The position numbers and the translations under genes are program-made. DNA of 64,000 nt from Herbidospora daliensis. GTDB taxonomy: Bacteria; Actinomycetota; Actinomycetes; Streptosporangiales; Streptosporangiaceae. The notes below the pieces were generated by a model, which saw nothing but the letters and a program-made list of their open reading frames with translations, did not search any database and had not been told where the DNA came from. The stretch lies in the NCBI RefSeq assembly GCF_001570585.1, contig NZ_BBXF01000002.1, forward strand, positions 248,001 to 312,000. Direction: 5' to 3'. Below, piece after piece: positions 1 to 64,000 of this stretch (the first letter of the stretch is position 1; every line of letters begins with the position of its first letter).

Positions 1-341
1 TGGACGCCGACGCCGATGACGACGACGGCCGCCACCACCTGCATCCACGCGGTGATGGACTCCGTGCCCACGCCCGCGAGGTCGGAGACGCCGACCCACA
101 CCAGGGCCAGCACCAGCACCGAGAACGTGTGCATGATCGCGACGATGACGCCGAGGCGGACCGCGTCGCGGTAGCGGCCGTGGGTGCCGACCAGGTAGGC
201 GGCGGTGACGCTCTTGCCGTGGCCGGGCGCGACCGCGTGCATCGCGCCGACGCCCAGGGCGATGGCCAGCGCCAGCCAGAAGGCGCCGCCGCCGTCGAAG
301 AACGCGACGAACCGGCTGTCGATGCCGTTGAGGCCGTTCAC
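1..341 (-). CDS. NicO/RcnA-family nickel-cobalt transporter, N-terminal part
   Basis: Partial gene; its 3' part lies outside the window. The 113 visible residues start at a GTG that overlaps the upstream stop codon as GTGA. After a short lead comes a hydrophobic segment and the stretch GAMHAVAPGHGKSV, with the His and PGHGK residues typical of the NicO family of membrane Ni/Co transporters, then two more hydrophobic segments. In this family the His-rich first helices carry the metal site. It is the last gene of a run that begins with a nickel-type ABC importer, so a role in nickel movement across the membrane fits. Direction (uptake or efflux) cannot be told from sequence. Confidence 0.82.
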   Translation of the reverse strand, partial: MNGLNGIDSRFVAFFDGGGAFWLALAIALGVGAMHAVAPGHGKSVTAAYLVGTHGRYRDAVRLGVIVAIMHTFSVLVLALVWVGVSDLAGVGTESITAWMQVVAAVVVIGVGV

Positions 342-982
342 GCCGCCGCCTTCCGGCGCCGCGTGCGCAGCACGACCAGGCCGCCGACCCCGGCGACCAC
401 GACGAACCCCAGCCAGAGGGCGACGCCGACGACGGCCGTGGAGACGCCCGAGGCGGAGAAGTCGAGGTGCTGGGTGGTCGTCGCCGAGGTGAAGAGCATC
501 TGCTCCCGCTGGACCGGCGGCGCGAAGACGAGCACCGTCCGGTAGTTGCGGTCGAGGTCGGTCAGGGCGCTCAGGGTGACGTCCAGGTCGTCGACCGGCC
601 GGCCGCAGTCGTAGTCGAACTGGGCGCCGTTGTCGGTCACGCCCACCAGGGACGCCAGCCGGCCGGGGCACGGCTTGCCGTCCTGCGCGACGGCGATCGA
701 GCGCAGCAGGTAGTCGCGGACCACCGAGGAACGTTCCAGCTTCTCCTCGCCGGTGAGCTGCGGGGCCGGATCCTCGAACGCGCCCTTGGCCGTGCCGAGC
801 GCGAACCAGTCGTCGGGGCTCGCCGTGTAGTGGATCGCCACCTGCGACCCGTTGGCGCTGATCCGCGCCGTCGGCGGCGCGCCGAAGGGGTGCGCGGAGG
901 CGGGCCCGGCGAGGCCCGCCCAGACCGTCAGCACGGCTGCGACGAGCAGCACGGCCATCGGCGCGCGGGTGGGAATGGTCAC
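338..982 (-). CDS. Exported membrane-anchored protein paired with NicO transporter
   Basis: About 214 residues. A hydrophobic leader ending near ASAHPFG looks like a signal peptide. The body is soluble, and a hydrophobic helix near the C-terminus (GVALWLGFVVVAGVGGLVVL) is followed by a basic tail, so the protein should sit outside the membrane with a C-terminal anchor. Proteins of this shape often precede NicO-family transporters in actinobacteria and are thought to be extracytoplasmic partners, but the biochemical role is unproven. The stop overlaps the NicO start by 4 nt. Start choice is uncertain: GTG 982 is given, ATG 1039 and ATG 958 are alternatives; none has a clear ribosome binding site. 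Confidence 0.7.
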   Translation of the reverse strand: MTIPTRAPMAVLLVAAVLTVWAGLAGPASAHPFGAPPTARISANGSQVAIHYTASPDDWFALGTAKGAFEDPAPQLTGEEKLERSSVVRDYLLRSIAVAQDGKPCPGRLASLVGVTDNGAQFDYDCGRPVDDLDVTLSALTDLDRNYRTVLVFAPPVQREQMLFTSATTTQHLDFSASGVSTAVVGVALWLGFVVVAGVGGLVVLRTRRRKAAA

Positions 983-1060
983 CCGGTCATTCAGCCAGGT
1001 GCGTTCAGCGGGCGTGCGACGGGAGAGCAACCAGTACATGAACGTCCGATTCGCGAAGAT

Positions 1061-1691
1061 TCACCCCATACGCACGATGGGACCTTCGGACGGGCCGGTC
1101 CACCGGGTGAGCAGTTCGTCGTCGTGGGTGATGGCGAGGATCCCGGCGCCGGTCTCGGTCCGGTACGCCTCCAGCCGGGCGACCAGGTGCGCCTGGGTGG
1201 AGGCGTCGAGCATGGTGGTCATCTCGTCGCAGATCACGTAGCGGGGGCGCAGCGCGAGCGCGCGGGCGACGCAGGCGCGCTGGAGCTGCCCGTCGGAGAC
1301 CTCGTGCGGACGGCGGACCAGCAGCTCGGGCGTCAGCCCCACCTCGTCGGCCAGGTCGGCGGCCGGGCCGGGCGGGCGGCCGGTGGCGTGGAAGGGCTCC
1401 TCGGCGATCTCCCGCAGGGTGAGCCGGGGGTCGACGGCGAGCCGGGGCTGCTGGAAGATCAGCGCGACCTTGGTGCGCAGGTCGCGGGCGGCCCGCTGCC
1501 GCCAGCGGCGGACCTCGGTCCCGTCGACGGTGAGCCGCCCGCCGTCGGGCCGCAACATCAGCGCGAGCACGCGGGCCAGCGTCGACTTGCCGCAGCCGCT
1601 CGGCCCGGCCAGCCCGGTGACGACGCCGGGGGCCACGGTCAGGTCGGCGTCGCGCAACACGCGCTGACGTCCGTAGGAGACGGCGATGCCG

Positions 1692-1705
<14 letters not shown>
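1061..1705 (-). CDS. nikE: ABC transporter ATP-binding protein, nickel/peptide type
   Basis: A 214-residue ATPase of the Dpp/Nik importer family. It shows Walker A (GPSGCGKST), a Q-loop (FQQPRLAVDP), a divergent signature (EVSDGQLQR, D in place of the usual second G), a Walker B (YVICDEMTTMLD) and the switch His (THDD). It is shorter than the usual 260-330 residues and lacks the C-terminal oligopeptide/dipeptide domain, typical of the NikE/DppF-type second ATPase. ATG 1705 overlaps the upstream ATPase gene by 14 bases. It powers uptake together with the preceding ATPase and two permeases. Confidence 0.85.
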
Positions 1706-2620
<915 letters not shown>

Positions 2621-2624
<4 letters not shown>

Positions 2625-3439
2625 AACTGCAGCTCCGATCGGCGGCGCGGGTTGGCGCGGTCGCGCCAGTGCTGGACGAGCACCGAGATGGCCAACGTGG
2701 GCAGCAGGATGAACAGGCCGGGGAAGAGCGAGGCCCACCAGTTCCCGGCGAGCAGCGACCGCGCCCCGTCGTTGATCATGTTGCCCAGCGAGGCGAGGTG
2801 CGGGGGCAGGCCGAGGCCGAGGAAGCTGAGCGCGGTCTCGTGCCAGATGGCGTGCGGCACCATCAGCACCGACGCCAGCGCGATGTGCGGCAGCAGGTGC
2901 GGCAGGAAGTGCCGCCGCACGACGCGCAGCCGGCTCGACCCGCCGGAGATCGCCGCGTCCACGAACGGCCGGGCGCGCAGCGTGAGCACCTCCGAACGCA
3001 CGATCCGGGCGGCGGTCGTCCAGTGCGTGAGCCCGACCGAGGCGACGACGGCGGTGGCGCTGGGTGAGAACAGCGCCACGATGAAGATGCCGAACAGCAG
3101 GTGCGGCACGGAGTTGAAGCCGTCCACCACCCGCATGATCACCCGGTCGGCCGCGCCGCCGAGCGCCCCGGCCGTGAGCCCGGCCACGGTCCCGACGGTG
3201 ACCGACACCAGGGCCGCCACCAGCCCGATGAGCAGCGAGACGCGCAGCCCGTAGACGACCCGGAGCAGCACGTCGCGCCCCACCTCGTCGGTGCCGAAGG
3301 GATGCGCGAGAGACGGCCCCTGGTTGGCCGCGCGCAGGTCGACGAGCTGCTGGTCGAGCTGCGCCACGAGGGGCACCAGCAGCACGGCCAGCGCCAGCGC
3401 GACGAGCACCCCGGCGGCGATCCGTTCCGACGTCCGCAT
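2621..3439 (-). CDS. nikC: ABC transporter permease, DppC/NikC type
   Basis: A 272-residue inner-membrane permease. A first hydrophobic segment is followed by the family sequence HPFGTDEVGRDVLLRVVYG, then four or five further membrane segments and a binding-protein-dependent transport loop around residues 180-200 that would contact the ATPases. The ATG overlaps the upstream permease stop by one base (TGATG). Heterodimer partner of the upstream NikB-like permease. Family members carry peptides or nickel; nickel is favoured here by the Nur-like box before the first gene and the NicO gene after the last. Confidence 0.86.
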
Positions 3440-4422
3440 CAGCTCACCCCCAGAACCCGCACACGCGGATCGGCGATCACGTAGGCGCTGTCGGCGAGCA
3501 GGTTGCCGAGCACCACGGCGAGCGTGGCCAGCAGGGTGAGCGCGGCGAGCAGCGGGAAGTCGGCGGCCAGCGCGGCCTGCACCGACGCCGACGCCACCCC
3601 CGGCCACGAGAAGACGCTCTCCACCAGGATCGCGCCGGTGACCAGCTCGGGGATGCGCGCCCCGAGCAGCGTGATGAACGGCAACAACGCCGAGCGCAGC
3701 GCGTGCCGCACGATCACCGTGCGCTCCCGCAGACCGCGGGCCCGTGCGCCGAGCACGAAGTCCTCCCGCAGGGTGGCGATCAACGACTCGCGCACGAACA
3801 GCAGCAACCACGACGACTGCGAGAACGCCAGCACGGCCACCGGCAGGATCATGTGCCGCAGCACGTCTCCGGCCTCCAGCGTGGTGGCCGCCGGGTCGGT
3901 CAGCCCGCCCGGCGGCAACCATCTCAGCTGCACGGCGAACACCCAGATCACGATCAGCGCGACCCAGAACACCGGGGCCGCCTCGTTGGCGTAGGCGGTG
4001 CCGGAGATCAGCCGGTCGAGCCACGAGTCGCGCCGCCAGGCGGCCAGCGCGCCGACCGCGAGGCTGACCAGCAGCATGAGCACCAGCGCGCAGCTCACCG
4101 CGAGCAGGGTCCAGCCGATGCGCTCGCCGATCACCTCGGCGACCGGGCGGTGCATGCTGCGCGAGTCGCCGAGGTCGCCCTGTACGAGGTTGCCCAGCCA
4201 GGTCAGATACTGCTCGGCGACCGGCCGGTCGAGGCCCCAGTTCTCCCTGATCTGCGCCACGACCTCGGGGCTCGTGACGACCGCGCGGTCGCCGAGATAC
4301 TGCCTGACGGGGTCGAACGGGGAAGCCTTGGCCAGCGCGAACATGCCCAGGGTCACGGCGAACAACAACGGCACGGTGAACACCAGCCGCCAGACCGCCA
4401 TGCGGGCCAGCGCACGGGTCAT
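3439..4422 (-). CDS. nikB: ABC transporter permease, DppB/NikB type
   Basis: A 327-residue permease with an N-terminal membrane segment, the typical periplasmic region (ENWGLDRPVAEQYLTWLGN), and five more hydrophobic segments. A conserved cytoplasmic loop RARGLRERTVIVRHALRSA matches the ATPase-contact region of the DppB family. Start ATG 4422 overlaps the binding-protein stop as ATGA, so translation is probably coupled. Forms the membrane channel with the next permease. Confidence 0.86.
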   Translation of the reverse strand: MTRALARMAVWRLVFTVPLLFAVTLGMFALAKASPFDPVRQYLGDRAVVTSPEVVAQIRENWGLDRPVAEQYLTWLGNLVQGDLGDSRSMHRPVAEVIGERIGWTLLAVSCALVLMLLVSLAVGALAAWRRDSWLDRLISGTAYANEAAPVFWVALIVIWVFAVQLRWLPPGGLTDPAATTLEAGDVLRHMILPVAVLAFSQSSWLLLFVRESLIATLREDFVLGARARGLRERTVIVRHALRSALLPFITLLGARIPELVTGAILVESVFSWPGVASASVQAALAADFPLLAALTLLATLAVVLGNLLADSAYVIADPRVRVLGVS

Positions 4423-5969
4423 GCCGCCGGCTTCCACTCGGCGAGGTTCCGGAACAGGCCGCCGGTCTCGTGCTCGTGCGCCTCGACCGACGGCGTGATG
4501 CCGGTCCACTTGCCGCGCACCACGTAGACGTGCTTGAGGTACACCAGGTACGCCCAGGCGGCGTCCTCACTGACCCGCTGCTGGAAGTCGTCGTACGCCT
4601 GCTTGCGCACGGCCGGGTCGGACTCCTCGCGGCCCTTCTCCAGGAGCGCGTCGACCTCGGGGGACTTGTAGTTGCCCGGGTTGAAGAAGCCCTGGCCGGC
4701 GTAGGACGAGTGGAACAGCTCGTAGTTGGTGTAGTCGGGGTCGAACGGCGTGCCGTAGCCCATGACCAGGGCGTCCTTGGCCATACGCGGCTCGATCGCG
4801 TCCCAGTCGAGGCCGGCCAGCTGGACGTCGACGCCGACCTTCTTGACGTCGGAGGCGACGGCCAGGGCGAGGTCCTTGCGCAGCGAGTCGCCCGCCGGAT
4901 ACATGAGGGTGAAGCTCGCGCGGGTGCCGTCCTTGGCCCGGACGCCGTCGTCGCCGACGCGCCAGCCCGCCTCGTCGAGCAGCTTGCCGGCCGCCGCCTG
5001 GTCGGGGGTGGCCGACCCGTCGATCGCGGGGTTGTGCCAGGTGGTGCCGGGCGCGACGGGCCCGAACGCGGGTTCGCCCGCTCCAGCCAGGATGGTGTCC
5101 ACCATCGCCGAGCGGTCGAGCGCCAGGTTGACCGCCTTGCGGATCGCGGCGTCGCCGGTGACCGGGGTGCCGAACGGGAACATCACGCCCCGGTAGTCGG
5201 CGCTCGGCACCCGGTGCACGGTCAGATCGGGCTGGCCGTCGAACCGCGCGGCGGCCTTCGGCGGCAACACGGTCGCGTCGAACTCCCCGGCCGCCATCCG
5301 GGTGGCGCGCACGTTGTCGTCGGTGGCGTAGGCCATCACCAGCTGCTTGATCGCCGGTGCGCCGCCCCAGTACGCGGCGTTGGCCTTGAGCACGATCTTG
5401 TCGCCGGGCGTCCACGACACGAAGCTGAACGGCCCGGTGCCGATCGGCTGGGTGTCGGAGGCCCGGCCGGCCGGCACGATGCCCAGCGTGGCGCGCTGGA
5501 GGAACGGCGCGTAGGGGTACTTGAGGCGGAACACCACCGTCGTGGGGTCGGGCGCCTCCACCGACTCGATCGCCGCGAAGTCGCCGCGGATGCCGGAGTT
5601 GTTCTTCTCGTCGAGCACCGACTCATAGGTGTAGACGACGTCCTCGCTGGTCAGCGGGGTGCCGTCGTGGAACTTGACGTCCTTGCGCAGAGTGAAGGTG
5701 ACCGTCGTGCCGTCGGTCTCGGGCAGTTTGTCGGCCAGCGCGGGCGTGAGCGTGAGGTCGGCGTTCCGGCTGACCAGCCCGTCGAACATCAACGAGCCGC
5801 CGGCGGAGCCGTAGCCCATGACGGGGTTGAGGGTCTCCGGCTCCGAGCTCATCCCGACGACGAACGTGTCGTCGGGCGAGCCGGGGGCCGTCGTCGGCGC
5901 GGCGCAGGCGGTGAGAGCGAGTGCGGCAATCAGGACGAGAGGTGCGAATCTGGCGCGAAAGGGCGTCAT
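4419..5969 (-). CDS. nikA: ABC transporter substrate-binding lipoprotein, nickel/peptide type
   Basis: A 516-residue extracytoplasmic solute-binding protein (SBP_bac_5 family). A lipoprotein signal peptide ends in a lipobox (LTACAAP), so it should be anchored to the outer face of the membrane. The family start of the mature protein (GMSSEPETLNP) and later GTGPFSFVSWTPGDKI are clear. It captures substrate for the two permeases encoded downstream. The family covers dipeptides, oligopeptides and nickel chelates and the ligand cannot be read from sequence. A Nur-like site 32 bases upstream argues for nickel. There is no strong Shine-Dalgarno before the ATG, so the leader may be short. Confidence 0.83.
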   Translation of the reverse strand: MTPFRARFAPLVLIAALALTACAAPTTAPGSPDDTFVVGMSSEPETLNPVMGYGSAGGSLMFDGLVSRNADLTLTPALADKLPETDGTTVTFTLRKDVKFHDGTPLTSEDVVYTYESVLDEKNNSGIRGDFAAIESVEAPDPTTVVFRLKYPYAPFLQRATLGIVPAGRASDTQPIGTGPFSFVSWTPGDKIVLKANAAYWGGAPAIKQLVMAYATDDNVRATRMAAGEFDATVLPPKAAARFDGQPDLTVHRVPSADYRGVMFPFGTPVTGDAAIRKAVNLALDRSAMVDTILAGAGEPAFGPVAPGTTWHNPAIDGSATPDQAAAGKLLDEAGWRVGDDGVRAKDGTRASFTLMYPAGDSLRKDLALAVASDVKKVGVDVQLAGLDWDAIEPRMAKDALVMGYGTPFDPDYTNYELFHSSYAGQGFFNPGNYKSPEVDALLEKGREESDPAVRKQAYDDFQQRVSEDAAWAYLVYLKHVYVVRGKWTGITPSVEAHEHETGGLFRNLAEWKPAA

Positions 5970-6000
5970 GGGAGCGAAGGTAAAGCGATCACCCTAGTTA

Positions 6001-6017
6001 TTGCAAGTTTGTCGCAA
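6001..6017 (-). promoter_or_regulatory. Putative Nur (nickel uptake regulator) box
   Basis: The sequence reads TTGCAA-GTTTG-TCGCAA, one base away from the published Streptomyces Nur consensus tTGCaa-N5-ttGCAA. It lies 32-48 bases before the binding-protein ATG, where a promoter is expected; on the minus strand a TAGGGT hexamer that could be a -10 element follows it. Nur is a Fur-family repressor that shuts nickel uptake when nickel is plentiful. Binding is inferred. Confidence 0.6.
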
Positions 6018-6040
6018 GTACAGCAGATGACAAAAAGGGG

Positions 6041-7960
6041 TCAGCGAACGCGCCGCCCCGTCTCCGCGCAGGAGTAGCCCCCCAGCGCCTCGACCTCGGC
6101 GCGGAAGGCGGGCCGGTCGAGCAGCTCCCACAACGGGGCGAGCAGGTCGTCGGTCAGCGCGCCGGTACGCATCACCAGGTCGTAGGGCTCCTGGGCCACC
6201 GGCACGAAGTCAAGCCCGAAGGCGCGGGCGGCGGCGAGGATGCCCAGACCGGCGTCGGCGCGTCCGGCCGCGACGGCGGCGGCCACGGCCAGGTGGGTGT
6301 GCTCCTCGCGGGCGTAACCGGGCACCTCGGCCGGGTCGATGCCGAGGCGGGCGAGTTCGTGGTCGAGCAGCGCCCGCGTGCCCGCGCCGCGCTGCCGGTT
6401 GACGTAGCGCAGGCCGGGCCGGGTCAGGTCTTTGACGCCGTCGAGATCGAGCGGGTTGCCGGGCGCGACGATCAGCCCCTGGTCGCGGTGGACCAGCCGG
6501 ACCACCGCGACGTCGGCGCCCGCCCCCAGCAGCCGGTCGACGTAGGGCAGCGTGTAGTCGCCGGTGACCGGGTCGAGCAGGTGTGACCCGGCGATGTGGC
6601 ACAGGCCGTCGCGCAGCGCCACCAGGCCGCCGAGCGAGCCGACGTTCGACGACGCCAGGGTGATCAGCGGGTCGGCCGCGCGCAGCGCCGAGGCGGCCAG
6701 GTCGAGCACCAGGTCGTGGGAGCCGATCGCGACGATGGTGCGGCCGATCTCCGACAGGCCGCGCAGCAGTTCGACCCGCACCTGCTCCCCGGCGTGGTGG
6801 CCCTCGACGCCCGAGGGCACGACGAGCAGCCCGTCGGCCCTGACCAGCGAGGTGAGCACGCCCGCGCCCCGGGGCAGCGGGGTGGCGACGAGCCGGTCGT
6901 CGACCCGGCCCAGGCGCACCCTGACCCAGTCGTCCATGCCGATCGCCGAGGGCAGCTTCCTGGCCAGGTGGGCCGTGGTCGACGGGCGTTCGCGCGGCGC
7001 GGCGCCTTCGAGCTCGGCCAGCAGCGGGGCGGCGAAGATGTCGAACGTCAGGGCCGCGGAAACGGGGTAGCCGGGCACCCCGATCACGGGCGTCTCCCCG
7101 GCCGCGCCCAGCACGACCGGATGGCCGGGCCGCACCGCGACCCCGTGGACGGCGACGACCCCCGCCCCGGCGACCACGCGGGCGGTGTAGTCGTCGCGCC
7201 CGGCGCTGGAGCCCGCGATGAGCAGCACCAGATCGGCCTCGCGGGCGGCCTCCAGCAACACGGCGGTGATGGCCGCGGGGTCGTCGGGCACGATGCCGGT
7301 GACCCGCGCCTCGCAGCCCGCCTCCCGGGCCTGCGCGGCGAGCATCATCGAGTTGGTGTCGAGGATGTCGCCCGGAGCCAACTCCGCGCCGATCGGGCGG
7401 ATCTCGTCGCCGGTCGGCACGATCACCACCCGCGGCGCGCGGCGTACGAGGAGATCGACGGCCCCGGCCGCCGCGGACGCGGCGACGTCGACCGGGCGCA
7501 GCCGATGGCCCTCGGGGAGCAGCAGCTCACCCGCGCTGATGTCCTCGCCGATCGACCTGACGTGCTGGTAGGGCGGCACGGCCGCCCGCACCTCCGCCTC
7601 TCCGGCAGGGGTGCGGTGGACGTGCTCGCGCATCACCACGGCGTCGTATCCGTCGGGCAGCGGGTCGCCGGTGTCGACGACCGCGAAGTCACCGGCGGCG
7701 AGGAGGACCGGGACGGTCTCGGACGCCCCGACGGTGTCGGCCGCGCGGACCGCGATGCCGTCCATGGCCGAGGAGTCGAACGCGGGCGAGGAGCGCAGCG
7801 CCCACACCGGCTCGGCCGTCACCCGGCCCACGGCCGCGCCGACCGGCACCCGGACCACGCCGACCCGGGCGGGACAACCCGCCGCCGCACGGGCCTCACG
7901 CCAGACGGACAGGGCCTGGGCCGAAGGGACGTCGGAGACGAAGGGACTTTCCGCGCTCAT
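6041..7960 (-). CDS. Molybdopterin molybdotransferase MoeA fused to a PBP-like domain
   Basis: A 639-residue two-part protein. Residues 1 to about 410 are MoeA-like: SSAMDGIAVRA near residue 65, GDEI and GASSAGRDD-like (GSSAGRDDYT) in the MoCF/MogA-like fold, and GVPGYPVSA. MoeA inserts molybdate (or tungstate) into adenylylated molybdopterin. The last 200 residues resemble the PBP-like domain (PF12727) seen fused to MoeA or ModE, with GSHDLVLDLAAS at its start and ARGDAGLG-like (AGRADAGLGI) near the end, a possible oxyanion or metabolite sensor. Last gene of the cofactor/formate dehydrogenase run; ATG overlaps the preceding MoeA stop by 4 nt. Confidence 0.87.
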   Translation of the reverse strand: MSAESPFVSDVPSAQALSVWREARAAAGCPARVGVVRVPVGAAVGRVTAEPVWALRSSPAFDSSAMDGIAVRAADTVGASETVPVLLAAGDFAVVDTGDPLPDGYDAVVMREHVHRTPAGEAEVRAAVPPYQHVRSIGEDISAGELLLPEGHRLRPVDVAASAAAGAVDLLVRRAPRVVIVPTGDEIRPIGAELAPGDILDTNSMMLAAQAREAGCEARVTGIVPDDPAAITAVLLEAAREADLVLLIAGSSAGRDDYTARVVAGAGVVAVHGVAVRPGHPVVLGAAGETPVIGVPGYPVSAALTFDIFAAPLLAELEGAAPRERPSTTAHLARKLPSAIGMDDWVRVRLGRVDDRLVATPLPRGAGVLTSLVRADGLLVVPSGVEGHHAGEQVRVELLRGLSEIGRTIVAIGSHDLVLDLAASALRAADPLITLASSNVGSLGGLVALRDGLCHIAGSHLLDPVTGDYTLPYVDRLLGAGADVAVVRLVHRDQGLIVAPGNPLDLDGVKDLTRPGLRYVNRQRGAGTRALLDHELARLGIDPAEVPGYAREEHTHLAVAAAVAAGRADAGLGILAAARAFGLDFVPVAQEPYDLVMRTGALTDDLLAPLWELLDRPAFRAEVEALGGYSCAETGRRVR

Positions 7961-9177
7961 CCGTACAGGACTACCTCTACCTCGGTGCCCGCGCCGAGGC
8001 CGGTGGCCGGCTCGGGCACGATCACGTATCCGTCGGCACGAGTCAACACCGACAGCAGCGCCGACGGGCCGAAGATCGGCTCCGCCACGCCGTCGCGGAC
8101 CGCCACCTGGACCACGTCGAGCCGCCCGGCCGCCGACGCCAGGTCACGCGACAACCGCGCCCGGGTGCCGGGCCTCGGCGGCGGGGTCTCGCACCCGCCG
8201 ACGCGCCACACCAATGGCACGCCGACCTGCCCGAACACCACCAGCGCCGACAGCGGGTTGCCGGGCAGCCCGATGACCGGGACCCCGCCGCACTCGGCCA
8301 GCAGGGTGGGCTTGCCGGGCTTGATGGCGATGCCGTGGCACCAGACGTCGCCGAGGGCGGCCACCGCGCCGGCGGTCTCGTCGCGCGCCCCGACCGACGA
8401 CCCCGCCGACACGACCACCAGGTCGGCGGCCGGCAGCAGCTCGGACAACCGGTCTTTCAGCGCGCCCGGCTCGTCGGGCACGATCCCGGCGATCACCGGC
8501 TCGCCGCCCGCCTCGGCGACCAGCCCGGCCAGCGCCGAGGCGGTGGCGTCGCGCACCTGCCCGGCGGTGAGCGCCTCGGTCTCGGGCGGCACCACCTCGT
8601 CGCCGGTGGAGACGATCGCCACCCGGGGCCGCCGGTGCACGGCGACCGTCGTCACCCCGGCGGCGGCGAGGAAGCCCAGGTCGGGAGCGCGCAGCGGCCG
8701 CCCGGCGGGCACCAGCACCCCACCCGCCGCCACGTCGTCGTCGGCCCGCACGACGCCGCCGCCGGGCGCGACGGGCCGGGTGACCTCGATCGTGCCGGGC
8801 ATGGTCTCGGCGGTGTACTCGACCATGACCACGGCGTCGGCGCCCTCGGGGAGCACGCCCCCGGTCGGCATCGCGACGCACCCGCCCGGCCGCACCGCGA
8901 CCGTGGGCGCGGCGCCCATCTGGACCGCGCCGACCAGGTCGAGGTAGGACGGCAGCCCGTCGGACGCGCCGTAGGTGTCGGCCGCCCGGACCGCGAAGCC
9001 GTCGACGGTCGAGCGGGCGAAGCCGGGCAGCGCGGCGGGCGTGGTGACCTCGGCGGCGGGCACCCGGTGCAGCGCCTCGGCCAGCGGCACCCGCTCCACC
9101 TGCGTACGGCGCGCGGGCCGGAAACCGGCCCGCACCTCGGCGAGCGTGCGGGCGGTGAAGAACTCCTTGCCGCTCAT
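7957..9177 (-). CDS. moeA: Molybdopterin molybdotransferase MoeA
   Basis: A 406-residue single MoeA. Typical sequences are FARSTVDGFAVRA, the MoCF-fold GDEVV and SAGSSVGARDET, and the late GLPGNPLSALVVF with a C-terminal domain IV of beta strands. It would transfer the metal into the pterin for the formate dehydrogenase and aldehyde oxidoreductase encoded upstream. It starts at ATG 9177, overlapping the NuoEF-like stop as ATGA. A second MoeA with an extra domain follows directly, so the locus holds two copies. Confidence 0.9.
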   Translation of the reverse strand: MSGKEFFTARTLAEVRAGFRPARRTQVERVPLAEALHRVPAAEVTTPAALPGFARSTVDGFAVRAADTYGASDGLPSYLDLVGAVQMGAAPTVAVRPGGCVAMPTGGVLPEGADAVVMVEYTAETMPGTIEVTRPVAPGGGVVRADDDVAAGGVLVPAGRPLRAPDLGFLAAAGVTTVAVHRRPRVAIVSTGDEVVPPETEALTAGQVRDATASALAGLVAEAGGEPVIAGIVPDEPGALKDRLSELLPAADLVVVSAGSSVGARDETAGAVAALGDVWCHGIAIKPGKPTLLAECGGVPVIGLPGNPLSALVVFGQVGVPLVWRVGGCETPPPRPGTRARLSRDLASAAGRLDVVQVAVRDGVAEPIFGPSALLSVLTRADGYVIVPEPATGLGAGTEVEVVLYG

Positions 9178-10913
9178 CGGTCGGGCTGCTCCGCCGACCC
9201 CTCGGGCCGGGGCTGCGGACGGGCCGCCGCGCCGCCCTTGTCGAGCCCGAGCACCGACACGACCGGCCCGAGCGCCACCTGGCCGAGCCCGCAGATCGAC
9301 GTCTTGCGCATGGTCTCCTCCAGCTGGAGGATCCGGCCCCGCTGCGTGTCGTCGAGGGTCGACGACCCGGTGTCGAGGGCGCCGCGCAGCAGGTCGTGGG
9401 CCTTGGTCGAGCCGACCCGGCACGGCACGCACTTGCCGCACGACTCGTTGCGGAAGAACCGCAGCACGTTGGTCGAGGCGGCCAGCAGGTCGGTGCCCTC
9501 GGCCAGCACCACCATCGCGCCGGAGCCGAGCATGGTGCCCGCCTCGGCGAGGGTGCCGAAGTCGAGGGCCAGGTCGAGCTTGTCGGGCCCGATGAAGTTG
9601 GACGACGCCCCGCCCGGCTGCACCGCCCCCACCTCGGCCCCATCGAGCACGCCGCCCGCGAGGTCGATCAGCGCGCGCACGGTGGTGCCCATGGGCACGC
9701 AGTAGACGCCGGGGTTCTCGACGTGGCCCGAGACGGCGAAGAACTTCCAGCCGACCGACTCGCCCGCGCCCTGCGCGGCCCACCAATCGGCGCCGCGCCG
9801 CAGGATCACCGGCACGTCGGCGAAGGTCTCGACCGAGTTGATCAGGGTGGGCCGGCCGTGGAGGCCGTAGTTGCCGGGGAAGGGCGGCTTGTTGCGCGGC
9901 TCGCCTCGGTGGCCCTCCATACATTCGAGCAGCGCGGTCTCCTCGCCGAGGATGTAGCCCCCGGGCGAGACGAAGATGTCGAGGTCGAGGCGGCGGCCGC
10001 TGCCGCACGCGTTCTCGCCGAGGACGCCCGCCGCGCGCAGGGCCTCGATCTCGGCGTGCAGCACCCGCTCTTCCGGCCCGTATTCGTGCCGGATGAAGAT
10101 CCAGCCCTGCTCGGCCCCGACCACGGCCATGCCGAGCAGCAGGCCCTCGATCACCAGGTGGGGCTGGTCGGTCAAGATCTGGCGGTCTTTGAAAGTGCCC
10201 GGCTCCGACTCGTCGGCGTTGCAGATGACGTATTTGACGCCGCCCGGCTCGGCCGCGCGCACCAGCCCCCACTTGCGGCCGGTGGGGAAGCCCGCGCCGC
10301 CCATGCCACGCAGCCCCGACGCCTCCAGCGTCGCCACCACGCCCTCGGCGCTCAGTTCGCCCGACAGCAGGGCGCGCAGGCTGGCGTAACGCCCGGAGAC
10401 GCCGGAACCGGCCGGGTAGGGGTCGTTGGGCCAGGGCTCGGCGCGGCCCGTCACGGCGGCCTCGCCGAGCGAGGAGTCGCGGGCGGCCGACACGAGCGCG
10501 TCGACGTCGGCGACCGGGGCCGGGACCTCGTTGACGGCCAGCGCCGGGGCGCTGTCGCAGCGGCCCAGGCAGGAGACCTCGGTGAGCTCGATCTCGGTGT
10601 CGTCGCCGTAGCGGGCCTTCACCTCGGCGATCCGGTCGTCGGCCGACCGCAACCAGCACGACAGGTCGTGGCAGACGTTGACGGCCACCTTGGCGGGCGG
10701 GGTGGTGCGGAAGTGGGGATAGAACGAGATCAGGCCCTCGATCTCGTAGAGCGGGCGGCGCATGGTGCGGCCCAGCTCCTCGAGCTCCTCGCGCGGCAGC
10801 CAGCCGAGCCGGGCCTGGATGGCGTTGAGCGCCGGGATCAGCGACGGGCCGGGGAACTTCCCGGCCCGCGCCTCGACGCCGGGCACCCGGGAACCCTGGA
10901 AACTGAGTGTCAT
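9174..10913 (-). CDS. NAD-reducing diaphorase, fused NuoE-NuoF-type subunit of formate dehydrogenase
   Basis: A 579-residue protein in which a NuoE/HoxE-like thioredoxin-fold ferredoxin (about residues 20-140) is joined to a NuoF/HoxF-like flavoprotein (about 175-565). A [2Fe-2S] site is offered by C81, C86, C115 and C119. The flavoprotein has the NADH/FMN glycine-rich segment GLRGMGGAGFPTGRKW and GGYILGEETALLE, then a [4Fe-4S] motif ESCGKCVPCR with a later Cys in TSICGLG. Similar FdsB-type subunits pass electrons from formate oxidation to NAD in the cytoplasm. It overlaps the formate dehydrogenase stop by 4 nt, which fits a stoichiometric complex. Confidence 0.9.
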   Translation of the reverse strand: MTLSFQGSRVPGVEARAGKFPGPSLIPALNAIQARLGWLPREELEELGRTMRRPLYEIEGLISFYPHFRTTPPAKVAVNVCHDLSCWLRSADDRIAEVKARYGDDTEIELTEVSCLGRCDSAPALAVNEVPAPVADVDALVSAARDSSLGEAAVTGRAEPWPNDPYPAGSGVSGRYASLRALLSGELSAEGVVATLEASGLRGMGGAGFPTGRKWGLVRAAEPGGVKYVICNADESEPGTFKDRQILTDQPHLVIEGLLLGMAVVGAEQGWIFIRHEYGPEERVLHAEIEALRAAGVLGENACGSGRRLDLDIFVSPGGYILGEETALLECMEGHRGEPRNKPPFPGNYGLHGRPTLINSVETFADVPVILRRGADWWAAQGAGESVGWKFFAVSGHVENPGVYCVPMGTTVRALIDLAGGVLDGAEVGAVQPGGASSNFIGPDKLDLALDFGTLAEAGTMLGSGAMVVLAEGTDLLAASTNVLRFFRNESCGKCVPCRVGSTKAHDLLRGALDTGSSTLDDTQRGRILQLEETMRKTSICGLGQVALGPVVSVLGLDKGGAAARPQPRPEGSAEQPDR

Positions 10914-13798
10914 TTCGCAGCCTCGACCTGGATCGCGCAGAACTTGAACTCGGGGATCTTTCCGTGGGGGTCGATCTCGTCGATCGTCAGCAGGTTGGCC
11001 GCCGCCTCACGGAAGTGGAACGGGATGAAGCAGTTGCCGAGCTGCTCGCGGTGGGAGATGCGCACCTGCAGCTCGATGACGCCGCGACGCGACCTGACGC
11101 GGGCCATCTGGCCGTGGGCCAGCCCCCGGTCGGCGGCGTCCTTCGGGTGCATGTAGACCTCGGCGATCGGCGAGATCGAGTCGAGCGCGAACGACCGCCG
11201 GGTCATCGACCCGGTGTGCCAGTGTTCGAGCAGCCGGCCGGTGTTGAGCACCAGCGGATAGTCGGCGTCGGGCAGCTCCTTGGCCGGGAGCCACTGCGCC
11301 GGCACCAGGTGGGCGAGGCCGTCGTCGGTGTTGAAGCGCTCGTCGAACAGGACCACGGTCCCGTCGGAGTGCTCGGGGTCGGCGTTGGGGTAGAGCTTCC
11401 CGGTCAGCCCCAGGTTGTCGTGGCGCAGGTTCCGGTAGGACGGCATCAGCGCCACCATCTCGTCGAACACCTCGCTGGGCGAGGAGTAGGACCAGTCGAG
11501 GCCGATGCGCCGGGCGATGTCCTGGACGATCTCCCAGTCGACGCGGGCCTGCCCCGGCGGGTCCATCACCTTGCGGCCGAGCTGCACCCGCCGGTCGGTG
11601 TTGGTGTAGCTGCCGTCTTTCTCCAGGTAGGACGACGCGGGCAGGATGACGTCGGCGAACTCGGCCGTCTCGGTCATGAAGATGTCCTGGACGACCAGGA
11701 ACTCCAGCTGCGAGAGCGCCTTGCGCACCTTGTTGATGTTGGGGTCGGACAGGAACGGGTTCTCGCCCAGCATGTACATCCCGCGCACGCCGCCCGGCTT
11801 CAGCACCGACCCGATGATCTCGGTGACGGTCAGGCCCCGGTTGGGGTCGAGCTCGGCGCCCCAGGCCTCCTCGAACCGCCGGCGGGTGGCCTCGCGGTCG
11901 ACCCCCTGGTAGTCGGGATAGAACATCGGGATCAGCCCGGCGTCGGAGGCGCCCTGGACGTTGTTCTGCCCGCGCAGCGGGTGGAGCCCGGTGCCGGGAC
12001 GGCCGACGTTGCCGGTGATCGAGCACATCGCGATCAGGCAGCGGGCGTTGTCGGTGCCGGTGGTGTGCTGGGAGATGCCCATGCCCCAGTAGATGACCCC
12101 GGCCTTGGCCTCGCCCCACACGCGGGCGACCTGGCGGATCAGGTCGGCGTCGACGCCGGTGATCTGCGCGCCGCGCTCCGGCGGGTAGTCGTTGACGGTG
12201 CGGACCAGCTCTTCGAAGTTCGACACCCGGGCCTTGATGAACTCGAGGTCGATCAGGCCGAGCCTGATCACCTCGTGCATGACCGAGTTGTAGAACGCCA
12301 CGTCGGTGCCGGGCTTGACCTGGCAGTGGAAGTCGGCGTGCTCCGACACCGTGCTGGCGCGCGGGTCGACGTAGATGATCTTCGTGCCGCGGCGGCGGGC
12401 CTGCTTGAAGAAGGAGCTGGCGACGGGGTGGTTGGCCGTCGGGTTCGAGCCCGTGATGATCACGACGTCGGCGTTGGCGACGTCGCCGTAGGTGGTCGAG
12501 ACCGCGCCGGAGCCGACGCCCTCGAACAGCGCGGCCACCGACGAGGCGTGGCAGAGCCGGGTGCAGTGGTCGATGTTGTTGGTGCCGAAGCCCGCCCTGA
12601 TCAGCTTCTGGAAGAGGTAGGCCTCCTCGTTGGAGCACTTCGCGGAGCCGAACCCGGCGATCGCGCCGGCGCCCTGCTCGCGGTGGATCTCGGTGAGCCG
12701 CCGGGCGACGAGGTCGAGCGCCTCCTCCCAGGTGGCCTCGCGGAAGTGCGGCAGCACCTCGTCGTAGTCGACCAGGCCGCCGGGCTTGCGCCGGCCGTCT
12801 TTGCCGTTCTTGCTCAGCTTCCCGCCGCGCCGCCCGCGCTCCCGCTCGCCGTCGCCGCGTACGTCGGCCGACAGCGGGCCCTTGGGGTAGGACGACTCGA
12901 TGCGGATCAGGGGGGTGGTCAGGCGCTGGGGCGAGGCCGCGTAGTCCCAGCCGTAGCGGCCCTTCACGCACAGGCGGCCCTTCGAGCCGGGCTGGTCGCG
13001 GCCCTCGGCGAAGGCGATCGCGCCGCGCGACCGGTCGACGTAGTAGGTGAGCGCGCACCCGACGCCGCAGTAGGGGCAGACGCTGTCGACCGCGTCGAGC
13101 TCCTCGCGCGGCCGGATCGGCACGTCGTTGATCGGCTTGTTGGTCAGCGCGCCCGTGGGACACGCCTGCACGCACTCGCCGCAGGTCACGCACGAGCTGG
13201 CGCCCATCGGGTCGTTGAGGTCGAACGCGATCTTCGTCGAGTAGCCCTTGCCCGACCGGCCGATGACGTCGTTGCCCTGGACGTCGTCGCACGCCCGCAC
13301 GCAGCGGTCGCAGAGGATGCACGCGTCGTGGTCGACGGCGATCACCGGGTTGGACAGGTCGAGGCCCCGGCCCGAGCCGCACGGCAGGTCGGTGGTCTCC
13401 TTGGCGACGTCGAACCGGTCGGCGAGGCCGAGGAGCAGGTTGTCGCCGGTCGTGGTCTGCTTCGGGTCTTCGGCGCGCGGCGGCTGGTCGGAGATCAGCA
13501 GCTCGGTCAGCACGGCCCGGCTGCGCTCCAGCTCGGGGGTGGTGGTCTTGACCTGCATGCCGTCGTCGCACGGACGCACGCAGGCGGCGGCGAAGGCCCG
13601 CCCGCCGGTGTCGACCACGCACATGCGGCACACCCCGACGGGGTCGAAACGCTCGTCGTGGCACAACACCGGGATGTCGATGTCGAGTCGCTTGGCGGCG
13701 TCGTAGATGGTGGTGCCCTCGGGCACGGTCACGGCGCGGCCGTCGATTTCGACGGACACCGTCCGTACGGACGTCGCCGGCTCCTCGAGAATCGTCAT
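10910..13798 (-). CDS. Formate dehydrogenase, catalytic alpha subunit (Mo/W-bis-PGD, FdsA type)
   Basis: A 962-residue enzyme expected to oxidise formate to CO2. An N-terminal [2Fe-2S] domain uses C46, C57, C60 and C73, and two ferredoxin-like [4Fe-4S] sites use C160/163/166/170 and C203/206/209/213. The molybdopterin domain opens with its own [4Fe-4S] motif (C241, C244, C248, C277). The active-site pair is C416-H417 in DHCTRLCHASS, so this is a cysteine, not a selenocysteine, enzyme. Residues 306-342 form a very charged Arg/Lys/Gly-rich insertion not usual in the family. ATG start; the next gene is the NAD-linked subunit, overlapped by 4 nt. Confidence 0.92.
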   Translation of the reverse strand: MTILEEPATSVRTVSVEIDGRAVTVPEGTTIYDAAKRLDIDIPVLCHDERFDPVGVCRMCVVDTGGRAFAAACVRPCDDGMQVKTTTPELERSRAVLTELLISDQPPRAEDPKQTTTGDNLLLGLADRFDVAKETTDLPCGSGRGLDLSNPVIAVDHDACILCDRCVRACDDVQGNDVIGRSGKGYSTKIAFDLNDPMGASSCVTCGECVQACPTGALTNKPINDVPIRPREELDAVDSVCPYCGVGCALTYYVDRSRGAIAFAEGRDQPGSKGRLCVKGRYGWDYAASPQRLTTPLIRIESSYPKGPLSADVRGDGERERGRRGGKLSKNGKDGRRKPGGLVDYDEVLPHFREATWEEALDLVARRLTEIHREQGAGAIAGFGSAKCSNEEAYLFQKLIRAGFGTNNIDHCTRLCHASSVAALFEGVGSGAVSTTYGDVANADVVIITGSNPTANHPVASSFFKQARRRGTKIIYVDPRASTVSEHADFHCQVKPGTDVAFYNSVMHEVIRLGLIDLEFIKARVSNFEELVRTVNDYPPERGAQITGVDADLIRQVARVWGEAKAGVIYWGMGISQHTTGTDNARCLIAMCSITGNVGRPGTGLHPLRGQNNVQGASDAGLIPMFYPDYQGVDREATRRRFEEAWGAELDPNRGLTVTEIIGSVLKPGGVRGMYMLGENPFLSDPNINKVRKALSQLEFLVVQDIFMTETAEFADVILPASSYLEKDGSYTNTDRRVQLGRKVMDPPGQARVDWEIVQDIARRIGLDWSYSSPSEVFDEMVALMPSYRNLRHDNLGLTGKLYPNADPEHSDGTVVLFDERFNTDDGLAHLVPAQWLPAKELPDADYPLVLNTGRLLEHWHTGSMTRRSFALDSISPIAEVYMHPKDAADRGLAHGQMARVRSRRGVIELQVRISHREQLGNCFIPFHFREAAANLLTIDEIDPHGKIPEFKFCAIQVEAAK

Positions 13799-13833
13799 CT
13801 CAACCTCACGCGTGGAGCGATTGATGGAATACA

Positions 13834-13846
13834 GTATACGACATAC
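13834..13846 (-). promoter_or_regulatory. Possible operator/promoter before formate dehydrogenase
   Basis: Between the oxidoreductase stop and the formate dehydrogenase ATG there are 55 AT-rich bases. On the minus strand they contain GTATGTCGTATAC, an inverted repeat GTAT-N5-ATAC, running into a good -10 hexamer TATACT. An overlapping operator and promoter is a reasonable reading; similar TATAC-rich inverted repeats are bound by GntR-family regulators. No regulator gene of that kind lies nearby. Confidence 0.4.
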
Positions 13847-13853
13847 GACTACG

Positions 13854-15653
13854 CTATAAGTCGAGCAGCAGGTCGGAACTGCCGCTCACGACCCGTCCCT
13901 CCCGGTCGAAGCCGCGCGCGGCGTAGTAAGTGTCGATCATCGACCGCAGGCGGTCGGCGTCCAGGGTGGCCTGACGGCCCGAGCCGAGCTGGAGGGGCGT
14001 CTCCAGCATCCGGGCGGGCAGTGTGTCGTCGGCCGCGGTGGCCCCTTCTCGCAGGTTGAAGGCGCGTTTCGCCACGACGATGCGCCGCGCGGTCTCCCGC
14101 AGTTCGGCGGCGTCGACCGGCCAGCCGGTGACCAGCGCCAGCAGCTTGGCCCACTCGGTGAAGGGCTCCTCGAAGACGCCGCGCAGGAACTTGCACAGGA
14201 TCATCGAGTCCATGATCGCCGCGCGGTCTTCGGTCTCGACCGCCGCGGCGACGTGGGCGGCGCCGCCCGCCAGCCGGTCGAGCTCGCCCGACAGGTCGGC
14301 CTCGTAGGCGCCCGACCGGTTGTGGTCGGCGCCCCTGGCGTTCACCGCGAGCCCGAGCGCCATCGCCTGCAGGCTGCGCGGCTCGTAGCCGGGCAGCTCC
14401 AGGCCCTTGACCTGGGGCGCGAAGTCGATCGAACCGTGCCCGACCACGGCGGCGGCCCGCCGCGAGCCCTGCGCGAGCAGCTCGCCGAGGCCGGGCGACC
14501 GCGCCCCGATCGCGTCGAGCGCGCGCAGCAGCGCCGCGCCGTCGCCGAACCGCAACCACGGCTCGTCGAGCAGGCCGCGTTCGACGCACTCCATGGCCCA
14601 GGCGATGGTGCCGCCCGCCGAGATGGTGTCGACGCCCAGCTCGTCGCAGCGGGCGCTGGCGGCGAACACCTCGTCGGGGTCGGACACGCCGCACAGCGGG
14701 CCGAGCGCGAAGACGTTCTCGTACTCCATCCGCTGGCTGCCGCCGCCCTTGCGCGAGTAGATGTGCTCGCAGCCGATGGAGCACGACGCGCAGCTGTTGC
14801 GGGCCACCCCGCGCAGTTCGTGCAGCTCCTCGGCGGCCAGCCGGGGCGCGCCCTCGAAGGTCGCCGCGGTGAAGTTGCGGGTGGGCAGGGTGCTGACGGC
14901 GTTGAAGGCCAGCAGGTTGGCCAGCGTGCCGAGCTCGCGGTACTTCGCCGTGGCCGGGCCGAAGCTGCGCCGCCGCAGGTCGCGGGCGGCGGCCAGGACG
15001 CCCGGCTGGTCGGCGACGGCCACCTTGGTCGCGGCTCTGACCAGCACGGCCTTGATGTTCTTGGCGCCCATCGTCGCGCCCAGGCCGCCCCGTCCGGCGT
15101 GCCGGCCGTCGTGGCTGATGGTCGAGTACCGCACCAGGCGCTCCCCCGCCGGGCCGATGGCCGCAGTACGCCAGTTGCGGCCGAAGCGGGCCCGCGCGGC
15201 GGTCTCGGCCTCGGCGGCGGTCAGCCCGGCGAGCTCGGGCGCGGGTTCGAGCCGCACGCCGTCGCCGTCGATCAGCAGCACCGAGAGCTCGTCGGCCCGC
15301 CCCCGGATCACCAGCGCGTCGTGCCCGGTCAGCTTGCCCGCGATGGCGAACTGGCTGGACGCCAGGGCGTCGGTCAGCAGCCCGGTCAGCGGCGACTTGG
15401 CCACCACGGCGAACTTGGCGCTGGTCGTCAGCGGGGTGCCGACCAGCGAGGAGAAGACGAAGGCCAGCGGGGCCTCGGGCGCGAGGGGGTCGACCCCGGC
15501 GGGGGCCAGCCGGTGGAGCAACCAGGTGCCGAGCCCGACCCCGCCCAGGTAGGCGCGCAGCACCCGCTCGTCGAGCTCGTAGGGCGCGCCGACGGCGGCG
15601 CGGCCGTCGACGTCCACGATCAGGGCCCGTCCGAAGAATCCACCAGGCGTCAT
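13854..15653 (-). CDS. Aldehyde ferredoxin oxidoreductase family (tungsten-type) enzyme
   Basis: A 599-residue member of the AOR family, enzymes that hold a tungsten or molybdenum bis-pterin centre and oxidise aldehydes or related substrates using ferredoxin. The N-terminal domain starts with the family pattern GGFFGRALIVDV and YLGGVGLGTWLL. The [4Fe-4S] ligands are C288, C291, C295 and the distant C487 (LCKF). Pterin-binding regions are suggested by RGGLGATMGAKNIKA near 188-201 and by RGADHNR near 440-446. ATG 15653 has GGAGG nine bases upstream; GTG 15662 would overlap the previous stop but has no room for a ribosome site. AOR-family enzymes are uncommon in aerobic actinomycetes. Confidence 0.88.
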   Translation of the reverse strand: MTPGGFFGRALIVDVDGRAAVGAPYELDERVLRAYLGGVGLGTWLLHRLAPAGVDPLAPEAPLAFVFSSLVGTPLTTSAKFAVVAKSPLTGLLTDALASSQFAIAGKLTGHDALVIRGRADELSVLLIDGDGVRLEPAPELAGLTAAEAETAARARFGRNWRTAAIGPAGERLVRYSTISHDGRHAGRGGLGATMGAKNIKAVLVRAATKVAVADQPGVLAAARDLRRRSFGPATAKYRELGTLANLLAFNAVSTLPTRNFTAATFEGAPRLAAEELHELRGVARNSCASCSIGCEHIYSRKGGGSQRMEYENVFALGPLCGVSDPDEVFAASARCDELGVDTISAGGTIAWAMECVERGLLDEPWLRFGDGAALLRALDAIGARSPGLGELLAQGSRRAAAVVGHGSIDFAPQVKGLELPGYEPRSLQAMALGLAVNARGADHNRSGAYEADLSGELDRLAGGAAHVAAAVETEDRAAIMDSMILCKFLRGVFEEPFTEWAKLLALVTGWPVDAAELRETARRIVVAKRAFNLREGATAADDTLPARMLETPLQLGSGRQATLDADRLRSMIDTYYAARGFDREGRVVSGSSDLLLDL

Positions 15654-15658
15654 CGCGC

Positions 15659-16504
15659 TCACCCTCCGGCGTCCGCGGACAGGAAGGCGACGGTGTCGCC
15701 CGCCACCAGGGGCAGCCGTTCGTCGCGGGTCACCTGGTCGCCGTTGAGCGCGGCCACGATGTGGCGGTCGAGGGTGAGCCCGGCCGCGCTCGCGGCGGCT
15801 CCCAGGGTCGCGGCCCGGACGGCGCGCGGCCGGTGGCCGCCGTTGCGCGCCAGCGCGCCGAAGCACTCCACCGTGATCTCGGGCTCCGGCCGCTCGCGGG
15901 CCGCCGTGTAGTCGTCGGGGGAGTTGACGTTCACCACCGAATCGAGCGCCGGGTCGCGGCGCGCCAGCTCGGCGTCGGCCAGCAGCGCCGCGTCGTCGAG
16001 CTGGACGACCTCGCAGTGCTTGAAGAGCATCCCGGGCCGCAGGTCGCCCTCGGCGAGCAGATCCCTGACCAGCCCGGCCAGGGTGGTGCGGTATCCGGCG
16101 GCCAGCGGCTGCCGGAACCCCCGCGCCACCGGGAGCGCGACGTCGGTTCCCTCAGGCAGGGCCCGCAACACGCGGCGGACGAAGGCGGGGTGCAGGAACG
16201 GCATGTCGGTGGAGCACACGAAGGCCGTCTCGGCCCGGTCGGCCACCGCCGCGAGCCCCACGGCCAGCCCCTGCATGGGCCCGAGGCCCTCGACGGGATC
16301 TTCGACGACGGTGACGGCCGGGGGCAGCGGCGGCAACTCCTGCCCGGGAGCGGCCACCACGACGACCGGTCCGTCGACCGTCCGGGCGAGCACGGCGGCG
16401 GCCCGGTAGAGCAGGGTCGAGCCGTGCCACTCCAGCCAGGCTTTGGGCTGTCCCATTCGGGTGGAACGTCCGCCCGCAAGCACAATGCCCGCAGTTGTCC
16501 CCAT
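15659..16504 (-). CDS. MobA-type nucleotidyltransferase fused to a MoaD/ThiS-like sulfur carrier
   Basis: A 281-residue fusion. Residues 1-195 are MobA-like, with the guanylyl-transfer signature LAGGRSTRMGQPKA and CSTDMPFL; MobA makes the guanine dinucleotide form of the pterin cofactor. From about residue 203 a ubiquitin-like fold begins (ITVECFGALARNG) and the protein ends with ALNGDQVTRD, LPLVAGDTVAFLSADAGG. The terminal Gly-Gly is the activation site of MoaD/ThiS sulfur carriers. MoaD-like proteins linked to AOR genes are known, but this joining is unusual. ATG 16504; no strong ribosome site. It lies 14 bases after a DUF1048 gene and its stop is just before the AOR start. Confidence 0.85.
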   Translation of the reverse strand: MGTTAGIVLAGGRSTRMGQPKAWLEWHGSTLLYRAAAVLARTVDGPVVVVAAPGQELPPLPPAVTVVEDPVEGLGPMQGLAVGLAAVADRAETAFVCSTDMPFLHPAFVRRVLRALPEGTDVALPVARGFRQPLAAGYRTTLAGLVRDLLAEGDLRPGMLFKHCEVVQLDDAALLADAELARRDPALDSVVNVNSPDDYTAARERPEPEITVECFGALARNGGHRPRAVRAATLGAAASAAGLTLDRHIVAALNGDQVTRDERLPLVAGDTVAFLSADAGG

Positions 16505-16518
16505 GTCCGAATGTTAGG

Positions 16519-17118
16519 TCACGCGGAGGCGGGCGGGTCCTCGATGAGATCGTCGCAGAAGGCCGCCACGTCGGTTCCGACGAGCTCCCGCACCCCTTTG
16601 CCGTCGGCCGCGCCCTCCTCGAAGAAGTCGAGCACGCCGGCGAGCAGCTCGGCCGACCCGACCTTGAAGAGGTAGCGCTCCATCTCCCGGTAGACGATCC
16701 GGTAGTCGGGCGGCAGGGCCTTGATCCGCGCGAGGTACGCCCGCCACTGCCGCTTGCCTTCGATGGCGTCCCGGAAGCGCAGTTTCCTGGCCACTTTCCT
16801 GTTCAGCCGCGCCCGCCACCGGTCGCGGAAGCTCCGGGCCCCCTGGCCGTCGGCCAGCGCCGCGCAGAAGCCGGGGACGTCGTCGCCCAGCACCTCCCGG
16901 ATGGTCCGCCCGTCGGCCGCGGTCTCTTCGAGCAGCCCCAGCGCGCCGTCGAGGATCGGCATCAGGTTCCGGCCGGTGAAGTCTCCGTAGGGGAAGAGAC
17001 CGTTCTGGATCTGCGCCCAGGCCGCCCGGAAGTCGGGCGGCAGCTTCTCGGCGCGGGCCTCGAACGCCTTCCAGTCACGGGTCATGTCGTTGCCCGTCAT
17101 GGTGTCCCAGAGGTTCAT
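16519..17118 (-). CDS. DUF1048 protein with tandem duplication
   Basis: A 199-residue cytoplasmic protein. Two related halves can be aligned: DWKAFEARAEKLPPDFRAAW...GDDVPGFCAALADG (about 14-92) and QWRAYLARIKALPPDYRIVY...GTDVAAFCDDLIED (about 124-194). Each matches one DUF1048 unit, normally a protein of about 110 residues on its own, so this is an internal duplication or fusion. DUF1048 genes usually follow a PadR regulator, as here, where the ATG overlaps the PadR stop by 4 nt. Molecular function is unknown. Confidence 0.8.
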   Translation of the reverse strand: MNLWDTMTGNDMTRDWKAFEARAEKLPPDFRAAWAQIQNGLFPYGDFTGRNLMPILDGALGLLEETAADGRTIREVLGDDVPGFCAALADGQGARSFRDRWRARLNRKVARKLRFRDAIEGKRQWRAYLARIKALPPDYRIVYREMERYLFKVGSAELLAGVLDFFEEGAADGKGVRELVGTDVAAFCDDLIEDPPASA

Positions 17119-17441
17119 CTCCCGCCTTCCCTGAGCTTCTCGATGCGCTCGGTGACGTACTCCCATTTCGCCCAGAAGGTCGCGAGCTCCCGGCGGCCGG
17201 CTTCGTTGAGGGCGTAGAACTTGCGGGGCGGGCCCTTGCCCGACGGCCGTTTCGCCACCTGGACCAGCCCGTTCTTCTCCAGCCGCAGCAGGATGGTGTA
17301 GACCGTGCCCTCGACGACGTCGGCGAAGCCGAGGTCGTTCAGGCGGCGCGTGATGGCGTAGCCGTAGGTCTCCTCGGTGCCGATGATCTCCAGCACGCAC
17401 CCTTCGAGCGTGCCCTTCATCATCTCCGTCAGGTCGTCCAT
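17115..17441 (-). CDS. PadR-family transcriptional regulator
   Basis: A 108-residue regulator with the PadR winged helix: MKGTLEGCVLEIIGTEETYGYAITRRLNDLGF, then GTVYTILLRLEKNGLV and a basic wing (RPSGKGPPRKFYALNEAG). The C-terminal helix for dimerisation is short. It has a good ribosome site (GGAGGTGCG before ATG). PadR proteins with a DUF1048 partner usually repress their own operon, and an inverted repeat GTACTC-N9-GAGTAC lies just upstream. Confidence 0.88.
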   Translation of the reverse strand: MDDLTEMMKGTLEGCVLEIIGTEETYGYAITRRLNDLGFADVVEGTVYTILLRLEKNGLVQVAKRPSGKGPPRKFYALNEAGRRELATFWAKWEYVTERIEKLREGGR

Positions 17442-17453
17442 CGCACCTCCTCA

Positions 17454-17474
17454 GTACTCAGTGCCACCGAGTAC
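17454..17474 (-). promoter_or_regulatory. Putative PadR operator
   Basis: Perfect inverted repeat GTACTC-N9-GAGTAC, 13-33 bases upstream of the padR-like start codon, with a further GGTACC beside it. Position and symmetry suit autoregulation by the PadR protein. Inferred only. Confidence 0.5.
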
Positions 17475-17566
17475 CACTACACGGTACCACGGAGTAGCGG
17501 GGCCGCCCAGTGTTGGGCCGTGGTTCGGTTCGAGGCGACCGCGATGTCACCCGGCGGGCACGCCGG

Positions 17567-19375
17567 ATGCGGACGATCACGGTCATGCGCAGGCTTCTCG
17601 CCCTGGTCCTGGCCGTCGCGGCCGTCTCCCTGACCGTCCAGCCCGCCCACGCCGCCGACGGGACCCTGACGGTCGCGTCGGCGTCCGTCGTGGTCGGCTC
17701 GGACCTCCGTTTCAGCTACGCCACCTCCCGGCCCGACTCCGCCAACTGGGTCGGCCTGTACGCCGACCCCGGCAACGGCCCCGTCGGCGAGACCTACGTC
17801 GGCCCGTCGATCAAGTGGGTCTACGCCCCCTCGGCCGGCGGCACCGGCACCCTGCCGACGTCAGGTCTGGCCGCCGGGAACTACCAGCTCTTCTTCCTGT
17901 ACGACGACGGCTACACCTGGCTCGCCGACCCCGTCTCCGTGCGGCTGACCGCCCCCGCGTCGGGCGCCCTGACGCTCGCCTCCACCACGGTGACCTCGGG
18001 CGACCCGATCCGGCTCGGCTACACGACGTCCAGGCCGAACAGCAAGAACTGGGTCGGCCTCTACCGGAACCCCGGCAACGGCCCGGTCAACCAGACTCAG
18101 GTGGGGGCCTCGCTGACCTGGGCGTACACCCCCGGCTCCAGCGGCTCGGCCACGCTGGCGACCGCCGGGCTGAGCGCGGGCGACTACATCGTCTACTACC
18201 TCTACAACGACGGGTACACCTGGCTCGCCCCGCCCGTCACGCTGCGGATCACCAGTGACGCCGCGCCGCGGTTCCCGGCCTCGGCGTTCACGCTGCGCAA
18301 CGCCAAGGTCGGCAGCGCCTACTCGGCGACGGTCGGCGGGCTCGTCCAGGGCGCTTCCTTCACGAAGACCTCCGGTCCGGCGTGGGCGTCGGTGTCGTCG
18401 TCGGGCGTCGTGAGCGGCACGCCGACCTCGGCCGGTGACGCCGTCGTCGGGATCAGGGCCACCACGAGCACCGGCACCGCGGACGCGACCGTGACGATCC
18501 GCGTCCAGTCGGGCGTGCTGGTGCCGCAGTTCAGGGCGCTGAGCTGGAACCTGTGGCACGGCGGCACCCAGGTGGCGGGCGGGCTGGAGAAGCAGCTGAG
18601 GTTCCTGCTCGAACGCGACATCGACGTCGTCGGCATCCAGGAGAACCAGGGCTCGGCCGCGCAGACCCTCGCGGCGGCGCTCGGGTGGTCGTACTTCCAG
18701 AACTCCGACACCGCGGTGCTCAGCCGCTACCCGATCACCGGCACCACGCCGACCGTCGCGGGCAGCGCCGTCGCCGCCAAGATCGACCTGGGCGCGCGTT
18801 CGCTCCGGCTCTGGAGCGCCCACCTCGGGTACACCCCCTACGGCCCCTACGACGCCTGCTTCGGCCGGATGAGCGTCCAGCAGCTCATGAACCGTGAGGC
18901 CAGTTCGGGTCGTACCGGGCAGATCACCTCGATCATCAGCGCCATGTCCGGCGACCTCGCCGCCTCGGCGACCACCCCGGTCCTGCTGACCGGCGACTTC
19001 AACGCCCCTTCCCACCTCGACTGGACGTCGGCCGCCTCCCGGTGCGGCTACGGCCCGGTCGCCTGGCCCACCTCGACGGCCCCGGCGAACGCGGGCCTCG
19101 TCGACTCCTACCGCCAGGCCAACCCGAACCCGGCGACCCACCCGGGCGCCACCTGGTCGCCGGTCTTCAAAACCTTCACCGGCGGCTACGGCTACGACTC
19201 CCACACCGGCGAGCCGGAACCCCAGGACCGCATCGACTTCATCCACTACCGGGGGCCGCTGACCGTCGTGTCGTCGGAGGCGGTCTGGGAGGGCACGCCC
19301 TCGCAGGGCAACCCCTCGGCCAACGCCTGGACCTCCGACCACGCCGCCGTGCTGACCGTCTTCCGGCTGAACTGA
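17567..19375 (+). CDS. Secreted endonuclease/exonuclease/phosphatase-family hydrolase with N-terminal beta domains
   Basis: About 602 residues. A Sec signal peptide ends near QPAHAADG. Two related units of about 90 residues follow (SANWVGLYADPGNGP and KNWVGLYRNPGNGP, each ending in DGYTWLA), then a putative Ig-type domain (NAKVGSAYSATV ... GVVSGTPTSAGD). The C-terminal 280 residues are an EEP catalytic domain: LSWNLWHGG, IQEN, LLTGDFNAPSH, DRIDFIHYRG and the closing SDHAAV with its catalytic Asp-His. Such enzymes cut DNA or phosphoesters outside the cell. Substrate unknown. Start ATG 17567 or ATG 17585 gives the same mature protein. Confidence 0.85.
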   Translation: MRTITVMRRLLALVLAVAAVSLTVQPAHAADGTLTVASASVVVGSDLRFSYATSRPDSANWVGLYADPGNGPVGETYVGPSIKWVYAPSAGGTGTLPTSGLAAGNYQLFFLYDDGYTWLADPVSVRLTAPASGALTLASTTVTSGDPIRLGYTTSRPNSKNWVGLYRNPGNGPVNQTQVGASLTWAYTPGSSGSATLATAGLSAGDYIVYYLYNDGYTWLAPPVTLRITSDAAPRFPASAFTLRNAKVGSAYSATVGGLVQGASFTKTSGPAWASVSSSGVVSGTPTSAGDAVVGIRATTSTGTADATVTIRVQSGVLVPQFRALSWNLWHGGTQVAGGLEKQLRFLLERDIDVVGIQENQGSAAQTLAAALGWSYFQNSDTAVLSRYPITGTTPTVAGSAVAAKIDLGARSLRLWSAHLGYTPYGPYDACFGRMSVQQLMNREASSGRTGQITSIISAMSGDLAASATTPVLLTGDFNAPSHLDWTSAASRCGYGPVAWPTSTAPANAGLVDSYRQANPNPATHPGATWSPVFKTFTGGYGYDSHTGEPEPQDRIDFIHYRGPLTVVSSEAVWEGTPSQGNPSANAWTSDHAAVLTVFRLN

Positions 19376-19413
19376 GCGGCGCGTTCAGTCCCCGTCCAGT
19401 CCGCGTTCGTACA

Positions 19414-19435
19414 TTGAGGAGAACCCGAGCCTCAA
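19414..19435 (+). other. Small inverted repeat beside the DUF4188 ribosome site
   Basis: TTGAGG and CCTCAA, six bases each with a ten-base loop, directly before the AAGGAG ribosome site of the next gene. It could fold and partly mask that site. Short, so weak evidence. Confidence 0.3.
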
Positions 19436-19445
19436 GGAGCGTGGG

Positions 19446-19952
19446 ATGCCAACCCGAGTGAACCGGCAGACCGTCGATCTGTCCGCCTATCCCGACCTGA
19501 TGGTCCTGTACCTGGGCATGCGCGTGAACCATCTGTACGGGATCAGGACCTTCTTCAGCTTCGGCCGGAAGATCCAGGGATCGGTCGAGGGGAAACCCGA
19601 CGGTCTGCTGCTTCACGAGCCGGTCTACTACTCGTTCTTCCCGATGAACATGGGCATGCGCCAGTACTGGCGCGATCTGCCGTCGCTGCTGGCCTTCGCC
19701 CGGTCGGAGCCGCATCGGCAGTGGTGGCTCGACTTCCTGCGCGACTCGGGCGGCACGGGTTTCTGGCACGAGACCTACTCGGTGCGGGGCGGCATGGAGG
19801 CCGTCTACGACGACGTGCCGAAGCCGATCGGTTTCGGTCGGTTCGCGGGCGTCCAGCGGGCTCGCGGGCCGATGTTCGGCTCCGCGTCCCGCCTGGGCCG
19901 CTCGGAGCACGGCGACCCGGTGCTGAGCGAGACTGACCTCTACGAGCCCTGA
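19446..19952 (+). CDS. DUF4188 / monooxygenase-like protein
   Basis: A 168-residue cytoplasmic protein without signal peptide. Sequence features such as LMVLYLGMRVNHLYGIRTF, WWLDFLRDSGGTGFWHETYSVRGGMEAVYDD and FGRFAGV match the DUF4188 family, which has a ferredoxin-like alpha/beta barrel related to small heme or antibiotic monooxygenases and aldoxime dehydratase-like proteins. No reaction has been assigned with certainty. The ribosome site AAGGAG lies seven bases before the ATG. It ends 13 bases inside the convergent stress-protein gene. Confidence 0.78.
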   Translation: MPTRVNRQTVDLSAYPDLMVLYLGMRVNHLYGIRTFFSFGRKIQGSVEGKPDGLLLHEPVYYSFFPMNMGMRQYWRDLPSLLAFARSEPHRQWWLDFLRDSGGTGFWHETYSVRGGMEAVYDDVPKPIGFGRFAGVQRARGPMFGSASRLGRSEHGDPVLSETDLYEP

Positions 19953-20791
19953 TCCCGGTCGGCCACGACGGCGACCGGGCAGTGCGCCCGGTGCAGCAGG
20001 CCGTGGCCGACCGAGCCGAGGGCGAAGGAGGCCAGCGCGCCCCGTCCGTGCGAGCCGACGACCACGAGGTCGGCGGCCCGCGACTCCTCCGAGAGCAGGA
20101 AGACGGGGTGGCCGCAGTGGGCCAGGCGCTCGACCGGGACGTGGGGGTACTTGTCCGTCCAGAGGGCCAGCCGGTCCCAGACGCGGGCGACGTGCTCGTC
20201 GTACATCTCCTGGAGCAGCGCGCCGTAGACCACGGCGGACGCCGCGAACGAGGGCGGCTCCCACGCGTACACGAGCTTGAGGCGGGCGCCGCGCCGGTCG
20301 GCCTCGGCGAAGGCGAAGTCGAGCGCGGCCTCCGACTCCTCGCCGCCGTCGTACCCGGCGACGAGCAGCCCGTAGGCGTGCCGGGCGGGCTTCCTGACGA
20401 CGACGACCGGGCCGGGGACGTGGCCCACCATCGACAGGCCGACCGAGCCGAGGATCAGCCCGGCGAACCCGCCCTTGCCCCGGCTGCCGATCACGATCTC
20501 GTCGGCGTCGCGCGCCGCCTCCCTCAGCCGCTCGGCGGGCGGCCCGACGGCGAGCTTGGCGCTGATCTGCAGGTCGGGCGCGCATTCCCAGGCCCGCTGC
20601 TGCGCCGCGCTGAGGATGTCCTGGTGGTACCGCTCCTGCACGGCGTTCAGGTCGCCCTGCAAAACGGCGGCCGGGCGCACGTGCACGATCCGCAGGGCGG
20701 CGCGTCTGCGCTCCGCGTCCTGGGCCGCGTACTCCACGGCCGCGAGCGCGGGAGCCGATCCGTCGACCCCCACGACGATGATCGGAATCAT
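19940..20791 (-). CDS. Universal stress protein with two Usp domains
   Basis: A 283-residue tandem UspA protein. Domain 1 (about 1-140) has VGVDGSAPA at the N-terminus and the nucleotide motif GSRGKGGFAGLILGSVG. Domain 2 (about 150-283) has GSHGRGALASFALGSVGHGLL. Both carry the G-x2-G-x9-G-S/T pattern of ATP-binding Usp proteins. Such tandem proteins are common in actinomycetes under hypoxia or starvation. The ATG was chosen at MIPIIVVGVDGS, with AGAGGA upstream; longer versions would add a non-family leader. Confidence 0.9.
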   Translation of the reverse strand: MIPIIVVGVDGSAPALAAVEYAAQDAERRRAALRIVHVRPAAVLQGDLNAVQERYHQDILSAAQQRAWECAPDLQISAKLAVGPPAERLREAARDADEIVIGSRGKGGFAGLILGSVGLSMVGHVPGPVVVVRKPARHAYGLLVAGYDGGEESEAALDFAFAEADRRGARLKLVYAWEPPSFAASAVVYGALLQEMYDEHVARVWDRLALWTDKYPHVPVERLAHCGHPVFLLSEESRAADLVVVGSHGRGALASFALGSVGHGLLHRAHCPVAVVADRDQGS

Positions 20792-20923
20792 GGTGGGTCC
20801 TCTTTCTCCCTCAGATTCCACTTTCGCCCACTCTGGGACCACGAGGGGAGCTTTTTCACCTCTCTTGGGCGTCCACCCCCTGACCCCTGACGGACGATGG
20901 ACGAAAGACGGAAGGAGAAGACG

Positions 20924-21124
20924 ATGAAGGCCGCTATGGGAGATCGGCTGATCGTCGAGGGCAGCAGCGATCACGAATCACGGAAGGTCGGCGTGATCAC
21001 CGAGGTGCGCCACCCTGACGGCTCTCCTCCCTACCTGGTGCGCTGGTCGGGCGACGACCACGACTGCCTGGTGTTCCCGGGGCCCGACGCCCACGTGGTG
21101 AGCGGGCGGAGGTCCGACGGCTAG
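20924..21124 (+). CDS. DUF1918 domain protein
   Basis: A 66-residue protein starting MKAAMGDRLIVEG, with GVITEVRHPDGSPPYLVRWSGDDHDCLVFPGPDA, the full DUF1918 family pattern (an SH3-like small barrel, function unknown). ATG 20924 has AGGAGAAG at the right distance. It is often near stress-protein genes, as here, where it is transcribed away from the Usp gene. The stop TAG sits in a CTAG shared with the convergent gene. Confidence 0.85.
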   Translation: MKAAMGDRLIVEGSSDHESRKVGVITEVRHPDGSPPYLVRWSGDDHDCLVFPGPDAHVVSGRRSDG

Positions 21125-22923
21125 GGCCGCCGCTCGGCCTCGGAGATCGCCCGGCTGATCGATTCGAGGTCCATGCCGCCCTGGTAGCGCAGGCCGTTGA
21201 TGAACAACGTCGGGGTGCCGCGCACCCCGCCGGCCCGGCCCGTCTCCTCGTCGTGGCCGATCTTGGCGAGCCCGGTGGGCACGTCGGGCCACGGGTCGAC
21301 GCCGAGCTCTTGGGCGTAGCGGGTCAGGTCGTTCACGGTCAGGAACCGCTGGTTGGCGAACAGCGTGTCGTGCATCTCCCAGAACTTCCCGTCGGCCGCC
21401 GCGCCCTCGGCCGCCAGCGCGGCCGGCACCGCCCTCGGGTGGATGGTCCGCAGCGGGAAGTGGCGGAACACCAGCCGGGTCGTGCGGTGCCGGGCGAGCA
21501 GCTCCTCCATGATCGGGTGCAGGCGGCCGCAGTAGGGGCACTCGAAGTCGCCGTACTCGACGACCGTGACCTTGTAGACGGCCGGGCCGCGCACGTGGTC
21601 GTCGGGCCCGACCGGCTCGGACAGCAGCACCGGCAGCTCCTCCACCGGTTCGAGGGCCGCCTCCGGCGGCGCGCAGACCCCGCCCCGGTCCCAGGCCATG
21701 CGGAAGATCAGCCAGCCAGTCAGCGCCGACAGCAGCGACCCGGCCAGGATGCCGATCTTGGCCTGGCTCTGCACGGCCGGATCGTCGAACGCCAGCCCGA
21801 CGATGAACAACGACACCGTGAACCCGATGCCCGACACGGCCGCGCCGCCCAGCAGCTGCCCCCACACCAGGTTGCCCGGCAGCACCCCCCACTTCAGCCG
21901 CAGCGGCAACCAGGTGCCGAGCGCGATGCCGACGAACTTGCCCAGCAGCAGGCCCAGCACGATGCCGATCGTGATCGGCGAGGTGACCGCCCGCCGCAGC
22001 GACTCGGCGTCGAGCACCACCCCCGCGTTGGCCAGCGCGAACACCGGCACGATCAGGTAGCTGCTCCACGGGCTGATCCGCAGCTGGAGCCGCTCGTTCA
22101 CCGAGACCGCCGACTGCACCTTGCGCGCCGCCCGCCGGGCCCCGCGCGCGGTGGGGTCGGCGGTGAACTCGTGGACGGCCTCTCCCGCCGTCAGCAGCTT
22201 GTACTCGTTGGGCGCGTACACGAAGACCAGCACCCCGAGCGCGATGCCGATCAGCGTGGGGTGCACCCCGCTCTCCAGGGTCGCCACCCACAGGGCGAAC
22301 CCCAGCGTGATGTACGCCGGCGCCCGCCAGATCTTCAGCCAGCGCAACATCACGATCGCGGCCAGCAGCGCCGCCGCGACGAACAACGACGGCACCGACA
22401 ACTCGGCGGTGTAGAACACCGCGATCACGATGATCGCCAGCACGTCGTCGACGATCGCGAGCGTCAGCAGGAACGCCCGCAACGGCTCGGGGCAGCGGGC
22501 CCCCACGACGGCCAGCACCCCCAGCACGAACGCCGTGTCGGTGGCGATCGGCACCCCCCAGCCGCCCGCCCCCGGCCCGCCCGCGTTCAGGGCCAGGTAG
22601 ACGAGCGCCGGGACGAGCAGCCCCCCGAACGCCGCGACGGCGGGCACGGCCAGCAGCCGCCGGTCGGTGAGCTGGCCGAGGCGCACCTCGTAGGAGATCT
22701 CCAGGCCGATCAGGAAGAAGAACAGGGTCATGAACCCGTCGTTGACCCAGTGGCGCAGATCGAGCGAGAAGACGGCGTCGCCGAACGACAACCCGGCCTT
22801 GATGTGCCAGAACGCCTCATAGGTGTGGCCCCATGGGGAGTTGGCCCAGAGCAGCGCCGCAAGGGTGGCCCCGAGCAGCACACTCGTGCTGCCCGCCTCG
22901 GTCCTGAAGAACGCCCGCAACAT
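21121..22923 (-). CDS. nhaA: Na+/H+ antiporter NhaA fused to a DsbA/thioredoxin-like domain
   Basis: A 600-residue fusion. The first 400 residues form NhaA with about eleven membrane helices; key segments are IGLEISYEVRLG, the ion-site region IATDTAFVLG and LAIVDDVLAII (paired Asp residues), and GAAVSGIGFTVSLFI. After a linker, about 180 residues form a DsbA-type thioredoxin fold with the CPYC redox motif (YGDFECPYCGRLHP) and a cis-Pro region GGVRGTPTLFING. NhaA exchanges protons for sodium. The redox domain may act in the cytoplasm or outside, depending on helix count. Start ATG 22923. Such fusions are known in actinobacteria; the benefit is unclear. Confidence 0.9.
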   Translation of the reverse strand: MLRAFFRTEAGSTSVLLGATLAALLWANSPWGHTYEAFWHIKAGLSFGDAVFSLDLRHWVNDGFMTLFFFLIGLEISYEVRLGQLTDRRLLAVPAVAAFGGLLVPALVYLALNAGGPGAGGWGVPIATDTAFVLGVLAVVGARCPEPLRAFLLTLAIVDDVLAIIVIAVFYTAELSVPSLFVAAALLAAIVMLRWLKIWRAPAYITLGFALWVATLESGVHPTLIGIALGVLVFVYAPNEYKLLTAGEAVHEFTADPTARGARRAARKVQSAVSVNERLQLRISPWSSYLIVPVFALANAGVVLDAESLRRAVTSPITIGIVLGLLLGKFVGIALGTWLPLRLKWGVLPGNLVWGQLLGGAAVSGIGFTVSLFIVGLAFDDPAVQSQAKIGILAGSLLSALTGWLIFRMAWDRGGVCAPPEAALEPVEELPVLLSEPVGPDDHVRGPAVYKVTVVEYGDFECPYCGRLHPIMEELLARHRTTRLVFRHFPLRTIHPRAVPAALAAEGAAADGKFWEMHDTLFANQRFLTVNDLTRYAQELGVDPWPDVPTGLAKIGHDEETGRAGGVRGTPTLFINGLRYQGGMDLESISRAISEAERRP

Positions 22924-22998
22924 AGAAACCCCGATGATAGGGGTCGAAACCGTCCTGACCTGCGGAGGGGCCCCCACGTTCCGGTAAACACTCGGTGT

Positions 22999-25017
22999 TC
23001 AGGCGCCCGCGCCGGGAACCGCCGAACTCTGATTGGCGTCGCCCTTCGCGCGGGCCAGGGCCGTCGCGGTCCGGTGGGGGTCGGCGAGAGGACCGGCCGC
23101 CCACAGGTGGCGGGCGATGCGTTCGGCCACGTTGTCGCGGGAGGAGCCGATGCGTTCGAGCGCGTCGGCCACCCGCAGGTGCAGCCTGATCGCCCGGCCC
23201 GAAGGGGTCGCCTCGCTGATCGACTCCCTGACCAGGTCGTGCGGGAACCGCATCGAGAACGGGTCTCCCGGGATCGATTCGAGCAGGCCGAGCGCCACCG
23301 CCGGTTCCAGATGGTCGAGACAGGTCTGTACGTCATGGCCCGCGACCTCGGCGAGCAGGCTGAGGCTCACCTGCCGCCCGATCAGCGCGGAGATCTGGAT
23401 CAGGTCCCCGGCGCGTTCGTGCAGCCGGGCCGTCCGGTCGCGGACGACGTCCCGCACCGTGGCGGGCACCCCCTCGGCCGACGCTCCGCCGTCGCCGAGC
23501 AGCCGGGCCAGCTCCCGGACGTAGAACGGGTTGCCGGAACTGCGGTCGTAGAGGTCGCGCACGGTGCCGGGGTCGGGGTCGCGGCCGGTCTCGCGCCCGA
23601 TCAGCTCGGCCACCTCGACCGGGCCCAGCGGGCCGACCCGCAGCCGGTGGTGGCCCGGCGTCCGGCTGGCCCCGGCGAGCGTGTGCGACAACGCCGACCC
23701 GGGCACGGGCGCGCGGTCGCGGAGCGCCGTGATGATCGCGGCGCCGCCCGGCAGGCGCGCCGCGAGGTGGTCGAACAGGCGCAGTGACGCCAGGTCGGCC
23801 CACTGGAGATCGTCGATCGTGAGCACCAGCGGCCGCTGTGCGGCCACCTCCCCGACCACGGCGACGACCGCCTCGAACAGGCCGAACCGGGCGGCGTCGT
23901 CGGGGCACCCCGTGCCGCCCGACCGCAGGAGGTGGCCGAGCTCACCGGCGAGCCACCTCTCCCGCGCCTCCTCGGGCAGCGTGTCCAGCAGGCCCCCGGC
24001 CAGCTGCACCCACGGCCACATCGACGGCGCGCCCTCGTCTTCGAGGCACTGGCTCCAGACGACGGCCGCGCCGCGCCCGGCCGCCTCGGCGGTGATCGCG
24101 TTCAGCACCGTGGTCTTGCCGATGCCCGGCTCGCCCTCCAGGACGACGATCCCGGTGCCTCCGGCGAAGACCGCGTCGATCGCCTGCCACGACTTCGCCA
24201 GTTCCTCGGCCCGGCCGAGGAGCCCCGGCGGGCCGGCCGCCGCCGGGCTCACGCCGACGACCTGCCGGTGCGCGGCCGACAGCGCCTGGCCGGGGGCGAT
24301 GCCGAGTTCGGTGAATAGCCGGGCGCGCACCTCGCGGAACACCGCCAGCGCCTCGGCCTGCTGACCGGCGGCGGCCAGGGTGGTGATGAGGCTCGCCTGC
24401 ACCGGCTCGTGCAGCGGGGCCATCCGGGCGGCCAGGCGCAGCGCCGGCACCACCCGTTCGGGCCTTCCCAGCGACACCGCGAGGTCGGCGGCGACCGTAC
24501 AGGCGTCGTGGAACTGGGCGTCGAGCCGGGCGAAGATCGCGGCCGCGGCCGGTTCGGGGTTCAGCCCGTCGCCCGCCGGGCCCTGCCAGAGCTCCAGCGC
24601 CCGCGTGTAGGCGTCGAGGGCCTCTTCTGGACGTTCCTCCGCCGCGGCCGCCGCGACCAGGTCGCGGAACACGACGAGGTCGAGCCGCGCCTCACCGGCC
24701 GTGAACAGGTATCCGTTGCCGTGCCGTTGCAGGTAGGAGCCGAAGTCCCGGACCGAGAGGTCGGGCTCCAGCAGGCGGCGCAGCGAGCCGACGTACTTGT
24801 GGATGACGTTGAGGGCGCTCGCCGGCGGGTGCTCCGGCCAGATGAGGTCGATCAGCTCGTCGGTGCTGATCGGCCGCCCTTCCCTGGCCAGCAGCAGGGC
24901 CAGCAGGAAGTACTGCTGGCGCGGACCGGCGTTGAGTTCGACGCCGTCCCGCCAGATCCGCAGCGGGCCCAGGATCTGGAAGGTCGGAGCGCCGCCGATG
25001 GAGATCGGCTCGGCCAC
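22999..25017 (-). CDS. SARP-family regulator with BTAD and AAA ATPase domains
   Basis: A 672-residue transcription factor of the AfsR/SARP type. Residues 10-105 are an OmpR-like DNA-binding winged helix (FQILGPLRIWRDG, IDLIWPEHPPASALNVIHKYVGSLRRLLEP). Residues 110-255 are the bacterial transcriptional activation domain (BTAD, LDLVVFRDLV to LGIAPGQALS). An AAA domain follows with Walker A EGEPGIGKTT and Walker B VLTIDDLQWAD. The C-terminal TPR/WD region of AfsR is short. Such regulators activate secondary-metabolite or development genes; no biosynthetic cluster is visible in this window, so the target is unknown. Confidence 0.88.
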   Translation of the reverse strand: MAEPISIGGAPTFQILGPLRIWRDGVELNAGPRQQYFLLALLLAREGRPISTDELIDLIWPEHPPASALNVIHKYVGSLRRLLEPDLSVRDFGSYLQRHGNGYLFTAGEARLDLVVFRDLVAAAAAEERPEEALDAYTRALELWQGPAGDGLNPEPAAAAIFARLDAQFHDACTVAADLAVSLGRPERVVPALRLAARMAPLHEPVQASLITTLAAAGQQAEALAVFREVRARLFTELGIAPGQALSAAHRQVVGVSPAAAGPPGLLGRAEELAKSWQAIDAVFAGGTGIVVLEGEPGIGKTTVLNAITAEAAGRGAAVVWSQCLEDEGAPSMWPWVQLAGGLLDTLPEEARERWLAGELGHLLRSGGTGCPDDAARFGLFEAVVAVVGEVAAQRPLVLTIDDLQWADLASLRLFDHLAARLPGGAAIITALRDRAPVPGSALSHTLAGASRTPGHHRLRVGPLGPVEVAELIGRETGRDPDPGTVRDLYDRSSGNPFYVRELARLLGDGGASAEGVPATVRDVVRDRTARLHERAGDLIQISALIGRQVSLSLLAEVAGHDVQTCLDHLEPAVALGLLESIPGDPFSMRFPHDLVRESISEATPSGRAIRLHLRVADALERIGSSRDNVAERIARHLWAAGPLADPHRTATALARAKGDANQSSAVPGAGA

Positions 25018-25106
25018 CCCTCCTGCACCACCTTGTCATCGACAAGCAGTCAGTAAAGCGGACGATGACGGCGCCGGGTGTCGTGATCCTGCTCGATGAT
25101 TGCCCA

Positions 25107-26117
25107 TTACCGGTCGGATGCCCGCATCCGCCGCAATTCAGCCTCCACGGTGCGGGCGTCGGCATAGGCCCTGGGCGTGACGCCGAAGCGGGCCCGGAAC
25201 TCCTTGATGAAGTGGGAGACGCTGGCGTAGCCGACCCTGCGGGACACCTCCGCGACGTTGCGCCCTCGGACGACGAGCAGCTCACGGGCCCGGTCGAGCC
25301 GGTAGTCCTTCAGGAACCGGTACGGAGAACACCCCGTGACCTCGCGGAACAGCGCCGAGAACGCCGACGGGCTCAGGGCCGCCTGCCTGGCCAGATCGTC
25401 GACCGTCACCGGCTCGGCGTAGTGCATGCGCACGTAGGTCAGCGCGGCCGAGACCGCGTCGCTGGAGGGCTGCCTGGACGACAGGTGCAGCAGCCGGGAG
25501 AACTGCTCCTGGCGCAGCACCCGGTAGACCATCTCCTCGACGCAGATCGGGGCCAGCACCCGCCGGTCGGCGTCGCCGTCGAGCGCCCGCAGAAATCGCA
25601 GGAGCGCCGCCATCAGCTCCGGATCGACCGGGGAGACGACGCACGGATCGGCCTGTTCCTCAGCGGCGGGCTGCCCGGCCGCCCGCGAGCGCGGGCCGAG
25701 CATGTCGGTCGAGATCTTCCGCACCAGCGCGGGGTCGATCTCCAGGACGAGCGACAGGAACGGCTCGGCCGGGTCGGCCCGCAGCACCTCGCACTGGAAG
25801 TGCAGGTTGCCGCCGATCACGAGGTAGTGGAAGGGGTCGTAGACGTAGCGCCTGCCGTCCACGATCACCGCTTTGCTGCCCTGCGCGACGATGCCGAGCG
25901 ACAACGTCCGGATGGCTTCCCAGGTCGGGGCCGACGGCTCGGTGAAGCGGTAGAGGGTCAGGCCGGGCCAGCCGCCGTCGTTGGCGCCGACGGCGGGGGT
26001 GCGCTCGGTCAGCGCCGCCACCAGGTCGCCCGCCCGGACACGGTGCTCGAGCTCGGGTTCCGAGTACACGCGAAAGCCATTCTCTGTTCTGGTTTTTCCG
26101 TCTTGAGGGTAGGGCAT
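25107..26117 (-). CDS. AraC-family transcriptional regulator (AraC_N cupin type)
   Basis: A 336-residue regulator. The N-terminal half (about 20-200) matches the AraC N-terminal cupin of PF06719 (LTLYRFTEPSAPTWEAIRTLSLGIVAQGSKAV). The C-terminal 110 residues hold the two helix-turn-helix units, ending in VGYASVSHFIKEFRARFGVTPRAYA. It probably controls a nearby catabolic or oxidoreductase gene. The neighbouring CHRD gene is divergent and separated by 176 bases of AT-rich DNA. Confidence 0.87.
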   Translation of the reverse strand: MPYPQDGKTRTENGFRVYSEPELEHRVRAGDLVAALTERTPAVGANDGGWPGLTLYRFTEPSAPTWEAIRTLSLGIVAQGSKAVIVDGRRYVYDPFHYLVIGGNLHFQCEVLRADPAEPFLSLVLEIDPALVRKISTDMLGPRSRAAGQPAAEEQADPCVVSPVDPELMAALLRFLRALDGDADRRVLAPICVEEMVYRVLRQEQFSRLLHLSSRQPSSDAVSAALTYVRMHYAEPVTVDDLARQAALSPSAFSALFREVTGCSPYRFLKDYRLDRARELLVVRGRNVAEVSRRVGYASVSHFIKEFRARFGVTPRAYADARTVEAELRRMRASDR

Positions 26118-26293
26118 CCGAAGGCGTGGTCGAGCCGTCCTTCATTTGTTGAAAACAAGTGGACGATTAGTGAATAAATACTTCCTTCTTTTCTGTGGCC
26201 CTGATCACATGAATTTCGCAAAGAATTACACGAACCGCCCGCTATGGTGATTCCGGTCGACCGCGACGACTAAGGACTACGAAAGAGGGAGAA

Positions 26294-26821
26294 ATGAGCG
26301 AGTCCAAAAAGATGAGCGGGCGTCGGATAATGCTGCGCGCGATCAGGGGCGCGGCAGTGGTCACGATGGTGGCCGGCGCGACCTCGATCGCCGTCCCCGC
26401 GTCCGCCGCCCCCCAGCACCACACGGCCGCCTCGACGAAGTACTACTTCGCGGCCGGGCTCCTCGGCCGCAACGAGGTGCGGGAGCCGGGCAAGAAGGTC
26501 AACGACCGCGACGGCGCGGCGGTCGCCAAGTTCCGCATCAGCGGCGACCGCTTCTACTACTTCGTCGAGTGGCGGCGCACCGCCCGGCCCACCGCCTTCC
26601 ACATCCACCGGGGCAAGGCGGGCGTGAACGGCCCGGTCGTCATCGACCTGCTCTCCAACGGCACGATCCGCGGCAACACCAGCAAGGGCTCGGTCCGCGT
26701 CAGCAGCCGCCTGCTCCGCGACATCAAGAAGAACCCGAAGAACTGGTACGCCAACCTGCACACCAGCCAGTTCCCCGACGGGGCCGTACGCGGCCAGCTC
26801 CACAAGGGCGGCCGCTGGTAG
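26294..26821 (+). CDS. Secreted CHRD-domain protein
   Basis: A 175-residue exported protein. A twin-arginine-free Sec leader (MLRAIRGAAVVTMVAGATSIAVPASAAP) is followed by a CHRD-like beta domain: AAGLLGRNEVREPG, then AFHIHRGKAGVNGPVVIDL and the end NLHTSQFPDGAVRGQLHKGG. CHRD domains occur in exported and chordin-like proteins; the ligand is unknown. ATG has a good GAGGGAG ribosome site. The fascin-like gene begins 28 bases after it, so they may share a transcript. Confidence 0.83.
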   Translation: MSESKKMSGRRIMLRAIRGAAVVTMVAGATSIAVPASAAPQHHTAASTKYYFAAGLLGRNEVREPGKKVNDRDGAAVAKFRISGDRFYYFVEWRRTARPTAFHIHRGKAGVNGPVVIDLLSNGTIRGNTSKGSVRVSSRLLRDIKKNPKNWYANLHTSQFPDGAVRGQLHKGGRW

Positions 26822-26849
26822 ACGGCCCGACCACGAGAAGGCAGGACAC

Positions 26850-27398
26850 ATGAAGATCAAAAACGCCCTGGTCGCGTTCGGCCTGGTGTCGGTGGCGCTG
26901 CCGCTCGCACTGGTCACCACGAGCCCGGCGCTCGCCGCGGGGATCCCCTGGGACATGGGGAGCGACACCTGCGACACGGTCACGATCAAGTCGCTGGCCA
27001 ACAACCAGTACGTCGCCGCCGAGGTCGACTACGCCGGATACTATTCCGGCATGCTGCGGGCCCGGACGAAATCGCCCGGCGCCTGGGAGAAGTTCTCCCT
27101 GTGCCCCGGCCCCGGCTACAAAACGCTCTACTCCCTCGGCGCCAAGCGCTATGTGAGCGCGGAGAAGAACTACACCGGCGCCGACAAGGGCATGCTGCGG
27201 GCGCGTGCCGACAGCTTCAAATCGTTCGAGCAGTTCGCGGTCGACTGCGAGGCCGACACCGAACACTGCACGATCAGGTCGATCGCCACCGGTAAATACG
27301 TGAGCGCCGAACTGGCTTATGCGAACGACGGCTACGCCATGCTCCGCGCGCGGGCCGACACCGTCGGGTCATACGAGAGGTTCCTGATCACCATCTGA
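26850..27398 (+). CDS. Secreted fascin-like beta-trefoil protein
   Basis: A 182-residue exported protein. After a signal peptide (ending SPALAAG) there are three repeats of about 45 residues with the pattern x-I-x-S-L-A-x-x-x-Y-V-x-A-E ... M-L-R-A-R-x-x-x-x-x-x-W/F/Y-E-x-F: at about residues 45-84, 91-130 and 138-180 (MLRART..AWEKF, MLRARADSFKSFEQF, MLRARADTVGSYERF). This is the fascin/beta-trefoil pattern seen in several secreted actinobacterial proteins, usually attached to glycoside hydrolases; here it stands alone. A sugar-binding role is possible but not shown. It ends at a clear terminator. Confidence 0.75.
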   Translation: MKIKNALVAFGLVSVALPLALVTTSPALAAGIPWDMGSDTCDTVTIKSLANNQYVAAEVDYAGYYSGMLRARTKSPGAWEKFSLCPGPGYKTLYSLGAKRYVSAEKNYTGADKGMLRARADSFKSFEQFAVDCEADTEHCTIRSIATGKYVSAELAYANDGYAMLRARADTVGSYERFLITI

Positions 27399-27433
27399 AA
27401 ACGAGCGGGCCTCCACGGAGGACCCGCCCGTTT
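27398..27433. terminator. Bidirectional terminator hairpin
   Basis: A near-perfect stem, AAACG-A-GCGGG-C-CTC with CACG loop and GAG-A-CCCGC-C-CGTTT, between the convergent fascin-like and CBM2 genes. The A and T runs at its ends let it serve both strands. Confidence 0.75.
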
Positions 27434-27440
27434 CCCATCC

Positions 27441-27863
27441 CTAATAGGTGATGGTGCACGAACTGGACGTGGGGGTCGGGTGCGTCACACCCGACGTGGG
27501 CATCCGGATGTCGAATCCGAAGTAGGCGGCCTTGCCCGCCGCGATGACGTGGTTGTAACCCACGGGAGCCCATACATCGGGCGCCGGATTCGTCGTGTTC
27601 CAATATTGCGCGACGACCGCGACGGACGGCCAATCGATGACCGTCTGCCACGTGGTCGACGGCGTCGTGCCGGTGTTGGAGATCTTCGCCTCCACCGTCC
27701 ACTTGTACTTGCCGTCGATCGTCCCGATCCAGTTCGCCTTGAACGTCAACGTGCAGGTGGTGGCGGCGCCGGCGGGGGTCGCCGGGGTGAGCACGCTCGC
27801 CGCGCCGAGCAGGGCGACCACCAGCCAGGCGGTCAGTCGCCGGCGTACACGTCGTTCTGTCAT
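27441..27863 (-). CDS. Secreted stand-alone CBM2-like cellulose-binding protein
   Basis: A 140-residue exported protein. Signal peptide ends near TPAGAATT. The mature part has the CBM2 hallmarks: a Cys near the start and another near the end (TCTLTF and SSSCTITY), conserved aromatic residues (WTVEAKISNTGTTPSTTWQ, NTTNPAPDVWAPVGYNHVIAAG). CBM2 modules bind crystalline cellulose or chitin. No enzymatic domain is attached. It lies beside two other small secreted proteins, which suggests an extracellular set. Confidence 0.8.
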   Translation of the reverse strand: MTERRVRRRLTAWLVVALLGAASVLTPATPAGAATTCTLTFKANWIGTIDGKYKWTVEAKISNTGTTPSTTWQTVIDWPSVAVVAQYWNTTNPAPDVWAPVGYNHVIAAGKAAYFGFDIRMPTSGVTHPTPTSSSCTITY

Positions 27864-27993
27864 GGGCCTCTCCTGTCAGGAAGCGCGCGCATTCAATACA
27901 CGCGAAGGCGATGATCGAACGGTACGGTCGGCGTCGAATACGGTCAATTAATCTGAAACTTTCAGCGTTTCGACAATCGCCTATTCGAATTCC

Positions 27994-28572
27994 CTATTCA
28001 GGTCGGGCCCGCACTCCGTCGAGAGCGAATCCGAGAACACGTTCACGCTGTTCTCCGTCGACGTACCCGGCACCGACGATGCCGCCGATCATGCGCACCA
28101 GATCGTCGAAGGAGACGTCGGGCCGGAGTTCTCCGGCGCTCCGCGCACGCGCGAACAGCGGCTCGCCCGCGGCGTAGATCGCCTCCCGGCACGACCGGAA
28201 CATCTCGGACTCGCGGTTGAGCGCCTCGGAGAGGGCGCGTTTGGTGGCGATGTACGCGACGAAGCGGCCCAGCCAGGTGGCGAGGGCGTCCCACGGCGGC
28301 AGGTCGGCGACGTCGTCGGCCGCGCGGCAGAGTTCCTCCACCTCTCCGACGTAGACGGTGTCGAACAGGTCCTGCCGGGTGGGGAAGTTGCGGTAGAGGG
28401 TGCCGATGCCCACGCCCGCGCGGCGGGCGATGTCCTCCAGCGACGCGTTGGCGCCGTTCTCGGCGAAGGCTTCGCGGGCGGCCTTGAGCAGCGCGTCGAA
28501 GTTGCGCCGCGCGTCGGCGCGGTGCGGACGGCGTACGGCGACACCCCGCCCACCGGCCGTGTCGTAAGTCAC
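27994..28572 (-). CDS. TetR-family transcriptional regulator
   Basis: A 192-residue repressor-type protein. The helix-turn-helix is clear (ALLKAAREAFAENGANASLEDIARRAGVGIGTLYRNFPTRQDLFDTVY); the C-terminal ligand domain matches the common YfiR/SbtR-like shape. Start GTG 28572 with GGAGG four bases before. It is divergent from the MFS transporter gene; two operator-like palindromes lie between them, so it probably represses that gene. Confidence 0.9.
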   Translation of the reverse strand: MTYDTAGGRGVAVRRPHRADARRNFDALLKAAREAFAENGANASLEDIARRAGVGIGTLYRNFPTRQDLFDTVYVGEVEELCRAADDVADLPPWDALATWLGRFVAYIATKRALSEALNRESEMFRSCREAIYAAGEPLFARARSAGELRPDVSFDDLVRMIGGIVGAGYVDGEQRERVLGFALDGVRARPE

Positions 28573-28585
28573 CGGTCCTCCCCGG

Positions 28586-28632
28586 TTAACTGGAGGGGAG
28601 CCTCCGCTAATCTGGAGGCACTCCTCAAGTTA
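28586..28632. promoter_or_regulatory. Two tandem TetR operator-like palindromes
   Basis: Two 25-base near palindromes, 28586-28610 (TTAACTGGAGG..CCTCCGCTAA) and 28608-28632 (TAATCTGGAGG..CTCCTCAAGTTA), start 22 bases apart and share three bases. They lie between the divergent regulator and transporter genes, the normal place for a TetR operator. Confidence 0.6.
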
Positions 28633-28683
28633 GCAGATCGGGTCGTCGTCGGCCGTCGCCACGGCACCCGTCGAAGGATTCCC

Positions 28684-30084
28684 ATGTCACGAACCACCGC
28701 ATCGCCGCGGCGTACCTTCGCCGTGCTGGCGTCGGCCGCCGCCGCGTTCTCCGTCCTCCAATCGCTGGTCAGCCCCGTGTTGCCGACCATCCAGCGGGAC
28801 CTCGGCACCACCCAGAGCGCCGTCGCTTGGGTGCTGACCGCCTGGTTGTTGTCGGCCTCCGTCGCGACCCCCCTTCTCGGCCGGATCGGCGACATGATCG
28901 GCAAGCGGCGCATCCTGCTGATCGCCCTCGGCGCGACCGTGGCCGGCTGCCTCCTGGCCGCCCTCGCCCCCAACATCGGCGTGCTGATCTGCGCCCGGGT
29001 GATCCAGGGCCTCGGCGGCGCCCTGTTCCCGGTGTCGTTCGGCATCATCCGCGACGAGTTCCCCGCCGAGCGGGTGCCCTCGGCCGTCGGCGGCCTGTCG
29101 GCGATCCTGGCCGCCGGAGGCGGCGCGGGCATCGTGTTGTCGGGCCCGATCGTCGCCGCCCTGGGCTGGCGGTGGTTGTTCTGGATCCCGATGGTCCTGG
29201 TCGCCGCGGCCGCCGTGATGGTGGCCCGGTACGTGCCCGAATCGCCGGTGCGCACCCCCGGCCGCGTCGCCTGGCCGGCCGCGATCCTGCTGTCGGGCTG
29301 GCTGGTGGCCCTGCTGGTCCCGCTCAGCAAGGCGTCCTCCTGGGGCTGGGGCTCCCCCATCGTGATCACCCTGTTCGTGCTCGCCGCGATCGGCTTCACC
29401 GCCTGGGTCTGGGTCGAGCTGCGGTCGCGCGACCCGCTCGTCGACATGCGCATGATGCGCCGCCCGGTGGTCTGGACGACCAACCTGGTGGCCCTGCTGT
29501 TCGGCGCCGGCATGTTCGCCGTCACCGGCTTCCTCCCGGTGTTCCTGCAGATCCCGGCCGGCACCGGCTACGGCTTCGGCTTCACCGTCGCCCAGGCCGG
29601 GCTGGTGATGCTCCCGATGCTCGCGACCATGTCGCTGGGCGGCTTCCTGAGCGGCCCGCTGGGCAGGCTCGCCGGCGCCAAGGCCCAGTTGGTGGGCAGC
29701 GCCCTGCTCAGCACCGCCTCCTGCGTCGCCTTCACCCACTTCCACGACCGTCCCTGGAAGATCGCGGTCGCCGGCGCGGTGTTCGGCCTCGGCCTCGGTT
29801 TGGCGTACGCGGGCATGAGCAGCCTCATCGTCCAGGGCGTGCCCCCGCACCAGACCGGCGTGGCCAGCGGCATGAACGCCAACATCCGCAACATCGGCGG
29901 CTCGATCGGCACCGCGGTCTTCGCCTCGGTCGTCACCGCGCACCTGCAGCCCGGCGGCTCGCCCGCCGAGTCGGGCTTCACGTGGGGCTTCCTGCTGCTG
30001 GCCGCCACGTCGGCGATCACCGTCGTGCTGGCGCTGCTGGTCCCTACCGTCCGGCGGCAAGCAGCCGTGCCGCTTCAGGCGTGA
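28684..30084 (+). CDS. MFS drug transporter (DHA2-type)
   Basis: A 466-residue membrane protein with 14 or so hydrophobic segments. Family motif A is visible as LLGRIGDMIGKRRILL after the second helix, and motif C-like SGPIVAALGWRWLFWI in the fifth. It would export a drug or metabolite with the proton gradient. Start ATG 28684 with AAGGA five bases upstream. The TetR gene before it probably controls it. Its last 41 bases overlap the convergent AraC gene. Confidence 0.86.
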   Translation: MSRTTASPRRTFAVLASAAAAFSVLQSLVSPVLPTIQRDLGTTQSAVAWVLTAWLLSASVATPLLGRIGDMIGKRRILLIALGATVAGCLLAALAPNIGVLICARVIQGLGGALFPVSFGIIRDEFPAERVPSAVGGLSAILAAGGGAGIVLSGPIVAALGWRWLFWIPMVLVAAAAVMVARYVPESPVRTPGRVAWPAAILLSGWLVALLVPLSKASSWGWGSPIVITLFVLAAIGFTAWVWVELRSRDPLVDMRMMRRPVVWTTNLVALLFGAGMFAVTGFLPVFLQIPAGTGYGFGFTVAQAGLVMLPMLATMSLGGFLSGPLGRLAGAKAQLVGSALLSTASCVAFTHFHDRPWKIAVAGAVFGLGLGLAYAGMSSLIVQGVPPHQTGVASGMNANIRNIGGSIGTAVFASVVTAHLQPGGSPAESGFTWGFLLLAATSAITVVLALLVPTVRRQAAVPLQA

Positions 30085-31039
30085 CCCCGGTCCAGCGGCG
30101 GAAGGCCCGGTAGAAGGAGTTGGCGTCGTCGTAGGCCAGCAGGTAGGCGATCTGCGACGTGGTCAGCGACCGATCGCTCAGGTAGAGGCGGGCCAGCCCT
30201 TCCCGAGTGCCGCTAAGCACGGCCTGATAGCTGGTGCCCTCCGCCTGCAACTGCCGCTGAACGGTCCGCGGACTGAGCATGAGCTGCGCCGCGACGGCGT
30301 CGATCGAACTCTCCCCGGCGGGCAGCCGCTCGTGCAGCGCCGCCCGCACCCGCTCGGCAGTGGTGTCGGACGCGGTCAGCTCCGACAACCGGCGGCGCAG
30401 TTCCGGCGCGAAGAACGTCCACATCGACTCGTCCTCGGTGAGGAACGGCAGGGCGGCATCCGCAGCGGAGAACGTCACACTGTCGACCTCGGCCTCGACG
30501 ATGCCCGACCCGAAATAGGAGATCAGCGCGGCCGACGGGGCCGGAGCCCCCCGCATGCCCACCCGAGTGGGCAGCACCTCACCCCGCGTCCCGATACGCG
30601 CCAGCGCCACCCAGAACGCGAACTCACCGACGACGAGCAACCGCGGCGGCGGGGGCCCGTCGGGCCACCCGAACGTGATCGTCAGCCCGTCGCGGTCGGC
30701 GGCGACGTCGAGCCGGACCGGCCCGATGAGCGGCTTGAACGCCGCGATGCGCTCGGCCGCGGTACGCAGGTCGGCGCTGCACAACGCCGCGAAGATCGGC
30801 GGGTTGAACACCTCGACCGACAGCGCCCGCCCGATCCGCGCCGCCAGATCGGGATCGTCGGCCTCGGCGTCGATCGCCTCCCAGAACCGGTAGTACTCCT
30901 CGATCGTCATGGTGACCGGCCCCTGCGCGAAGACCCCGGCCGGCAGCCGAGCCCGCCGCAACACCCGGGCGACGGAGATCCCGAGGTCGTGCAGCAGCGC
31001 CCGCGCGCCCGGGTCGAGAGTGAACCGCTCTGAGGCCAT
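30044..31039 (-). CDS. AraC-family transcriptional regulator (arabinose-binding-domain type)
   Basis: A 331-residue regulator of the OruR/ArgR-like group. The N-terminal ~190 residues match PF12625 (RVLRRARLPAGVFA, TMTIEEYYRFWEAID). The C-terminal helix-turn-helix pair is at about 240-325 (SPRTVQRQLQAEGTSYQAVL and IAYLLAYDDANSFYRAFRRWTGVTPEA). ATG 31039 was taken because the family start (ERFTLDPGARALLHDLG) follows. It is divergent from an SDR gene 121 bases away and likely controls it. Confidence 0.87.
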   Translation of the reverse strand: MASERFTLDPGARALLHDLGISVARVLRRARLPAGVFAQGPVTMTIEEYYRFWEAIDAEADDPDLAARIGRALSVEVFNPPIFAALCSADLRTAAERIAAFKPLIGPVRLDVAADRDGLTITFGWPDGPPPPRLLVVGEFAFWVALARIGTRGEVLPTRVGMRGAPAPSAALISYFGSGIVEAEVDSVTFSAADAALPFLTEDESMWTFFAPELRRRLSELTASDTTAERVRAALHERLPAGESSIDAVAAQLMLSPRTVQRQLQAEGTSYQAVLSGTREGLARLYLSDRSLTTSQIAYLLAYDDANSFYRAFRRWTGVTPEAARLLAAGR

Positions 31040-31076
31040 CTCCCCATGCTGGCACGGTTGGCGCGAATGGCAAGTA

Positions 31077-31090
31077 GGAAGGCGTCTTCC
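31077..31090. promoter_or_regulatory. Inverted repeat in the AraC-SDR intergenic region
   Basis: GGAAG-GCGT-CTTCC, in the 121 bases between the divergent genes. A binding site for a regulator is possible; AraC proteins more often use direct repeats, so this is weak. Confidence 0.3.
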
Positions 31091-31160
31091 GCTAGTTCCC
31101 TGGCGCGCTCTCCCGCCTAACGTAATGACCACGCCACCGCGACGACGAACGGAGACCATC

Positions 31161-31976
31161 ATGACCAGCACGATCCTCATCACCGGCAGCTCCAGCGGCA
31201 TCGGCCGGGCCACCGCGAAGCACTTCCACGAGCAGGGCTGGAACGTCATCGCCACGATGCGCAGCCCCGAACACGAAACCGAGCTCACCACCCTGGACAA
31301 CGTGCTCGTCACCCGTCTCGACGTACAGGACTCCGCCTCGATCAAGGCGGCGGTCGACGCCGGCCTGGCGCGCTTCGGCCGCATCGACGCCCTGCTCAAC
31401 AACGCCGGCTACGGCGCCTACGGCGTGCTGGAGGCCACCCCGATGGACAAGATCCACCGCCAGTTCGACGTGAACGTCCTGGGCCTGCTGGAGACGACCA
31501 AGGCCGTCCTCCCGCACCTGCGCGCCAACGGAAGCGGCACCGTCGTCAACGTGTCCTCGATCGGCGGCAAGATCACCCTCCCCCTCGGCACCCTGTACCA
31601 CGGCACCAAGTTCGCCGTCGAAGGACTGAGCGAGGCCCTGCACTACGAACTCGCGGCGATCGGCGTGAACGTCAAAATCGTCGAGCCCGGCTTCGTCAAC
31701 ACCGACTTCGCCGGCCGCTCCCTCGACTTCACCAACGACGAGAACCTGCCCGAATACCAGAAACTGGTGGGAGCGTTCTTCACCGCCCAGGGCCAGATGA
31801 GCACCGCCGGCGACGAACCCGAGGTCGTCGCCGAGACCATCTGGGCAGCGGTGACCGACGGCACCGACCGCCTCCGCTACACGGCGGGCCAGTACGCCGC
31901 CGACCTGCTCGCCACCCGCGCCGCGGCCGACGACGCGACGTTCATCGGCGGGATCAAGCTCCAGTTCGGCCTCTGA
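31161..31976 (+). CDS. Short-chain dehydrogenase/reductase (SDR)
   Basis: A 271-residue classical SDR. The NAD(P) motif is TGSSSGIGRA (residues 8-17), the NNAG motif lies at 80-83, and the catalytic triad is S133 (VSS), Y146 and K150 (YHGTK). It reduces or oxidises a carbonyl or alcohol; the substrate is unknown. A GGAGA ribosome site precedes the ATG. The divergent AraC regulator is its likely control. Confidence 0.88.
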   Translation: MTSTILITGSSSGIGRATAKHFHEQGWNVIATMRSPEHETELTTLDNVLVTRLDVQDSASIKAAVDAGLARFGRIDALLNNAGYGAYGVLEATPMDKIHRQFDVNVLGLLETTKAVLPHLRANGSGTVVNVSSIGGKITLPLGTLYHGTKFAVEGLSEALHYELAAIGVNVKIVEPGFVNTDFAGRSLDFTNDENLPEYQKLVGAFFTAQGQMSTAGDEPEVVAETIWAAVTDGTDRLRYTAGQYAADLLATRAAADDATFIGGIKLQFGL

Positions 31977-32027
31977 TCCTTCAGATCGCAGATGACCTGG
32001 TCGACGCCCCGGGCCGTGGTGGTTGAC

Positions 32028-34190
32028 TCAGTCGGCCACGGGGCGCCAGCGGGCCGCGCCGCGGACGGCGTTCGCACCGCCGGCGACTCCGATGGCGATC
32101 GAGAACACCGCGGCCGTCACGGCCACGTTCACCAGCAGGCTCCACGACAACTCTCCCGACCTCGACATCGCCACGAAGAAGTTGCCCTGCCAAGCCGCTA
32201 TCGCCACCCCGGCCGAGACCGCGATCAGGCACGGGACCACGAGGTTCCAGGCGGCCACGCCGAACACAAACCGGCGCCGCTCGGTGAGCACGGTCAACGG
32301 TGCCAGCGCGGCCGTGAACGTCAGGAACTCGGCCGCCGAACTGAACCCCATGGCCGTCAAGAGCACACTCAGCACGATCGTGACCAGGAAAACCACCCAA
32401 GCGGAGATGGTCGTCAACCGATTCGACCCCTGCGCCCAAGAGTCTCCGGGGCGGTTCAGCTCCGCCATGGCGAACGCCCGATGCGCCTCCTCGTTCACGT
32501 GCGCAGCCAGCCCGCCTGTCCCGACCGCCGAGACGACGACGAGTTCCTGAACCCGCGGCCAAGCGCTTCGCTCATTCGTCAGGCGCACGTGCACGTCGTC
32601 GCCGCTCCGCCGGAATTGACCGAACAGCGTCTGCGCCCGGATATCGCCGTCCCGCAACGACACCCGATTCCCGGCACAGTCCGCCACCAGCCCGTCCAGG
32701 GCAGCGCACGACCCCCAGAGCCGTCTCGGCTGTGTCTCATCCTCCGGAGCCACCACACCCAGCAGCGCCGAGCCCACCGGGAGATCCCCGGCGAAGGACT
32801 CGATCGACTCCCGGTCGAGGTAAGGAGAGCTGACGACCAGAACGCTGTCCTGGAGACTTCGCTGGAATTCGAGGGCTCTCTCTGACGAGTCGCCGAGTCT
32901 GCTCGTCCACACCTGAGCCTGTACGACGATCCCGATCCCGATGACGATCACCCCGGTCAGGCGGACGACGATGCCAGGACGCGCGGCCGTCCACCTCCCC
33001 GCGATCAGCATCGCCACGTACCCCGCTTTCGCCGCCCGTGCTGCCATCGCGCCGCCGAACCGCTGGATCACGATCGCCGACGCCGAAGGAAGCGCGGCCC
33101 ACAACACCGCCGTGCCGCCGAGATAGGCCAGGAACCCGAACATGCGCGGCAGGTAAGGGGTGATCACGACCCCCACCAGCCCGGCCACCCCCGCGACGAG
33201 CCTCCACCGGGGCACCCGCCCCGCGAACGTCCGGGGACGCCCCGATCGGCCGGCCGCGTCCACGCGGTGCAGCGTCACGATGGCCAGCAGCACGAAGACG
33301 ACAGAGCCGGCCACAGTCGGCGGAACGGCCCACAACCACGCGCGAGTGTCGTCGGAGTCGATCACAAACCCCGGCCCCGGCAGCCGGACGTCGGTAATCA
33401 AGGTGACCAGGTAGGGCGTCAGACCGATCACCGCACCGGCCAGCGCCGGAACGACGCCCTCACCCACGTTCAGCAGAGCCCGGTGTCGCCACGAAGCGCC
33501 CAGGGCCGCCAGCAGCTCCGTCCGCCGATCCCTGGCCGCAGACCCGGATCGAACGGCGACGACCAGCAGAACAGCCGCCGCGACACCCAACGTGGCCGCC
33601 AACATGGTGAGGAACTGTCCGATCGGCGCGACATCCCGTGAGTCGCCGATCAGCATGGTGTCGACCCCGCCGAACCGCTTGATCCCGCGCCAGCCCTCAT
33701 ACCCGCCGTCGACGTCGGGCCGCACGTACGCCAACCGCTCGCCCGGAGAAGACAGCCCCGCATCTCCGATGAGCCCGGCGAACGTCCCGTACCTGTGCAG
33801 AATGCGCTCGCTGGAGCCGGCTTCCAGGAGCGCCGGCGATAGGAACACCTCACCCCGTTCGGGCCAGCGAGGCAGTCCAGGTGGCGGATCGATGGACTCG
33901 GCGAGCGGCTCCACATGGATCACCGAGTGCGGCACGGTTCCGACAGCGTCCCTGTTGATGTTCAGCCACGCGGCAGGAGCGCGCACGCCGTCGCCCGCGG
34001 GCACCGGCCCGCGCGCCGCGTCCCGCTGCGCACGACCGTCATAAGTCGCCACGACGACGAGGCCGGCCAGCATCGTCGTCGTCAACACCGCCGAGGCCAG
34101 CAGCAGCCCGGCGAACCTGATCCGACTTCCCGGCGCGCCCCTCCCGGCCGCGAACCCGATGCGCAGCAGTTGCCGCCACAGAGGGCTCAT
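32028..34190 (-). CDS. FtsX-like ABC transporter permease
   Basis: A 720-residue membrane protein. A hydrophobic segment near residues 26-48 starts the protein; the middle has four or five helices (FLTMLAATLGVAAAVLLVVAV onward), and a second group of helices lies after about residue 570, with a large outside region in between. This is the layout of long FtsX/MacB-type permeases that move lipids, peptides or bacteriocins, or confer resistance. ATG overlaps the ATPase stop by 4 nt, so the two form one transporter. With the small exported protein just upstream, it resembles lactococcin 972-type loci, whose membrane partner is also of about 700 residues. Confidence 0.82.
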   Translation of the reverse strand: MSPLWRQLLRIGFAAGRGAPGSRIRFAGLLLASAVLTTTMLAGLVVVATYDGRAQRDAARGPVPAGDGVRAPAAWLNINRDAVGTVPHSVIHVEPLAESIDPPPGLPRWPERGEVFLSPALLEAGSSERILHRYGTFAGLIGDAGLSSPGERLAYVRPDVDGGYEGWRGIKRFGGVDTMLIGDSRDVAPIGQFLTMLAATLGVAAAVLLVVAVRSGSAARDRRTELLAALGASWRHRALLNVGEGVVPALAGAVIGLTPYLVTLITDVRLPGPGFVIDSDDTRAWLWAVPPTVAGSVVFVLLAIVTLHRVDAAGRSGRPRTFAGRVPRWRLVAGVAGLVGVVITPYLPRMFGFLAYLGGTAVLWAALPSASAIVIQRFGGAMAARAAKAGYVAMLIAGRWTAARPGIVVRLTGVIVIGIGIVVQAQVWTSRLGDSSERALEFQRSLQDSVLVVSSPYLDRESIESFAGDLPVGSALLGVVAPEDETQPRRLWGSCAALDGLVADCAGNRVSLRDGDIRAQTLFGQFRRSGDDVHVRLTNERSAWPRVQELVVVSAVGTGGLAAHVNEEAHRAFAMAELNRPGDSWAQGSNRLTTISAWVVFLVTIVLSVLLTAMGFSSAAEFLTFTAALAPLTVLTERRRFVFGVAAWNLVVPCLIAVSAGVAIAAWQGNFFVAMSRSGELSWSLLVNVAVTAAVFSIAIGVAGGANAVRGAARWRPVAD

Positions 34191-34873
34191 GCCCTGGTCT
34201 CCGCCAGATCGCCGCCACGCAGGTCGAATCTACGATCGGCCCGGCCGGCCACCGCCTCGTCGTGGGTCACCACGAGCAGCGCGCAGTCACGCACGCGCGG
34301 CAGGGTGAACAGCAAGTCCGCCACCGACTCGCGGGCCTCCCGGTCGAGCGCGCCGGTGGGTTCGTCGGCGAGCAGCAGCACAGGCTCAGTGATCAACGCC
34401 CGCGCAACGGCCGTGCGCTGCCGCTCCCCGCCGGACAACAGCCCCGTCGGCGTTCCGGAGACCGGCACACCCAGGTCACCGAGCAGCGCCTCGGCGTCCT
34501 GATAAGCCTTCCTGCGCGGTTGCCCGGCCAGCAGCGCCGCGATGGCCACATTCTCGACCGGCGACAATTCAGGCAGCAACTCCCCGAATTGAAAGACCAT
34601 GCCGATGTACGTGCGCCGGTGCTCAGCCAGACGCCGCTTGGGCATCTCGAGGATGTTCTCCCCGGCGACGTAGATCGCTCCGTCGTCGGGCGTGGTGAGC
34701 CCCATGATGCAGTTCAGCAGGGTGGTCTTACCGGTCCCGCTGGGCCCGCAGAGAACCGCCGATTCTCCCGATCGGAGCTCACATGAAAGCGTCCCGAACA
34801 GGTGGCGACCGGAAACCGCCAATCGCAGCTTCTCGATCCTCAGTACCGAACGCCCGTGAACACGGCTGACCAT
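34187..34873 (-). CDS. ABC transporter ATP-binding protein (MacB/LolD-like)
   Basis: A 228-residue ATPase. Walker A GPSGTGKTT, Q-loop MVFQFGELLPELSPVENV, signature LLSGGERQRTAVARAL, Walker B LLLADEPTGALD and switch His in VTHDEA are all intact. Start ATG 34873 with GAAGG nine bases upstream; GTG 34891 is possible. It powers the large FtsX-like permease. A terminator-like hairpin separates it from the small exported protein gene. Confidence 0.87.
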   Translation of the reverse strand: MVSRVHGRSVLRIEKLRLAVSGRHLFGTLSCELRSGESAVLCGPSGTGKTTLLNCIMGLTTPDDGAIYVAGENILEMPKRRLAEHRRTYIGMVFQFGELLPELSPVENVAIAALLAGQPRRKAYQDAEALLGDLGVPVSGTPTGLLSGGERQRTAVARALITEPVLLLADEPTGALDREARESVADLLFTLPRVRDCALLVVTHDEAVAGRADRRFDLRGGDLAETRA

Positions 34874-34899
34874 GAAACTCGCCTTCTGCACAGTCGAGA

Positions 34900-34933
34900 A
34901 ATGCCGGGCGGAGCAGCGACTCCGCCCGGCATT
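34900..34933 (-). terminator. Strong terminator/attenuator between exported-peptide gene and transporter genes
   Basis: A perfect 14-base stem (AATGCCGGGCGGAG / CTCCGCCCGGCATT) with a six-base loop, nine bases after the small gene's stop codon. On the minus strand it ends in ATTTC. Such hairpins after a peptide gene limit read-through to the transporter genes. Confidence 0.7.
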
Positions 34934-34941
34934 AAGTATTG

Positions 34942-35301
34942 CTACTCGTCCCAGGCGCTGCAGTCATCCGGGAGTACCGGAATGCTGACGCACGCGCGCA
35001 GGCTGGTCACCGTGGTTCCCGTGCCGCTCTGGACGGAGGTTCCCCAATTGGGGTTGTTGAGGTTGAACACCGAGCTTCCCGAGCCGCTGCGGGTGTAGTT
35101 GGCGTACGTGTGGCCCGGGTTGGTCTGCCAGCTGTTGTTCTGCAGCACCACCCGCGTGCCCGAGGTGTAGGCGTGGGCGTAGTCCTCGGTCGCGCTCAGC
35201 GCGGACGCGCCGAACACGGGCAGAAGGGCGGCGGCACCGATGACACCCCCGACGAGCAGACCAGTCTTCTTTATCAGGAAGCGGCCACGATTGGACTCCA
35301 T
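34942..35301 (-). CDS. Small exported protein, bacteriocin-like candidate
   Basis: A 119-residue precursor. A signal peptide with a charged start and a hydrophobic core (TGLLVGGVIGAAALLPVFG) is followed by a likely cleavage after ALSA, leaving about 82 residues. The mature part is rich in Ser, Thr, Asn, Gly and aromatic residues (SWQTNPGHTYANYTRSG), with two Cys near the C-terminus (RACVSI and DDCSAW). It has AAGGG before ATG 35301. I do not recognise a clear family: its gene arrangement (peptide, ABC ATPase, long permease) matches lactococcin 972-type loci, but the sequence lacks that family's typical Trp-Gly pattern. Antimicrobial function is only a possibility. Confidence 0.7.
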   Translation of the reverse strand: MESNRGRFLIKKTGLLVGGVIGAAALLPVFGASALSATEDYAHAYTSGTRVVLQNNSWQTNPGHTYANYTRSGSGSSVFNLNNPNWGTSVQSGTGTTVTSLRACVSIPVLPDDCSAWDE

Positions 35302-35334
35302 TGCGATACCCTTTCCGTGCATCGAAAAGATGTG

Positions 35335-35367
35335 CTGCGGGCGGAGGCTAAGGATTTTCGCCCGCAG
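35335..35367 (-). promoter_or_regulatory. 5' leader stem-loop of the exported-peptide gene
   Basis: Perfect 9-base stem CTGCGGGCG / CGCCCGCAG with a 15-base loop, in the untranslated leader 34-66 bases before the start codon. It may stabilise the transcript or regulate it. Confidence 0.5.
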
Positions 35368-35382
35368 CTCTTGACCTAGGTG

Positions 35383-35411
35383 ATCATGACAATTTCTTCT
35401 TTTGAAGTCAA
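35383..35411 (-). promoter_or_regulatory. Sigma-70-like promoter of the exported-peptide gene
   Basis: On the minus strand TTGACT (35411-35406) and CATGAT (35388-35383) are separated by 17 bases. The spacing is ideal and the -35 is one base from consensus. Transcription would begin near 35376, just ahead of the leader stem-loop. Confidence 0.5.
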
Positions 35412-36134
35412 GATCGAAGAGTCTTACTCCATGGCAACACGAGCATTTAGGTTAAGAAGTCACACCGAATCGCAGCTCAGATAGCATCTGTACGTTAATT
35501 GATTCGGTCGCCCGACCCGATGGTTTTGTGATGACCCTATCGGGTAGAGCTTCGCGGGGCACTGCCCAGCATCCTGGCCCTACAGTCGGTTTTGCTCAGT
35601 CGAACTTCTCGGCACCTTCGTCAGCCGTTTAGGCTCTCCGTGTCCGAAACTCGCGACGTCAAATACGAGATCAGCGAGCGTTGTTTATCGCAATTCGGCC
35701 AGGGATCGTCGTCTGCTAAACGGCGACTGCATGCCTACCAGAACTCCTTCTATGGATTTCAAATAGCACATGATTCGCCGTGGAGGATTACGACAAGCCG
35801 GTCTCTCCGGCGCGTGATCAAGCTCGCGATTCACTCGGGACCAGTGAGCGACTACGAGATGGGATCTAGTGTGGTCGCCTGGTCGAGGGCTCAAAGGTCG
35901 GTTTTGGAATGACAGACCTCGGAGACTCGTGCCGGTTACGAGGGCGGCGAACACGCCGCATGGCGGCACGGGCGACAGGAAGAGGTCGAAGCCGCAGGGG
36001 CGTCAAGAGACCTGGGCAAATCCCACACAGGTCGTCTACGGAGATGCGCTCAACCGGCATGCCACAGCCCGGAAGGTCTTCGGCTGCCGTTTCGCCCCCA
36101 CTTCTGAGGAAGACTCGGTTGGCTGCGGAGGACT
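35412..36134. other. Gene-poor AT-richer interval
   Basis: About 720 bases with no gene I can support. Open frames on both strands up to 132 codons are present, but they lack recognisable families, good ribosome sites and the GC-rich third position of the neighbours. A seven-base inverted repeat (ACCCGAT at 35515-35521, ATCGGGT at 35539-35545) is visible. Composition suggests decayed or imported DNA. Confidence 0.5.
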
Positions 36135-36422
36135 TCATAGAGGAAGTGCGAAAACCCCATACCACTGCTGTTGCGCCGTTCCACAACACCCGATCTTTAA
36201 TGACTCCCGTGCACGCAATTCCTGCTGAATGGAGTCGAGATCGGGAGGTCCGCCCCACATCCACGCCACGACCCTGCTCCTGACCAGCGTCCCGTCCACG
36301 TCGCCGCTCGCCTCGGCGACGCCGACCCCGCGATCACCCTGCGCGTCTAGGCTCACGTAGTTCGTCGGGCCGAAGCATCCGCCGTCGTCATCTTCACCAA
36401 AGCACCGGTTCGAGCAGTCCAT
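36135..36422 (-). CDS. Small hypothetical protein coupled to the SUKH-like gene
   Basis: A 95-residue protein whose ATG overlaps the previous gene's stop by one base (TAATG), which supports translation. It starts MDCSNRCFGEDDDGGCFGPTNYVSLDA and has the segment RSRVVAWMWGGPPDLDSIQQELRA. No family recognised. A similar segment (WSKVVAWLCRAW) is found in the remnant at 37547-37765. No signal peptide or membrane segment. Confidence 0.5.
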   Translation of the reverse strand: MDCSNRCFGEDDDGGCFGPTNYVSLDAQGDRGVGVAEASGDVDGTLVRSRVVAWMWGGPPDLDSIQQELRARESLKIGCCGTAQQQWYGVFALPL

Positions 36423-37489
36423 TAGCCTTCGAAGTACTGCCACTGGATGCCGCAGTCGGTCAGCGGACGCAACAGGCTGCGGTGCACAACCCCTACCAAG
36501 ACGTAACACTCCTCGTCCTCGTTCCTGCCCTCGGCGACGACCAGACCCGGCGCGACGTAGAAAGACGTCTGGAAGAGCGGCCACATCCAGGTCTTGAGCG
36601 GCACCCGGCGCAGCCCGCGGGTCAGTTCGTCGGCCATCGGCTCCGGTACGCGGTCACTCCAGGCCTTGTACGGCGCGCTCATCACGGCTTCGAACAACGA
36701 GAACTGGATCAGGAAGCCGCTCAGGCGTTCACGTTCGGCCTGCCGTTCGCTGGGATCCTCGACCGTCCACACGACCGGGTCGTCCTCAGCCGGGTCGAGG
36801 AACCATTCGAAGCCACCTTGATTCTCATGGCCGAACAGCAGCAGTCCTTCACCGTCGGTGCTCAGCCCACTCGCGGGGCAGATGAAATTCTGCACACCGA
36901 GGACCTGCGGCCGACCTTCGGCAAGCCGGTAGAACTCGGCCAGCGCCGCAGGGACGGGGCCCGATGGCACGACCGGTTCCGCAGCCGGGCCGGGCGCAGG
37001 GTGCCAGCCCTCAACGAACAGCCGCAACGCCGTGGCGCGGTCACCGTTGACGTGCTCAAGCCACTCCAAATCGGGCAGAGCGGCAGGCGTGCTCGGCGGG
37101 CGCACCCGGTCGAGCACCTCGACACTCAGCGGCGGATCGATCCGCAGATCACAGTCCGTGAGCACGCTGTCGGTCCAGCCGCTGACCCCGTGGTGCCCGT
37201 CACCGAGGTAGAGCACACCTCGCTCCACCCGGACAAAGAGATGAATCAGCTGGGGGTCAGGCCCCACCCACCGGCGACCGACAGCCCGGGGAATGGGGCC
37301 GAGCAGCCTGAACGTCTCACTGCTCCACACTCCGCTGACGGCCGGATCGTCCACGGCCGCCACGATGATCACCGTGCCGTCCAGTCCGACAACGAACTCG
37401 GCGCCGCCGGCACTGAACGCCTCGGCCCCCACACCCGCGAGCCCAACCGCCTCAACGGCGTCGATGATGTCCAGGCGCCTCGGCAGCAT
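36422..37489 (-). CDS. Hypothetical protein with a SUKH/SMI1-like middle region
   Basis: A 355-residue soluble protein. The N-terminal 140 residues (GLDGTVIIVAAVDD, GVLYLGDGHHGVSGWTD) are unfamiliar. The region from about 170 to 270 (VPAALAEFYRLAEGRPQVLG, LLLFGHENQGGFEWFLDPAEDDPVVW) is like the SUKH/SMI1-KNR4 superfamily, which includes many immunity proteins for bacterial toxins. No toxin gene is seen beside it. The stop codon overlaps the start of the 95-residue gene. Function is inferred only from this resemblance. Confidence 0.6.
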   Translation of the reverse strand: MLPRRLDIIDAVEAVGLAGVGAEAFSAGGAEFVVGLDGTVIIVAAVDDPAVSGVWSSETFRLLGPIPRAVGRRWVGPDPQLIHLFVRVERGVLYLGDGHHGVSGWTDSVLTDCDLRIDPPLSVEVLDRVRPPSTPAALPDLEWLEHVNGDRATALRLFVEGWHPAPGPAAEPVVPSGPVPAALAEFYRLAEGRPQVLGVQNFICPASGLSTDGEGLLLFGHENQGGFEWFLDPAEDDPVVWTVEDPSERQAERERLSGFLIQFSLFEAVMSAPYKAWSDRVPEPMADELTRGLRRVPLKTWMWPLFQTSFYVAPGLVVAEGRNEDEECYVLVGVVHRSLLRPLTDCGIQWQYFEG

Positions 37490-37546
37490 GCCGGAAACCG
37501 TAGCAAGGTCGGCTCATTCGGGCAGGTGCCATGAAAGCCCATCCCG

Positions 37547-37765
37547 TCACGACATTCGAGGTCGCCGTTGGTGGCTACTCCCGTTCTCCACGTCTGCACC
37601 ACCGGATAGGGCCAACCGATCTACCGCGAGCGCTGATGCCACGGCGATCAAGGCGTCCGGCGACCGCTGCCATGCCCGGCATAGCCACGCCACGACCTTG
37701 CTCCAGGCCGACCCACCCGTCTCGGTGCAATTGAGGTCGGTTCCCAGGTCAATGGCATCGACCAC
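37547..37765 (-). pseudogene. Remnant of a small hypothetical gene
   Basis: A 72-codon frame with a GTG at 37765. The frame stays open upstream for only about 11 more codons. The stretch ETGGSAWSKVVAWLCRAWQRSPDALIAVASALAVDRLAL reads like real protein and resembles the RSRVVAWMWG region of the 95-residue gene at 36135-36422. No ribosome site. It may be a truncated paralogue, with low certainty. Confidence 0.3.
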
Positions 37766-37809
37766 GTCCAGTCCCAGGACGTTTGAAATGACACCCCAAG
37801 ATCAAAATC

Positions 37810-37960
37810 GAGCGAAGCGAGCACAACCCGAGCGAAGCGAGGCCATATCAGGGAGCGCGAGGGGCGAAGCCCTTCGCCGGGAGCGCAGCGACCCAGAGCG
37901 CCAGCGATGCCAGGACGCGAAGCGGCCAGGGGGAGCGCGAGGGGGCGCAGCCCTCTCGTA
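37810..37960. repeat. GC-rich short repeat field
   Basis: GAGCGAAGCGAG occurs at 37810-37821 and 37830-37841, 20 bases apart, followed by many variants of GAGCG and GCGAAGC. A compact hairpin GGCGAAG-CC-CTTCGCC lies at 37863-37878. No coding content. Similar arrays occur between genes in some actinomycetes. Confidence 0.5.
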
Positions 37961-37996
37961 TCGGGGGTTCGGGGGTCGCCCTCCGTAGAAATGAGG

Positions 37997-38045
37997 AACG
38001 GCCCGTGAAAGCCGCCCCGAAGGGGCGTCGACCACGGGCCATTCC
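37997..38045 (-). terminator. Terminator-like nested hairpin after tRNA-Thr
   Basis: Outer stem GGCCCGTG / CACGGGCC, extended by GGAA/TTCC after one mismatch, encloses a second hairpin GCCCC-GAA-GGGGC. It is 6 bases beyond the tRNA 3' end, so it probably ends or processes that transcript. Confidence 0.65.
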
Positions 38046-38050
38046 GAAAG

Positions 38051-38124
38051 AGCCGCCTTGGGGAATCGAACCCCAGACCTACGCATTACGAGTGCGTCGC
38101 TCTGGCCGACTGAGCTAAGGCGGC
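38051..38124 (-). tRNA. tRNA-Thr (anticodon CGT)
   Basis: A full cloverleaf on the minus strand: acceptor GCCGCCT / AGGCGGC, D-arm with AGCTCAGTCGGCCAGAGC, anticodon stem ACGCA / TGCGT with loop CTCGTAA (anticodon CGT, reads ACG), and T-arm with GGTTCGATTCC. 74 bases including the discriminator; CCA is not encoded. Confidence 0.93.
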
Positions 38125-38181
38125 ATGCTGGCAAGCAGCAGTCCTACTGTACAGCCTCCGCCCCCTACTCCGCGCCCACGA

Positions 38182-39621
38182 TCAACACCGCGTCCCCTCC
38201 TTGGGCACTGCAAGATCCACCAGGTACCCGTCCACCGCCCGATCGACGCACGACGACCCCGTCAGATAAGCCGTGTGCCCATCCCCGTCATAAGACAGCA
38301 GAACCCCCGACTCCAGCTCGGAAGCCAGCGCCTCCGACCACTCGTAGGGCGTAGCAGGATCCCGCGTGGTCCCCACGACCAGGATCGGCGCCGCCCCAGC
38401 CCCGGTGATCTTCAGGTCGGCCTCGGCAGACCGCTCAGGCCAGTAAGCGCACGCCAGGCTGTCCCACATCACGAACTTCCCGAATCGGGGCGCCGTCTCG
38501 GCCGCCTTCTTGGCCGCCGCCTCGTAGTCGGCCACCTCCGCGGGATAGGCGTGATCAATACAGTTGACCGCCTTGTTCGACTCCGTCTGGTTGGTCCACG
38601 ATCCGTCGATGCGCCGCCCCAGCAGGACGTCGGCCATCCGCAACAACTGGGTCCCGTCCCCTGCGAAGGCCTCCTTGAGCGCCCCTCGCAGGATCTCCCA
38701 CGAGTTGCGGTCGTAAAGCGGGGTGATCACGCCGAAGGCCGCCCAGGTGTCGTTGATCACCCGGGCGTCGGTCTGGTTGCGCAGCGGCAGCAGGTCGGCG
38801 CGCTGGAGCAGCCGGGAGATCTCGTCGAGGGCGCCCTCGACCGTGCGGGAGGAGAACGGGCAGTCGGCGGCGGTGAAGCAGTCTTCGACGAAGGCGCGCA
38901 TCGCCACCTCGAAGCCCTTGGCCTGCACGGCGTTCTGTTCGAGGGCCGAGATCCGGGGGTCGACCGCGCCGTCGAGGACCAGCGCCCGCACCCGGTCGGG
39001 GAACAGTTGCGCGTAGACCGCCCCCAGGTAGGTCCCGTAGGACTTGCCGAGGTAGGTCAGCTTGTCGTCACCGAGGGCCTCGCGCAGGACGTCCATGTCG
39101 CGGGCCGCATCGGCGGTGCCCACGTGAGCCAGGAGTGCGCCGCTGTTCTGGCGGCAGCCCTCGGCGAACTTCTTCGCCCCGGCGACCATGGCCGCCTCTT
39201 CTTCGGGCGTGTCGGGGGTCATGTCGAGCGACAGGTAGGACTCGACCTCGGCCTCCGACAGGCACTTCAGCGGCGTCGATTCGCCCACGCCCCGAGGGTC
39301 GAAGCCGACCAGGTCGAAACGCTGGCGCAGCGTGTCGGAGACGGGTGAATCCCGTACATAATCGATGCCCGAGCCGCCCGGTCCGCCCGGGTTGATCAGC
39401 AGCGAGCCGATGCGGTCGCCGGTGGCGGGGAGCTTCGCGACCGCGATCTCGATCTTCTCGCCGTCGGGCTGGTCATAATCGAGCGGTACGGCCAGAGTCG
39501 CGCACTGCAGGCCCTCATGGCATGACGTCCACGAAAGACCCTCATCAGTGGGCGACGACGACGCCTCCGGCGCCGAGCACCCGGCCGCCAGCAGTGCCAG
39601 CGCCAGCAGCAGTCGCCTCAC
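38182..39621 (-). CDS. Exported tripeptidyl-aminopeptidase-like alpha/beta hydrolase (lipoprotein)
   Basis: A 479-residue S33-type hydrolase with TAP-like C-terminal domain. GTG 39621 overlaps the PSP1 stop. A lipobox (LLAAGCS, Cys15) predicts lipid anchoring outside the membrane. The family motifs are INPGGPGGSG (oxyanion), the nucleophile S194 in GKSYGTYLG, Asp in TTRDPATPYEW and His in YDGDGHTAY. Such enzymes remove N-terminal tripeptides from extracellular peptides. Its neighbourhood with holB and tmk is conserved in actinomycetes. Confidence 0.9.
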   Translation of the reverse strand: MRRLLLALALLAAGCSAPEASSSPTDEGLSWTSCHEGLQCATLAVPLDYDQPDGEKIEIAVAKLPATGDRIGSLLINPGGPGGSGIDYVRDSPVSDTLRQRFDLVGFDPRGVGESTPLKCLSEAEVESYLSLDMTPDTPEEEAAMVAGAKKFAEGCRQNSGALLAHVGTADAARDMDVLREALGDDKLTYLGKSYGTYLGAVYAQLFPDRVRALVLDGAVDPRISALEQNAVQAKGFEVAMRAFVEDCFTAADCPFSSRTVEGALDEISRLLQRADLLPLRNQTDARVINDTWAAFGVITPLYDRNSWEILRGALKEAFAGDGTQLLRMADVLLGRRIDGSWTNQTESNKAVNCIDHAYPAEVADYEAAAKKAAETAPRFGKFVMWDSLACAYWPERSAEADLKITGAGAAPILVVGTTRDPATPYEWSEALASELESGVLLSYDGDGHTAYLTGSSCVDRAVDGYLVDLAVPKEGTRC

Positions 39622-40439
39622 GACGATTCGTAGGTTTCTTCGTACGCCTTCCGCGGGCCGCACACACTCGCCTTGGAGCACGCGCACCGCCGGCCGCCGT
39701 CGTTGAGCCGCACGATCACCGAGTCGGACGGCACGTTGTGGCCGACGACGACCCCCGCGCCCTCCGGGGTGTCGACGGTCAGGCCGACCCGAGGCGCTCC
39801 GGCGCGGAACTCCTGGTAGAGCGGGTGCTCGAACTTCAGGCAGCACATCAGGCGACCGCACGCGCCCGCGATCCGCAGCGGGTTGACCGGGAGGTCCTGG
39901 TCTTTCGCCATGCGTACGGAAACGGGTTCGAAGTCTTTCAGGAAGGTCGCGCAGCACAGGTCGCGCCCGCACGGGCCGATCCCGCCCTGGAGCCGGGCCT
40001 CGTCGCGCGGGCCGATCTGGCGCAGTTCGACGCGGGCGCGCAGGTTGCGGGCCAGGTCGCGGACGAGCGCGCGGAAGTCAACCCGATGGGGGGCCGAGAA
40101 GTAGACCGTGTAAACGTTGTCGGCGTCGATGTAGTCGACGCCGACCACCTTCATCGGCAGGTCGTGGCGCTTGATCAGGCGCTTGGACACGCTGCGGGCC
40201 TCGGCGCGGCGGCGCTTGTTGGACTCGTCGCGGGTCAGGTGCTCATCGCCCGCGAGGCCGCCGCAGACGGGCAGGCCGTCGACGTCCTCCGAGACCCACT
40301 GGGGGGCCCAGATCGTCTCGGCGACCTCGAACCCGGCGTCGGTCGGCACGAGGACCCGATCGCCCACCTTCGGAGAGTGGCCACCCGGATCGAGGTAGTA
40401 CAACCGCCCGTATCGGGTGAAGCTCACGGCCATCATCAT
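39618..40439 (-). CDS. PSP1-domain protein (RicT/YaaT-like)
   Basis: A 273-residue protein of the PSP1 family. The PSP1 C-terminal region is clear: VVGVDYIDADNVYTVYFSAPHRVDFRALVRDLA, ELRQIGPRDEARLQGGIGPCGRDLCC, then RIAGACGRLMCCLKFEHPLY, with the paired Cys motifs that in B. subtilis RicT hold Fe-S clusters together with RicA/RicF. The role in actinobacteria is not known. Start ATG 40439 (second ATG of three) is approximate; there is no ideal ribosome site. Confidence 0.87.
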   Translation of the reverse strand: MMMAVSFTRYGRLYYLDPGGHSPKVGDRVLVPTDAGFEVAETIWAPQWVSEDVDGLPVCGGLAGDEHLTRDESNKRRRAEARSVSKRLIKRHDLPMKVVGVDYIDADNVYTVYFSAPHRVDFRALVRDLARNLRARVELRQIGPRDEARLQGGIGPCGRDLCCATFLKDFEPVSVRMAKDQDLPVNPLRIAGACGRLMCCLKFEHPLYQEFRAGAPRVGLTVDTPEGAGVVVGHNVPSDSVIVRLNDGGRRCACSKASVCGPRKAYEETYESS

Positions 40440-40499
40440 GCCCAAGGGAGCCCGGCCTCCTCGTGTGGTTGCGCCTTCCCGCCACCCTACGCGCCCTCT

Positions 40500-42047
40500 T
40501 TACCAGGCAACCACTCCGTCCATGACACGGCCGGGAATGTCCATCACCTTCCGGTACGCGTTCTCCGAGACCTCCCCGATCTCCAGTTCGCTCTGGACGA
40601 GGATCCGGCCTCCGCCGGGCGCCAGGTCGAGGACCCGCAACCAGGCACGGCCCCGGTAGAGGACCTCGGCGGGTTCCCTGCCGTCCGGATCGAAGGCCAT
40701 GACCGCGGCCCGGGGGTCGCCGAGCGTGGTCATCCCGGTGCCCACGCCCGCGATCAGCCGGGTGCCGTCAGACGACATCCGCACGCCGTAGAACTGCACC
40801 CGCGTACCGTCGAGTTCACCCGACAGCACCACGCGGCGCGGGTCGGCGGACTCGTCGGTGTCGAGCACGTAGATCTCGGGAGAGTCGGCGCAGTCGAGCG
40901 CGCGCAGCTGGTTGGGCGCGAGCTCCCCGTTCTCCAGTACCTCGCGTACCTCGAAGAAACGGCACGAACCGACCCCCTTCAGCGTGCCCAGACTGGGTGG
41001 CACGCTCGTGGGCGCGGGATACACGTCGAAGTTTCCGCTCGGCATGGGCCCGGGAGAGGGGACGACGACCACCACGTTCCCGGACGGTCCACGGTCGGAC
41101 ACCGTGTGGGTGGGCACCGAGACGACCATCGGCCTCTCTGGCGCCCCGGAAGGCGGGGGTGCGCTCGGAACGGGTGTCAGCGGGACCGATGGCGAGGGCC
41201 AGACCGCCGCAGGCCCATCCGTGGGCCGCGGATTCGGCAGCGGCGTCGGCGTGACCGGAGCCACGGACATGACCGCCGCGGGCTCGTGCGTCGGCGGACT
41301 CGGCAGCGGCGTCGAAATGTCCGATGGCGGGGCCACGATCACCGTCGGTTCCGAGACGGCCACCTGGTGGTCCACCGCCATCGTCGTGTACGCGATCTTC
41401 GACCCGTCGTCACTCGTCGAGATCGCGGCGAACCCGGTCCGCGCCGCGACCCGGAACCGCCGGTCCTTCCCCGACCCGGTGTCGGCGACCACGAGGAAGC
41501 CGGTCCCGTCGCCGTCGGTGACGCAGGGGACCGCCCCGAGGACGATCTTCGTCCCGTCGCCACTCACCGCGAAGGCGCTGATCCTGGTCCGGTCCGGCCG
41601 CCGGACCGGCACCTCGCTGAGCGGCCCGGCCCGGCCCTGGTCGTCCACGCTGAACCGGACGATCCTGCTGGAGCAGAGCACGGGTCCGCTCTGGGAGGCG
41701 TAGAAGGTGCGATTGTCCGGCGCGGCCTGGACCTGGTTGTAGAACCACCCCGCCGTCCCCTCGATCCGGTCGAGTTCGGCCCCGTCGCCGGCCCCCCGGA
41801 CGATCAGCGCGTACTCGTCCTTGACCTGGACGATGAACCGGGGGGCCACCGTGGTCGACGCGGTCTGGCCGAGCCCGCCGCGTGTCATCACCACGCTCCC
41901 CACGATCGCCAGCCCGACCGCCAGCGCCGCCGCCAGGGGCGCCAGAAAGCCCTTCCTGGCCTTCTCCAGCCGCAGCGGAGGCACCGTGGAGATCGTGTCG
42001 CCGGCGGCCGTCGTCGCGTCCTTCAGGCGGGAAATGACGTCGTTCAT
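40500..42047 (-). CDS. Membrane-anchored beta-propeller-like protein coupled to SigE-type sigma factor
   Basis: A 515-residue protein. A cytoplasmic ~35-residue start (MNDVISRLKDATTAAGD) is followed by one membrane helix (FLAPLAAALAVGLAIVGSVVM), and the rest would lie outside. Beta-propeller-like repeats (ISAFAVSGDGTKIVLGAV, FAAISTSDDGSKIAYTTM, VRMSSDGTRLIAGVG) are split by a long Pro/Ser/Thr-rich linker of about 110 residues. Its ATG overlaps the sigma gene by 4 nt. It may be a sensor or anti-sigma partner, although the N-terminus has no clear zinc anti-sigma motif. Confidence 0.72.
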   Translation of the reverse strand: MNDVISRLKDATTAAGDTISTVPPLRLEKARKGFLAPLAAALAVGLAIVGSVVMTRGGLGQTASTTVAPRFIVQVKDEYALIVRGAGDGAELDRIEGTAGWFYNQVQAAPDNRTFYASQSGPVLCSSRIVRFSVDDQGRAGPLSEVPVRRPDRTRISAFAVSGDGTKIVLGAVPCVTDGDGTGFLVVADTGSGKDRRFRVAARTGFAAISTSDDGSKIAYTTMAVDHQVAVSEPTVIVAPPSDISTPLPSPPTHEPAAVMSVAPVTPTPLPNPRPTDGPAAVWPSPSVPLTPVPSAPPPSGAPERPMVVSVPTHTVSDRGPSGNVVVVVPSPGPMPSGNFDVYPAPTSVPPSLGTLKGVGSCRFFEVREVLENGELAPNQLRALDCADSPEIYVLDTDESADPRRVVLSGELDGTRVQFYGVRMSSDGTRLIAGVGTGMTTLGDPRAAVMAFDPDGREPAEVLYRGRAWLRVLDLAPGGGRILVQSELEIGEVSENAYRKVMDIPGRVMDGVVAW

Positions 42048-42571
42048 GCGTTCTCTCCAAGAATGCGACCCAGCGCGTCGAGTGCCCGGGAGGTCGTGGA
42101 TTTGACGGTCCCCCGGCTGACCCCCATCGCCTGGGCGGTCTCCTCCTCCGACAGTTCGGCGTAGTACCGCAGCACCAGCGCCTCCCGCTGCCGCTGCGGC
42201 AGCCGGTGCAGGCCCTCCAGGACCTCCCGGCGCTCCGCCCCCAGTAACGCGGCCGACTCCGCCGACCAGACGGGTGGGTCGTAGGCCCCCGCGAACCACG
42301 ACGGCAACCGTCTTCGGCGCAGCACGCTGCGCGCGTTGTTCAGCACCGAACTGCGCAGATAGGGCACGGCCGCGGCCGGATCGCGCAGGTGCCGCCACCG
42401 CCGGTGCAGCCCCAGGAACGCGTCCTGGACGGCGTCCTCCGCGCTCTCCCGGTCGCCGAGCATGATCAGGGCCAGCCTGGTCAGCCCGAGCGCATGCTCC
42501 TCGTAGAGGCGGCTGATCGCCTCATCGCGATCACCGGAGGAGAGGGCAATGTCCACCGTTTCGGCCTGCAT
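42044..42571 (-). CDS. ECF-type sigma factor, SigE family
   Basis: A 175-residue ECF sigma factor. Region 2 is ALGLTRLALIMLGDRESAEDAVQDAFLGLHRRW, and region 4 is LPQRQREALVLRYYAELSEEETAQAMGVSRGTVKSTTSRALDAL. It would direct RNA polymerase to a set of promoters. The partner membrane protein is translated from the overlapping gene; that pairing is usual in SigE-type actinobacterial sigma factors. Confidence 0.9.
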   Translation of the reverse strand: MQAETVDIALSSGDRDEAISRLYEEHALGLTRLALIMLGDRESAEDAVQDAFLGLHRRWRHLRDPAAAVPYLRSSVLNNARSVLRRRRLPSWFAGAYDPPVWSAESAALLGAERREVLEGLHRLPQRQREALVLRYYAELSEEETAQAMGVSRGTVKSTTSRALDALGRILGENA

Positions 42572-42630
42572 GCTTCAGAGACGTACAGAATGCTCCGAGG
42601 TTGCTCGCCCGCCCGGCCGAATGTCCAGAG

Positions 42631-43812
42631 TCAGCCGGTCGGCTTCCACAGGGCGAGGGTCAGGGCCTCGACGGCGATCTGCGGGTTCACGTTGGCCGCC
42701 AGCCGCTCGCGGCAGCGCATGATCGCCGCCGTGCGCTTCAGCGTCTCTTCGGGCTTGGACGCCCGCGCCGCCGCCTCCAGCTCGGCCCGCCGGTCGCCGT
42801 TGGCCAGTTCGACCGGCGCCCCGAACTGCACGGCCAGGACGTCGCGGTAGAAGGCCATCAGGTCGAGCAGCGCCGTGTCGAGCGACTCGCGCTTGATCCG
42901 GGTCGCCCGGGACTTCTGCGCCGTCTCGAGTTCCTTCAGCGCGCCCGCGCCGCCCCTGACCAGGCCCTTGTTCAGGCCCTTCCCGGTCGAGCCCTCGCCG
43001 TAGATGGCCCGCAGTTCGGCGATCTCGCTCTCGTTGAGCTCGACGGTGGCCGCTGCGGCGTCTTCGTCGGCGGTCTTCACGAGCTTCTCGGCCGCGGCGA
43101 TGCACTCGCCGACGTTGGTCAGGCTCTTGGGAATCGACAGTACGGCCTCCCGTCGCCCCCTGGCCGACGCGTCGAGCGCCAGCCGCCGGGCCCGAGCCAG
43201 GTCGCCCTGAGCCGCGCGCGCCACCGACTCGGCCACCCCGGGAGCCACGCTGTCGCGGGTCACGAGCGCGTGGGCCACCGCCTGGCTCGACGGCGTCACC
43301 AGGGTCACCACCCGGCAGCGCGACCGGATGGTGATGATCATGTCGTCGGGCGCCGGCGCGCAGAGCAGCCACACCGTGCGTGGCGGGGGCTCCTCGATGG
43401 CCTTGAGGAGGGCGTTGGCGGCCTGCTCGGTGGCCCGGTCGGCGTCGTCGAAGAGCACCACCCGCCAGCGGCCCATCGTCGACCGCCCGGCGGCCCGGAG
43501 GATGAGCTCGCGGGTCTGCTTCACGCCGTACGAGAGCCCCTGGGGCCGGACCGACTCGAGGTCGGGGTGGGAGCCGATCATCACCTGGTGGCAGGCGTCG
43601 CAGTGGCCGCAGCCCCGATCGGGGCAGAGCAGGGCGGCGGCGAAGGCCTTGGCGGCGTCGAAGCGCCCCGAGCCGGGCGGCCCGGTGAACAACCACGCGT
43701 GGGTCATGCCCGCGCCGCGGCCCCCGGCGAGCACCTCGGCGGCAGCGGCGGCGGCCCGGCGCAGCACCGTCGCGGCCTGTTCCTGGCCGACGAGGTCATC
43801 GAACACGTCCAC
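42631..43812 (-). CDS. holB: DNA polymerase III delta' subunit
   Basis: A 393-residue clamp-loader subunit. AAA+ core with GPPGSGRFDAAK (the P-loop Lys is replaced, as normal for delta', which does not hydrolyse ATP), a four-Cys zinc site (CPDRGCGHCDAC), VVLFDDADRATEQAANALLKAIEEPP and SRC at IRSRCRVV. The C-terminal collar follows. It helps load the sliding clamp. Directly follows the dTMP kinase gene, as in other actinomycetes. Confidence 0.93.
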   Translation of the reverse strand: MDVFDDLVGQEQAATVLRRAAAAAAEVLAGGRGAGMTHAWLFTGPPGSGRFDAAKAFAAALLCPDRGCGHCDACHQVMIGSHPDLESVRPQGLSYGVKQTRELILRAAGRSTMGRWRVVLFDDADRATEQAANALLKAIEEPPPRTVWLLCAPAPDDMIITIRSRCRVVTLVTPSSQAVAHALVTRDSVAPGVAESVARAAQGDLARARRLALDASARGRREAVLSIPKSLTNVGECIAAAEKLVKTADEDAAAATVELNESEIAELRAIYGEGSTGKGLNKGLVRGGAGALKELETAQKSRATRIKRESLDTALLDLMAFYRDVLAVQFGAPVELANGDRRAELEAAARASKPEETLKRTAAIMRCRERLAANVNPQIAVEALTLALWKPTG

Positions 43813-43821
43813 CCGGAAAGG

Positions 43822-45852
43822 CTAGTCCTTGATGGCGGGCATCGTTCCGGTGTTGGCCTCGGTCTCGCGGGGCACCGGGTCGGGCAGCACCTCACGCACC
43901 CGATCCTGGATCAACCGGGACACCTCGGGCTGGGTGAGCGTGCCGTCGACGACGAAGTAACGCTCGGGGTCGCGGGCGGCCAGCGCACGGAACTCCGAAC
44001 GCACCCGCTCGTGGAAGTCGAGCGGCTCCGACTCGATCCGGTCGGCCGGGTGGGCGTGCCGCCGCAGGCCCACCGACGGCGGCACGTCGACCAGCACGGT
44101 CAGATGGGGCACCAGCCCGCCGGTGGCCCACTGGTTGACCTGGGCGACCTCGTCGGTCCCGAGGACACGTCCGGCCCCCTGGTAGGCGAGCGAGGAGTCG
44201 ACGTAGCGGTCGCAGACGACCATCGACCCGCGCTCCAGCGCCGGCCTGATGACCTTCTCGACGTGCTCGGCCCGGTCGGCGGCGTACAAAAGCGTCTCGG
44301 CGTGGGCCGACAGGCCCTGGTGGGTGGAGTCGAGCAGGATCGCCCGCAGCCGCATGCCGACCTTGGTCGACCCCGGCTCCCGGGTCTGGACGACGTCGAA
44401 CCCCTGGTCGCGCAGCCAGATCGCGAGCAGCCGCGACTGGGTGGTCTTGCCGGAGCCCTCGCCGCCCTCGAAGGCGATGAACATGCCCGGCGCCTCTTCC
44501 TGGGGCTCGGGCGCGAACCGCTCGCCGCGCAGCGCGGCCACCAGGTCGACCCGCAGCGGCACCTCGGGCCGGTCGTCGAGCCGCCGCAGCGACAGGACGC
44601 CGATCACCACGGCCGCCACGGCCCCGACGAGCAGCACCAGGTTGGCGCCGTCGAAGGCGTAGGCCAGATCTCCGACGACCAGTTCGTGTTCGCCGAAGAA
44701 GGCGCCCACCAGCGCCGCCACGGCGACCACGCCCAGGAACACGACCCGGGTGACGGCGTGGAGGAAGTCGACCGGCCGCCGGCCCTCGGACTCGGCCTCG
44801 ATCGTGGTGAAGCCGATGATCCAGGCGATGCCGGCGAACACCCCGGAGACGAAGGTCAGCCCGGCCACGAGCACCAGGTTGTGGATCAGCGCCATGGCCG
44901 CGACCGTCAGCCCGGCCAGGATGATCGAGAGCCCGAAGAACCGCCGCCGCGACAACTCGGTGAGCCACCGCAGCCCGAAGAACGAGCCCGCGGCCGCCCC
45001 CGCGAACACGGCGCAGAACACCGTGGCGTATCCGGCGTCACCGCCGCCCAGCACGTCGACGTAGGCCCGGCCGACGGCCACCACGATGGAGACCGCGGCG
45101 AACACGCCGATCATGCCGACGTAGAGCCGCTTGACGGCCCGGTTCACGGTGGCGAGCCGCCACCCGTCGGCGAGCTGGGTCAGCACCGACGGCTTGGGAC
45201 GCCCGCCCGCGTTGCGCAGATCGAGGGTGAACACCAGCGCGGCGGTGGCGAGGTAGCAGATCCCGGCCACCACGATCATGATCTTCCCGGCGCCGAGCCC
45301 GAACCCGGGGACGATCGCCGTGACCACGTTGACCAGGCCCGCCATCAGGGCGAACAGGAACGCGGCGAGGGGGGCCATGGCGTACCAGGCGAGCAGGCCC
45401 ACCCGGTCGGCGTCGGCCCGCCGGGCGGCGGGCACCAGCCCGGAGACGGCGGCGTCCCGGCCCGCGCTCCACACCAGCGACGCGCACTCGATCAGGAACA
45501 TCGCCAGGATGAGCCACTGGTGGCCGCCGACGACCAGCGCCAGCAGGACCACCACGAACCGCACCGCGTCGGCCGCGGCCATGGCCAGCCGCCAGTCGAC
45601 CTTGGAGACCAGCAGCCCGGCGAGCGGCCCGAGCAACACCGCCGGGAGCAGCTTGGCGAGGAAGACCCCGCCGATCACCAGGCTCTGCGTCGGGTAGCCG
45701 TCTCCTTGGGTGAGCGTCCCGGCCAGGGCGGTCAACGCGATCAGGGCCAGCCAGTCGCCCAGCCCGCCGACGGACATCGCGGTCCACAGGCGGCGGAACG
45801 GAGCGATGGCCAGCACGTGGGACGGCTTGCGGGCCCGGCCGGGGGTGCTCAT
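43822..45852 (-). CDS. tmk: dTMP kinase fused to an MFS-like membrane domain
   Basis: A 676-residue fusion. The first ~430 residues have about 11-12 membrane helices of the major facilitator type (APFRRLWTAMSVGGLGDWLALIALT). The last ~210 residues are thymidylate kinase: P-loop FEGGEGSGKTTQ, TREPGSTKVG, LLYAADRAEH and DRYVDSSLAYQGAGR with the LID region. dTMP kinase makes dTDP for DNA synthesis. The MFS-Tmk fusion is known in Streptomyces and relatives; the transport role is not known. Start ATG 45852. Confidence 0.92.
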   Translation of the reverse strand: MSTPGRARKPSHVLAIAPFRRLWTAMSVGGLGDWLALIALTALAGTLTQGDGYPTQSLVIGGVFLAKLLPAVLLGPLAGLLVSKVDWRLAMAAADAVRFVVVLLALVVGGHQWLILAMFLIECASLVWSAGRDAAVSGLVPAARRADADRVGLLAWYAMAPLAAFLFALMAGLVNVVTAIVPGFGLGAGKIMIVVAGICYLATAALVFTLDLRNAGGRPKPSVLTQLADGWRLATVNRAVKRLYVGMIGVFAAVSIVVAVGRAYVDVLGGGDAGYATVFCAVFAGAAAGSFFGLRWLTELSRRRFFGLSIILAGLTVAAMALIHNLVLVAGLTFVSGVFAGIAWIIGFTTIEAESEGRRPVDFLHAVTRVVFLGVVAVAALVGAFFGEHELVVGDLAYAFDGANLVLLVGAVAAVVIGVLSLRRLDDRPEVPLRVDLVAALRGERFAPEPQEEAPGMFIAFEGGEGSGKTTQSRLLAIWLRDQGFDVVQTREPGSTKVGMRLRAILLDSTHQGLSAHAETLLYAADRAEHVEKVIRPALERGSMVVCDRYVDSSLAYQGAGRVLGTDEVAQVNQWATGGLVPHLTVLVDVPPSVGLRRHAHPADRIESEPLDFHERVRSEFRALAARDPERYFVVDGTLTQPEVSRLIQDRVREVLPDPVPRETEANTGTMPAIKD

Positions 45853-46016
45853 GGTGTCAGCGTATCCAGGTGCTCGCTGCGGGTGGGGGGCTGAGCAGGC
45901 CGGTTTGTCCGGGCTGCTCATCGCCTGAGGGTATTACGAACCGCGTGGTGCCGCAGTAGTCATGCGCGTTGGCGACGACTTCGGCGGGAGCGCCAACCCA
46001 TCGCCGGGTCGCCACG

Positions 46017-47267
46017 TCAGCCCCGCTCCAGCCGGATCAGGGTGACCTCGGGCGGCGCCCCGACCCGGACCGGCGGCCCCCAGAACCCGGCGCCCCTGGT
46101 GACGTAGATCTGCATCTCGCCGATCGTGTCGAGCCCTCGGACCACGGGCTGCTGGAGCGGCACGATCTGGTCGAACGGCACCATCTGGCCGCCGTGGGTG
46201 TGGCCGGAGAGCTGGAGGTCGACCCCCCACGACGCCGCCTCGGTCCCGATGACCGGTTGATGGGCCAGCAGGACCGTCGGCACCCCCTCGGGCCGGCCGA
46301 AGAGCGCCGGATGGAGGTCGGGACCGGCCTCCATGGTCGCGCCGTTGACGTCGTTCACCCCGGCCAGCGTGATCGCCTCGACGCCGTCGTGGTAGATCGA
46401 GAGACGCTCGTTCGCCAGCGTGCGGATGCCGTAGGCCTCCAGGGTGTCGATCCACTCGGCGGGACCGCCCTCGATGTAGTACTCGTGGTTGCCGGTGACG
46501 AAATAGCTGCCCTGGCGAGCCTGGATGTCGCGGAGCGGAGCGGCCAGATGGCCGAGCTCCCGCACGCTCCCGTCGACGAGGTCGCCCACGATGGCCACGA
46601 TGTCGGCGTCGCATCGGTTGATCTTGTCGACGATGCGCTCGGTGTGGGCGATGCCCGTCAGCGGCCCCAGGTGGATGTCGCTGACCAGGGCGATCCGCAG
46701 GCCGTGGGCCCGGGGGTCGAGGTTCGCCAGCCTGATCGGCACCCGCTCCAGCACGGGATCGCCGAGCCCCGACTTGAGGCCGAACCCGACGATCGTGCCC
46801 GCGCCCACCCCGGCCACCACGGCCGCCGTGCGGTTGATGAACAACCGCCGGTCGGGCCGCTTGGGCGGCTCGACGACGTCTTCGACCTGGATCTCGATCT
46901 TCCTGGGCCCGGACGACGACCCGACCGTCGCCGGGATGACCTTGGGCGGCGGCGCGGCCTTGACCGGGTCGCCCCGGAAGAAGCGGTTGAGGATCAGCCG
47001 GGGGATCTCCAGCGCCAGGCAGATCAGCGTCACGTAGAACATGACCGCCACCCAGATGAACCCCGGCCAGGCCAGCAGGTGGACGATCCACGACGACGCC
47101 ACGCGGGTGCCGACGAGCGCCACGAGCAACAGCACGAGCAGCAGGACCAGCACCGCGGTCAGGGCCTTGCGCGCCCGGCCCGGCAGGGTCGTCGATCGGA
47201 TCAACCGCCGGTAGAGGTAGTAGTGGACGGCGAAGACCACGCCGAACACGACGACGAGAAAACCCAC
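46017..47267 (-). CDS. Membrane-linked metallophosphoesterase
   Basis: A 416-residue protein. Three or four hydrophobic helices occupy the first ~100 residues. After a basic linker and one more hydrophobic segment comes the calcineurin-type domain, with the metal ligands VSDIHLG, GDLVDG, GNHEYY, LLAHQP and GHTHGGQ. It cleaves phosphoesters, possibly lipid-linked, at the membrane. Two DnaA-box-like sites lie in its upstream region. Confidence 0.87.
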   Translation of the reverse strand: MGFLVVVFGVVFAVHYYLYRRLIRSTTLPGRARKALTAVLVLLLVLLLVALVGTRVASSWIVHLLAWPGFIWVAVMFYVTLICLALEIPRLILNRFFRGDPVKAAPPPKVIPATVGSSSGPRKIEIQVEDVVEPPKRPDRRLFINRTAAVVAGVGAGTIVGFGLKSGLGDPVLERVPIRLANLDPRAHGLRIALVSDIHLGPLTGIAHTERIVDKINRCDADIVAIVGDLVDGSVRELGHLAAPLRDIQARQGSYFVTGNHEYYIEGGPAEWIDTLEAYGIRTLANERLSIYHDGVEAITLAGVNDVNGATMEAGPDLHPALFGRPEGVPTVLLAHQPVIGTEAASWGVDLQLSGHTHGGQMVPFDQIVPLQQPVVRGLDTIGEMQIYVTRGAGFWGPPVRVGAPPEVTLIRLERG

Positions 47268-47337
47268 GGTTACCCCCTAACGGACCGCGCTCATGCTACG
47301 AGTAAAGAACCCGCGCGCAGCAGCCGGGAGAGCCGCC

Positions 47338-47364
47338 TGTGGACAAGCTGTCGCTTGTGGACAA
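47338..47364 (-). promoter_or_regulatory. Pair of DnaA-box-like sites
   Basis: TTGTCCACA occurs at 47338-47346 and 47356-47364 on the minus strand, in the same direction 18 bases apart. That is the actinobacterial DnaA-box consensus. They sit between topA and the metallophosphoesterase. Role unknown. Confidence 0.5.
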
Positions 47365-47369
47365 CCGCG

Positions 47370-47393
47370 GCCTGCGCGGCGGACCGCGCAGGC
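47370..47393 (-). terminator. Hairpin downstream of topA
   Basis: Perfect ten-base stem GCCTGCGCGG / CCGCGCAGGC with loop CGGA, starting 18 bases beyond the topA stop. No T run, which is usual for high-GC terminators. Confidence 0.65.
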
Positions 47394-47411
47394 TGACAAG
47401 CTGTAAAACGG

Positions 47412-50144
47412 CTACTTCGCCTTGGTGTTGGCCCGAGCCGTCGGCTTGGTGGTCGTCGACTTCGCCGCCGCCGTCTTGGCCTTCGTGGCGGTGGTGGTCT
47501 TCTTCGCCGGAGCCTTCTTGGCGGGCGCCTTCTTGACCGGAGCCTTCTCACGACGGTCGGCGAGCAGCTCGGCCGCCCGCTCGATGGTGATGTCCTCGAC
47601 CGTGTCGCCCTTGCGCAGCGACGCGTTGGTCTCGCCGTCGGTCACGTAGGGACCGAAGCGGCCTTCCTTCACCACGACCGGCTTCTTGGACGCCGGGTCT
47701 TCGCCCAGCTCGCGCAGCGGCGCGGCAGCGGCCCTGCGACCCCGCTGCTTCGGCTGCGCGAACACCTCCCTGGCCTGCTCGATCGTCATCGTGAGCAGCT
47801 CCTCCTCGGCCGTCAGCGACCGGGAGTCGGTGCCCTTCTTGATGTAGGGACCGAACTTGCCGTTGTGGGCGACGACCTCCTCGCCGTCGATCTCCCCGAC
47901 CACGCGGGGGATCGTCAGCAGCTTCAGCGCCACCTCGAGGGTGATCGTCTCCGGGTCCATCGTCTTGAACAGCGAGCTGATGCGCGGCTTGGGCTGATCG
48001 GCCTTCTTCACCCGCTTCTTCGGGGCGTCGGCGGCCGCCGGCTCCTCGGGGAGCACCTCGGTCACGTAGTGGCCGTAGGGCCCGTTGCGCACCCAGATCG
48101 CATGCCCGGTCGCCGGATCGGCGCCCAGCTCACGGGCGCTGGAGGGCTGCGCGAACAGCTCCTCGGCCTTCTCGGCGGTCAGCTCGTCGGGCGTGACGTC
48201 GCTGGGCACGTTGACCTTGGCGCCCTCGCGGTCGAGGTAGGTGCCGTAGCGGCCCACCCGGATCACGATGTCGGTTCCCTTGATCGGGAACGAGCTGATC
48301 TCCTTGGCGTCGATGTTGCCCAGGTCGCTGACCAGGTCTTTCAGACCCTCGTCGCCGTCGCCGCCGTCGCCGAAGTAGAAGCGCCGCAGTTCGGGCACCC
48401 GCTCGGCGCGGTCGTTGGCGATGTCGTCGAGGACCTTCTCCATCTCGGCCGTGAAGTCGTAGTCGACCAGGTTGCCGAAGTGCTGCTCCAGCAGGTTGAC
48501 CACGGCGAACGCCAGGAACGACGGCACCAGCGCGGTGCCCTTCTTGAACACGTATCCGCGTTCCAAAATCGTCCCGATGATCGACGCGTAGGTCGACGGG
48601 CGCCCGATCTCGCGGTCTTCCAGCTCCTTGACCAGCGACGCCTCGGTGTAGCGGGCGGGCGGCTTGGTCGCGTGCCCGGCCGGGGCGAGCTCCAGGATGT
48701 CGACCGCCTGGCCCTCGGCGAGGTTGGGCAGCCGCTTCTCGGAGTCGTCGCGGTCGGTCGACGGGTCGTCGGCCCCTTCGACGTAGGCCTTCAGGAAGCC
48801 GTAGAACGTGATGGTGCGGCCGGTCGCGCTGAACTCGGCCTGCTCACGGTCGGCCAGCACGCGGACCGAGACCGACTCGCCCTCGGCGTCCTTCATCTGG
48901 GACGCGACGGTGCGCTGCCAGATGAGCTCGTAGAGGCGGAACATGTCGCCCGAGAGCCCGGTCTCGCCGGGGGTGCGGAACTCCTCACCCGACGGGCGGA
49001 TCGCCTCGTGGGCCTCCTGCGCGTTCTTGACCTTGCTGGCGTAGGCCCTCGGCTTGTCGGGCACGTAGGCCGCGCCGTAGAGCTTGATCGCCTGGCTGCG
49101 CGCCGCCGCCACGGCGGTCTCCGACAGCGTGATGCTGTCGGTTCGCATGTAGGTGATGAACCCGTTCTCGTAGAGCTTCTGGGCCACCTGCATGGTGAAC
49201 TTCGCCGAGAAGCCGAGCTTCCGGCTCGCCTCCTGCTGGAGGGTGGTCGTCCGGAAGGGCGCATAGGGCTTTCTCGTGTACGGCTTGCGCTCGACCGAAC
49301 GTACCGAATAAGAAGCCCCGTTCAGCCGACCGGCCAGCGCGGTGGCGGCGGCCTGGTCGAGGTGGAGCACGTCTTGCCTGGTCAGACGGCCGTCGGAGCC
49401 GAAGTCGCGGCCCTGGGCGACCCGCTTGCCCGCGACGGACAGCAAAGTCGCACCGAAGCGGCTGGGATCGTCACTGTCGAGCCCGGTGTCGAAAACGGCG
49501 GACAGGTCCCAGTAGGAGGCGCTGGTGAACGCGATGCGGTCACGCTCCCGCTCGACCACCAGACGCGTCGCGACCGACTGAACCCGGCCCGCCGAGAGCC
49601 CCTGCTTGACCTTCTTCCACAGGACCGGGCTGACCTCGAAACCGTAGAGACGGTCGAGGATGCGCCGGGTCTCCTGCGCGTCGACCAGGCGCAAGTTGAG
49701 GTCGCGCGGGTTGGCGACGGCGTCGCGGATCGCCTGCGGGGTGATCTCGTGGAACACCATGCGGTGGACCGGCACCTTCGGCTTCAGCACCTCGCGCAGG
49801 TGCCACGCGATGGCCTCGCCCTCGCGGTCCTCGTCCGTCGCGAGGTAGAGCTCGTCGGCCTCTTTCAGAAGCTGCTTCAGCTTCGAGACCTGCGACTTCT
49901 TGTCGCTGTTCACGATGTAGAGCGGCTCGAAGTCGTCGTCGACGTTCACGCCGAGCTTGGCCCAGGCCTGGCTCGCGTACTCCTCGGGGATCGTGTCGCC
50001 CTTCCCCGGAAGATCGCGGATGTGGCCGATGCTGGACTCGACGACGTAACCGCGCCCGAGGTACCCGGCGATCGTCTTCGCCTTGGCAGGCGACTCGACG
50101 ATGACCAGGCGGGTTCCGCCGGCGTTGCCGTTGTTCGCTGGCAC
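47412..50144 (-). CDS. topA: DNA topoisomerase I
   Basis: A 910-residue type IA topoisomerase that relaxes negative supercoils. TOPRIM domain LVIVESPAKAKTI and LATDEDREGEAIAWHL (acidic metal ligands); the nucleophile is Y332 in GFITYMRTDS; the active core includes LSAGRVQSVATRL and GRPSTYASII. The C-terminal part has four topo-C repeats (GRYGTYLDREG, GPYGHYVTEV, GKFGPYIKKG, GRFGPYVTDG) and a Lys/Ala-rich DNA-binding tail. Start GTG 50144. Essential housekeeping gene. Confidence 0.96.
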   Translation of the reverse strand: MPANNGNAGGTRLVIVESPAKAKTIAGYLGRGYVVESSIGHIRDLPGKGDTIPEEYASQAWAKLGVNVDDDFEPLYIVNSDKKSQVSKLKQLLKEADELYLATDEDREGEAIAWHLREVLKPKVPVHRMVFHEITPQAIRDAVANPRDLNLRLVDAQETRRILDRLYGFEVSPVLWKKVKQGLSAGRVQSVATRLVVERERDRIAFTSASYWDLSAVFDTGLDSDDPSRFGATLLSVAGKRVAQGRDFGSDGRLTRQDVLHLDQAAATALAGRLNGASYSVRSVERKPYTRKPYAPFRTTTLQQEASRKLGFSAKFTMQVAQKLYENGFITYMRTDSITLSETAVAAARSQAIKLYGAAYVPDKPRAYASKVKNAQEAHEAIRPSGEEFRTPGETGLSGDMFRLYELIWQRTVASQMKDAEGESVSVRVLADREQAEFSATGRTITFYGFLKAYVEGADDPSTDRDDSEKRLPNLAEGQAVDILELAPAGHATKPPARYTEASLVKELEDREIGRPSTYASIIGTILERGYVFKKGTALVPSFLAFAVVNLLEQHFGNLVDYDFTAEMEKVLDDIANDRAERVPELRRFYFGDGGDGDEGLKDLVSDLGNIDAKEISSFPIKGTDIVIRVGRYGTYLDREGAKVNVPSDVTPDELTAEKAEELFAQPSSARELGADPATGHAIWVRNGPYGHYVTEVLPEEPAAADAPKKRVKKADQPKPRISSLFKTMDPETITLEVALKLLTIPRVVGEIDGEEVVAHNGKFGPYIKKGTDSRSLTAEEELLTMTIEQAREVFAQPKQRGRRAAAAPLRELGEDPASKKPVVVKEGRFGPYVTDGETNASLRKGDTVEDITIERAAELLADRREKAPVKKAPAKKAPAKKTTTATKAKTAAAKSTTTKPTARANTKAK

Positions 50145-50336
50145 GCTGCTACCTACCTCGCTGTTCGCTGCTTATCCCCGTCGGTGTGGGCCTTTCACGG
50201 TAACCCGTCACGAGCGGCCCTCCCCCTCGGGCTACCCGGGTGGGCCCCGGTCTGTAACCACCTGGACCCGTTATCCCACGAGGACGCAGAATAGAGCCCA
50301 TCGGACTCCACCGTCCCCAACGGGAGACTAATCGCT

Positions 50337-50522
50337 GTGCTCGACTACTCCTACATGGAGCTCTTCCTTCCACGCGGAACCTCGCGTGAAGCGGCTCGTC
50401 AACTCCTGACGGAACATGCCGAATACGGCCATTGGGAACTCCACCGTCTGCGCCTCTATTCCGACGGCAGCCGCAGGGTCTGGCTGCGACGGAAGATCAT
50501 ACGCGCGGTCAGCACTCTTTAA
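50337..50522 (+). CDS. DUF5703 family small protein
   Basis: A 61-residue protein starting at GTG 50337 (MLDYSYMELFLPRGTSREAARQLLTEHAEYGHWELHRLRLYSDGSRRVWLRRKI). This matches DUF5703, a very conserved actinobacterial small protein of unknown function. It is divergent from topA. A GGGAGA site lies upstream. Confidence 0.85.
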   Translation: MLDYSYMELFLPRGTSREAARQLLTEHAEYGHWELHRLRLYSDGSRRVWLRRKIIRAVSTL

Positions 50523-50623
50523 ACATGGCTTTGCCCGCCCCGGGCCGCGCCCCCGAGACGGGCAAAGCTTTCCCGCCTCCCCCAGCGGGAACCGCCCGGC
50601 CGGGGGAGACACCTTGTGGACTC

Positions 50624-50639
50624 GCCGCCTGACGGCGGC
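50624..50639. terminator. GC hairpin between DUF5703 and chaplin-like gene
   Basis: GCCGCC-TGAC-GGCGGC stem-loop, between convergent genes. Probable terminator, weak. Confidence 0.4.
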
Positions 50640-50658
50640 GGCACGTCTTACTTAGGGC

Positions 50659-52578
50659 CTACTTGCGGCGGCCGAAGCGCAGCCGGCGGGCGCCGGCGAA
50701 CAGGGTGGCCGAGGCGGCGAACATGGCACCCAGCAGCAGGGCGGCCAGCGAACCCGAGTTCATGCCGGTGATCGAGTCAGGCTGGGCGGCGCTCATCAGG
50801 CCGAGCCCGCCGACGGGCAGCGCCGAGGCGGCCGAACCGAGCGAACCCGCGACCGGCAGGCCCTGGGCCGCACCGGTGACCGGGGCCAGCGGGCTGGCCT
50901 GGGCGTTCTTGGCGGGAGCCTTCTTGCCCGCAGCGGCGGCCGGGACGGCCGGAGCGCCGGGCAGGCCGGGCAGCGCCGGGAGGCCGAGCATGCCGGGCAG
51001 GTCGCCGACCAGCGGCAGACCGGCGGCGCTCATCTTGGTGAGCTGACGGGCCGAGCTCATCGCCGGCAGGGCGGGCAGCGGGCCGGAGGTCTCGGCCGCG
51101 TCGACCTTGCCCCAGCTCTGGGTCAGGTTGTCGTAACCGTCGCCGGTGGTGTGGTTGACCGAACGGCCGACCTTGCTGCCGCCGAGGCACCCGGCGGCGG
51201 CGTCGCCCAGCCCGGCGACCGCGTTGCCGCACGCGTTGATGGGCGCCGTGATCGGCGCGATGATCTGGTTCCCGGCGAGCACGCCGGACTTGCCGTCGGT
51301 CTTGTTGCCACCGCCGCCGGGCCCGCCCTCGGCGGAGACGTCGCCGGTGCAGTGGGCCTCGGCCCCGCCCGCCGCCGCGACGGCGTTGCCGCACGCGTTG
51401 ATCGGCGCGGTGATCGGCGCGATCACCTGGTTGCCCGCGGCGACCCCGGACCGGCCGCTGGTGGTGTTGCCGCCCGCTCCCTTGCCGCCGTTCTTGGCGG
51501 TGGCGCCGCCCTTGCACCCGGCGAAGGCCTCGCCGAACAGCGCGACCGCGTTGCCGCAGATGTTGATCGGCGCGGTGATCGGCGCGATCACCTGGTTGCC
51601 CGCGACGACCCCCGAACGGCCGTCGGTGGTGTTGCCGCCCGCGCCGGTGCCCGGCGTGGTGTTGACCGCCTCGGAACCGCCCTTGCATCCGGCCAGCGCG
51701 CCCCCGATGGCGTTGCCGCAGACGTTGACGGGCAGGTTGACCGGGGCGATCACCTGATTGCCGCTGCCGGCGCCGAAGCGGCCGTCGGTGTCGTTGCCGG
51801 TCGAGCCGGGCTTGCCGGGACCGTGCTGGTATTTCGGACCAGGGTCGCCGTTCGTCGAGGTCGAGCCGCCCTTGCAGCCCGAGAACGCGTCGCCGAACAC
51901 CGCGACGGTGACGCCGCAGACGTTGATCGGCGCGCTGACCGGCGCGATGACCTGGTTGCCGCCGAGGGCGGCGGAGCGCCCGGAGGTGGAGTTGCCGCCC
52001 GGCCCGGTGCCGGTGTTCTTGACGGTCGAGCCGCCCTTGCAGCCCGCGACCGCGTCACCGAAGATCGCGACCGCGTTGCCGCACGCGTTGACGGGAGCCG
52101 TGATCGGCGCCGTGACCTGGTTGCCGCCCAGCAGGCTGTTGGCCCCGCTGGTGGTGTTCTTGCCCGCGCCGCCCTGACCGGACGTCTTGACCTCCGAGCC
52201 GCCCTTGCACCCGGCGTCGGAGTTGCCGAACAGCGCGATCGCGTTGCCACAGGCGTTGATCGGCGCGCTGACCGGCGCGTTCACCTGGTTGCCGCCCAGG
52301 ACGCTGCTCTTGCCGGAGGTGCTGCCCTGGATGCCCTTGCCGGAGGTGTTGCTGTTGTCGACGGACGCGCCGCCCTTCGACGTGGCGGTCGAGCCGCCCG
52401 CGACCCCGATGGCGTTGCCGCTCAGGTCGATCGGGAGGGACACCGGCAGGTTGACCTGGTTACCGCCACCGACCGAGCTCTGACCGTCGGTGTCGGCGAC
52501 AGCGGTCCCCGTGCCGAGGGCCATGACGCCGGCCGCGAGGAGAGCCGCGGGGGCAGAGCCCTTCGCCCACGTTCGCAT
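50659..52578 (-). CDS. Multi-repeat chaplin-like surface protein
   Basis: A 639-residue exported protein. After a signal peptide (MRTWAKGSAPAALLAAGVMALGTGTAVAD region) eight chaplin-type units (PF03777-like) follow, each with GNQVxAPVxxPINxCGNAxxxxGxAxxGCxGGS. Units 2-8 keep the two Cys; unit 1 has Ser/Lys in place of them. Unit 5 is shorter. Gly/Asn/Thr-rich linkers join the units. Then about 150 residues of Pro/Ala-rich spacer end in a membrane helix (SLAALLLGAMFAASATLFAG) with a basic tail; there is no canonical LAXTG sorting motif. Chaplins coat aerial hyphae and spores with amyloid fibres. The usual ones have one or two units, so this one is exceptionally long. GGAG precedes ATG 52578. 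Confidence 0.86.
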   Translation of the reverse strand: MRTWAKGSAPAALLAAGVMALGTGTAVADTDGQSSVGGGNQVNLPVSLPIDLSGNAIGVAGGSTATSKGGASVDNSNTSGKGIQGSTSGKSSVLGGNQVNAPVSAPINACGNAIALFGNSDAGCKGGSEVKTSGQGGAGKNTTSGANSLLGGNQVTAPITAPVNACGNAVAIFGDAVAGCKGGSTVKNTGTGPGGNSTSGRSAALGGNQVIAPVSAPINVCGVTVAVFGDAFSGCKGGSTSTNGDPGPKYQHGPGKPGSTGNDTDGRFGAGSGNQVIAPVNLPVNVCGNAIGGALAGCKGGSEAVNTTPGTGAGGNTTDGRSGVVAGNQVIAPITAPINICGNAVALFGEAFAGCKGGATAKNGGKGAGGNTTSGRSGVAAGNQVIAPITAPINACGNAVAAAGGAEAHCTGDVSAEGGPGGGGNKTDGKSGVLAGNQIIAPITAPINACGNAVAGLGDAAAGCLGGSKVGRSVNHTTGDGYDNLTQSWGKVDAAETSGPLPALPAMSSARQLTKMSAAGLPLVGDLPGMLGLPALPGLPGAPAVPAAAAGKKAPAKNAQASPLAPVTGAAQGLPVAGSLGSAASALPVGGLGLMSAAQPDSITGMNSGSLAALLLGAMFAASATLFAGARRLRFGRRK

Positions 52579-52767
52579 GATGAAAACTCCATTTGTTCTG
52601 GGGGTACCTGACAACTCGTGACAGAAGAACTCCAGGCCGAAGGCACAGCGGTGCCATGGAGCGTCACGAGGATTGGGGAATTCCGCGACTATCAGCGCGG
52701 AGAAGGAGATGCCTGCCTGACGGGGAAGAGCCAGGACTCAGGCGAGACCGACCACCGGATCGCGGGA

Positions 52768-53307
52768 TCAGTCAGGAGAGAAAGAAGGGTCGTCCGCCGC
52801 TGTGCGGACGACCGGGGGAAGCACGGCCGCCATGGGAACAGGCAGGGCCGCGGGCCGCGGGCCGGAGAAGGACCGAGCGACATCCCCGAAAAGGATGGAA
52901 CCGCCGCCGTTCTGGGGAACGAGACCGTTGCCCTGAGAGTGTTCGGCGGAGGCGGGTGGAGGCGCGACCGGCGTGGACGAGCTGGTGAGCCCGTCGACGT
53001 TGCGCCCGGCCATGGCCTGCGCGTCGCCCGCCGTGGGGAACCCGTCGGCGACCTGCACCGACCCGGCGACGACAGGTGAGGGGACGGGGCCGGTGGAGGC
53101 ATGTGCCTCACCGGCGAACCCGAAGACCACTCCGAGCACCCAGCCGACGGCGATCAGACCACCGACGACCAAAAGGCGACTCAGCCGGGAATCGGCCGCG
53201 AACCGCGCCATCCGAGCTTCCCGGCTCCCGGCCGGGACGGCCGCGTCTGCACGCCGGTCAGCGACGGGCGCGAACGCCCCTCGCTGAACACTCGGCATGC
53301 GGAACAC
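52768..53307 (-). CDS. Small exported membrane-anchored protein beside the chaplin-like gene
   Basis: A 179-residue protein with one strong hydrophobic segment (LLVVGGLIAVGWVLGVVFGFAGEAHA) after a basic N-terminal region. The rest is Pro/Ala/Ser-rich and would lie outside; no family recognised. It is coded in the same direction just upstream of the chaplin-like gene, so it may be a partner in surface assembly. GTG 53307 has GGAGG close by; ATG 53298 is an alternative. Confidence 0.6.
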   Translation of the reverse strand: MFRMPSVQRGAFAPVADRRADAAVPAGSREARMARFAADSRLSRLLVVGGLIAVGWVLGVVFGFAGEAHASTGPVPSPVVAGSVQVADGFPTAGDAQAMAGRNVDGLTSSSTPVAPPPASAEHSQGNGLVPQNGGGSILFGDVARSFSGPRPAALPVPMAAVLPPVVRTAADDPSFSPD

Positions 53308-53401
53308 GCGACCTCCCAGGTGCCGTCGAGCCGCCCAGTGCGGATCAACCCCTCAACGCGGAGTAACTTTACAGCCACGCCAAGTGATCGCAACCGGAAA
53401 C

Positions 53402-54700
53402 TCAGCAGAGGTCAAGGAATCGATCAAGCACCCGCACGCCAAACTGGAGCGAATCGACCGGCACCCTCTCGTCCACGCCATGGAACATCCCAGAGAAGTC
53501 CAGGTCAGCGGGCAGCTTGAGCGGCGCGAAACCGAACCCGCGAATTCCCAGCCGGGTGAACGCCTTGAGGTCGGTGCCGCCCGAGAGCATGTAGGGAACG
53601 GCCCGCGACCCCGGGTCCTCCTGCTCGAGCGCGTCGGCCATGGCCGTGACCAGCCGCCCGTCGAACGAGGTCTCGACGGCGATGTCGTGGTAGTCGAACT
53701 CGCGCGTGACGTTGGGCCCGAGCAGCTCGTCGACCTTCTCGAAGAACTCCTCCTCCGTACCCGGCAGGAAGCGCCCGTCGACCCGTGCGGTGGCCGTCTG
53801 CGGAATGACGTTGGCCTTGTACCCCGACTCCAGCATCGTCGGGTTGGTCGTGTTGCGGAGGGTCGCCCCGATCATCCGCGCCAGCGGCCCGAGCTTGGCC
53901 ACGGCCGCCTCGGCGCTCTCGGCCTCGACCTCGATGTCGAAGGCCTCCTTGAAGAACGACCTGACCGTGGGGGTGATCCGGATCGGCCACTCGTACCGCC
54001 CCAGCCGCGCCAGCGCCTCGGAGAGCTCGGTGATGGCGTTCTCGTGGTTGAGCATCGACCCGTGCCCCGCCCGCCCCGTGGCGGTCAGCTTCATCCAGGC
54101 GATGCCTTTCTCGGCCGCCTCGATGAGATAGAGGCGCTTGTCCTCGGCCACGGTGACGCTGAACCCGCCCACCTCGCCGATCGCCTCGGTGGCCCCCTCG
54201 AACAGGTGAGGGTGCTTGTCGACGAGCCACTGCGCGCCGTAGTTCCCCCCGGCCTCCTCGTCGGCGGTGAAGATGAGCAGCACGTCCCGCTCGGGCCGCC
54301 GCCCCTCCCGCAGCCGCTTGCGGACGGTGGCGAGGATCATGGCGTCCATGTCCTTCATGTCGACCGCCCCGCGCCCCCAGACGCACCCGTCGGCGATCTC
54401 CCCCGACAGCGGATGATGCCGCCAGTCGTCGGCCTGGAAGGGCACGACGTCGAGGTGACCGTGCAGGATCAGCCCTTCGCGGCCAGGGTCGGTGCCCTCG
54501 ATCCTGGCGACGAGGTTGGCCCGCTTGTGATCGCTTTCCAGGATCGTGGCCTCGACACCGACCTCAGCCAGCTTCGCCGCTACGTACTCGGCCGCCTCAC
54601 GTTCCCCGGGACCGCGGTTGTCGCCGGCGTTTGTCGTGTCGATGCGGATGAGTTCCTGGCACAGGGTGACGACGTCGTTCTCGCCGGTGACGGCGGTCAT
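53402..54700 (-). CDS. M20-family metallopeptidase/deacylase
   Basis: A 432-residue zinc hydrolase. Metal ligands appear as ILHGHLDVVP (His, Asp), WGRGAVDMKDMDAM and IFTADEEAGG (Glu pair), followed by the lid domain for dimerisation. Members cleave amide bonds in peptides or N-acyl amino acids. Cytoplasmic; no signal peptide. ATG 54700 (TAVTGENDVVTLCQELIRIDTTN) was chosen as the family start. Separated from the tRNA-Leu gene by 131 bases. Confidence 0.9.
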   Translation of the reverse strand: MTAVTGENDVVTLCQELIRIDTTNAGDNRGPGEREAAEYVAAKLAEVGVEATILESDHKRANLVARIEGTDPGREGLILHGHLDVVPFQADDWRHHPLSGEIADGCVWGRGAVDMKDMDAMILATVRKRLREGRRPERDVLLIFTADEEAGGNYGAQWLVDKHPHLFEGATEAIGEVGGFSVTVAEDKRLYLIEAAEKGIAWMKLTATGRAGHGSMLNHENAITELSEALARLGRYEWPIRITPTVRSFFKEAFDIEVEAESAEAAVAKLGPLARMIGATLRNTTNPTMLESGYKANVIPQTATARVDGRFLPGTEEEFFEKVDELLGPNVTREFDYHDIAVETSFDGRLVTAMADALEQEDPGSRAVPYMLSGGTDLKAFTRLGIRGFGFAPLKLPADLDFSGMFHGVDERVPVDSLQFGVRVLDRFLDLC

Positions 54701-54831
54701 GGCGTTCCTCCAGAGCGTGGTTCGGCTTGCGCCTCCCATCCTGCCGGTTGGATCTCGGGATGAACCACGCGGCCGGGAGTGCTAACCTTTAACAGCCGAC
54801 GCGGGGAAGACGTTCCGTGTGTGGGTCACCG

Positions 54832-54917
54832 GTCCGGGTGGCGGAATAGGCAGACGCGCTAGCTTGAGGTGCTAGTGCCCAGTGATGGGCATGGGGGTTC
54901 AAGTCCCCCCTCGGACA
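54832..54917 (+). tRNA. tRNA-Leu (anticodon GAG), integration site of the AICE
   Basis: 86 bases. Acceptor GTCCGGG / CTCGGAC, anticodon loop TTGAGGT (GAG, reads CTC/CTT), long variable arm TGCCCAGTGATGGGCA, T-arm with GGGGGTTCAAGTCCCCC. The CCA is not encoded. The 3' part is shared with the recombinase gene on the other strand, so this tRNA holds the left attachment site of the integrated element. Confidence 0.93.
54859..54917. other. Probable attachment site (attL) region in tRNA-Leu
   Basis: The 3' half of tRNA-Leu is also the 3' end of the recombinase gene. In AICEs the core is a direct repeat of the tRNA 3' end. The second copy (attR) should lie beyond position 64000. The exact core cannot be defined here. 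Confidence 0.55.
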
Positions 54918-56574
54918 CGTACCGACAGCCTATGGAATCCTGGTTGCTGACAGCAGCAACCAGGATTTTCTTTTGTCCGGGGTGGTACGTGAGTCTCAGG
55001 CCGAGTTCGTTGTAGATCTTGGCCTTGCGGGTCGGCTCCGCCCGGCCAAGGACGTCCACCAGGCCGCCCATGTCTCGAAGGGCGGCGGCAAGCTCGTCAC
55101 GGTCGAAGGTCCGCCGTTGAGGGACGGGCAGCCGTCGGAGCTTGTGTTCAAGGGCAGCCTTGCGTTTCTGCTCTTCGCCCATCCAGCCAGCGACCAACGC
55201 TGCGTCGGCACCCGCTTCCAGAGCCGCCCGATGACGGGCCAGTTTTCGATCACACTCGGCCATCTGACGGCGGATGTTCTCGGCTTCTGTGACCTCAGGA
55301 GCCGGTGTCTCTTCCACCTCGCCGAGCAGGTCCAGGGTTCGGTTGATGTTGGACGGGCTGAACAGACGCTCCAGCCAACGATCGAGCCGTGGCGCGATGT
55401 CGATCTCGCGAAGGTAGACATTCCTGGGATGTTCGACCCGGTTCGCCAAGGCGTACTCCTCCGGGTAGCGGCAGCGGTAGTACTGCGTCTCATTGATCCA
55501 CTGCCCCTGCATGTTGCGATCACACAGACCACAGACGAGCAGGCCACGGAGCTGGTAGACGTGGCGGGTCCGCAGCACGGTCTTGTCGGTGTGGCAATCT
55601 CCTCGACCGGCCATGGTGAGCTGTACCGCCTCGAAGTCCTCACGGCTGACGATGGGCGGATGCGCCGGCTGGTCCGACCAGATCCAGTTGCTCTCCGGGT
55701 TCCAGCGGAGTTTGGACACGTGGCCCAGGCCGACGTCGTCGACGTCGATGAGCACCTCGTCTTTGCGCTGCCGGTTCCAGACCTGGTAGCCCGTGTACCG
55801 GGGGTTGGTCAGGATGGCGCGAACAGCGCCCTTGGACCAGGCGATGCCCGAGCGATGACGGTTCCTCGCGCGGTCATGCGCCGAAGGGCTCAAGATGCCG
55901 TCCCGGGTCAGACGCTCGGCGATGGCGAACAACCCGTACCCCGTCAAGTAGTCGGCGAAGATGCGGGCGACGACGACCGAGGCGATCGAGTCGAGCTCCA
56001 GCCGGTGAAGTCGCCGACCATCGGCGGCCTTGGACGGGTTCGGGTGCGGCCCCGCGTCAACGAGCAGGTAGCCGTAAGGCGGGCGTCCACCCAGGAACCG
56101 GCCCTCCATCTTCGCTTGGGCGCCCATGGCGCTGCGAACACGGACCTTGACGCGGTTCCGCTCCCCCTTGCTCATCCCGCCGAAGACGCTCATGACGAGG
56201 TCGTGCGCCTCGTTCGCCGGGTCGATGGGGCCGCCCACCTCAGGCACCCACAAGGGCACGCCGAAGTGCTCGAAGATCGGGAAGGTCAGGCCGTATTGGT
56301 TGCCGTAGAAGGCCCGATGCGGCTCACCGATGACCACCGCTTCGAAGCCGCGATTACGGTCCCTGAGAGCCGCCAGGAGAGCCGCCGCGCGGGGACGACG
56401 CTGCCAGGGGATCGAACGCGACTTGTCGACGTCGAAGAACTCGGCGACGATCCCGCCCCCGCGCGACTCGATGAGGGCGCGGGAGCGGGTGATCTGCCAG
56501 GCTCGGGATGACGCAGGATCTTGGTTGTCCTCTGTGGACACGCGGCCGTAGAAGCCGAACCGGATCTCACTCAT
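54859..56574 (-). CDS. int: Large serine recombinase (integrase) of the AICE
   Basis: A 571-residue recombinase. N-terminal resolvase domain with catalytic S13 in FYGRVSTEDNQ and GEPHRAFYG; the 'recombinase' domain (GGRPPYGYLLV, AIAERLTRDGI, AVRAILTNPRYTGYQVW) follows; a zinc ribbon (LLVCGLCDRNMQGQW with later YRCR) and a coiled-coil of about 70 residues complete it. It would insert and excise the element. The last residues (GLEPPCPSLGTSTSS) are read from the antisense strand of tRNA-Leu. Large serine integrases usually target protein genes, so a tRNA target is notable. ATG 56574, with AAAGGCG upstream. Confidence 0.9.
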   Translation of the reverse strand: MSEIRFGFYGRVSTEDNQDPASSRAWQITRSRALIESRGGGIVAEFFDVDKSRSIPWQRRPRAAALLAALRDRNRGFEAVVIGEPHRAFYGNQYGLTFPIFEHFGVPLWVPEVGGPIDPANEAHDLVMSVFGGMSKGERNRVKVRVRSAMGAQAKMEGRFLGGRPPYGYLLVDAGPHPNPSKAADGRRLHRLELDSIASVVVARIFADYLTGYGLFAIAERLTRDGILSPSAHDRARNRHRSGIAWSKGAVRAILTNPRYTGYQVWNRQRKDEVLIDVDDVGLGHVSKLRWNPESNWIWSDQPAHPPIVSREDFEAVQLTMAGRGDCHTDKTVLRTRHVYQLRGLLVCGLCDRNMQGQWINETQYYRCRYPEEYALANRVEHPRNVYLREIDIAPRLDRWLERLFSPSNINRTLDLLGEVEETPAPEVTEAENIRRQMAECDRKLARHRAALEAGADAALVAGWMGEEQKRKAALEHKLRRLPVPQRRTFDRDELAAALRDMGGLVDVLGRAEPTRKAKIYNELGLRLTYHPGQKKILVAAVSNQDSIGCRYVSEGGLEPPCPSLGTSTSS

Positions 56575-56583
56575 GATCGCCTT

Positions 56584-56715
56584 TCAGGCCGCGTTCAGAT
56601 GCGCGGACTTCGTGGTGTGGACGGCGTCCATCAGGATCGCCAGCAGTTGGACCGCCGCTTGCGTGGTCAGGTGGGGAACCTCGCTCGGCAGGTCGATGGA
56701 GAGTTCCTCTTTCAC
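56584..56715 (-). CDS. Tiny coupled AICE protein
   Basis: A 43-residue protein (GTG start overlapping the replication gene stop as GTGA): VKEELSIDLPSEVPHLTTQAAVQLLAIL. Mostly helical, no DNA-binding motif. It sits where AICEs normally carry excisionase, between replication and integrase genes, but the MerR-like excisionase pattern is missing. Function not known. Confidence 0.55.
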   Translation of the reverse strand: MKEELSIDLPSEVPHLTTQAAVQLLAILMDAVHTTKSAHLNAA

Positions 56716-58322
56716 GCGGCCCTCCCTTCGACTGCCGAAAGATCTTGGCCTTCTGCTGCGGCTTGGAGCTGGTTCATGTGAGCCCTCCAGCGGAGGCGCT
56801 CGCGGATGGAGCGCAGCAGGCGGACCCGGATCGGAGAGACGTCGGGGTCTCCAGCCGCGACCGGCGACCAGATGTAGCGGCCGGCGTCGGCGGGTTCGGC
56901 GTCGAGGCCGAGAGCCTCCAGAACCCAGGTGCGGCGGTCGGCCTTGTGCTCGGTGAGGGTCTTGTTCGACCACTTCCGGGAGACCAACACTCGGCGTCCG
57001 CCGTAACCGAGGTGTTCGGCGCGGTGGGCCTTACCCCGGCAGCGGCCGGGGATCATGCCTGGCTTGGCGTTCTTGGGCTGGACGCCATAGCGAAGCCAGT
57101 TTGGGCAGGTCGGTGTGCAAGGTTCGTAGCGCAAGGCGTCGAGTAGACGGGCGGCGTGATCGCGAGCTGCCTGGGTGTCGGCGGCTTGGCCGAGGGTCTT
57201 GGTCAGGTACTTGGAGACGTAGCGGATGGCCTGGTCCGCGTCGGGGGTGCCCGCGAGGATGCCTTGGGCGTCGATCTGCGGACCGAAGCGGACGACGTGG
57301 AACGGCTGGGCGTCAGGGTCGAGTTCGTCGAGTGCCTGTGCCCAGGTGAGCAGGACTTCGCCGGTGGCGGGGTCGAGGTAGCCGGCTTGTTCGTCCCAGA
57401 CAGGGAGGTGGTTGCCCTCGAAGCGGACCACATCGCAGGAGGGCCACCAGACCTGGTGGTAGGTGGCCGCCGCAAGGGCGCGGATGTCGGCGCGGGGCAG
57501 GGTGCCGCGCATGGCCATGTGGAGGTGCGGCGCCAGGCGCTTTTGCATCTCGACCGAGGCGAAGTACTGGACGTCGTAGCCAGCGACGCGGCGAAGGTTC
57601 TGCACGAACCTGTCGATCAGCTTGCCGAAGTGGATCGCGTCCCGTGCCGCGCGCACGTAGTCGTAGCTGCCAGGGTCGACCGGCGCGCCGGCGTTCACCC
57701 GGCCGTAGGTGTCGAGCGTGAGAGTGATGAACATCGAGGGCCGGTACGAGCGCCCATCCGCCCCGCTGTACGTGCGGCCCAGCGTGGTCGCCGTCATCAT
57801 CCGCTTCGGAAGGTTGGGCGCATCTTGGCGACGACGGGTCGAGCGGGAACGCTTCGTTCCGACCAGACCGACGACGTTGCCGCGTACACCCGCCGCGTTG
57901 ATCTCGGCGTCGAGTTCCATGATGGCCTGGTCGTAGTCGTCGGTGGGGTCGCCCGCGGATTGCGCGGTGTCGCGGAGAGCCTGGGCTTCGGCCCGCCACT
58001 CGACCAGGTGCCGTTGGTATTCGGTGGGCTCGTCCGGGGTGGTGACCGGTTCGGCGGCCAGGTGCCAACCTTCGCGGCACTGGGCCATCCGCAACTTCCG
58101 GTTCCGCTTGGCGCACGGCGGACACTTGGCGTCCAGCGTCGAGCCGCACGGGACGTCGATGATCTGGGAGGTGCCGGTCGTGATGTCCATCCGGCGGAGT
58201 GCCACCGGGCGGATGCAGACGCCGTTGTCGATCGCGATGGCCTCGACCACCTCGCGCGCCAGGGGCATCGCCTGCTTGACGGCGCGCGGGGTGTGCCGGT
58301 CGGTCGGGTTGTTCAACGTCAC
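56712..58322 (-). CDS. repSA: RepSA-like replication initiator
   Basis: A 536-residue rolling-circle-type initiator of AICEs and pSAM2-type plasmids. Cys-rich start (GSTLDAKCPPCAKRNRKLRMAQCREGWHL), then the HUH-like motif region FITLTLDTYGRV and HLHMAMRG, WWPSCDVVRF, and DQAIRYVSKYLTKTL (the Tyr motif with Lys) and CTPTCPNW. It nicks the element and starts its replication. GTG 58322 overlaps the zinc-ribbon stop as GTGA. Confidence 0.88.
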   Translation of the reverse strand: MTLNNPTDRHTPRAVKQAMPLAREVVEAIAIDNGVCIRPVALRRMDITTGTSQIIDVPCGSTLDAKCPPCAKRNRKLRMAQCREGWHLAAEPVTTPDEPTEYQRHLVEWRAEAQALRDTAQSAGDPTDDYDQAIMELDAEINAAGVRGNVVGLVGTKRSRSTRRRQDAPNLPKRMMTATTLGRTYSGADGRSYRPSMFITLTLDTYGRVNAGAPVDPGSYDYVRAARDAIHFGKLIDRFVQNLRRVAGYDVQYFASVEMQKRLAPHLHMAMRGTLPRADIRALAAATYHQVWWPSCDVVRFEGNHLPVWDEQAGYLDPATGEVLLTWAQALDELDPDAQPFHVVRFGPQIDAQGILAGTPDADQAIRYVSKYLTKTLGQAADTQAARDHAARLLDALRYEPCTPTCPNWLRYGVQPKNAKPGMIPGRCRGKAHRAEHLGYGGRRVLVSRKWSNKTLTEHKADRRTWVLEALGLDAEPADAGRYIWSPVAAGDPDVSPIRVRLLRSIRERLRWRAHMNQLQAAAEGQDLSAVEGRAA

Positions 58323-58471
58323 CTCCAGTGGTCGGCGTCGGGGATCACGGTCGCCTTGGCGCCGCACTCGCGGCACTCGACGACGGCGCGGACGGGGTAG
58401 ATCCACAGGCTGTCGGTCGTGCCACAGCAGGAGCAGGTCAGGTCGTCGAGGACGTAGGAGAACTCAGCCAC
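58319..58471 (-). CDS. Small zinc-ribbon protein
   Basis: A 50-residue protein (VAEFSYVLDDLTCSCCGTTDSLWIYPV then VECRECGAKATVIPDADHWR). Two CxxC pairs (CSCC region and CREC) form a likely zinc ribbon. GTG 58471 overlaps the previous gene by 8 bases and the stop overlaps repSA as GTGA. AICEs often have such small proteins; role unknown. Confidence 0.65.
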   Translation of the reverse strand: MAEFSYVLDDLTCSCCGTTDSLWIYPVRAVVECRECGAKATVIPDADHWR

Positions 58472-58652
58472 GGTCGTCTCCCTCAACGAGGTCGGCGCGC
58501 AGGCGGGTCAGGCCGGTGTAGGGCTCGGTGGTGATCTGGACGTCAACCAGGCGAAGGAACCGCATCTCCCCCGCGCTGGTGAGCCGCAGGAACATGAGCT
58601 CCTCGGGAACGCTGATCACCTCGGCGCGCGTGCCGGTCAGGGTGAGCTTCAC
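58464..58652 (-). CDS. Small coupled hypothetical AICE protein
   Basis: A 62-residue protein starting GTG 58652 (MKLTLTGTRAEVISVPEELMFLRLTSAGEMRFLRLVDVQITTEPYTGLTRLRADL). Beta-rich, no family recognised. GTGA overlap with the TraSA stop. Confidence 0.6.
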   Translation of the reverse strand: MKLTLTGTRAEVISVPEELMFLRLTSAGEMRFLRLVDVQITTEPYTGLTRLRADLVEGDDRG

Positions 58653-60106
58653 GCCGCCCCGCTCTCGACAGCAGGCCGCGTGGCCAGGTGGTGGGCGACC
58701 ATGTCCCGGATGTCGTCGTCGGAGACGTAAGTGGCGCGGACACGGATCGGGTCGGGCGAGGTTTCGAGACGGACGTAGCCGATGCCGGCGCCCTGTTCGG
58801 GGTTGGACGAGACGAGGTCGGCCAGCGCGCCCCTGTCCCGGGCACCGTCACCGAGGACCATGTCGACCTGTTCGGACTCGTCGAGGCGAAGAGCGATCTT
58901 GTCCGGGAACAGGTTGCGGATGTTCATGACCTCCTTTCGTGGGTCCTGCAATGCGGCCAGGACGCCGAAGCCGACAGCCCGCCCCTGGGTGGTGAGCGTG
59001 GCCAGAGCGGCGGTGATGCGCTGGCGAAGGGCCTTGTCGGACTGGTAGGCGGTCAGGAACGCCACTTCGTCGACGACCACCAGGACGAACGGTTCGTCCA
59101 CCGTCGCGGTGTGCGTGCGGCGCACGCCTGCGTACTTGTCGGCCCGTTGCTGCATCTCCGCTACGGCGGCTTCCAGCAGGTCGGCGCAGTCCGCCGGGGT
59201 GGCGGCGTAACGGCCGTCGAACAAGGGCCTGCCGAGAGACAACTCCATCCGCTTGGGGTCCAGCGCCCAGACCTGGACCAGCCCGGCCGCCATGGCGGGG
59301 AGCAGGCCACGGATGATCGACCAGATCCACGAGCCCTTGCCGGCGCCGGTAGCGCCCGCGATCAAGATGTGGGTTCCGTGCACGTTGAGCCGGTAGGGCT
59401 CGCCGTCCTCACGGTCGCCCACGTCTACCGGCCTGACTTCAGCCGGTCTCTGCTCGGTGTGGTCGGGCAGCGCATGAGCAGGGATCGGATGGGCCAGCGG
59501 GTCGCGGCGCGGCAGGGTCAGCAGCACGGTCCCCGGGGTGTGCAGGGTGACGCGGGCGACGGGCGCACCGAAGCCCTGGGCGAGGTGGTCGGCCCGCTTG
59601 GTCCAGTCCTCCAGGGATTGGCCCTTCAGCATGCGGACGATGACCAGATCGGCCCACGGTGTGCAGCTGACTTTCCGCAGTCGGGGCAGGTAGTCACGAC
59701 CGTGCAAGTGCCGGCCGAGACCCGAGACGATCATGACGGGCTGCCAGTGTCTCCGGTAGATCCAGAACCTTCGCCAGAAGGCCAGCAGCGGCCAGGTGAC
59801 CCGCGAGGAGAACGACGGCCGGTGAATCATGGCCCAACTGGCGAGGATGGGCACAGCCACCCCGATCAGGAAGAGGCTGCCGCGCCAGTCGACCAGGACC
59901 GCCAGGGCGACCAGTGCCCCGACGATGGCGACCGCGATGGGGTGCCGCCAGGTCAGCCGGAACGAACCGGCGATGAGACGGACGAACCATAAGCCGATGG
60001 TCAGGACGGCCGGGGTGTTGACCACGACCGGCCTGAACACGATCTTCGTGTCCGGGGTGGTGGTGACGAGGTTCCGTGCCTCGTCACCAGGAAGTCGGCG
60101 AAACAC
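58649..60106 (-). CDS. traSA: TraSA/FtsK-like DNA translocase
   Basis: A 485-residue FtsK/SpoIIIE-type ATPase. Two or three membrane helices near residues 30-110 (VLTIGLWFVRLIAGSF, VAIVGALVALAVLVDW, LFLIGVAVPILASW), then Walker A AGATGAGKGSW and Walker B VLVVVDEVAFL, ending with the gamma-like region ALRLDESEQVDMVLGDGARDRGALADLV. In AICEs a single such protein moves double-stranded DNA between hyphae. GTG 60106 with GAGGAG ten bases before was chosen. Confidence 0.87.
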   Translation of the reverse strand: MFRRLPGDEARNLVTTTPDTKIVFRPVVVNTPAVLTIGLWFVRLIAGSFRLTWRHPIAVAIVGALVALAVLVDWRGSLFLIGVAVPILASWAMIHRPSFSSRVTWPLLAFWRRFWIYRRHWQPVMIVSGLGRHLHGRDYLPRLRKVSCTPWADLVIVRMLKGQSLEDWTKRADHLAQGFGAPVARVTLHTPGTVLLTLPRRDPLAHPIPAHALPDHTEQRPAEVRPVDVGDREDGEPYRLNVHGTHILIAGATGAGKGSWIWSIIRGLLPAMAAGLVQVWALDPKRMELSLGRPLFDGRYAATPADCADLLEAAVAEMQQRADKYAGVRRTHTATVDEPFVLVVVDEVAFLTAYQSDKALRQRITAALATLTTQGRAVGFGVLAALQDPRKEVMNIRNLFPDKIALRLDESEQVDMVLGDGARDRGALADLVSSNPEQGAGIGYVRLETSPDPIRVRATYVSDDDIRDMVAHHLATRPAVESGAA

Positions 60107-60152
60107 TAGGGTTGTGCTCCTCTCGGAACATATGCAGTGGGCTGGGAGAACC

Positions 60153-60186
60153 GGGGCGGCCGGAGGGTCCAAGCTCCAGCCGCCCC
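60153..60186 (-). terminator. Hairpin between 99-aa gene and traSA
   Basis: Stem GGGGCGGC / GCCGCCCC with an inner GGAG / CTCC and one mismatch. It lies 47 bases ahead of the traSA start and eight bases past the previous gene's stop, so it may reduce read-through into traSA. Confidence 0.5.
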
Positions 60187-60193
60187 ACCTGAG

Positions 60194-60493
60194 TCAGGCC
60201 GCTTCGGTCTCGTTGGGGCCGGGGGGCGCCGACTGAGGCCGGCATTCAGCCACCAGGCTCGTCACGGCCTCCAGCAGTTCGGCCATGAAGTCCATCGGCG
60301 GTTCGGCGTCCGTGTCGGGCAGGCAGATCCGCATGCTGACGCGGTCCTGGTCGATGACGACGTAACCGCCCATCGAGCCCCGGCGGGGGTAGTACCGAAC
60401 CCGCGCCTCGGGTCCGGCGTCGATCGCCACGTTGACCCGGGCCTCACGACCGGGGTGGATCATGATGCTCGCGTAGCCGTAGCCCTCACTCAT
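60194..60493 (-). CDS. AICE hypothetical protein
   Basis: A 99-residue cytoplasmic protein (SEGYGYASIMIHPGREARVNVAIDAGPEARVRYYPRRGSMGGYVVID). Beta-rich start, acidic end. No family recognised. ATG overlaps the pra-like gene stop by 4 nt. Between pra and traSA in many AICEs a similar gene is found. Confidence 0.65.
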   Translation of the reverse strand: MSEGYGYASIMIHPGREARVNVAIDAGPEARVRYYPRRGSMGGYVVIDQDRVSMRICLPDTDAEPPMDFMAELLEAVTSLVAECRPQSAPPGPNETEAA

Positions 60494-60915
60494 GACGCGT
60501 TCTCCTTCATGTTCGGGACGGGCTTGCCGACCCCGGCCATGGAGCGCGGGGCGTACATCTGACGAACCTTGATCGACCAGGCCAGGCGGCCCGCCGCGTT
60601 CACATACGCGACCACCGCGATCTCGCCGAACTCCACCGGGGTGAAGGGCAGGCCCGGCATCGGCGCCGGGGGGACCGGCTGGACCGAGGCGAGGATCTTG
60701 ACGGACACGGTCTTCTGAGCGGGCTTGACCTCGGGATCGGCGTCGAGAACCGGCACCTGCCAGACGAGTTCTCGCGTCTGCTTGTCGCGGGTCTGGACGA
60801 ACCGGCCGTTGGTCGAAGCGTCGAAGTCCTTGACCGGCTCGACGTCTCCGACGACGTAGCAGCCGCGCGGGAAGAGCTGGGCGAAGGTGACGGGGATCGG
60901 TCCCTGCAAAGCCAT
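60490..60915 (-). CDS. Pra-like plasmid replication, integration and excision activator
   Basis: A 141-residue protein starting ALQGPIPVTFAQLFPRGCYVVGDVEPVKDFD, with RELVWQVPVLDADPE and PPAPMPGLPFTPVEFGEIAVVAYV. This matches the Pra activators of pSAM2/pMEA300-type elements. Pra turns on excision and replication, and is normally repressed by KorSA. AGGAGG before ATG 60915. Three KorSA-like half-sites lie in the upstream region. Confidence 0.8.
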   Translation of the reverse strand: MALQGPIPVTFAQLFPRGCYVVGDVEPVKDFDASTNGRFVQTRDKQTRELVWQVPVLDADPEVKPAQKTVSVKILASVQPVPPAPMPGLPFTPVEFGEIAVVAYVNAAGRLAWSIKVRQMYAPRSMAGVGKPVPNMKENAS

Positions 60916-60934
60916 GAGCCTCCTTCTGGGACAA

Positions 60935-60994
60935 CCATTTGTTCGGTCGTCCACTTGTCCGATTGAGTTGCTCTGAACTTACCCCACTCGTCCG
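60935..60994. promoter_or_regulatory. KorSA-like operator cluster upstream of pra
   Basis: Copies of a CCACTTGTCCG half-site: 60935-60945 (CCATTTGTTCG), 60951-60961 (CCACTTGTCCG) and 60984-60994 (CCACTCGTCCG). A fourth (CCACTTGTCTG) is before gntR at 61766. Repression of pra by the GntR protein is inferred from AICE precedents. Confidence 0.55.
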
Positions 60995-61027
60995 GTCAAG
61001 TAAACGAGTAGACGCGCGGGGTAAGGC

Positions 61028-61744
61028 TCAACTCACCTGATAGACATCTTCGAGCTCGTGCAGATCGCCTGGCAGGGCAAGGCTCACGACCATGAACGCA
61101 GTGCCGGCCGCGTCGTGGACCGACGACAGCACAGCGAGGATCGGCGCAGACGAACCGAGTTGTTCGGCCTCATCCTTGGTGGGCTTGCGGGCGGACAGCC
61201 GCTCGATCACGTGGTCGAAGCGGAGGTGCTTCACGGCCTGGAGATGCTGGCGGACACCGTGCCGTAGCGGGTCGGGCTTCTCCAGATCGGTTCCCATGAC
61301 GACCTCAAGCGGGAACCACAAAGCCTGGGCGGCGAAGATCTGATCACCCTGCCGGGCAACCCGACGACGAACGACCACCGGCGTCCGCTCGTCCACTCCA
61401 AGCAGGCGGGCGATGTGACGAGGCGCCGGCACCCGGGTGACGCTGACAGTGGTGTCGCCGAGCTCTGGTTGCTCGGTTGCCGAGAGTCCTGGCCGGGATC
61501 GCTCGGTCGGCGTCTCGGGTCGTCCCTTGACGAAGGAGCCGCGACCGTGTTCGCGCTCGATCCACCCTTGCATCGCCAAGGTCTGGAGTGCGCGGACCAC
61601 GGTCGTCCTGCCGACGCCCAGCTCACGGACCAGTTGGGTCTCTGAGGGCAACATGTCGCCGGGGGCGTACTCGCCATCCCGGATGCGCTGCTGTATCGCC
61701 GCCATCACTTGGGCGTACTTGGGAGGGGCGAATTCCATGCTCAT
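61028..61744 (-). CDS. GntR-family regulator (KorSA-like)
   Basis: A 238-residue regulator. Winged helix near the N-terminus (YAQVMAAIQQRIRDGEYAPGDMLPSETQLVRELGVGRTTVVRALQTLAMQGWIEREHGRGSFV); a UTRA effector domain follows (VPAPRHIARLLGVDERTPVVVRRRV). KorSA of pSAM2 keeps the element silent by repressing pra. Start ATG 61744 or ATG 61738. Confidence 0.85.
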   Translation of the reverse strand: MSMEFAPPKYAQVMAAIQQRIRDGEYAPGDMLPSETQLVRELGVGRTTVVRALQTLAMQGWIEREHGRGSFVKGRPETPTERSRPGLSATEQPELGDTTVSVTRVPAPRHIARLLGVDERTPVVVRRRVARQGDQIFAAQALWFPLEVVMGTDLEKPDPLRHGVRQHLQAVKHLRFDHVIERLSARKPTKDEAEQLGSSAPILAVLSSVHDAAGTAFMVVSLALPGDLHELEDVYQVS

Positions 61745-61765
61745 TCTGACCGCCCAATCACTTTT

Positions 61766-61787
61766 CCACTTGTCTGCATAAGCAGAC
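61766..61787. promoter_or_regulatory. Probable KorSA autoregulatory operator
   Basis: Contains the CCACTTGTCTG half-site and the perfect inverted repeat GTCTGC-ATAA-GCAGAC at 61772-61787, 22 bases upstream of the gntR start. Confidence 0.55.
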
Positions 61788-61834
61788 TAGCGGTTAACCA
61801 GGTGCCTGTCAGTGCCCGGAGATGCGAGGAAGCC

Positions 61835-62131
61835 CTATCTCACCGCGCCGAACAGCAGCGCCGCCCAGATCCGCTGTGCTTCGTCCTCCCGCCAGGTACG
61901 AGAGTGGAGGATGGTCGGCTTCAACGGGTCTCCTCGCATCGCCTGGATGAACCACTGTCCGCCCGAGTGGCACAACTCGTACCACGGGCCGTCATGGTCG
62001 GCGCAGGTCCAGGCCGCGACGCGACATCGTTCGAACCGTTGCGCGGGGTGCCAGAACAGCTGCACCGCTCCGGGCCTGCGCGGTTGAACGTGGGGAGCCG
62101 AGCAGGGACGGGGCCAATACTTCCCGGTCAC
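61835..62131 (-). CDS. Small AICE hypothetical protein
   Basis: A 98-residue protein with several Cys (CSAPHVQ, ERCRVAAWTCADHDGPWYELCHSGG) and an end TWREDEAQRIWAALLFGAVR. No family recognised. ATG overlaps the upstream gene's stop by 4 nt. Confidence 0.6.
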   Translation of the reverse strand: MTGKYWPRPCSAPHVQPRRPGAVQLFWHPAQRFERCRVAAWTCADHDGPWYELCHSGGQWFIQAMRGDPLKPTILHSRTWREDEAQRIWAALLFGAVR

Positions 62132-62538
62132 CCGCCGGTTCTTTCGAAGCGGACCTGACCTGCTCCGTCCAGCGTCGCGTGAAAAAGCACTTCACAGTCC
62201 CGGTCGTCCTGGACGAATCCGAAGCGGTACGCACGGCGCTTGATCCGCCCCCACACCGACACGTCGGCGGGCGTCTGGCGAAGAGCGGCACGCAGCTCGT
62301 CCATCGACGACGCCTGCTGTGAGGTGGTGCCACAAGGACCGATCCGATCTGTCCCGCCGATGGAGTGGAAGACCTCCCACTCGTACATCTCACTCATCTG
62401 CAACGGCCCGTCGCAGAAAAGGCAGTCCTCTGGAGCGCTGGTCTCCAGTCCGAGCAGCCTGGCGGTGGCCTGACCGCGACGGGTGACGATCTTCCAGCCG
62501 CGCCCGTCGCACGCTTCGCACTTAACCGGGGTTGTCAT
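62128..62538 (-). CDS. Small AICE hypothetical protein with zinc-like motif
   Basis: A 136-residue protein. Its start (TTPVKCEACDGRGWKIVTRRGQ) and CLFCDGPL form two CxxC pairs, a probable zinc finger of the DnaJ type. The rest is unfamiliar. No ribosome site is seen, so it may be leaderless or start elsewhere. Confidence 0.6.
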   Translation of the reverse strand: MTTPVKCEACDGRGWKIVTRRGQATARLLGLETSAPEDCLFCDGPLQMSEMYEWEVFHSIGGTDRIGPCGTTSQQASSMDELRAALRQTPADVSVWGRIKRRAYRFGFVQDDRDCEVLFHATLDGAGQVRFERTGG

Positions 62539-62653
62539 GAGGCAAGAATGGAACGCGCCGAATTCCTGTCCTATCTCACCGGGATATACCAGCGAGTGAT
62601 ATCGAGCCGAAAGAGGTAGGGTCCAAGGCGCACCCCTCAAGCATCCGTACAGC

Positions 62654-63892
62654 ATGAACGCCCCGGAGCCTGGTATGCCAGGAAATGCGTACGAGCCCAT
62701 CCACATTCCCGACGAGGTATGGGACAAGGAGTCGACTCAGGCAATTCTCAGGGATCGCGACATAGCGGGATTATTCAAGATCGCAGTCAAGTACACGGGC
62801 GCCAGCCAGGTACGCATCAGCACCGCCACCGGCATCTCCCAGGGCCGTGTCAGCCAGCACATGCGCGGACAACGGCAGGTCACCGACCTTGAGGTGTTCG
62901 AGCGCATCGCCGCCGGCCTCAGCCTGCCCGACCACGCACGAATGCTGCTCGGCCTTGCCCCTATCGACGTCGCCTCACCAACCGGCAATCGCGGCAACGA
63001 CCACCAAGAGCAGAGCGACGAATTGAAGGCGCGGATCGAGGCCGCCGCCGTGGTCGACCCGGTTACCGTGATGATCCTTTCGACGGACACCAATAATCTG
63101 CGGCTACTCGACAGGCGTCTCGGAAGCGCGGCCATCGCCGACAAGATGCGCGCCCAGATATCCCAAATCGAGCGTGCTCACCATCACGCCATCAGGCATG
63201 GGATACGGCGGGATCTCGCGCATGTGTTGTCAGAGACCGCTTCTCTTGCCGGATGGCAGGCCATCGACACCTGCGCTCTCAACGATGCGTGGAACCACCA
63301 CGAACGTGCCATCACGGCTGGCCGTGAAGCTGAGGACCCTGCGGTTCTGGCGTATGCGCAGGGGCAGCAGGCATATGTGCTGATGGACCTGGGAAGGCCG
63401 GCGGAAGCAGCCGAGGTCATCCACCACGTGCGCGGGACGTTCGACCGCGTTGTGCCTGCCCGGCTGCGGACGTGGCTCGCGGTGGCCGAGGCCGAGGCGT
63501 CCGCCACTCTCGGAGACGAGAAGACCTGTCGGGACGCGCTCGACCAGGCCGCCGATCTCCTACCCGAAGGCGACACCGATCCGGAGCTTCCTTATCTGGC
63601 ACTCAACAAGCACCACTTGGCCCGGTGGCGTGGGAGTTGTCTCGTCCACTTCGGCGACCCGGAGACCGTGGAAGACCTCAAGTCCGCACTTGCCGGGATG
63701 GACGGCACCTTCAACCGCGCCGAGGCAGGGTTGAGATGCGATCTGGCTCACGCGCTGCTCGCGCTGGGCGAAACCGACGCCGCGCAACCGCACCTCTACC
63801 GAGCCGAGCAACTCGCCACCATGACCGGCTCACGGCGCAACGGAAGACGGATTGCCCGGCTGCGGAAGGCGCTCAGTCGTGCAGAGCGTTGA
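62654..63892 (+). CDS. Helix-turn-helix protein with TPR-like C-terminus
   Basis: A 412-residue protein. HTH of the XRE type near residues 40-95 (AGLFKIAVKYTGASQVRISTATGISQGRVSQHMRGQRQVTDLEVFERIAAGL). The rest is helical repeats (AGWQAIDTCALNDAWNHHERAITAGRE). This architecture is common next to NUDIX genes in actinomycete elements. Possibly a regulator. It overlaps the convergent NUDIX gene by 20 bases. Confidence 0.8.
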   Translation: MNAPEPGMPGNAYEPIHIPDEVWDKESTQAILRDRDIAGLFKIAVKYTGASQVRISTATGISQGRVSQHMRGQRQVTDLEVFERIAAGLSLPDHARMLLGLAPIDVASPTGNRGNDHQEQSDELKARIEAAAVVDPVTVMILSTDTNNLRLLDRRLGSAAIADKMRAQISQIERAHHHAIRHGIRRDLAHVLSETASLAGWQAIDTCALNDAWNHHERAITAGREAEDPAVLAYAQGQQAYVLMDLGRPAEAAEVIHHVRGTFDRVVPARLRTWLAVAEAEASATLGDEKTCRDALDQAADLLPEGDTDPELPYLALNKHHLARWRGSCLVHFGDPETVEDLKSALAGMDGTFNRAEAGLRCDLAHALLALGETDAAQPHLYRAEQLATMTGSRRNGRRIARLRKALSRAER

Positions 63893-63998
63893 GGCGTTCT
63901 CGGGCGTACAGGAGACCGACCAGGACACCTGAGTTCCAGACGTCGCCACGCGCGATCATGCCGGGGATCTCCTTCATCGGGATCCACTCCAGGCGGTC
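63873..63998 (-). CDS. NUDIX hydrolase, C-terminal part
   Basis: 41 codons visible, 5' part outside the window: DRLEWIPMKEIPGMIARGDVWNSGVLVGLLYARERLNAL. This resembles the C-terminal tail of NUDIX hydrolases coded next to such HTH genes in AICEs. The NUDIX box itself is not in view. Confidence 0.55.
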   Translation of the reverse strand, partial: DRLEWIPMKEIPGMIARGDVWNSGVLVGLLYARERLNALHD

Positions 63999-64000
63999 GG

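Follow-up and report, generated by a model that had tools for sequence, protein, structure and literature searches.

Within the window, a stretch of 64,000 nt, open reading frame calling and profile searches confirmed six genes with named domains on the minus strand at 6041..16504 (Table 1), in the order MobA-ThiS, AOR, FDH alpha, fused NuoE-NuoF, MoeA and MoeA-PBP. The preliminary description of this DNA had placed an AOR, a cysteine-type formate dehydrogenase (FDH), a NuoEF-like diaphorase and three cofactor genes in one run, and this composition was borne out. The MobA and the second MoeA additionally carry a C-terminal ThiS/MoaD-like domain and a C-terminal PBP domain, respectively. It had also stated that nearly all junctions overlap by 4 nt; only three of the five do, each as ATGA, and mobA-thiS is separated from AOR by 5 nt and AOR from FDH by 55 nt. 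The AOR start was taken to be at 15653, the 670-aa open reading frame being treated as an upstream extension, and the MoeA domain matches were scored inside a longer open reading frame (7957-10659). The promoter scan returned no sigma-70 site. The terminator scan returned one terminator-like site (6055-6042, directly 3' of the last gene), where 2.4 such sites would arise by chance alone, and no Moco riboswitch was detected at the gathering threshold in the window or at the tup-like locus of the same genome (L152).

Table 1. Mapped parts of the six-gene cassette (positions in the window)
Feature	Position	Strand	Details
MobA-like nucleotidyltransferase with C-terminal ThiS/MoaD-like domain, Gly-Gly end	15659..16504	-	281 aa
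AOR, WorL-type aldehyde oxidoreductase	13854..15653	-	599 aa; AFOR_N and AFOR_C
Direct-repeat element GTATgtcGTATactGTAT	13829..13846	-	In the 55-nt AOR/FDH gap; candidate operator or promoter element
FDH alpha, NuoG-like N-terminus, cysteine type	10910..13798	-	962 aa; TIGR01591, 766 bits (cut-off 666)
Fused NuoE-NuoF diaphorase, FDH beta	9174..10913	-	579 aa; Complex1_51K, 2Fe-2S_thioredx, NADH_4Fe-4S
MoeA, pocket motif KPGK	7957..9177	-	406 aa; MoeA_N, MoCF_biosynth, MoeA_C
MoeA with C-terminal PBP_like domain, pocket motif RPGH	6041..7960	-	639 aa; NF011068, PBP_like

The AOR matched AFOR_N with 190.3 bits (cut-off 29.8) and AFOR_C with 340.1 bits (cut-off 27), and its closest solved relatives included P. 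furiosus AOR (1aor, 300 bits) and 9mqx_D (284 bits). Residues T243, E312, Y423 and H444 were invariant in nine sequences, as were C288, C291, C295 and C487, which we take to be the cluster-binding cysteines. The first four align with Thr243, Glu313, Tyr427 and His448 of P. furiosus AOR, whose second-shell residues are listed in the accessible text of PMC13328260. The AFOR domains, these second-shell residues and four cysteines, a large subunit without a polyferredoxin (WorS) gene among the six and, where Class I optionally has WorX, a ThiS-like domain present as a MobA fusion are the features of a Class I WOR/AOR. The position of P. furiosus AOR Asn93 was rejected as a mark of a different cofactor, the Mg contact there being made by the main chain according to the accessible text of PMC12096430.

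Among solved structures, FDH alpha was closest to the tungsten FDH alpha of Methylorubrum (7vw6, 993 bits; next enzyme 585), and NuoEF was closest to the tungsten FDH beta 7e5z_B at 346 bits, by a narrow margin over the next at 341. FDH alpha carries the motif TRLCHASS, which we read as a cysteine-type FDH active site. NuoEF has plain NuoE and NuoF domains only; a bifurcating-type NuoF-like subunit carries extra iron-sulfur domains.

MobA-ThiS matched NTP_transf_3 (Pfam) with 116.8 bits (cut-off 27). Its tail scored below the ThiS cut-off of 22.5 both in the whole protein (18.2 bits) and alone (21.3 bits); of two relatives, one reached 22.0 bits and the other was unmatched. All 76 relatives (76/76) end in Gly-Gly. 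The AlphaFold model (mean pLDDT 91.6) had MobA structures as its best PDB matches, no sulfur-carrier structure was among the 50 PDB matches listed, and in our reading the predicted strand and helix order of the tail resembles a beta-grasp. The pocket motif is kept as KPGKP in 55/61 relatives of the first MoeA and as RPGHP in 51/57 MoeA-PBP relatives. MoeA-PBP matched NF011068 with 695 bits (cut-off 534) and PBP_like with 236.7 bits, as expected of the archaeal MoeA1 type. In bacteria, TupA accompanies MoeA-PBP 86% of the time, according to the accessible text of PMC11733289.

A survey of 345 genomes from the order found an AOR ortholog in 32, in line with the preliminary remark that AOR enzymes are rare in aerobic actinomycetes. 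FDH orthologs occurred in 31, every one of them an AOR carrier with both genes on one contig, and in none of the AOR-less genomes. All carriers in this survey belong to one family, so the counts are not independent events. Three of the seven listed genomes of Herbidospora, the genus of the window, lack AOR, FDH and TupA together. In a phylum sample, AOR-family matches (E<=1e-30), mostly distant, were present in 73 of 396 genomes; the six AORs above 70% identity came from the same six genomes that have FDH (of 392, the two phylum samples differing by four genomes).

A TupA-like tungstate-binding protein (E<=1e-25) was found in 22 of the 32 AOR carriers and in none of the 313 non-carriers. By AOR type, it was present in 20/20 close and 2/12 divergent carriers; the AOR is of the divergent kind (71-77% identity) in each of the ten carriers without it, six of whose genomes are less than 90% complete. 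In 11 of the 22 matches an in-frame stop lay inside the matched stretch, probably because the query began upstream of the true start codon. At L152, the genome of the window encodes a TupA-like protein, a TupB-like protein and an ABC ATPase. These genes are oriented divergently to the gene of a regulator with a PBP domain similar to the one in MoeA-PBP. TupA was the sole NCBIfam family matched by the TupA-like protein, at 220 bits, below the cut-off of 400; the TupB-like protein scored 178 bits, below its cut-off of 320, with an ABC ATPase domain downstream. This locus lies 1.2 Mb from the cassette on the same contig, and in some relatives it adjoins the cassette.

Taken together, we think that the segment is probably a tungsten cassette serving two separate tungsten enzymes that share metal and maturation genes. 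The preliminary idea of a self-contained cofactor-plus-enzyme module stood, and tungsten is favoured as its metal by the closest solved FDH being a tungsten enzyme, by MoeA-PBP and by the confinement of TupA to carriers. The same three points argue against a routine molybdenum-cofactor operon with molybdenum in both enzymes, which we regard as highly improbable, even though this genome has a ModA above cut-off, the first MoeA is canonical and the accessible text of PMC6365974 describes one AOR-family molybdenum enzyme. Because the KPGK pocket of the first MoeA is molybdenum-type, molybdenum in one of the two enzymes is possible.

To compare gene order, AOR loci were collected with two peptide patterns over named genomes, and the best 80 of 145 were taken, hence close relatives. 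With inserted genes ignored, 54 of the 58 relatives whose sequence extends at least 1 kb upstream of AOR and 8.3 kb downstream of it have the six-gene order (FDH is in fragments in L090 and L092), which is therefore not due to chance. In the other four, L101 and L107 have MobA-ThiS and AOR only, L064 is without FDH/NuoEF, and L056 is without MoeA-PBP inside the flank. Gaps above 500 nt separate AOR from FDH in three pairs, FDH from NuoEF in four and MoeA from MoeA-PBP in nine. MobA-ThiS lay upstream of AOR, that is, within 1.8 kb, in 75/75 of these best 80 loci having a 1-kb flank, and only two of 76 pairs were more than 500 nt apart (L064 and L088); it is the firmest link in the cassette.

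The link between AOR and FDH was looser. FDH was absent within 3 kb of AOR in 7 of 75 loci (L050, L055, L064, L086, L101, L107 and L108), L055 having only 1.4 kb of sequence after AOR. A search of 11 genomes found no FDH ortholog in the assemblies of L086, L101, L107 and L108, those of L101 and L108 containing distant FDH-like proteins (33-34%). In the same search the L050 genome had two FDH orthologs, and those of L064, L090, L092 and L104 had FDH pieces. No FDH ortholog was found for L088 and L094, whose contigs end at AOR, and both were left out of the FDH-less count. Loss of FDH in Pseudonocardia MH-G8 (L064) was rejected: FDH end pieces lie at contig ends, next to NuoEF with 72-78% identity, and a break in the assembly most likely accounts for the absence. 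At L155 and L156, FDH-NuoEF pairs have no AOR in their vicinity, and in Pseudonocardia nigra such pairs are on contigs other than that of AOR. AOR does not need an adjoining FDH.

The element in the AOR/FDH gap, GTATgtcGTATactGTAT, occurs only once in the window when one mismatch is allowed, against 0.01 expected from a shuffle control. Among the 68 relatives in which FDH lies close to AOR, GTAT-N3-GTAT is present in this gap in 25 and absent from it in 43; as raw counts over the 80 loci, 44 of 53 matches fall in the gap and 9 elsewhere. The GTAT element also lies upstream of tupA or its regulator at L152, L081, L093 and L097, and 64 nt after MoeA-PBP in L106, and none was found in the Nonomuraea promoters among those listed. 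Its position suggests that FDH may have its own promoter; binding of a GntR-PBP protein to this candidate element is only a lead.

These results bear on whether AOR docks on FDH/NuoEF to form one NAD-reducing complex fed by aldehyde and formate, which in reverse would reduce acids with formate electrons. The conserved adjacency, the near-perfect co-occurrence and a solved entry combining an AOR with a NuoF-like subunit (9mqx_D and 9mqx_B) would fit such a complex, and its docking site could be a stretch of about 30 residues that is inserted in FDH compared with MeFDH1 and has conserved ends. However, the insertion persists in the unlinked FDHs of L155 and L156, shortened in one copy, AOR and FDH-NuoEF each occur apart as described above, a separate element precedes FDH in 25 of 68 relatives, and none of the six genes encodes a WorS-type polyferredoxin. 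We therefore consider the complex quite unlikely, and a single obligatory AOR-FDH-NuoEF complex was rejected as the main reading, AOR and FDH being separable. The earlier proposal of an electron path from aldehyde via FDH/NuoEF to NAD is likewise not supported by the gene arrangements compared here.

For the tungsten cassette, we infer the metal of both enzymes, the roles of the maturation proteins, the electron acceptors and the direction of reaction as follows. A TupABC-like importer would bring tungstate in, MoeA-PBP, probably with MoeA, would insert tungsten into the pterin, and MobA-ThiS would supply sulfur-carrier and nucleotidyl-transfer functions. AOR would convert aldehydes to acids, probably with ferredoxin as acceptor, and FDH alpha with NuoEF would be NAD-linked, producing CO2 and NADH from formate or running in reverse. 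AOR and FDH would stay together because they share metal and maturation genes, and no joint electron path is needed. A compatible variant, which names only the substrate, is one pathway without a physical complex, with AOR oxidizing formaldehyde to formate and FDH oxidizing formate to CO2 with formation of NADH. Product-substrate logic, the presence of formaldehyde ferredoxin oxidoreductase (1b25, 255 bits) among the closest solved AOR relatives, and a protein next to the module in one of the loci scanned, which matches the NAD(P) transhydrogenase beta family below the cut-off and has a similar gene as counterpart in three other loci, speak for this variant. Yet AOR is nearer P. furiosus AOR, no other C1 gene was among the few flank genes scanned and AOR lacks FDH in some assemblies, leaving the variant unlikely. 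As a bolder extension of the tungsten cassette, MobA-ThiS could be a bifunctional sulfur carrier and nucleotidyltransferase for AOR only, given that AOR loci lacking FDH still have it; these AORs would hold a nucleotide-bearing tungsten pterin, not the bare bis-pterin of known AOR structures, and the whole set would be a tungsten-sensing regulon under GntR-PBP proteins. We regard this joint reading as very unlikely.

For a long time tungsten use was tied to anaerobes. PMC9424855 presents its Brevibacillus enzyme as the first tungstoenzyme to come from a strict aerobe. If the tungsten cassette is real, it would offer an aerobic system comprising two enzymes, their maturation genes, an importer and sensor-like regulators, and simple gene deletions could then show how far tungsten is needed, how tungstate is sensed and how Mo and W are told apart. 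Soil actinomycetes would also gain aldehyde and formate chemistry that depends on tungsten, and research on CO2 would gain another NAD-linked formate dehydrogenase. The preliminary description was to count as refuted if the gene set proved common and was on record as a unit: it does recur across actinobacteria, but we found no published description of the six-gene set in the open-licence papers searched. Its parts are similar to known systems.

MeFDH1 of Methylorubrum extorquens (PMC13197769) shares the NuoG-like alpha N-terminus, the NuoEF-type fused beta subunit and the Cys active site, and its system likewise has an aerobic host, more than one MoeA and a Tup importer. The subunit architecture is thus of MeFDH1 type, but the moeA1-mobB-tupBCA set with its KPGR MoeA1 is not found at the cassette, where AOR and MobA-ThiS precede FDH, mobB is not among the six genes, and the MoeA motifs are KPGK and, in the PBP fusion, RPGH. 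Class I WORs (P. furiosus AOR and Brevibacillus WOR), as presented in the accessible text of PMC13328260 and PMC9424855, resemble this AOR in their single large subunit, catalytic residues and aerobic precedent, and some have a ThiS-like WorX nearby, whereas here the ThiS-like domain is fused to MobA and AOR is linked to an NAD-type FDH. A MoaD-like gene also adjoins AOR in the neighbourhoods of Iyer et al. 2006 (PMC1779556) and in Aromatoleum aorABCDE (PMC6365974); in the accessible text of both, it is a separate MoaD or a MoaD-AOR fusion without an FDH link, and the Aromatoleum AOR has iron-sulfur and FAD subunits, both absent here. The bifurcating Class IV WOR (WorLSABC; entry 9mqx; accessible text of PMC13328260) similarly pairs an AOR with a NuoF-like subunit; unlike it, the cassette has no WorS gene among its six, NuoEF is the beta subunit of FDH, and AOR is separable from NuoEF.

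Six genes, all on the minus strand, occupy segment 6041-16504 of the window and form a cassette around a WorL-type aldehyde oxidoreductase (AOR) and a formate dehydrogenase (FDH). The preliminary description had nearly all of them overlapping by 4 nt; the six-gene run stands, but the overlap is found at only three of the five junctions, and gaps of 5 nt and 55 nt separate mobA-thiS from AOR and AOR from FDH, respectively. The cassette is preceded on the same strand by genes for a PadR-type regulator and a DUF1048 protein; these stop 14 nt short of mobA-thiS, and their co-transcription with the cassette is a possibility. In Herbidospora galbida (L017), a 108-aa ORF of PadR-gene length has a similar position. 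Immediately downstream of MoeA-PBP are ABC importer genes, whose binding protein scored highest with nickel-binding models, below cut-off. The two tRNA genes were the only Rfam matches at the gathering threshold in the whole window.

Coordinates of the cassette genes and their neighbours in the window
Feature	Position	Strand
PadR-type regulator and DUF1048 protein	16519-17441	-
MobA-ThiS	16504-15659	-
AOR	15653-13854	-
FDH alpha	13798-10910	-
Fused NuoE-NuoF	10913-9174	-
MoeA	9177-7957	-
MoeA-PBP	7960-6041	-
ABC importer (SBP_bac_5, BPD_transp_1)	2621-5969	-
tRNA	38051-38124	-
tRNA	54832-54917	+

A scan of named genomes found 145 AOR relatives, and the best 80 were kept; judged by title, all are actinobacteria. 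They include Herbidospora, Nonomuraea, Acrocarpospora, Microtetraspora, Kibdelosporangium, Actinophytocola, Amycolatopsis, Pseudonocardia, Saccharopolyspora, Geodermatophilus, Kribbella, Haloechinothrix, Murinocardiopsis, Nocardioides, one Streptomyces and many MAGs, the nearest named relative among these best 80 of 145 being H. galbida (AOR 95%). The search for the same six-gene order that had been suggested earlier was run, and the order was found in 54 of 58 loci with enough flank, ignoring inserted genes and including two loci with FDH in fragments. FDH lies within 3 kb downstream of AOR in 68/75 loci. Several loci carry additional genes: an ABC exporter-like protein of ~630-650 aa between cassette genes (scanned in L050, L056, L064 and L070); an NAD(P) transhydrogenase beta family protein upstream of mobA-thiS in L089 (403.6 bits, cut-off 689), with similar genes in L091, L093 and L099; and, near the cassette in L078 (15-800, +), an MFS transporter whose matches to lactate and oxalate/formate transporter models stay below cut-offs, with similar genes in L084, L101, L107 and L108, three of these five loci being FDH-less. 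In L101, a locus lacking FDH, the end of AOR shares 4 nt with an AIR-synthase-like gene (AIRS domain; 11767-12759, +). L105 has an additional FDH/NuoEF-like set, only distantly related (32-40% identity), directly upstream of the cassette (4266-8928, -). FDH alpha and NuoEF appear fragmented in L090 and L092 with intact neighbours, through either decay or sequence errors.

AOR orthologs (E<=1e-100) were present in 32 and FDH orthologs (E<=1e-200) in 31 of 345 genomes of the Streptosporangiales. All 31 FDH genomes are among the 32 AOR genomes, with both genes on one contig, and the sole AOR carrier without FDH (G746) is a 67%-complete assembly with AOR at a contig edge. A Fisher test on this co-occurrence gave tiny values, which are not to be read literally; the carriers all belong to one family and are thus not independent events. 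Both genes are absent from 3/7 listed genomes of the window's genus. In phylum samples, AOR (>70% identity) was found in 6/396 genomes and FDH in 6/392, the same six genomes.

The two enzymes are also found apart. Pseudonocardia nigra has no FDH on its AOR contig and carries two FDH-NuoEF pairs on other contigs (FDH 86 and 83% identity), with no AOR, MobA-ThiS or MoeA match in the 14 and 15 kb retrieved. Likewise, L086, L101, L107 and L108 have AOR with no FDH ortholog found in the assembly, these being MAGs that may be incomplete. MobA-ThiS is upstream of AOR in 75/75 loci (median distance 24 nt), the tightest pair in the cassette. FDH and NuoEF are a further pair, which the cassette unites with AOR and MobA-ThiS. 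A joint electron path from AOR and FDH to NAD is conceivable; a common tungsten supply would be the simplest reason for their being kept together.

Sequence comparisons covered both enzymes. AOR retains the residues listed for aldehyde-oxidising members (PMC13328260, section 5, partial text), its T243, E312, Y423 and H444 aligning with Thr243, Glu313, Tyr427 and His448 of Pyrococcus furiosus AOR; these four and C288, C291, C295 and C487 are invariant among nine aligned sequences, the window's and eight others 72 to 95% identical to it. FDH alpha matches that of the tungsten FDH of Methylorubrum extorquens (MeFDH1) at 993 bits, the next enzyme scoring 585; the best match of FDH beta is also the Methylorubrum partner, by a narrow margin (346 vs 341 bits). 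An insertion of ~30 residues relative to MeFDH1 in FDH alpha is retained in the unlinked FDH copies, shortened in one. The MobA tail scored slightly under the Pfam ThiS cut-off and ends in Gly-Gly in 76/76 relatives. The AlphaFold model of the whole protein (mean pLDDT 91.6) has strands and helices at residues 209-276, which we read as a probable beta-grasp domain; with the whole model as query, the top PDB matches were MobA structures, with no sulfur carrier among the 50 matches listed.

The genome itself carries TupA-like, TupB-like and ABC ATPase genes on the cassette's contig, 1.2 Mb off; apart from these, it has a ModA scoring above cut-off and a single FdhD elsewhere. With its TupA as query, matches were found in 22/345 genomes, all module carriers, and in 0/313 non-carriers. 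By AOR identity, 20 of the 32 carriers are close (90% or more) and 12 divergent (71-77%); TupA is present in 20/20 and 2/12, respectively. By coordinates, it lies within 10 kb of AOR in 8 of the 22. Among the named loci, 19/80 have TupA within the fetched flank, eight of them being divergent, and 19/80 have the GntR-PBP regulator there. Four TupA proteins scanned against NCBIfam had TupA as best match, all below cut-off. In the own genome this regulator is encoded divergently from the tup genes (L152:3386-4333, -); it combines a GntR-like helix-turn-helix with the type of PBP domain that MoeA-PBP carries. Such fusions also occur in L020-L023, adjoining tupA or the cassette. It is a candidate tungstate-sensing regulator. 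Bacterial MoeA-PBP is reported to be accompanied by TupA in 86% of cases, and tungsten insertion has been proposed (PMC11733289, partial text).

The 55-nt AOR/FDH gap holds GTATgtcGTATactGTAT, with no other match in the window (0.01 expected). GTAT-N3-GTAT occurs in this gap in 25 of 68 relatives with FDH near, and 44 of 53 matches in 1.41 Mb fall there, a figure without shuffle control. One copy is in the own tupA/regulator promoter, likewise in a few relatives, and none in the Nonomuraea promoters among those listed. We regard it as a putative FDH promoter or operator element; any connection with tungstate sensing is no more than a lead.

The pocket motif is KPGKP in 55/61 relatives of the plain MoeA and RPGHP in 51/57 of MoeA-PBP; the latter thus differs from the molybdenum type, though not in the same way as the dedicated MoeA (KPGR) that makes the MeFDH1 tungsten cofactor in an aerobe (PMC13197769, partial text). 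As far as the accessible portions of the sources go, Class I tungsten oxidoreductases (WOR) with a ThiS-like WorX (PMC13328260, whose main text has 'formate dehydrogenase' once, within a reference title), MoaD genes adjoining AOR (PMC1779556, MobA unmentioned), MoaD-like aorD and aorE (PMC6365974), an aerobic tungsten WOR (PMC9424855) and MeFDH1 (PMC13197769) were already known, and the six-gene unit is unmentioned in those of PMC12096430, PMC7325909 and PMC6147048. The exact set, of which no description had been seen earlier, recurs among actinobacteria, and literature searches found no description of it or of the MobA-ThiS fusion. The components are known separately; the six-gene unit and the fusion are, as far as these searches show, new.
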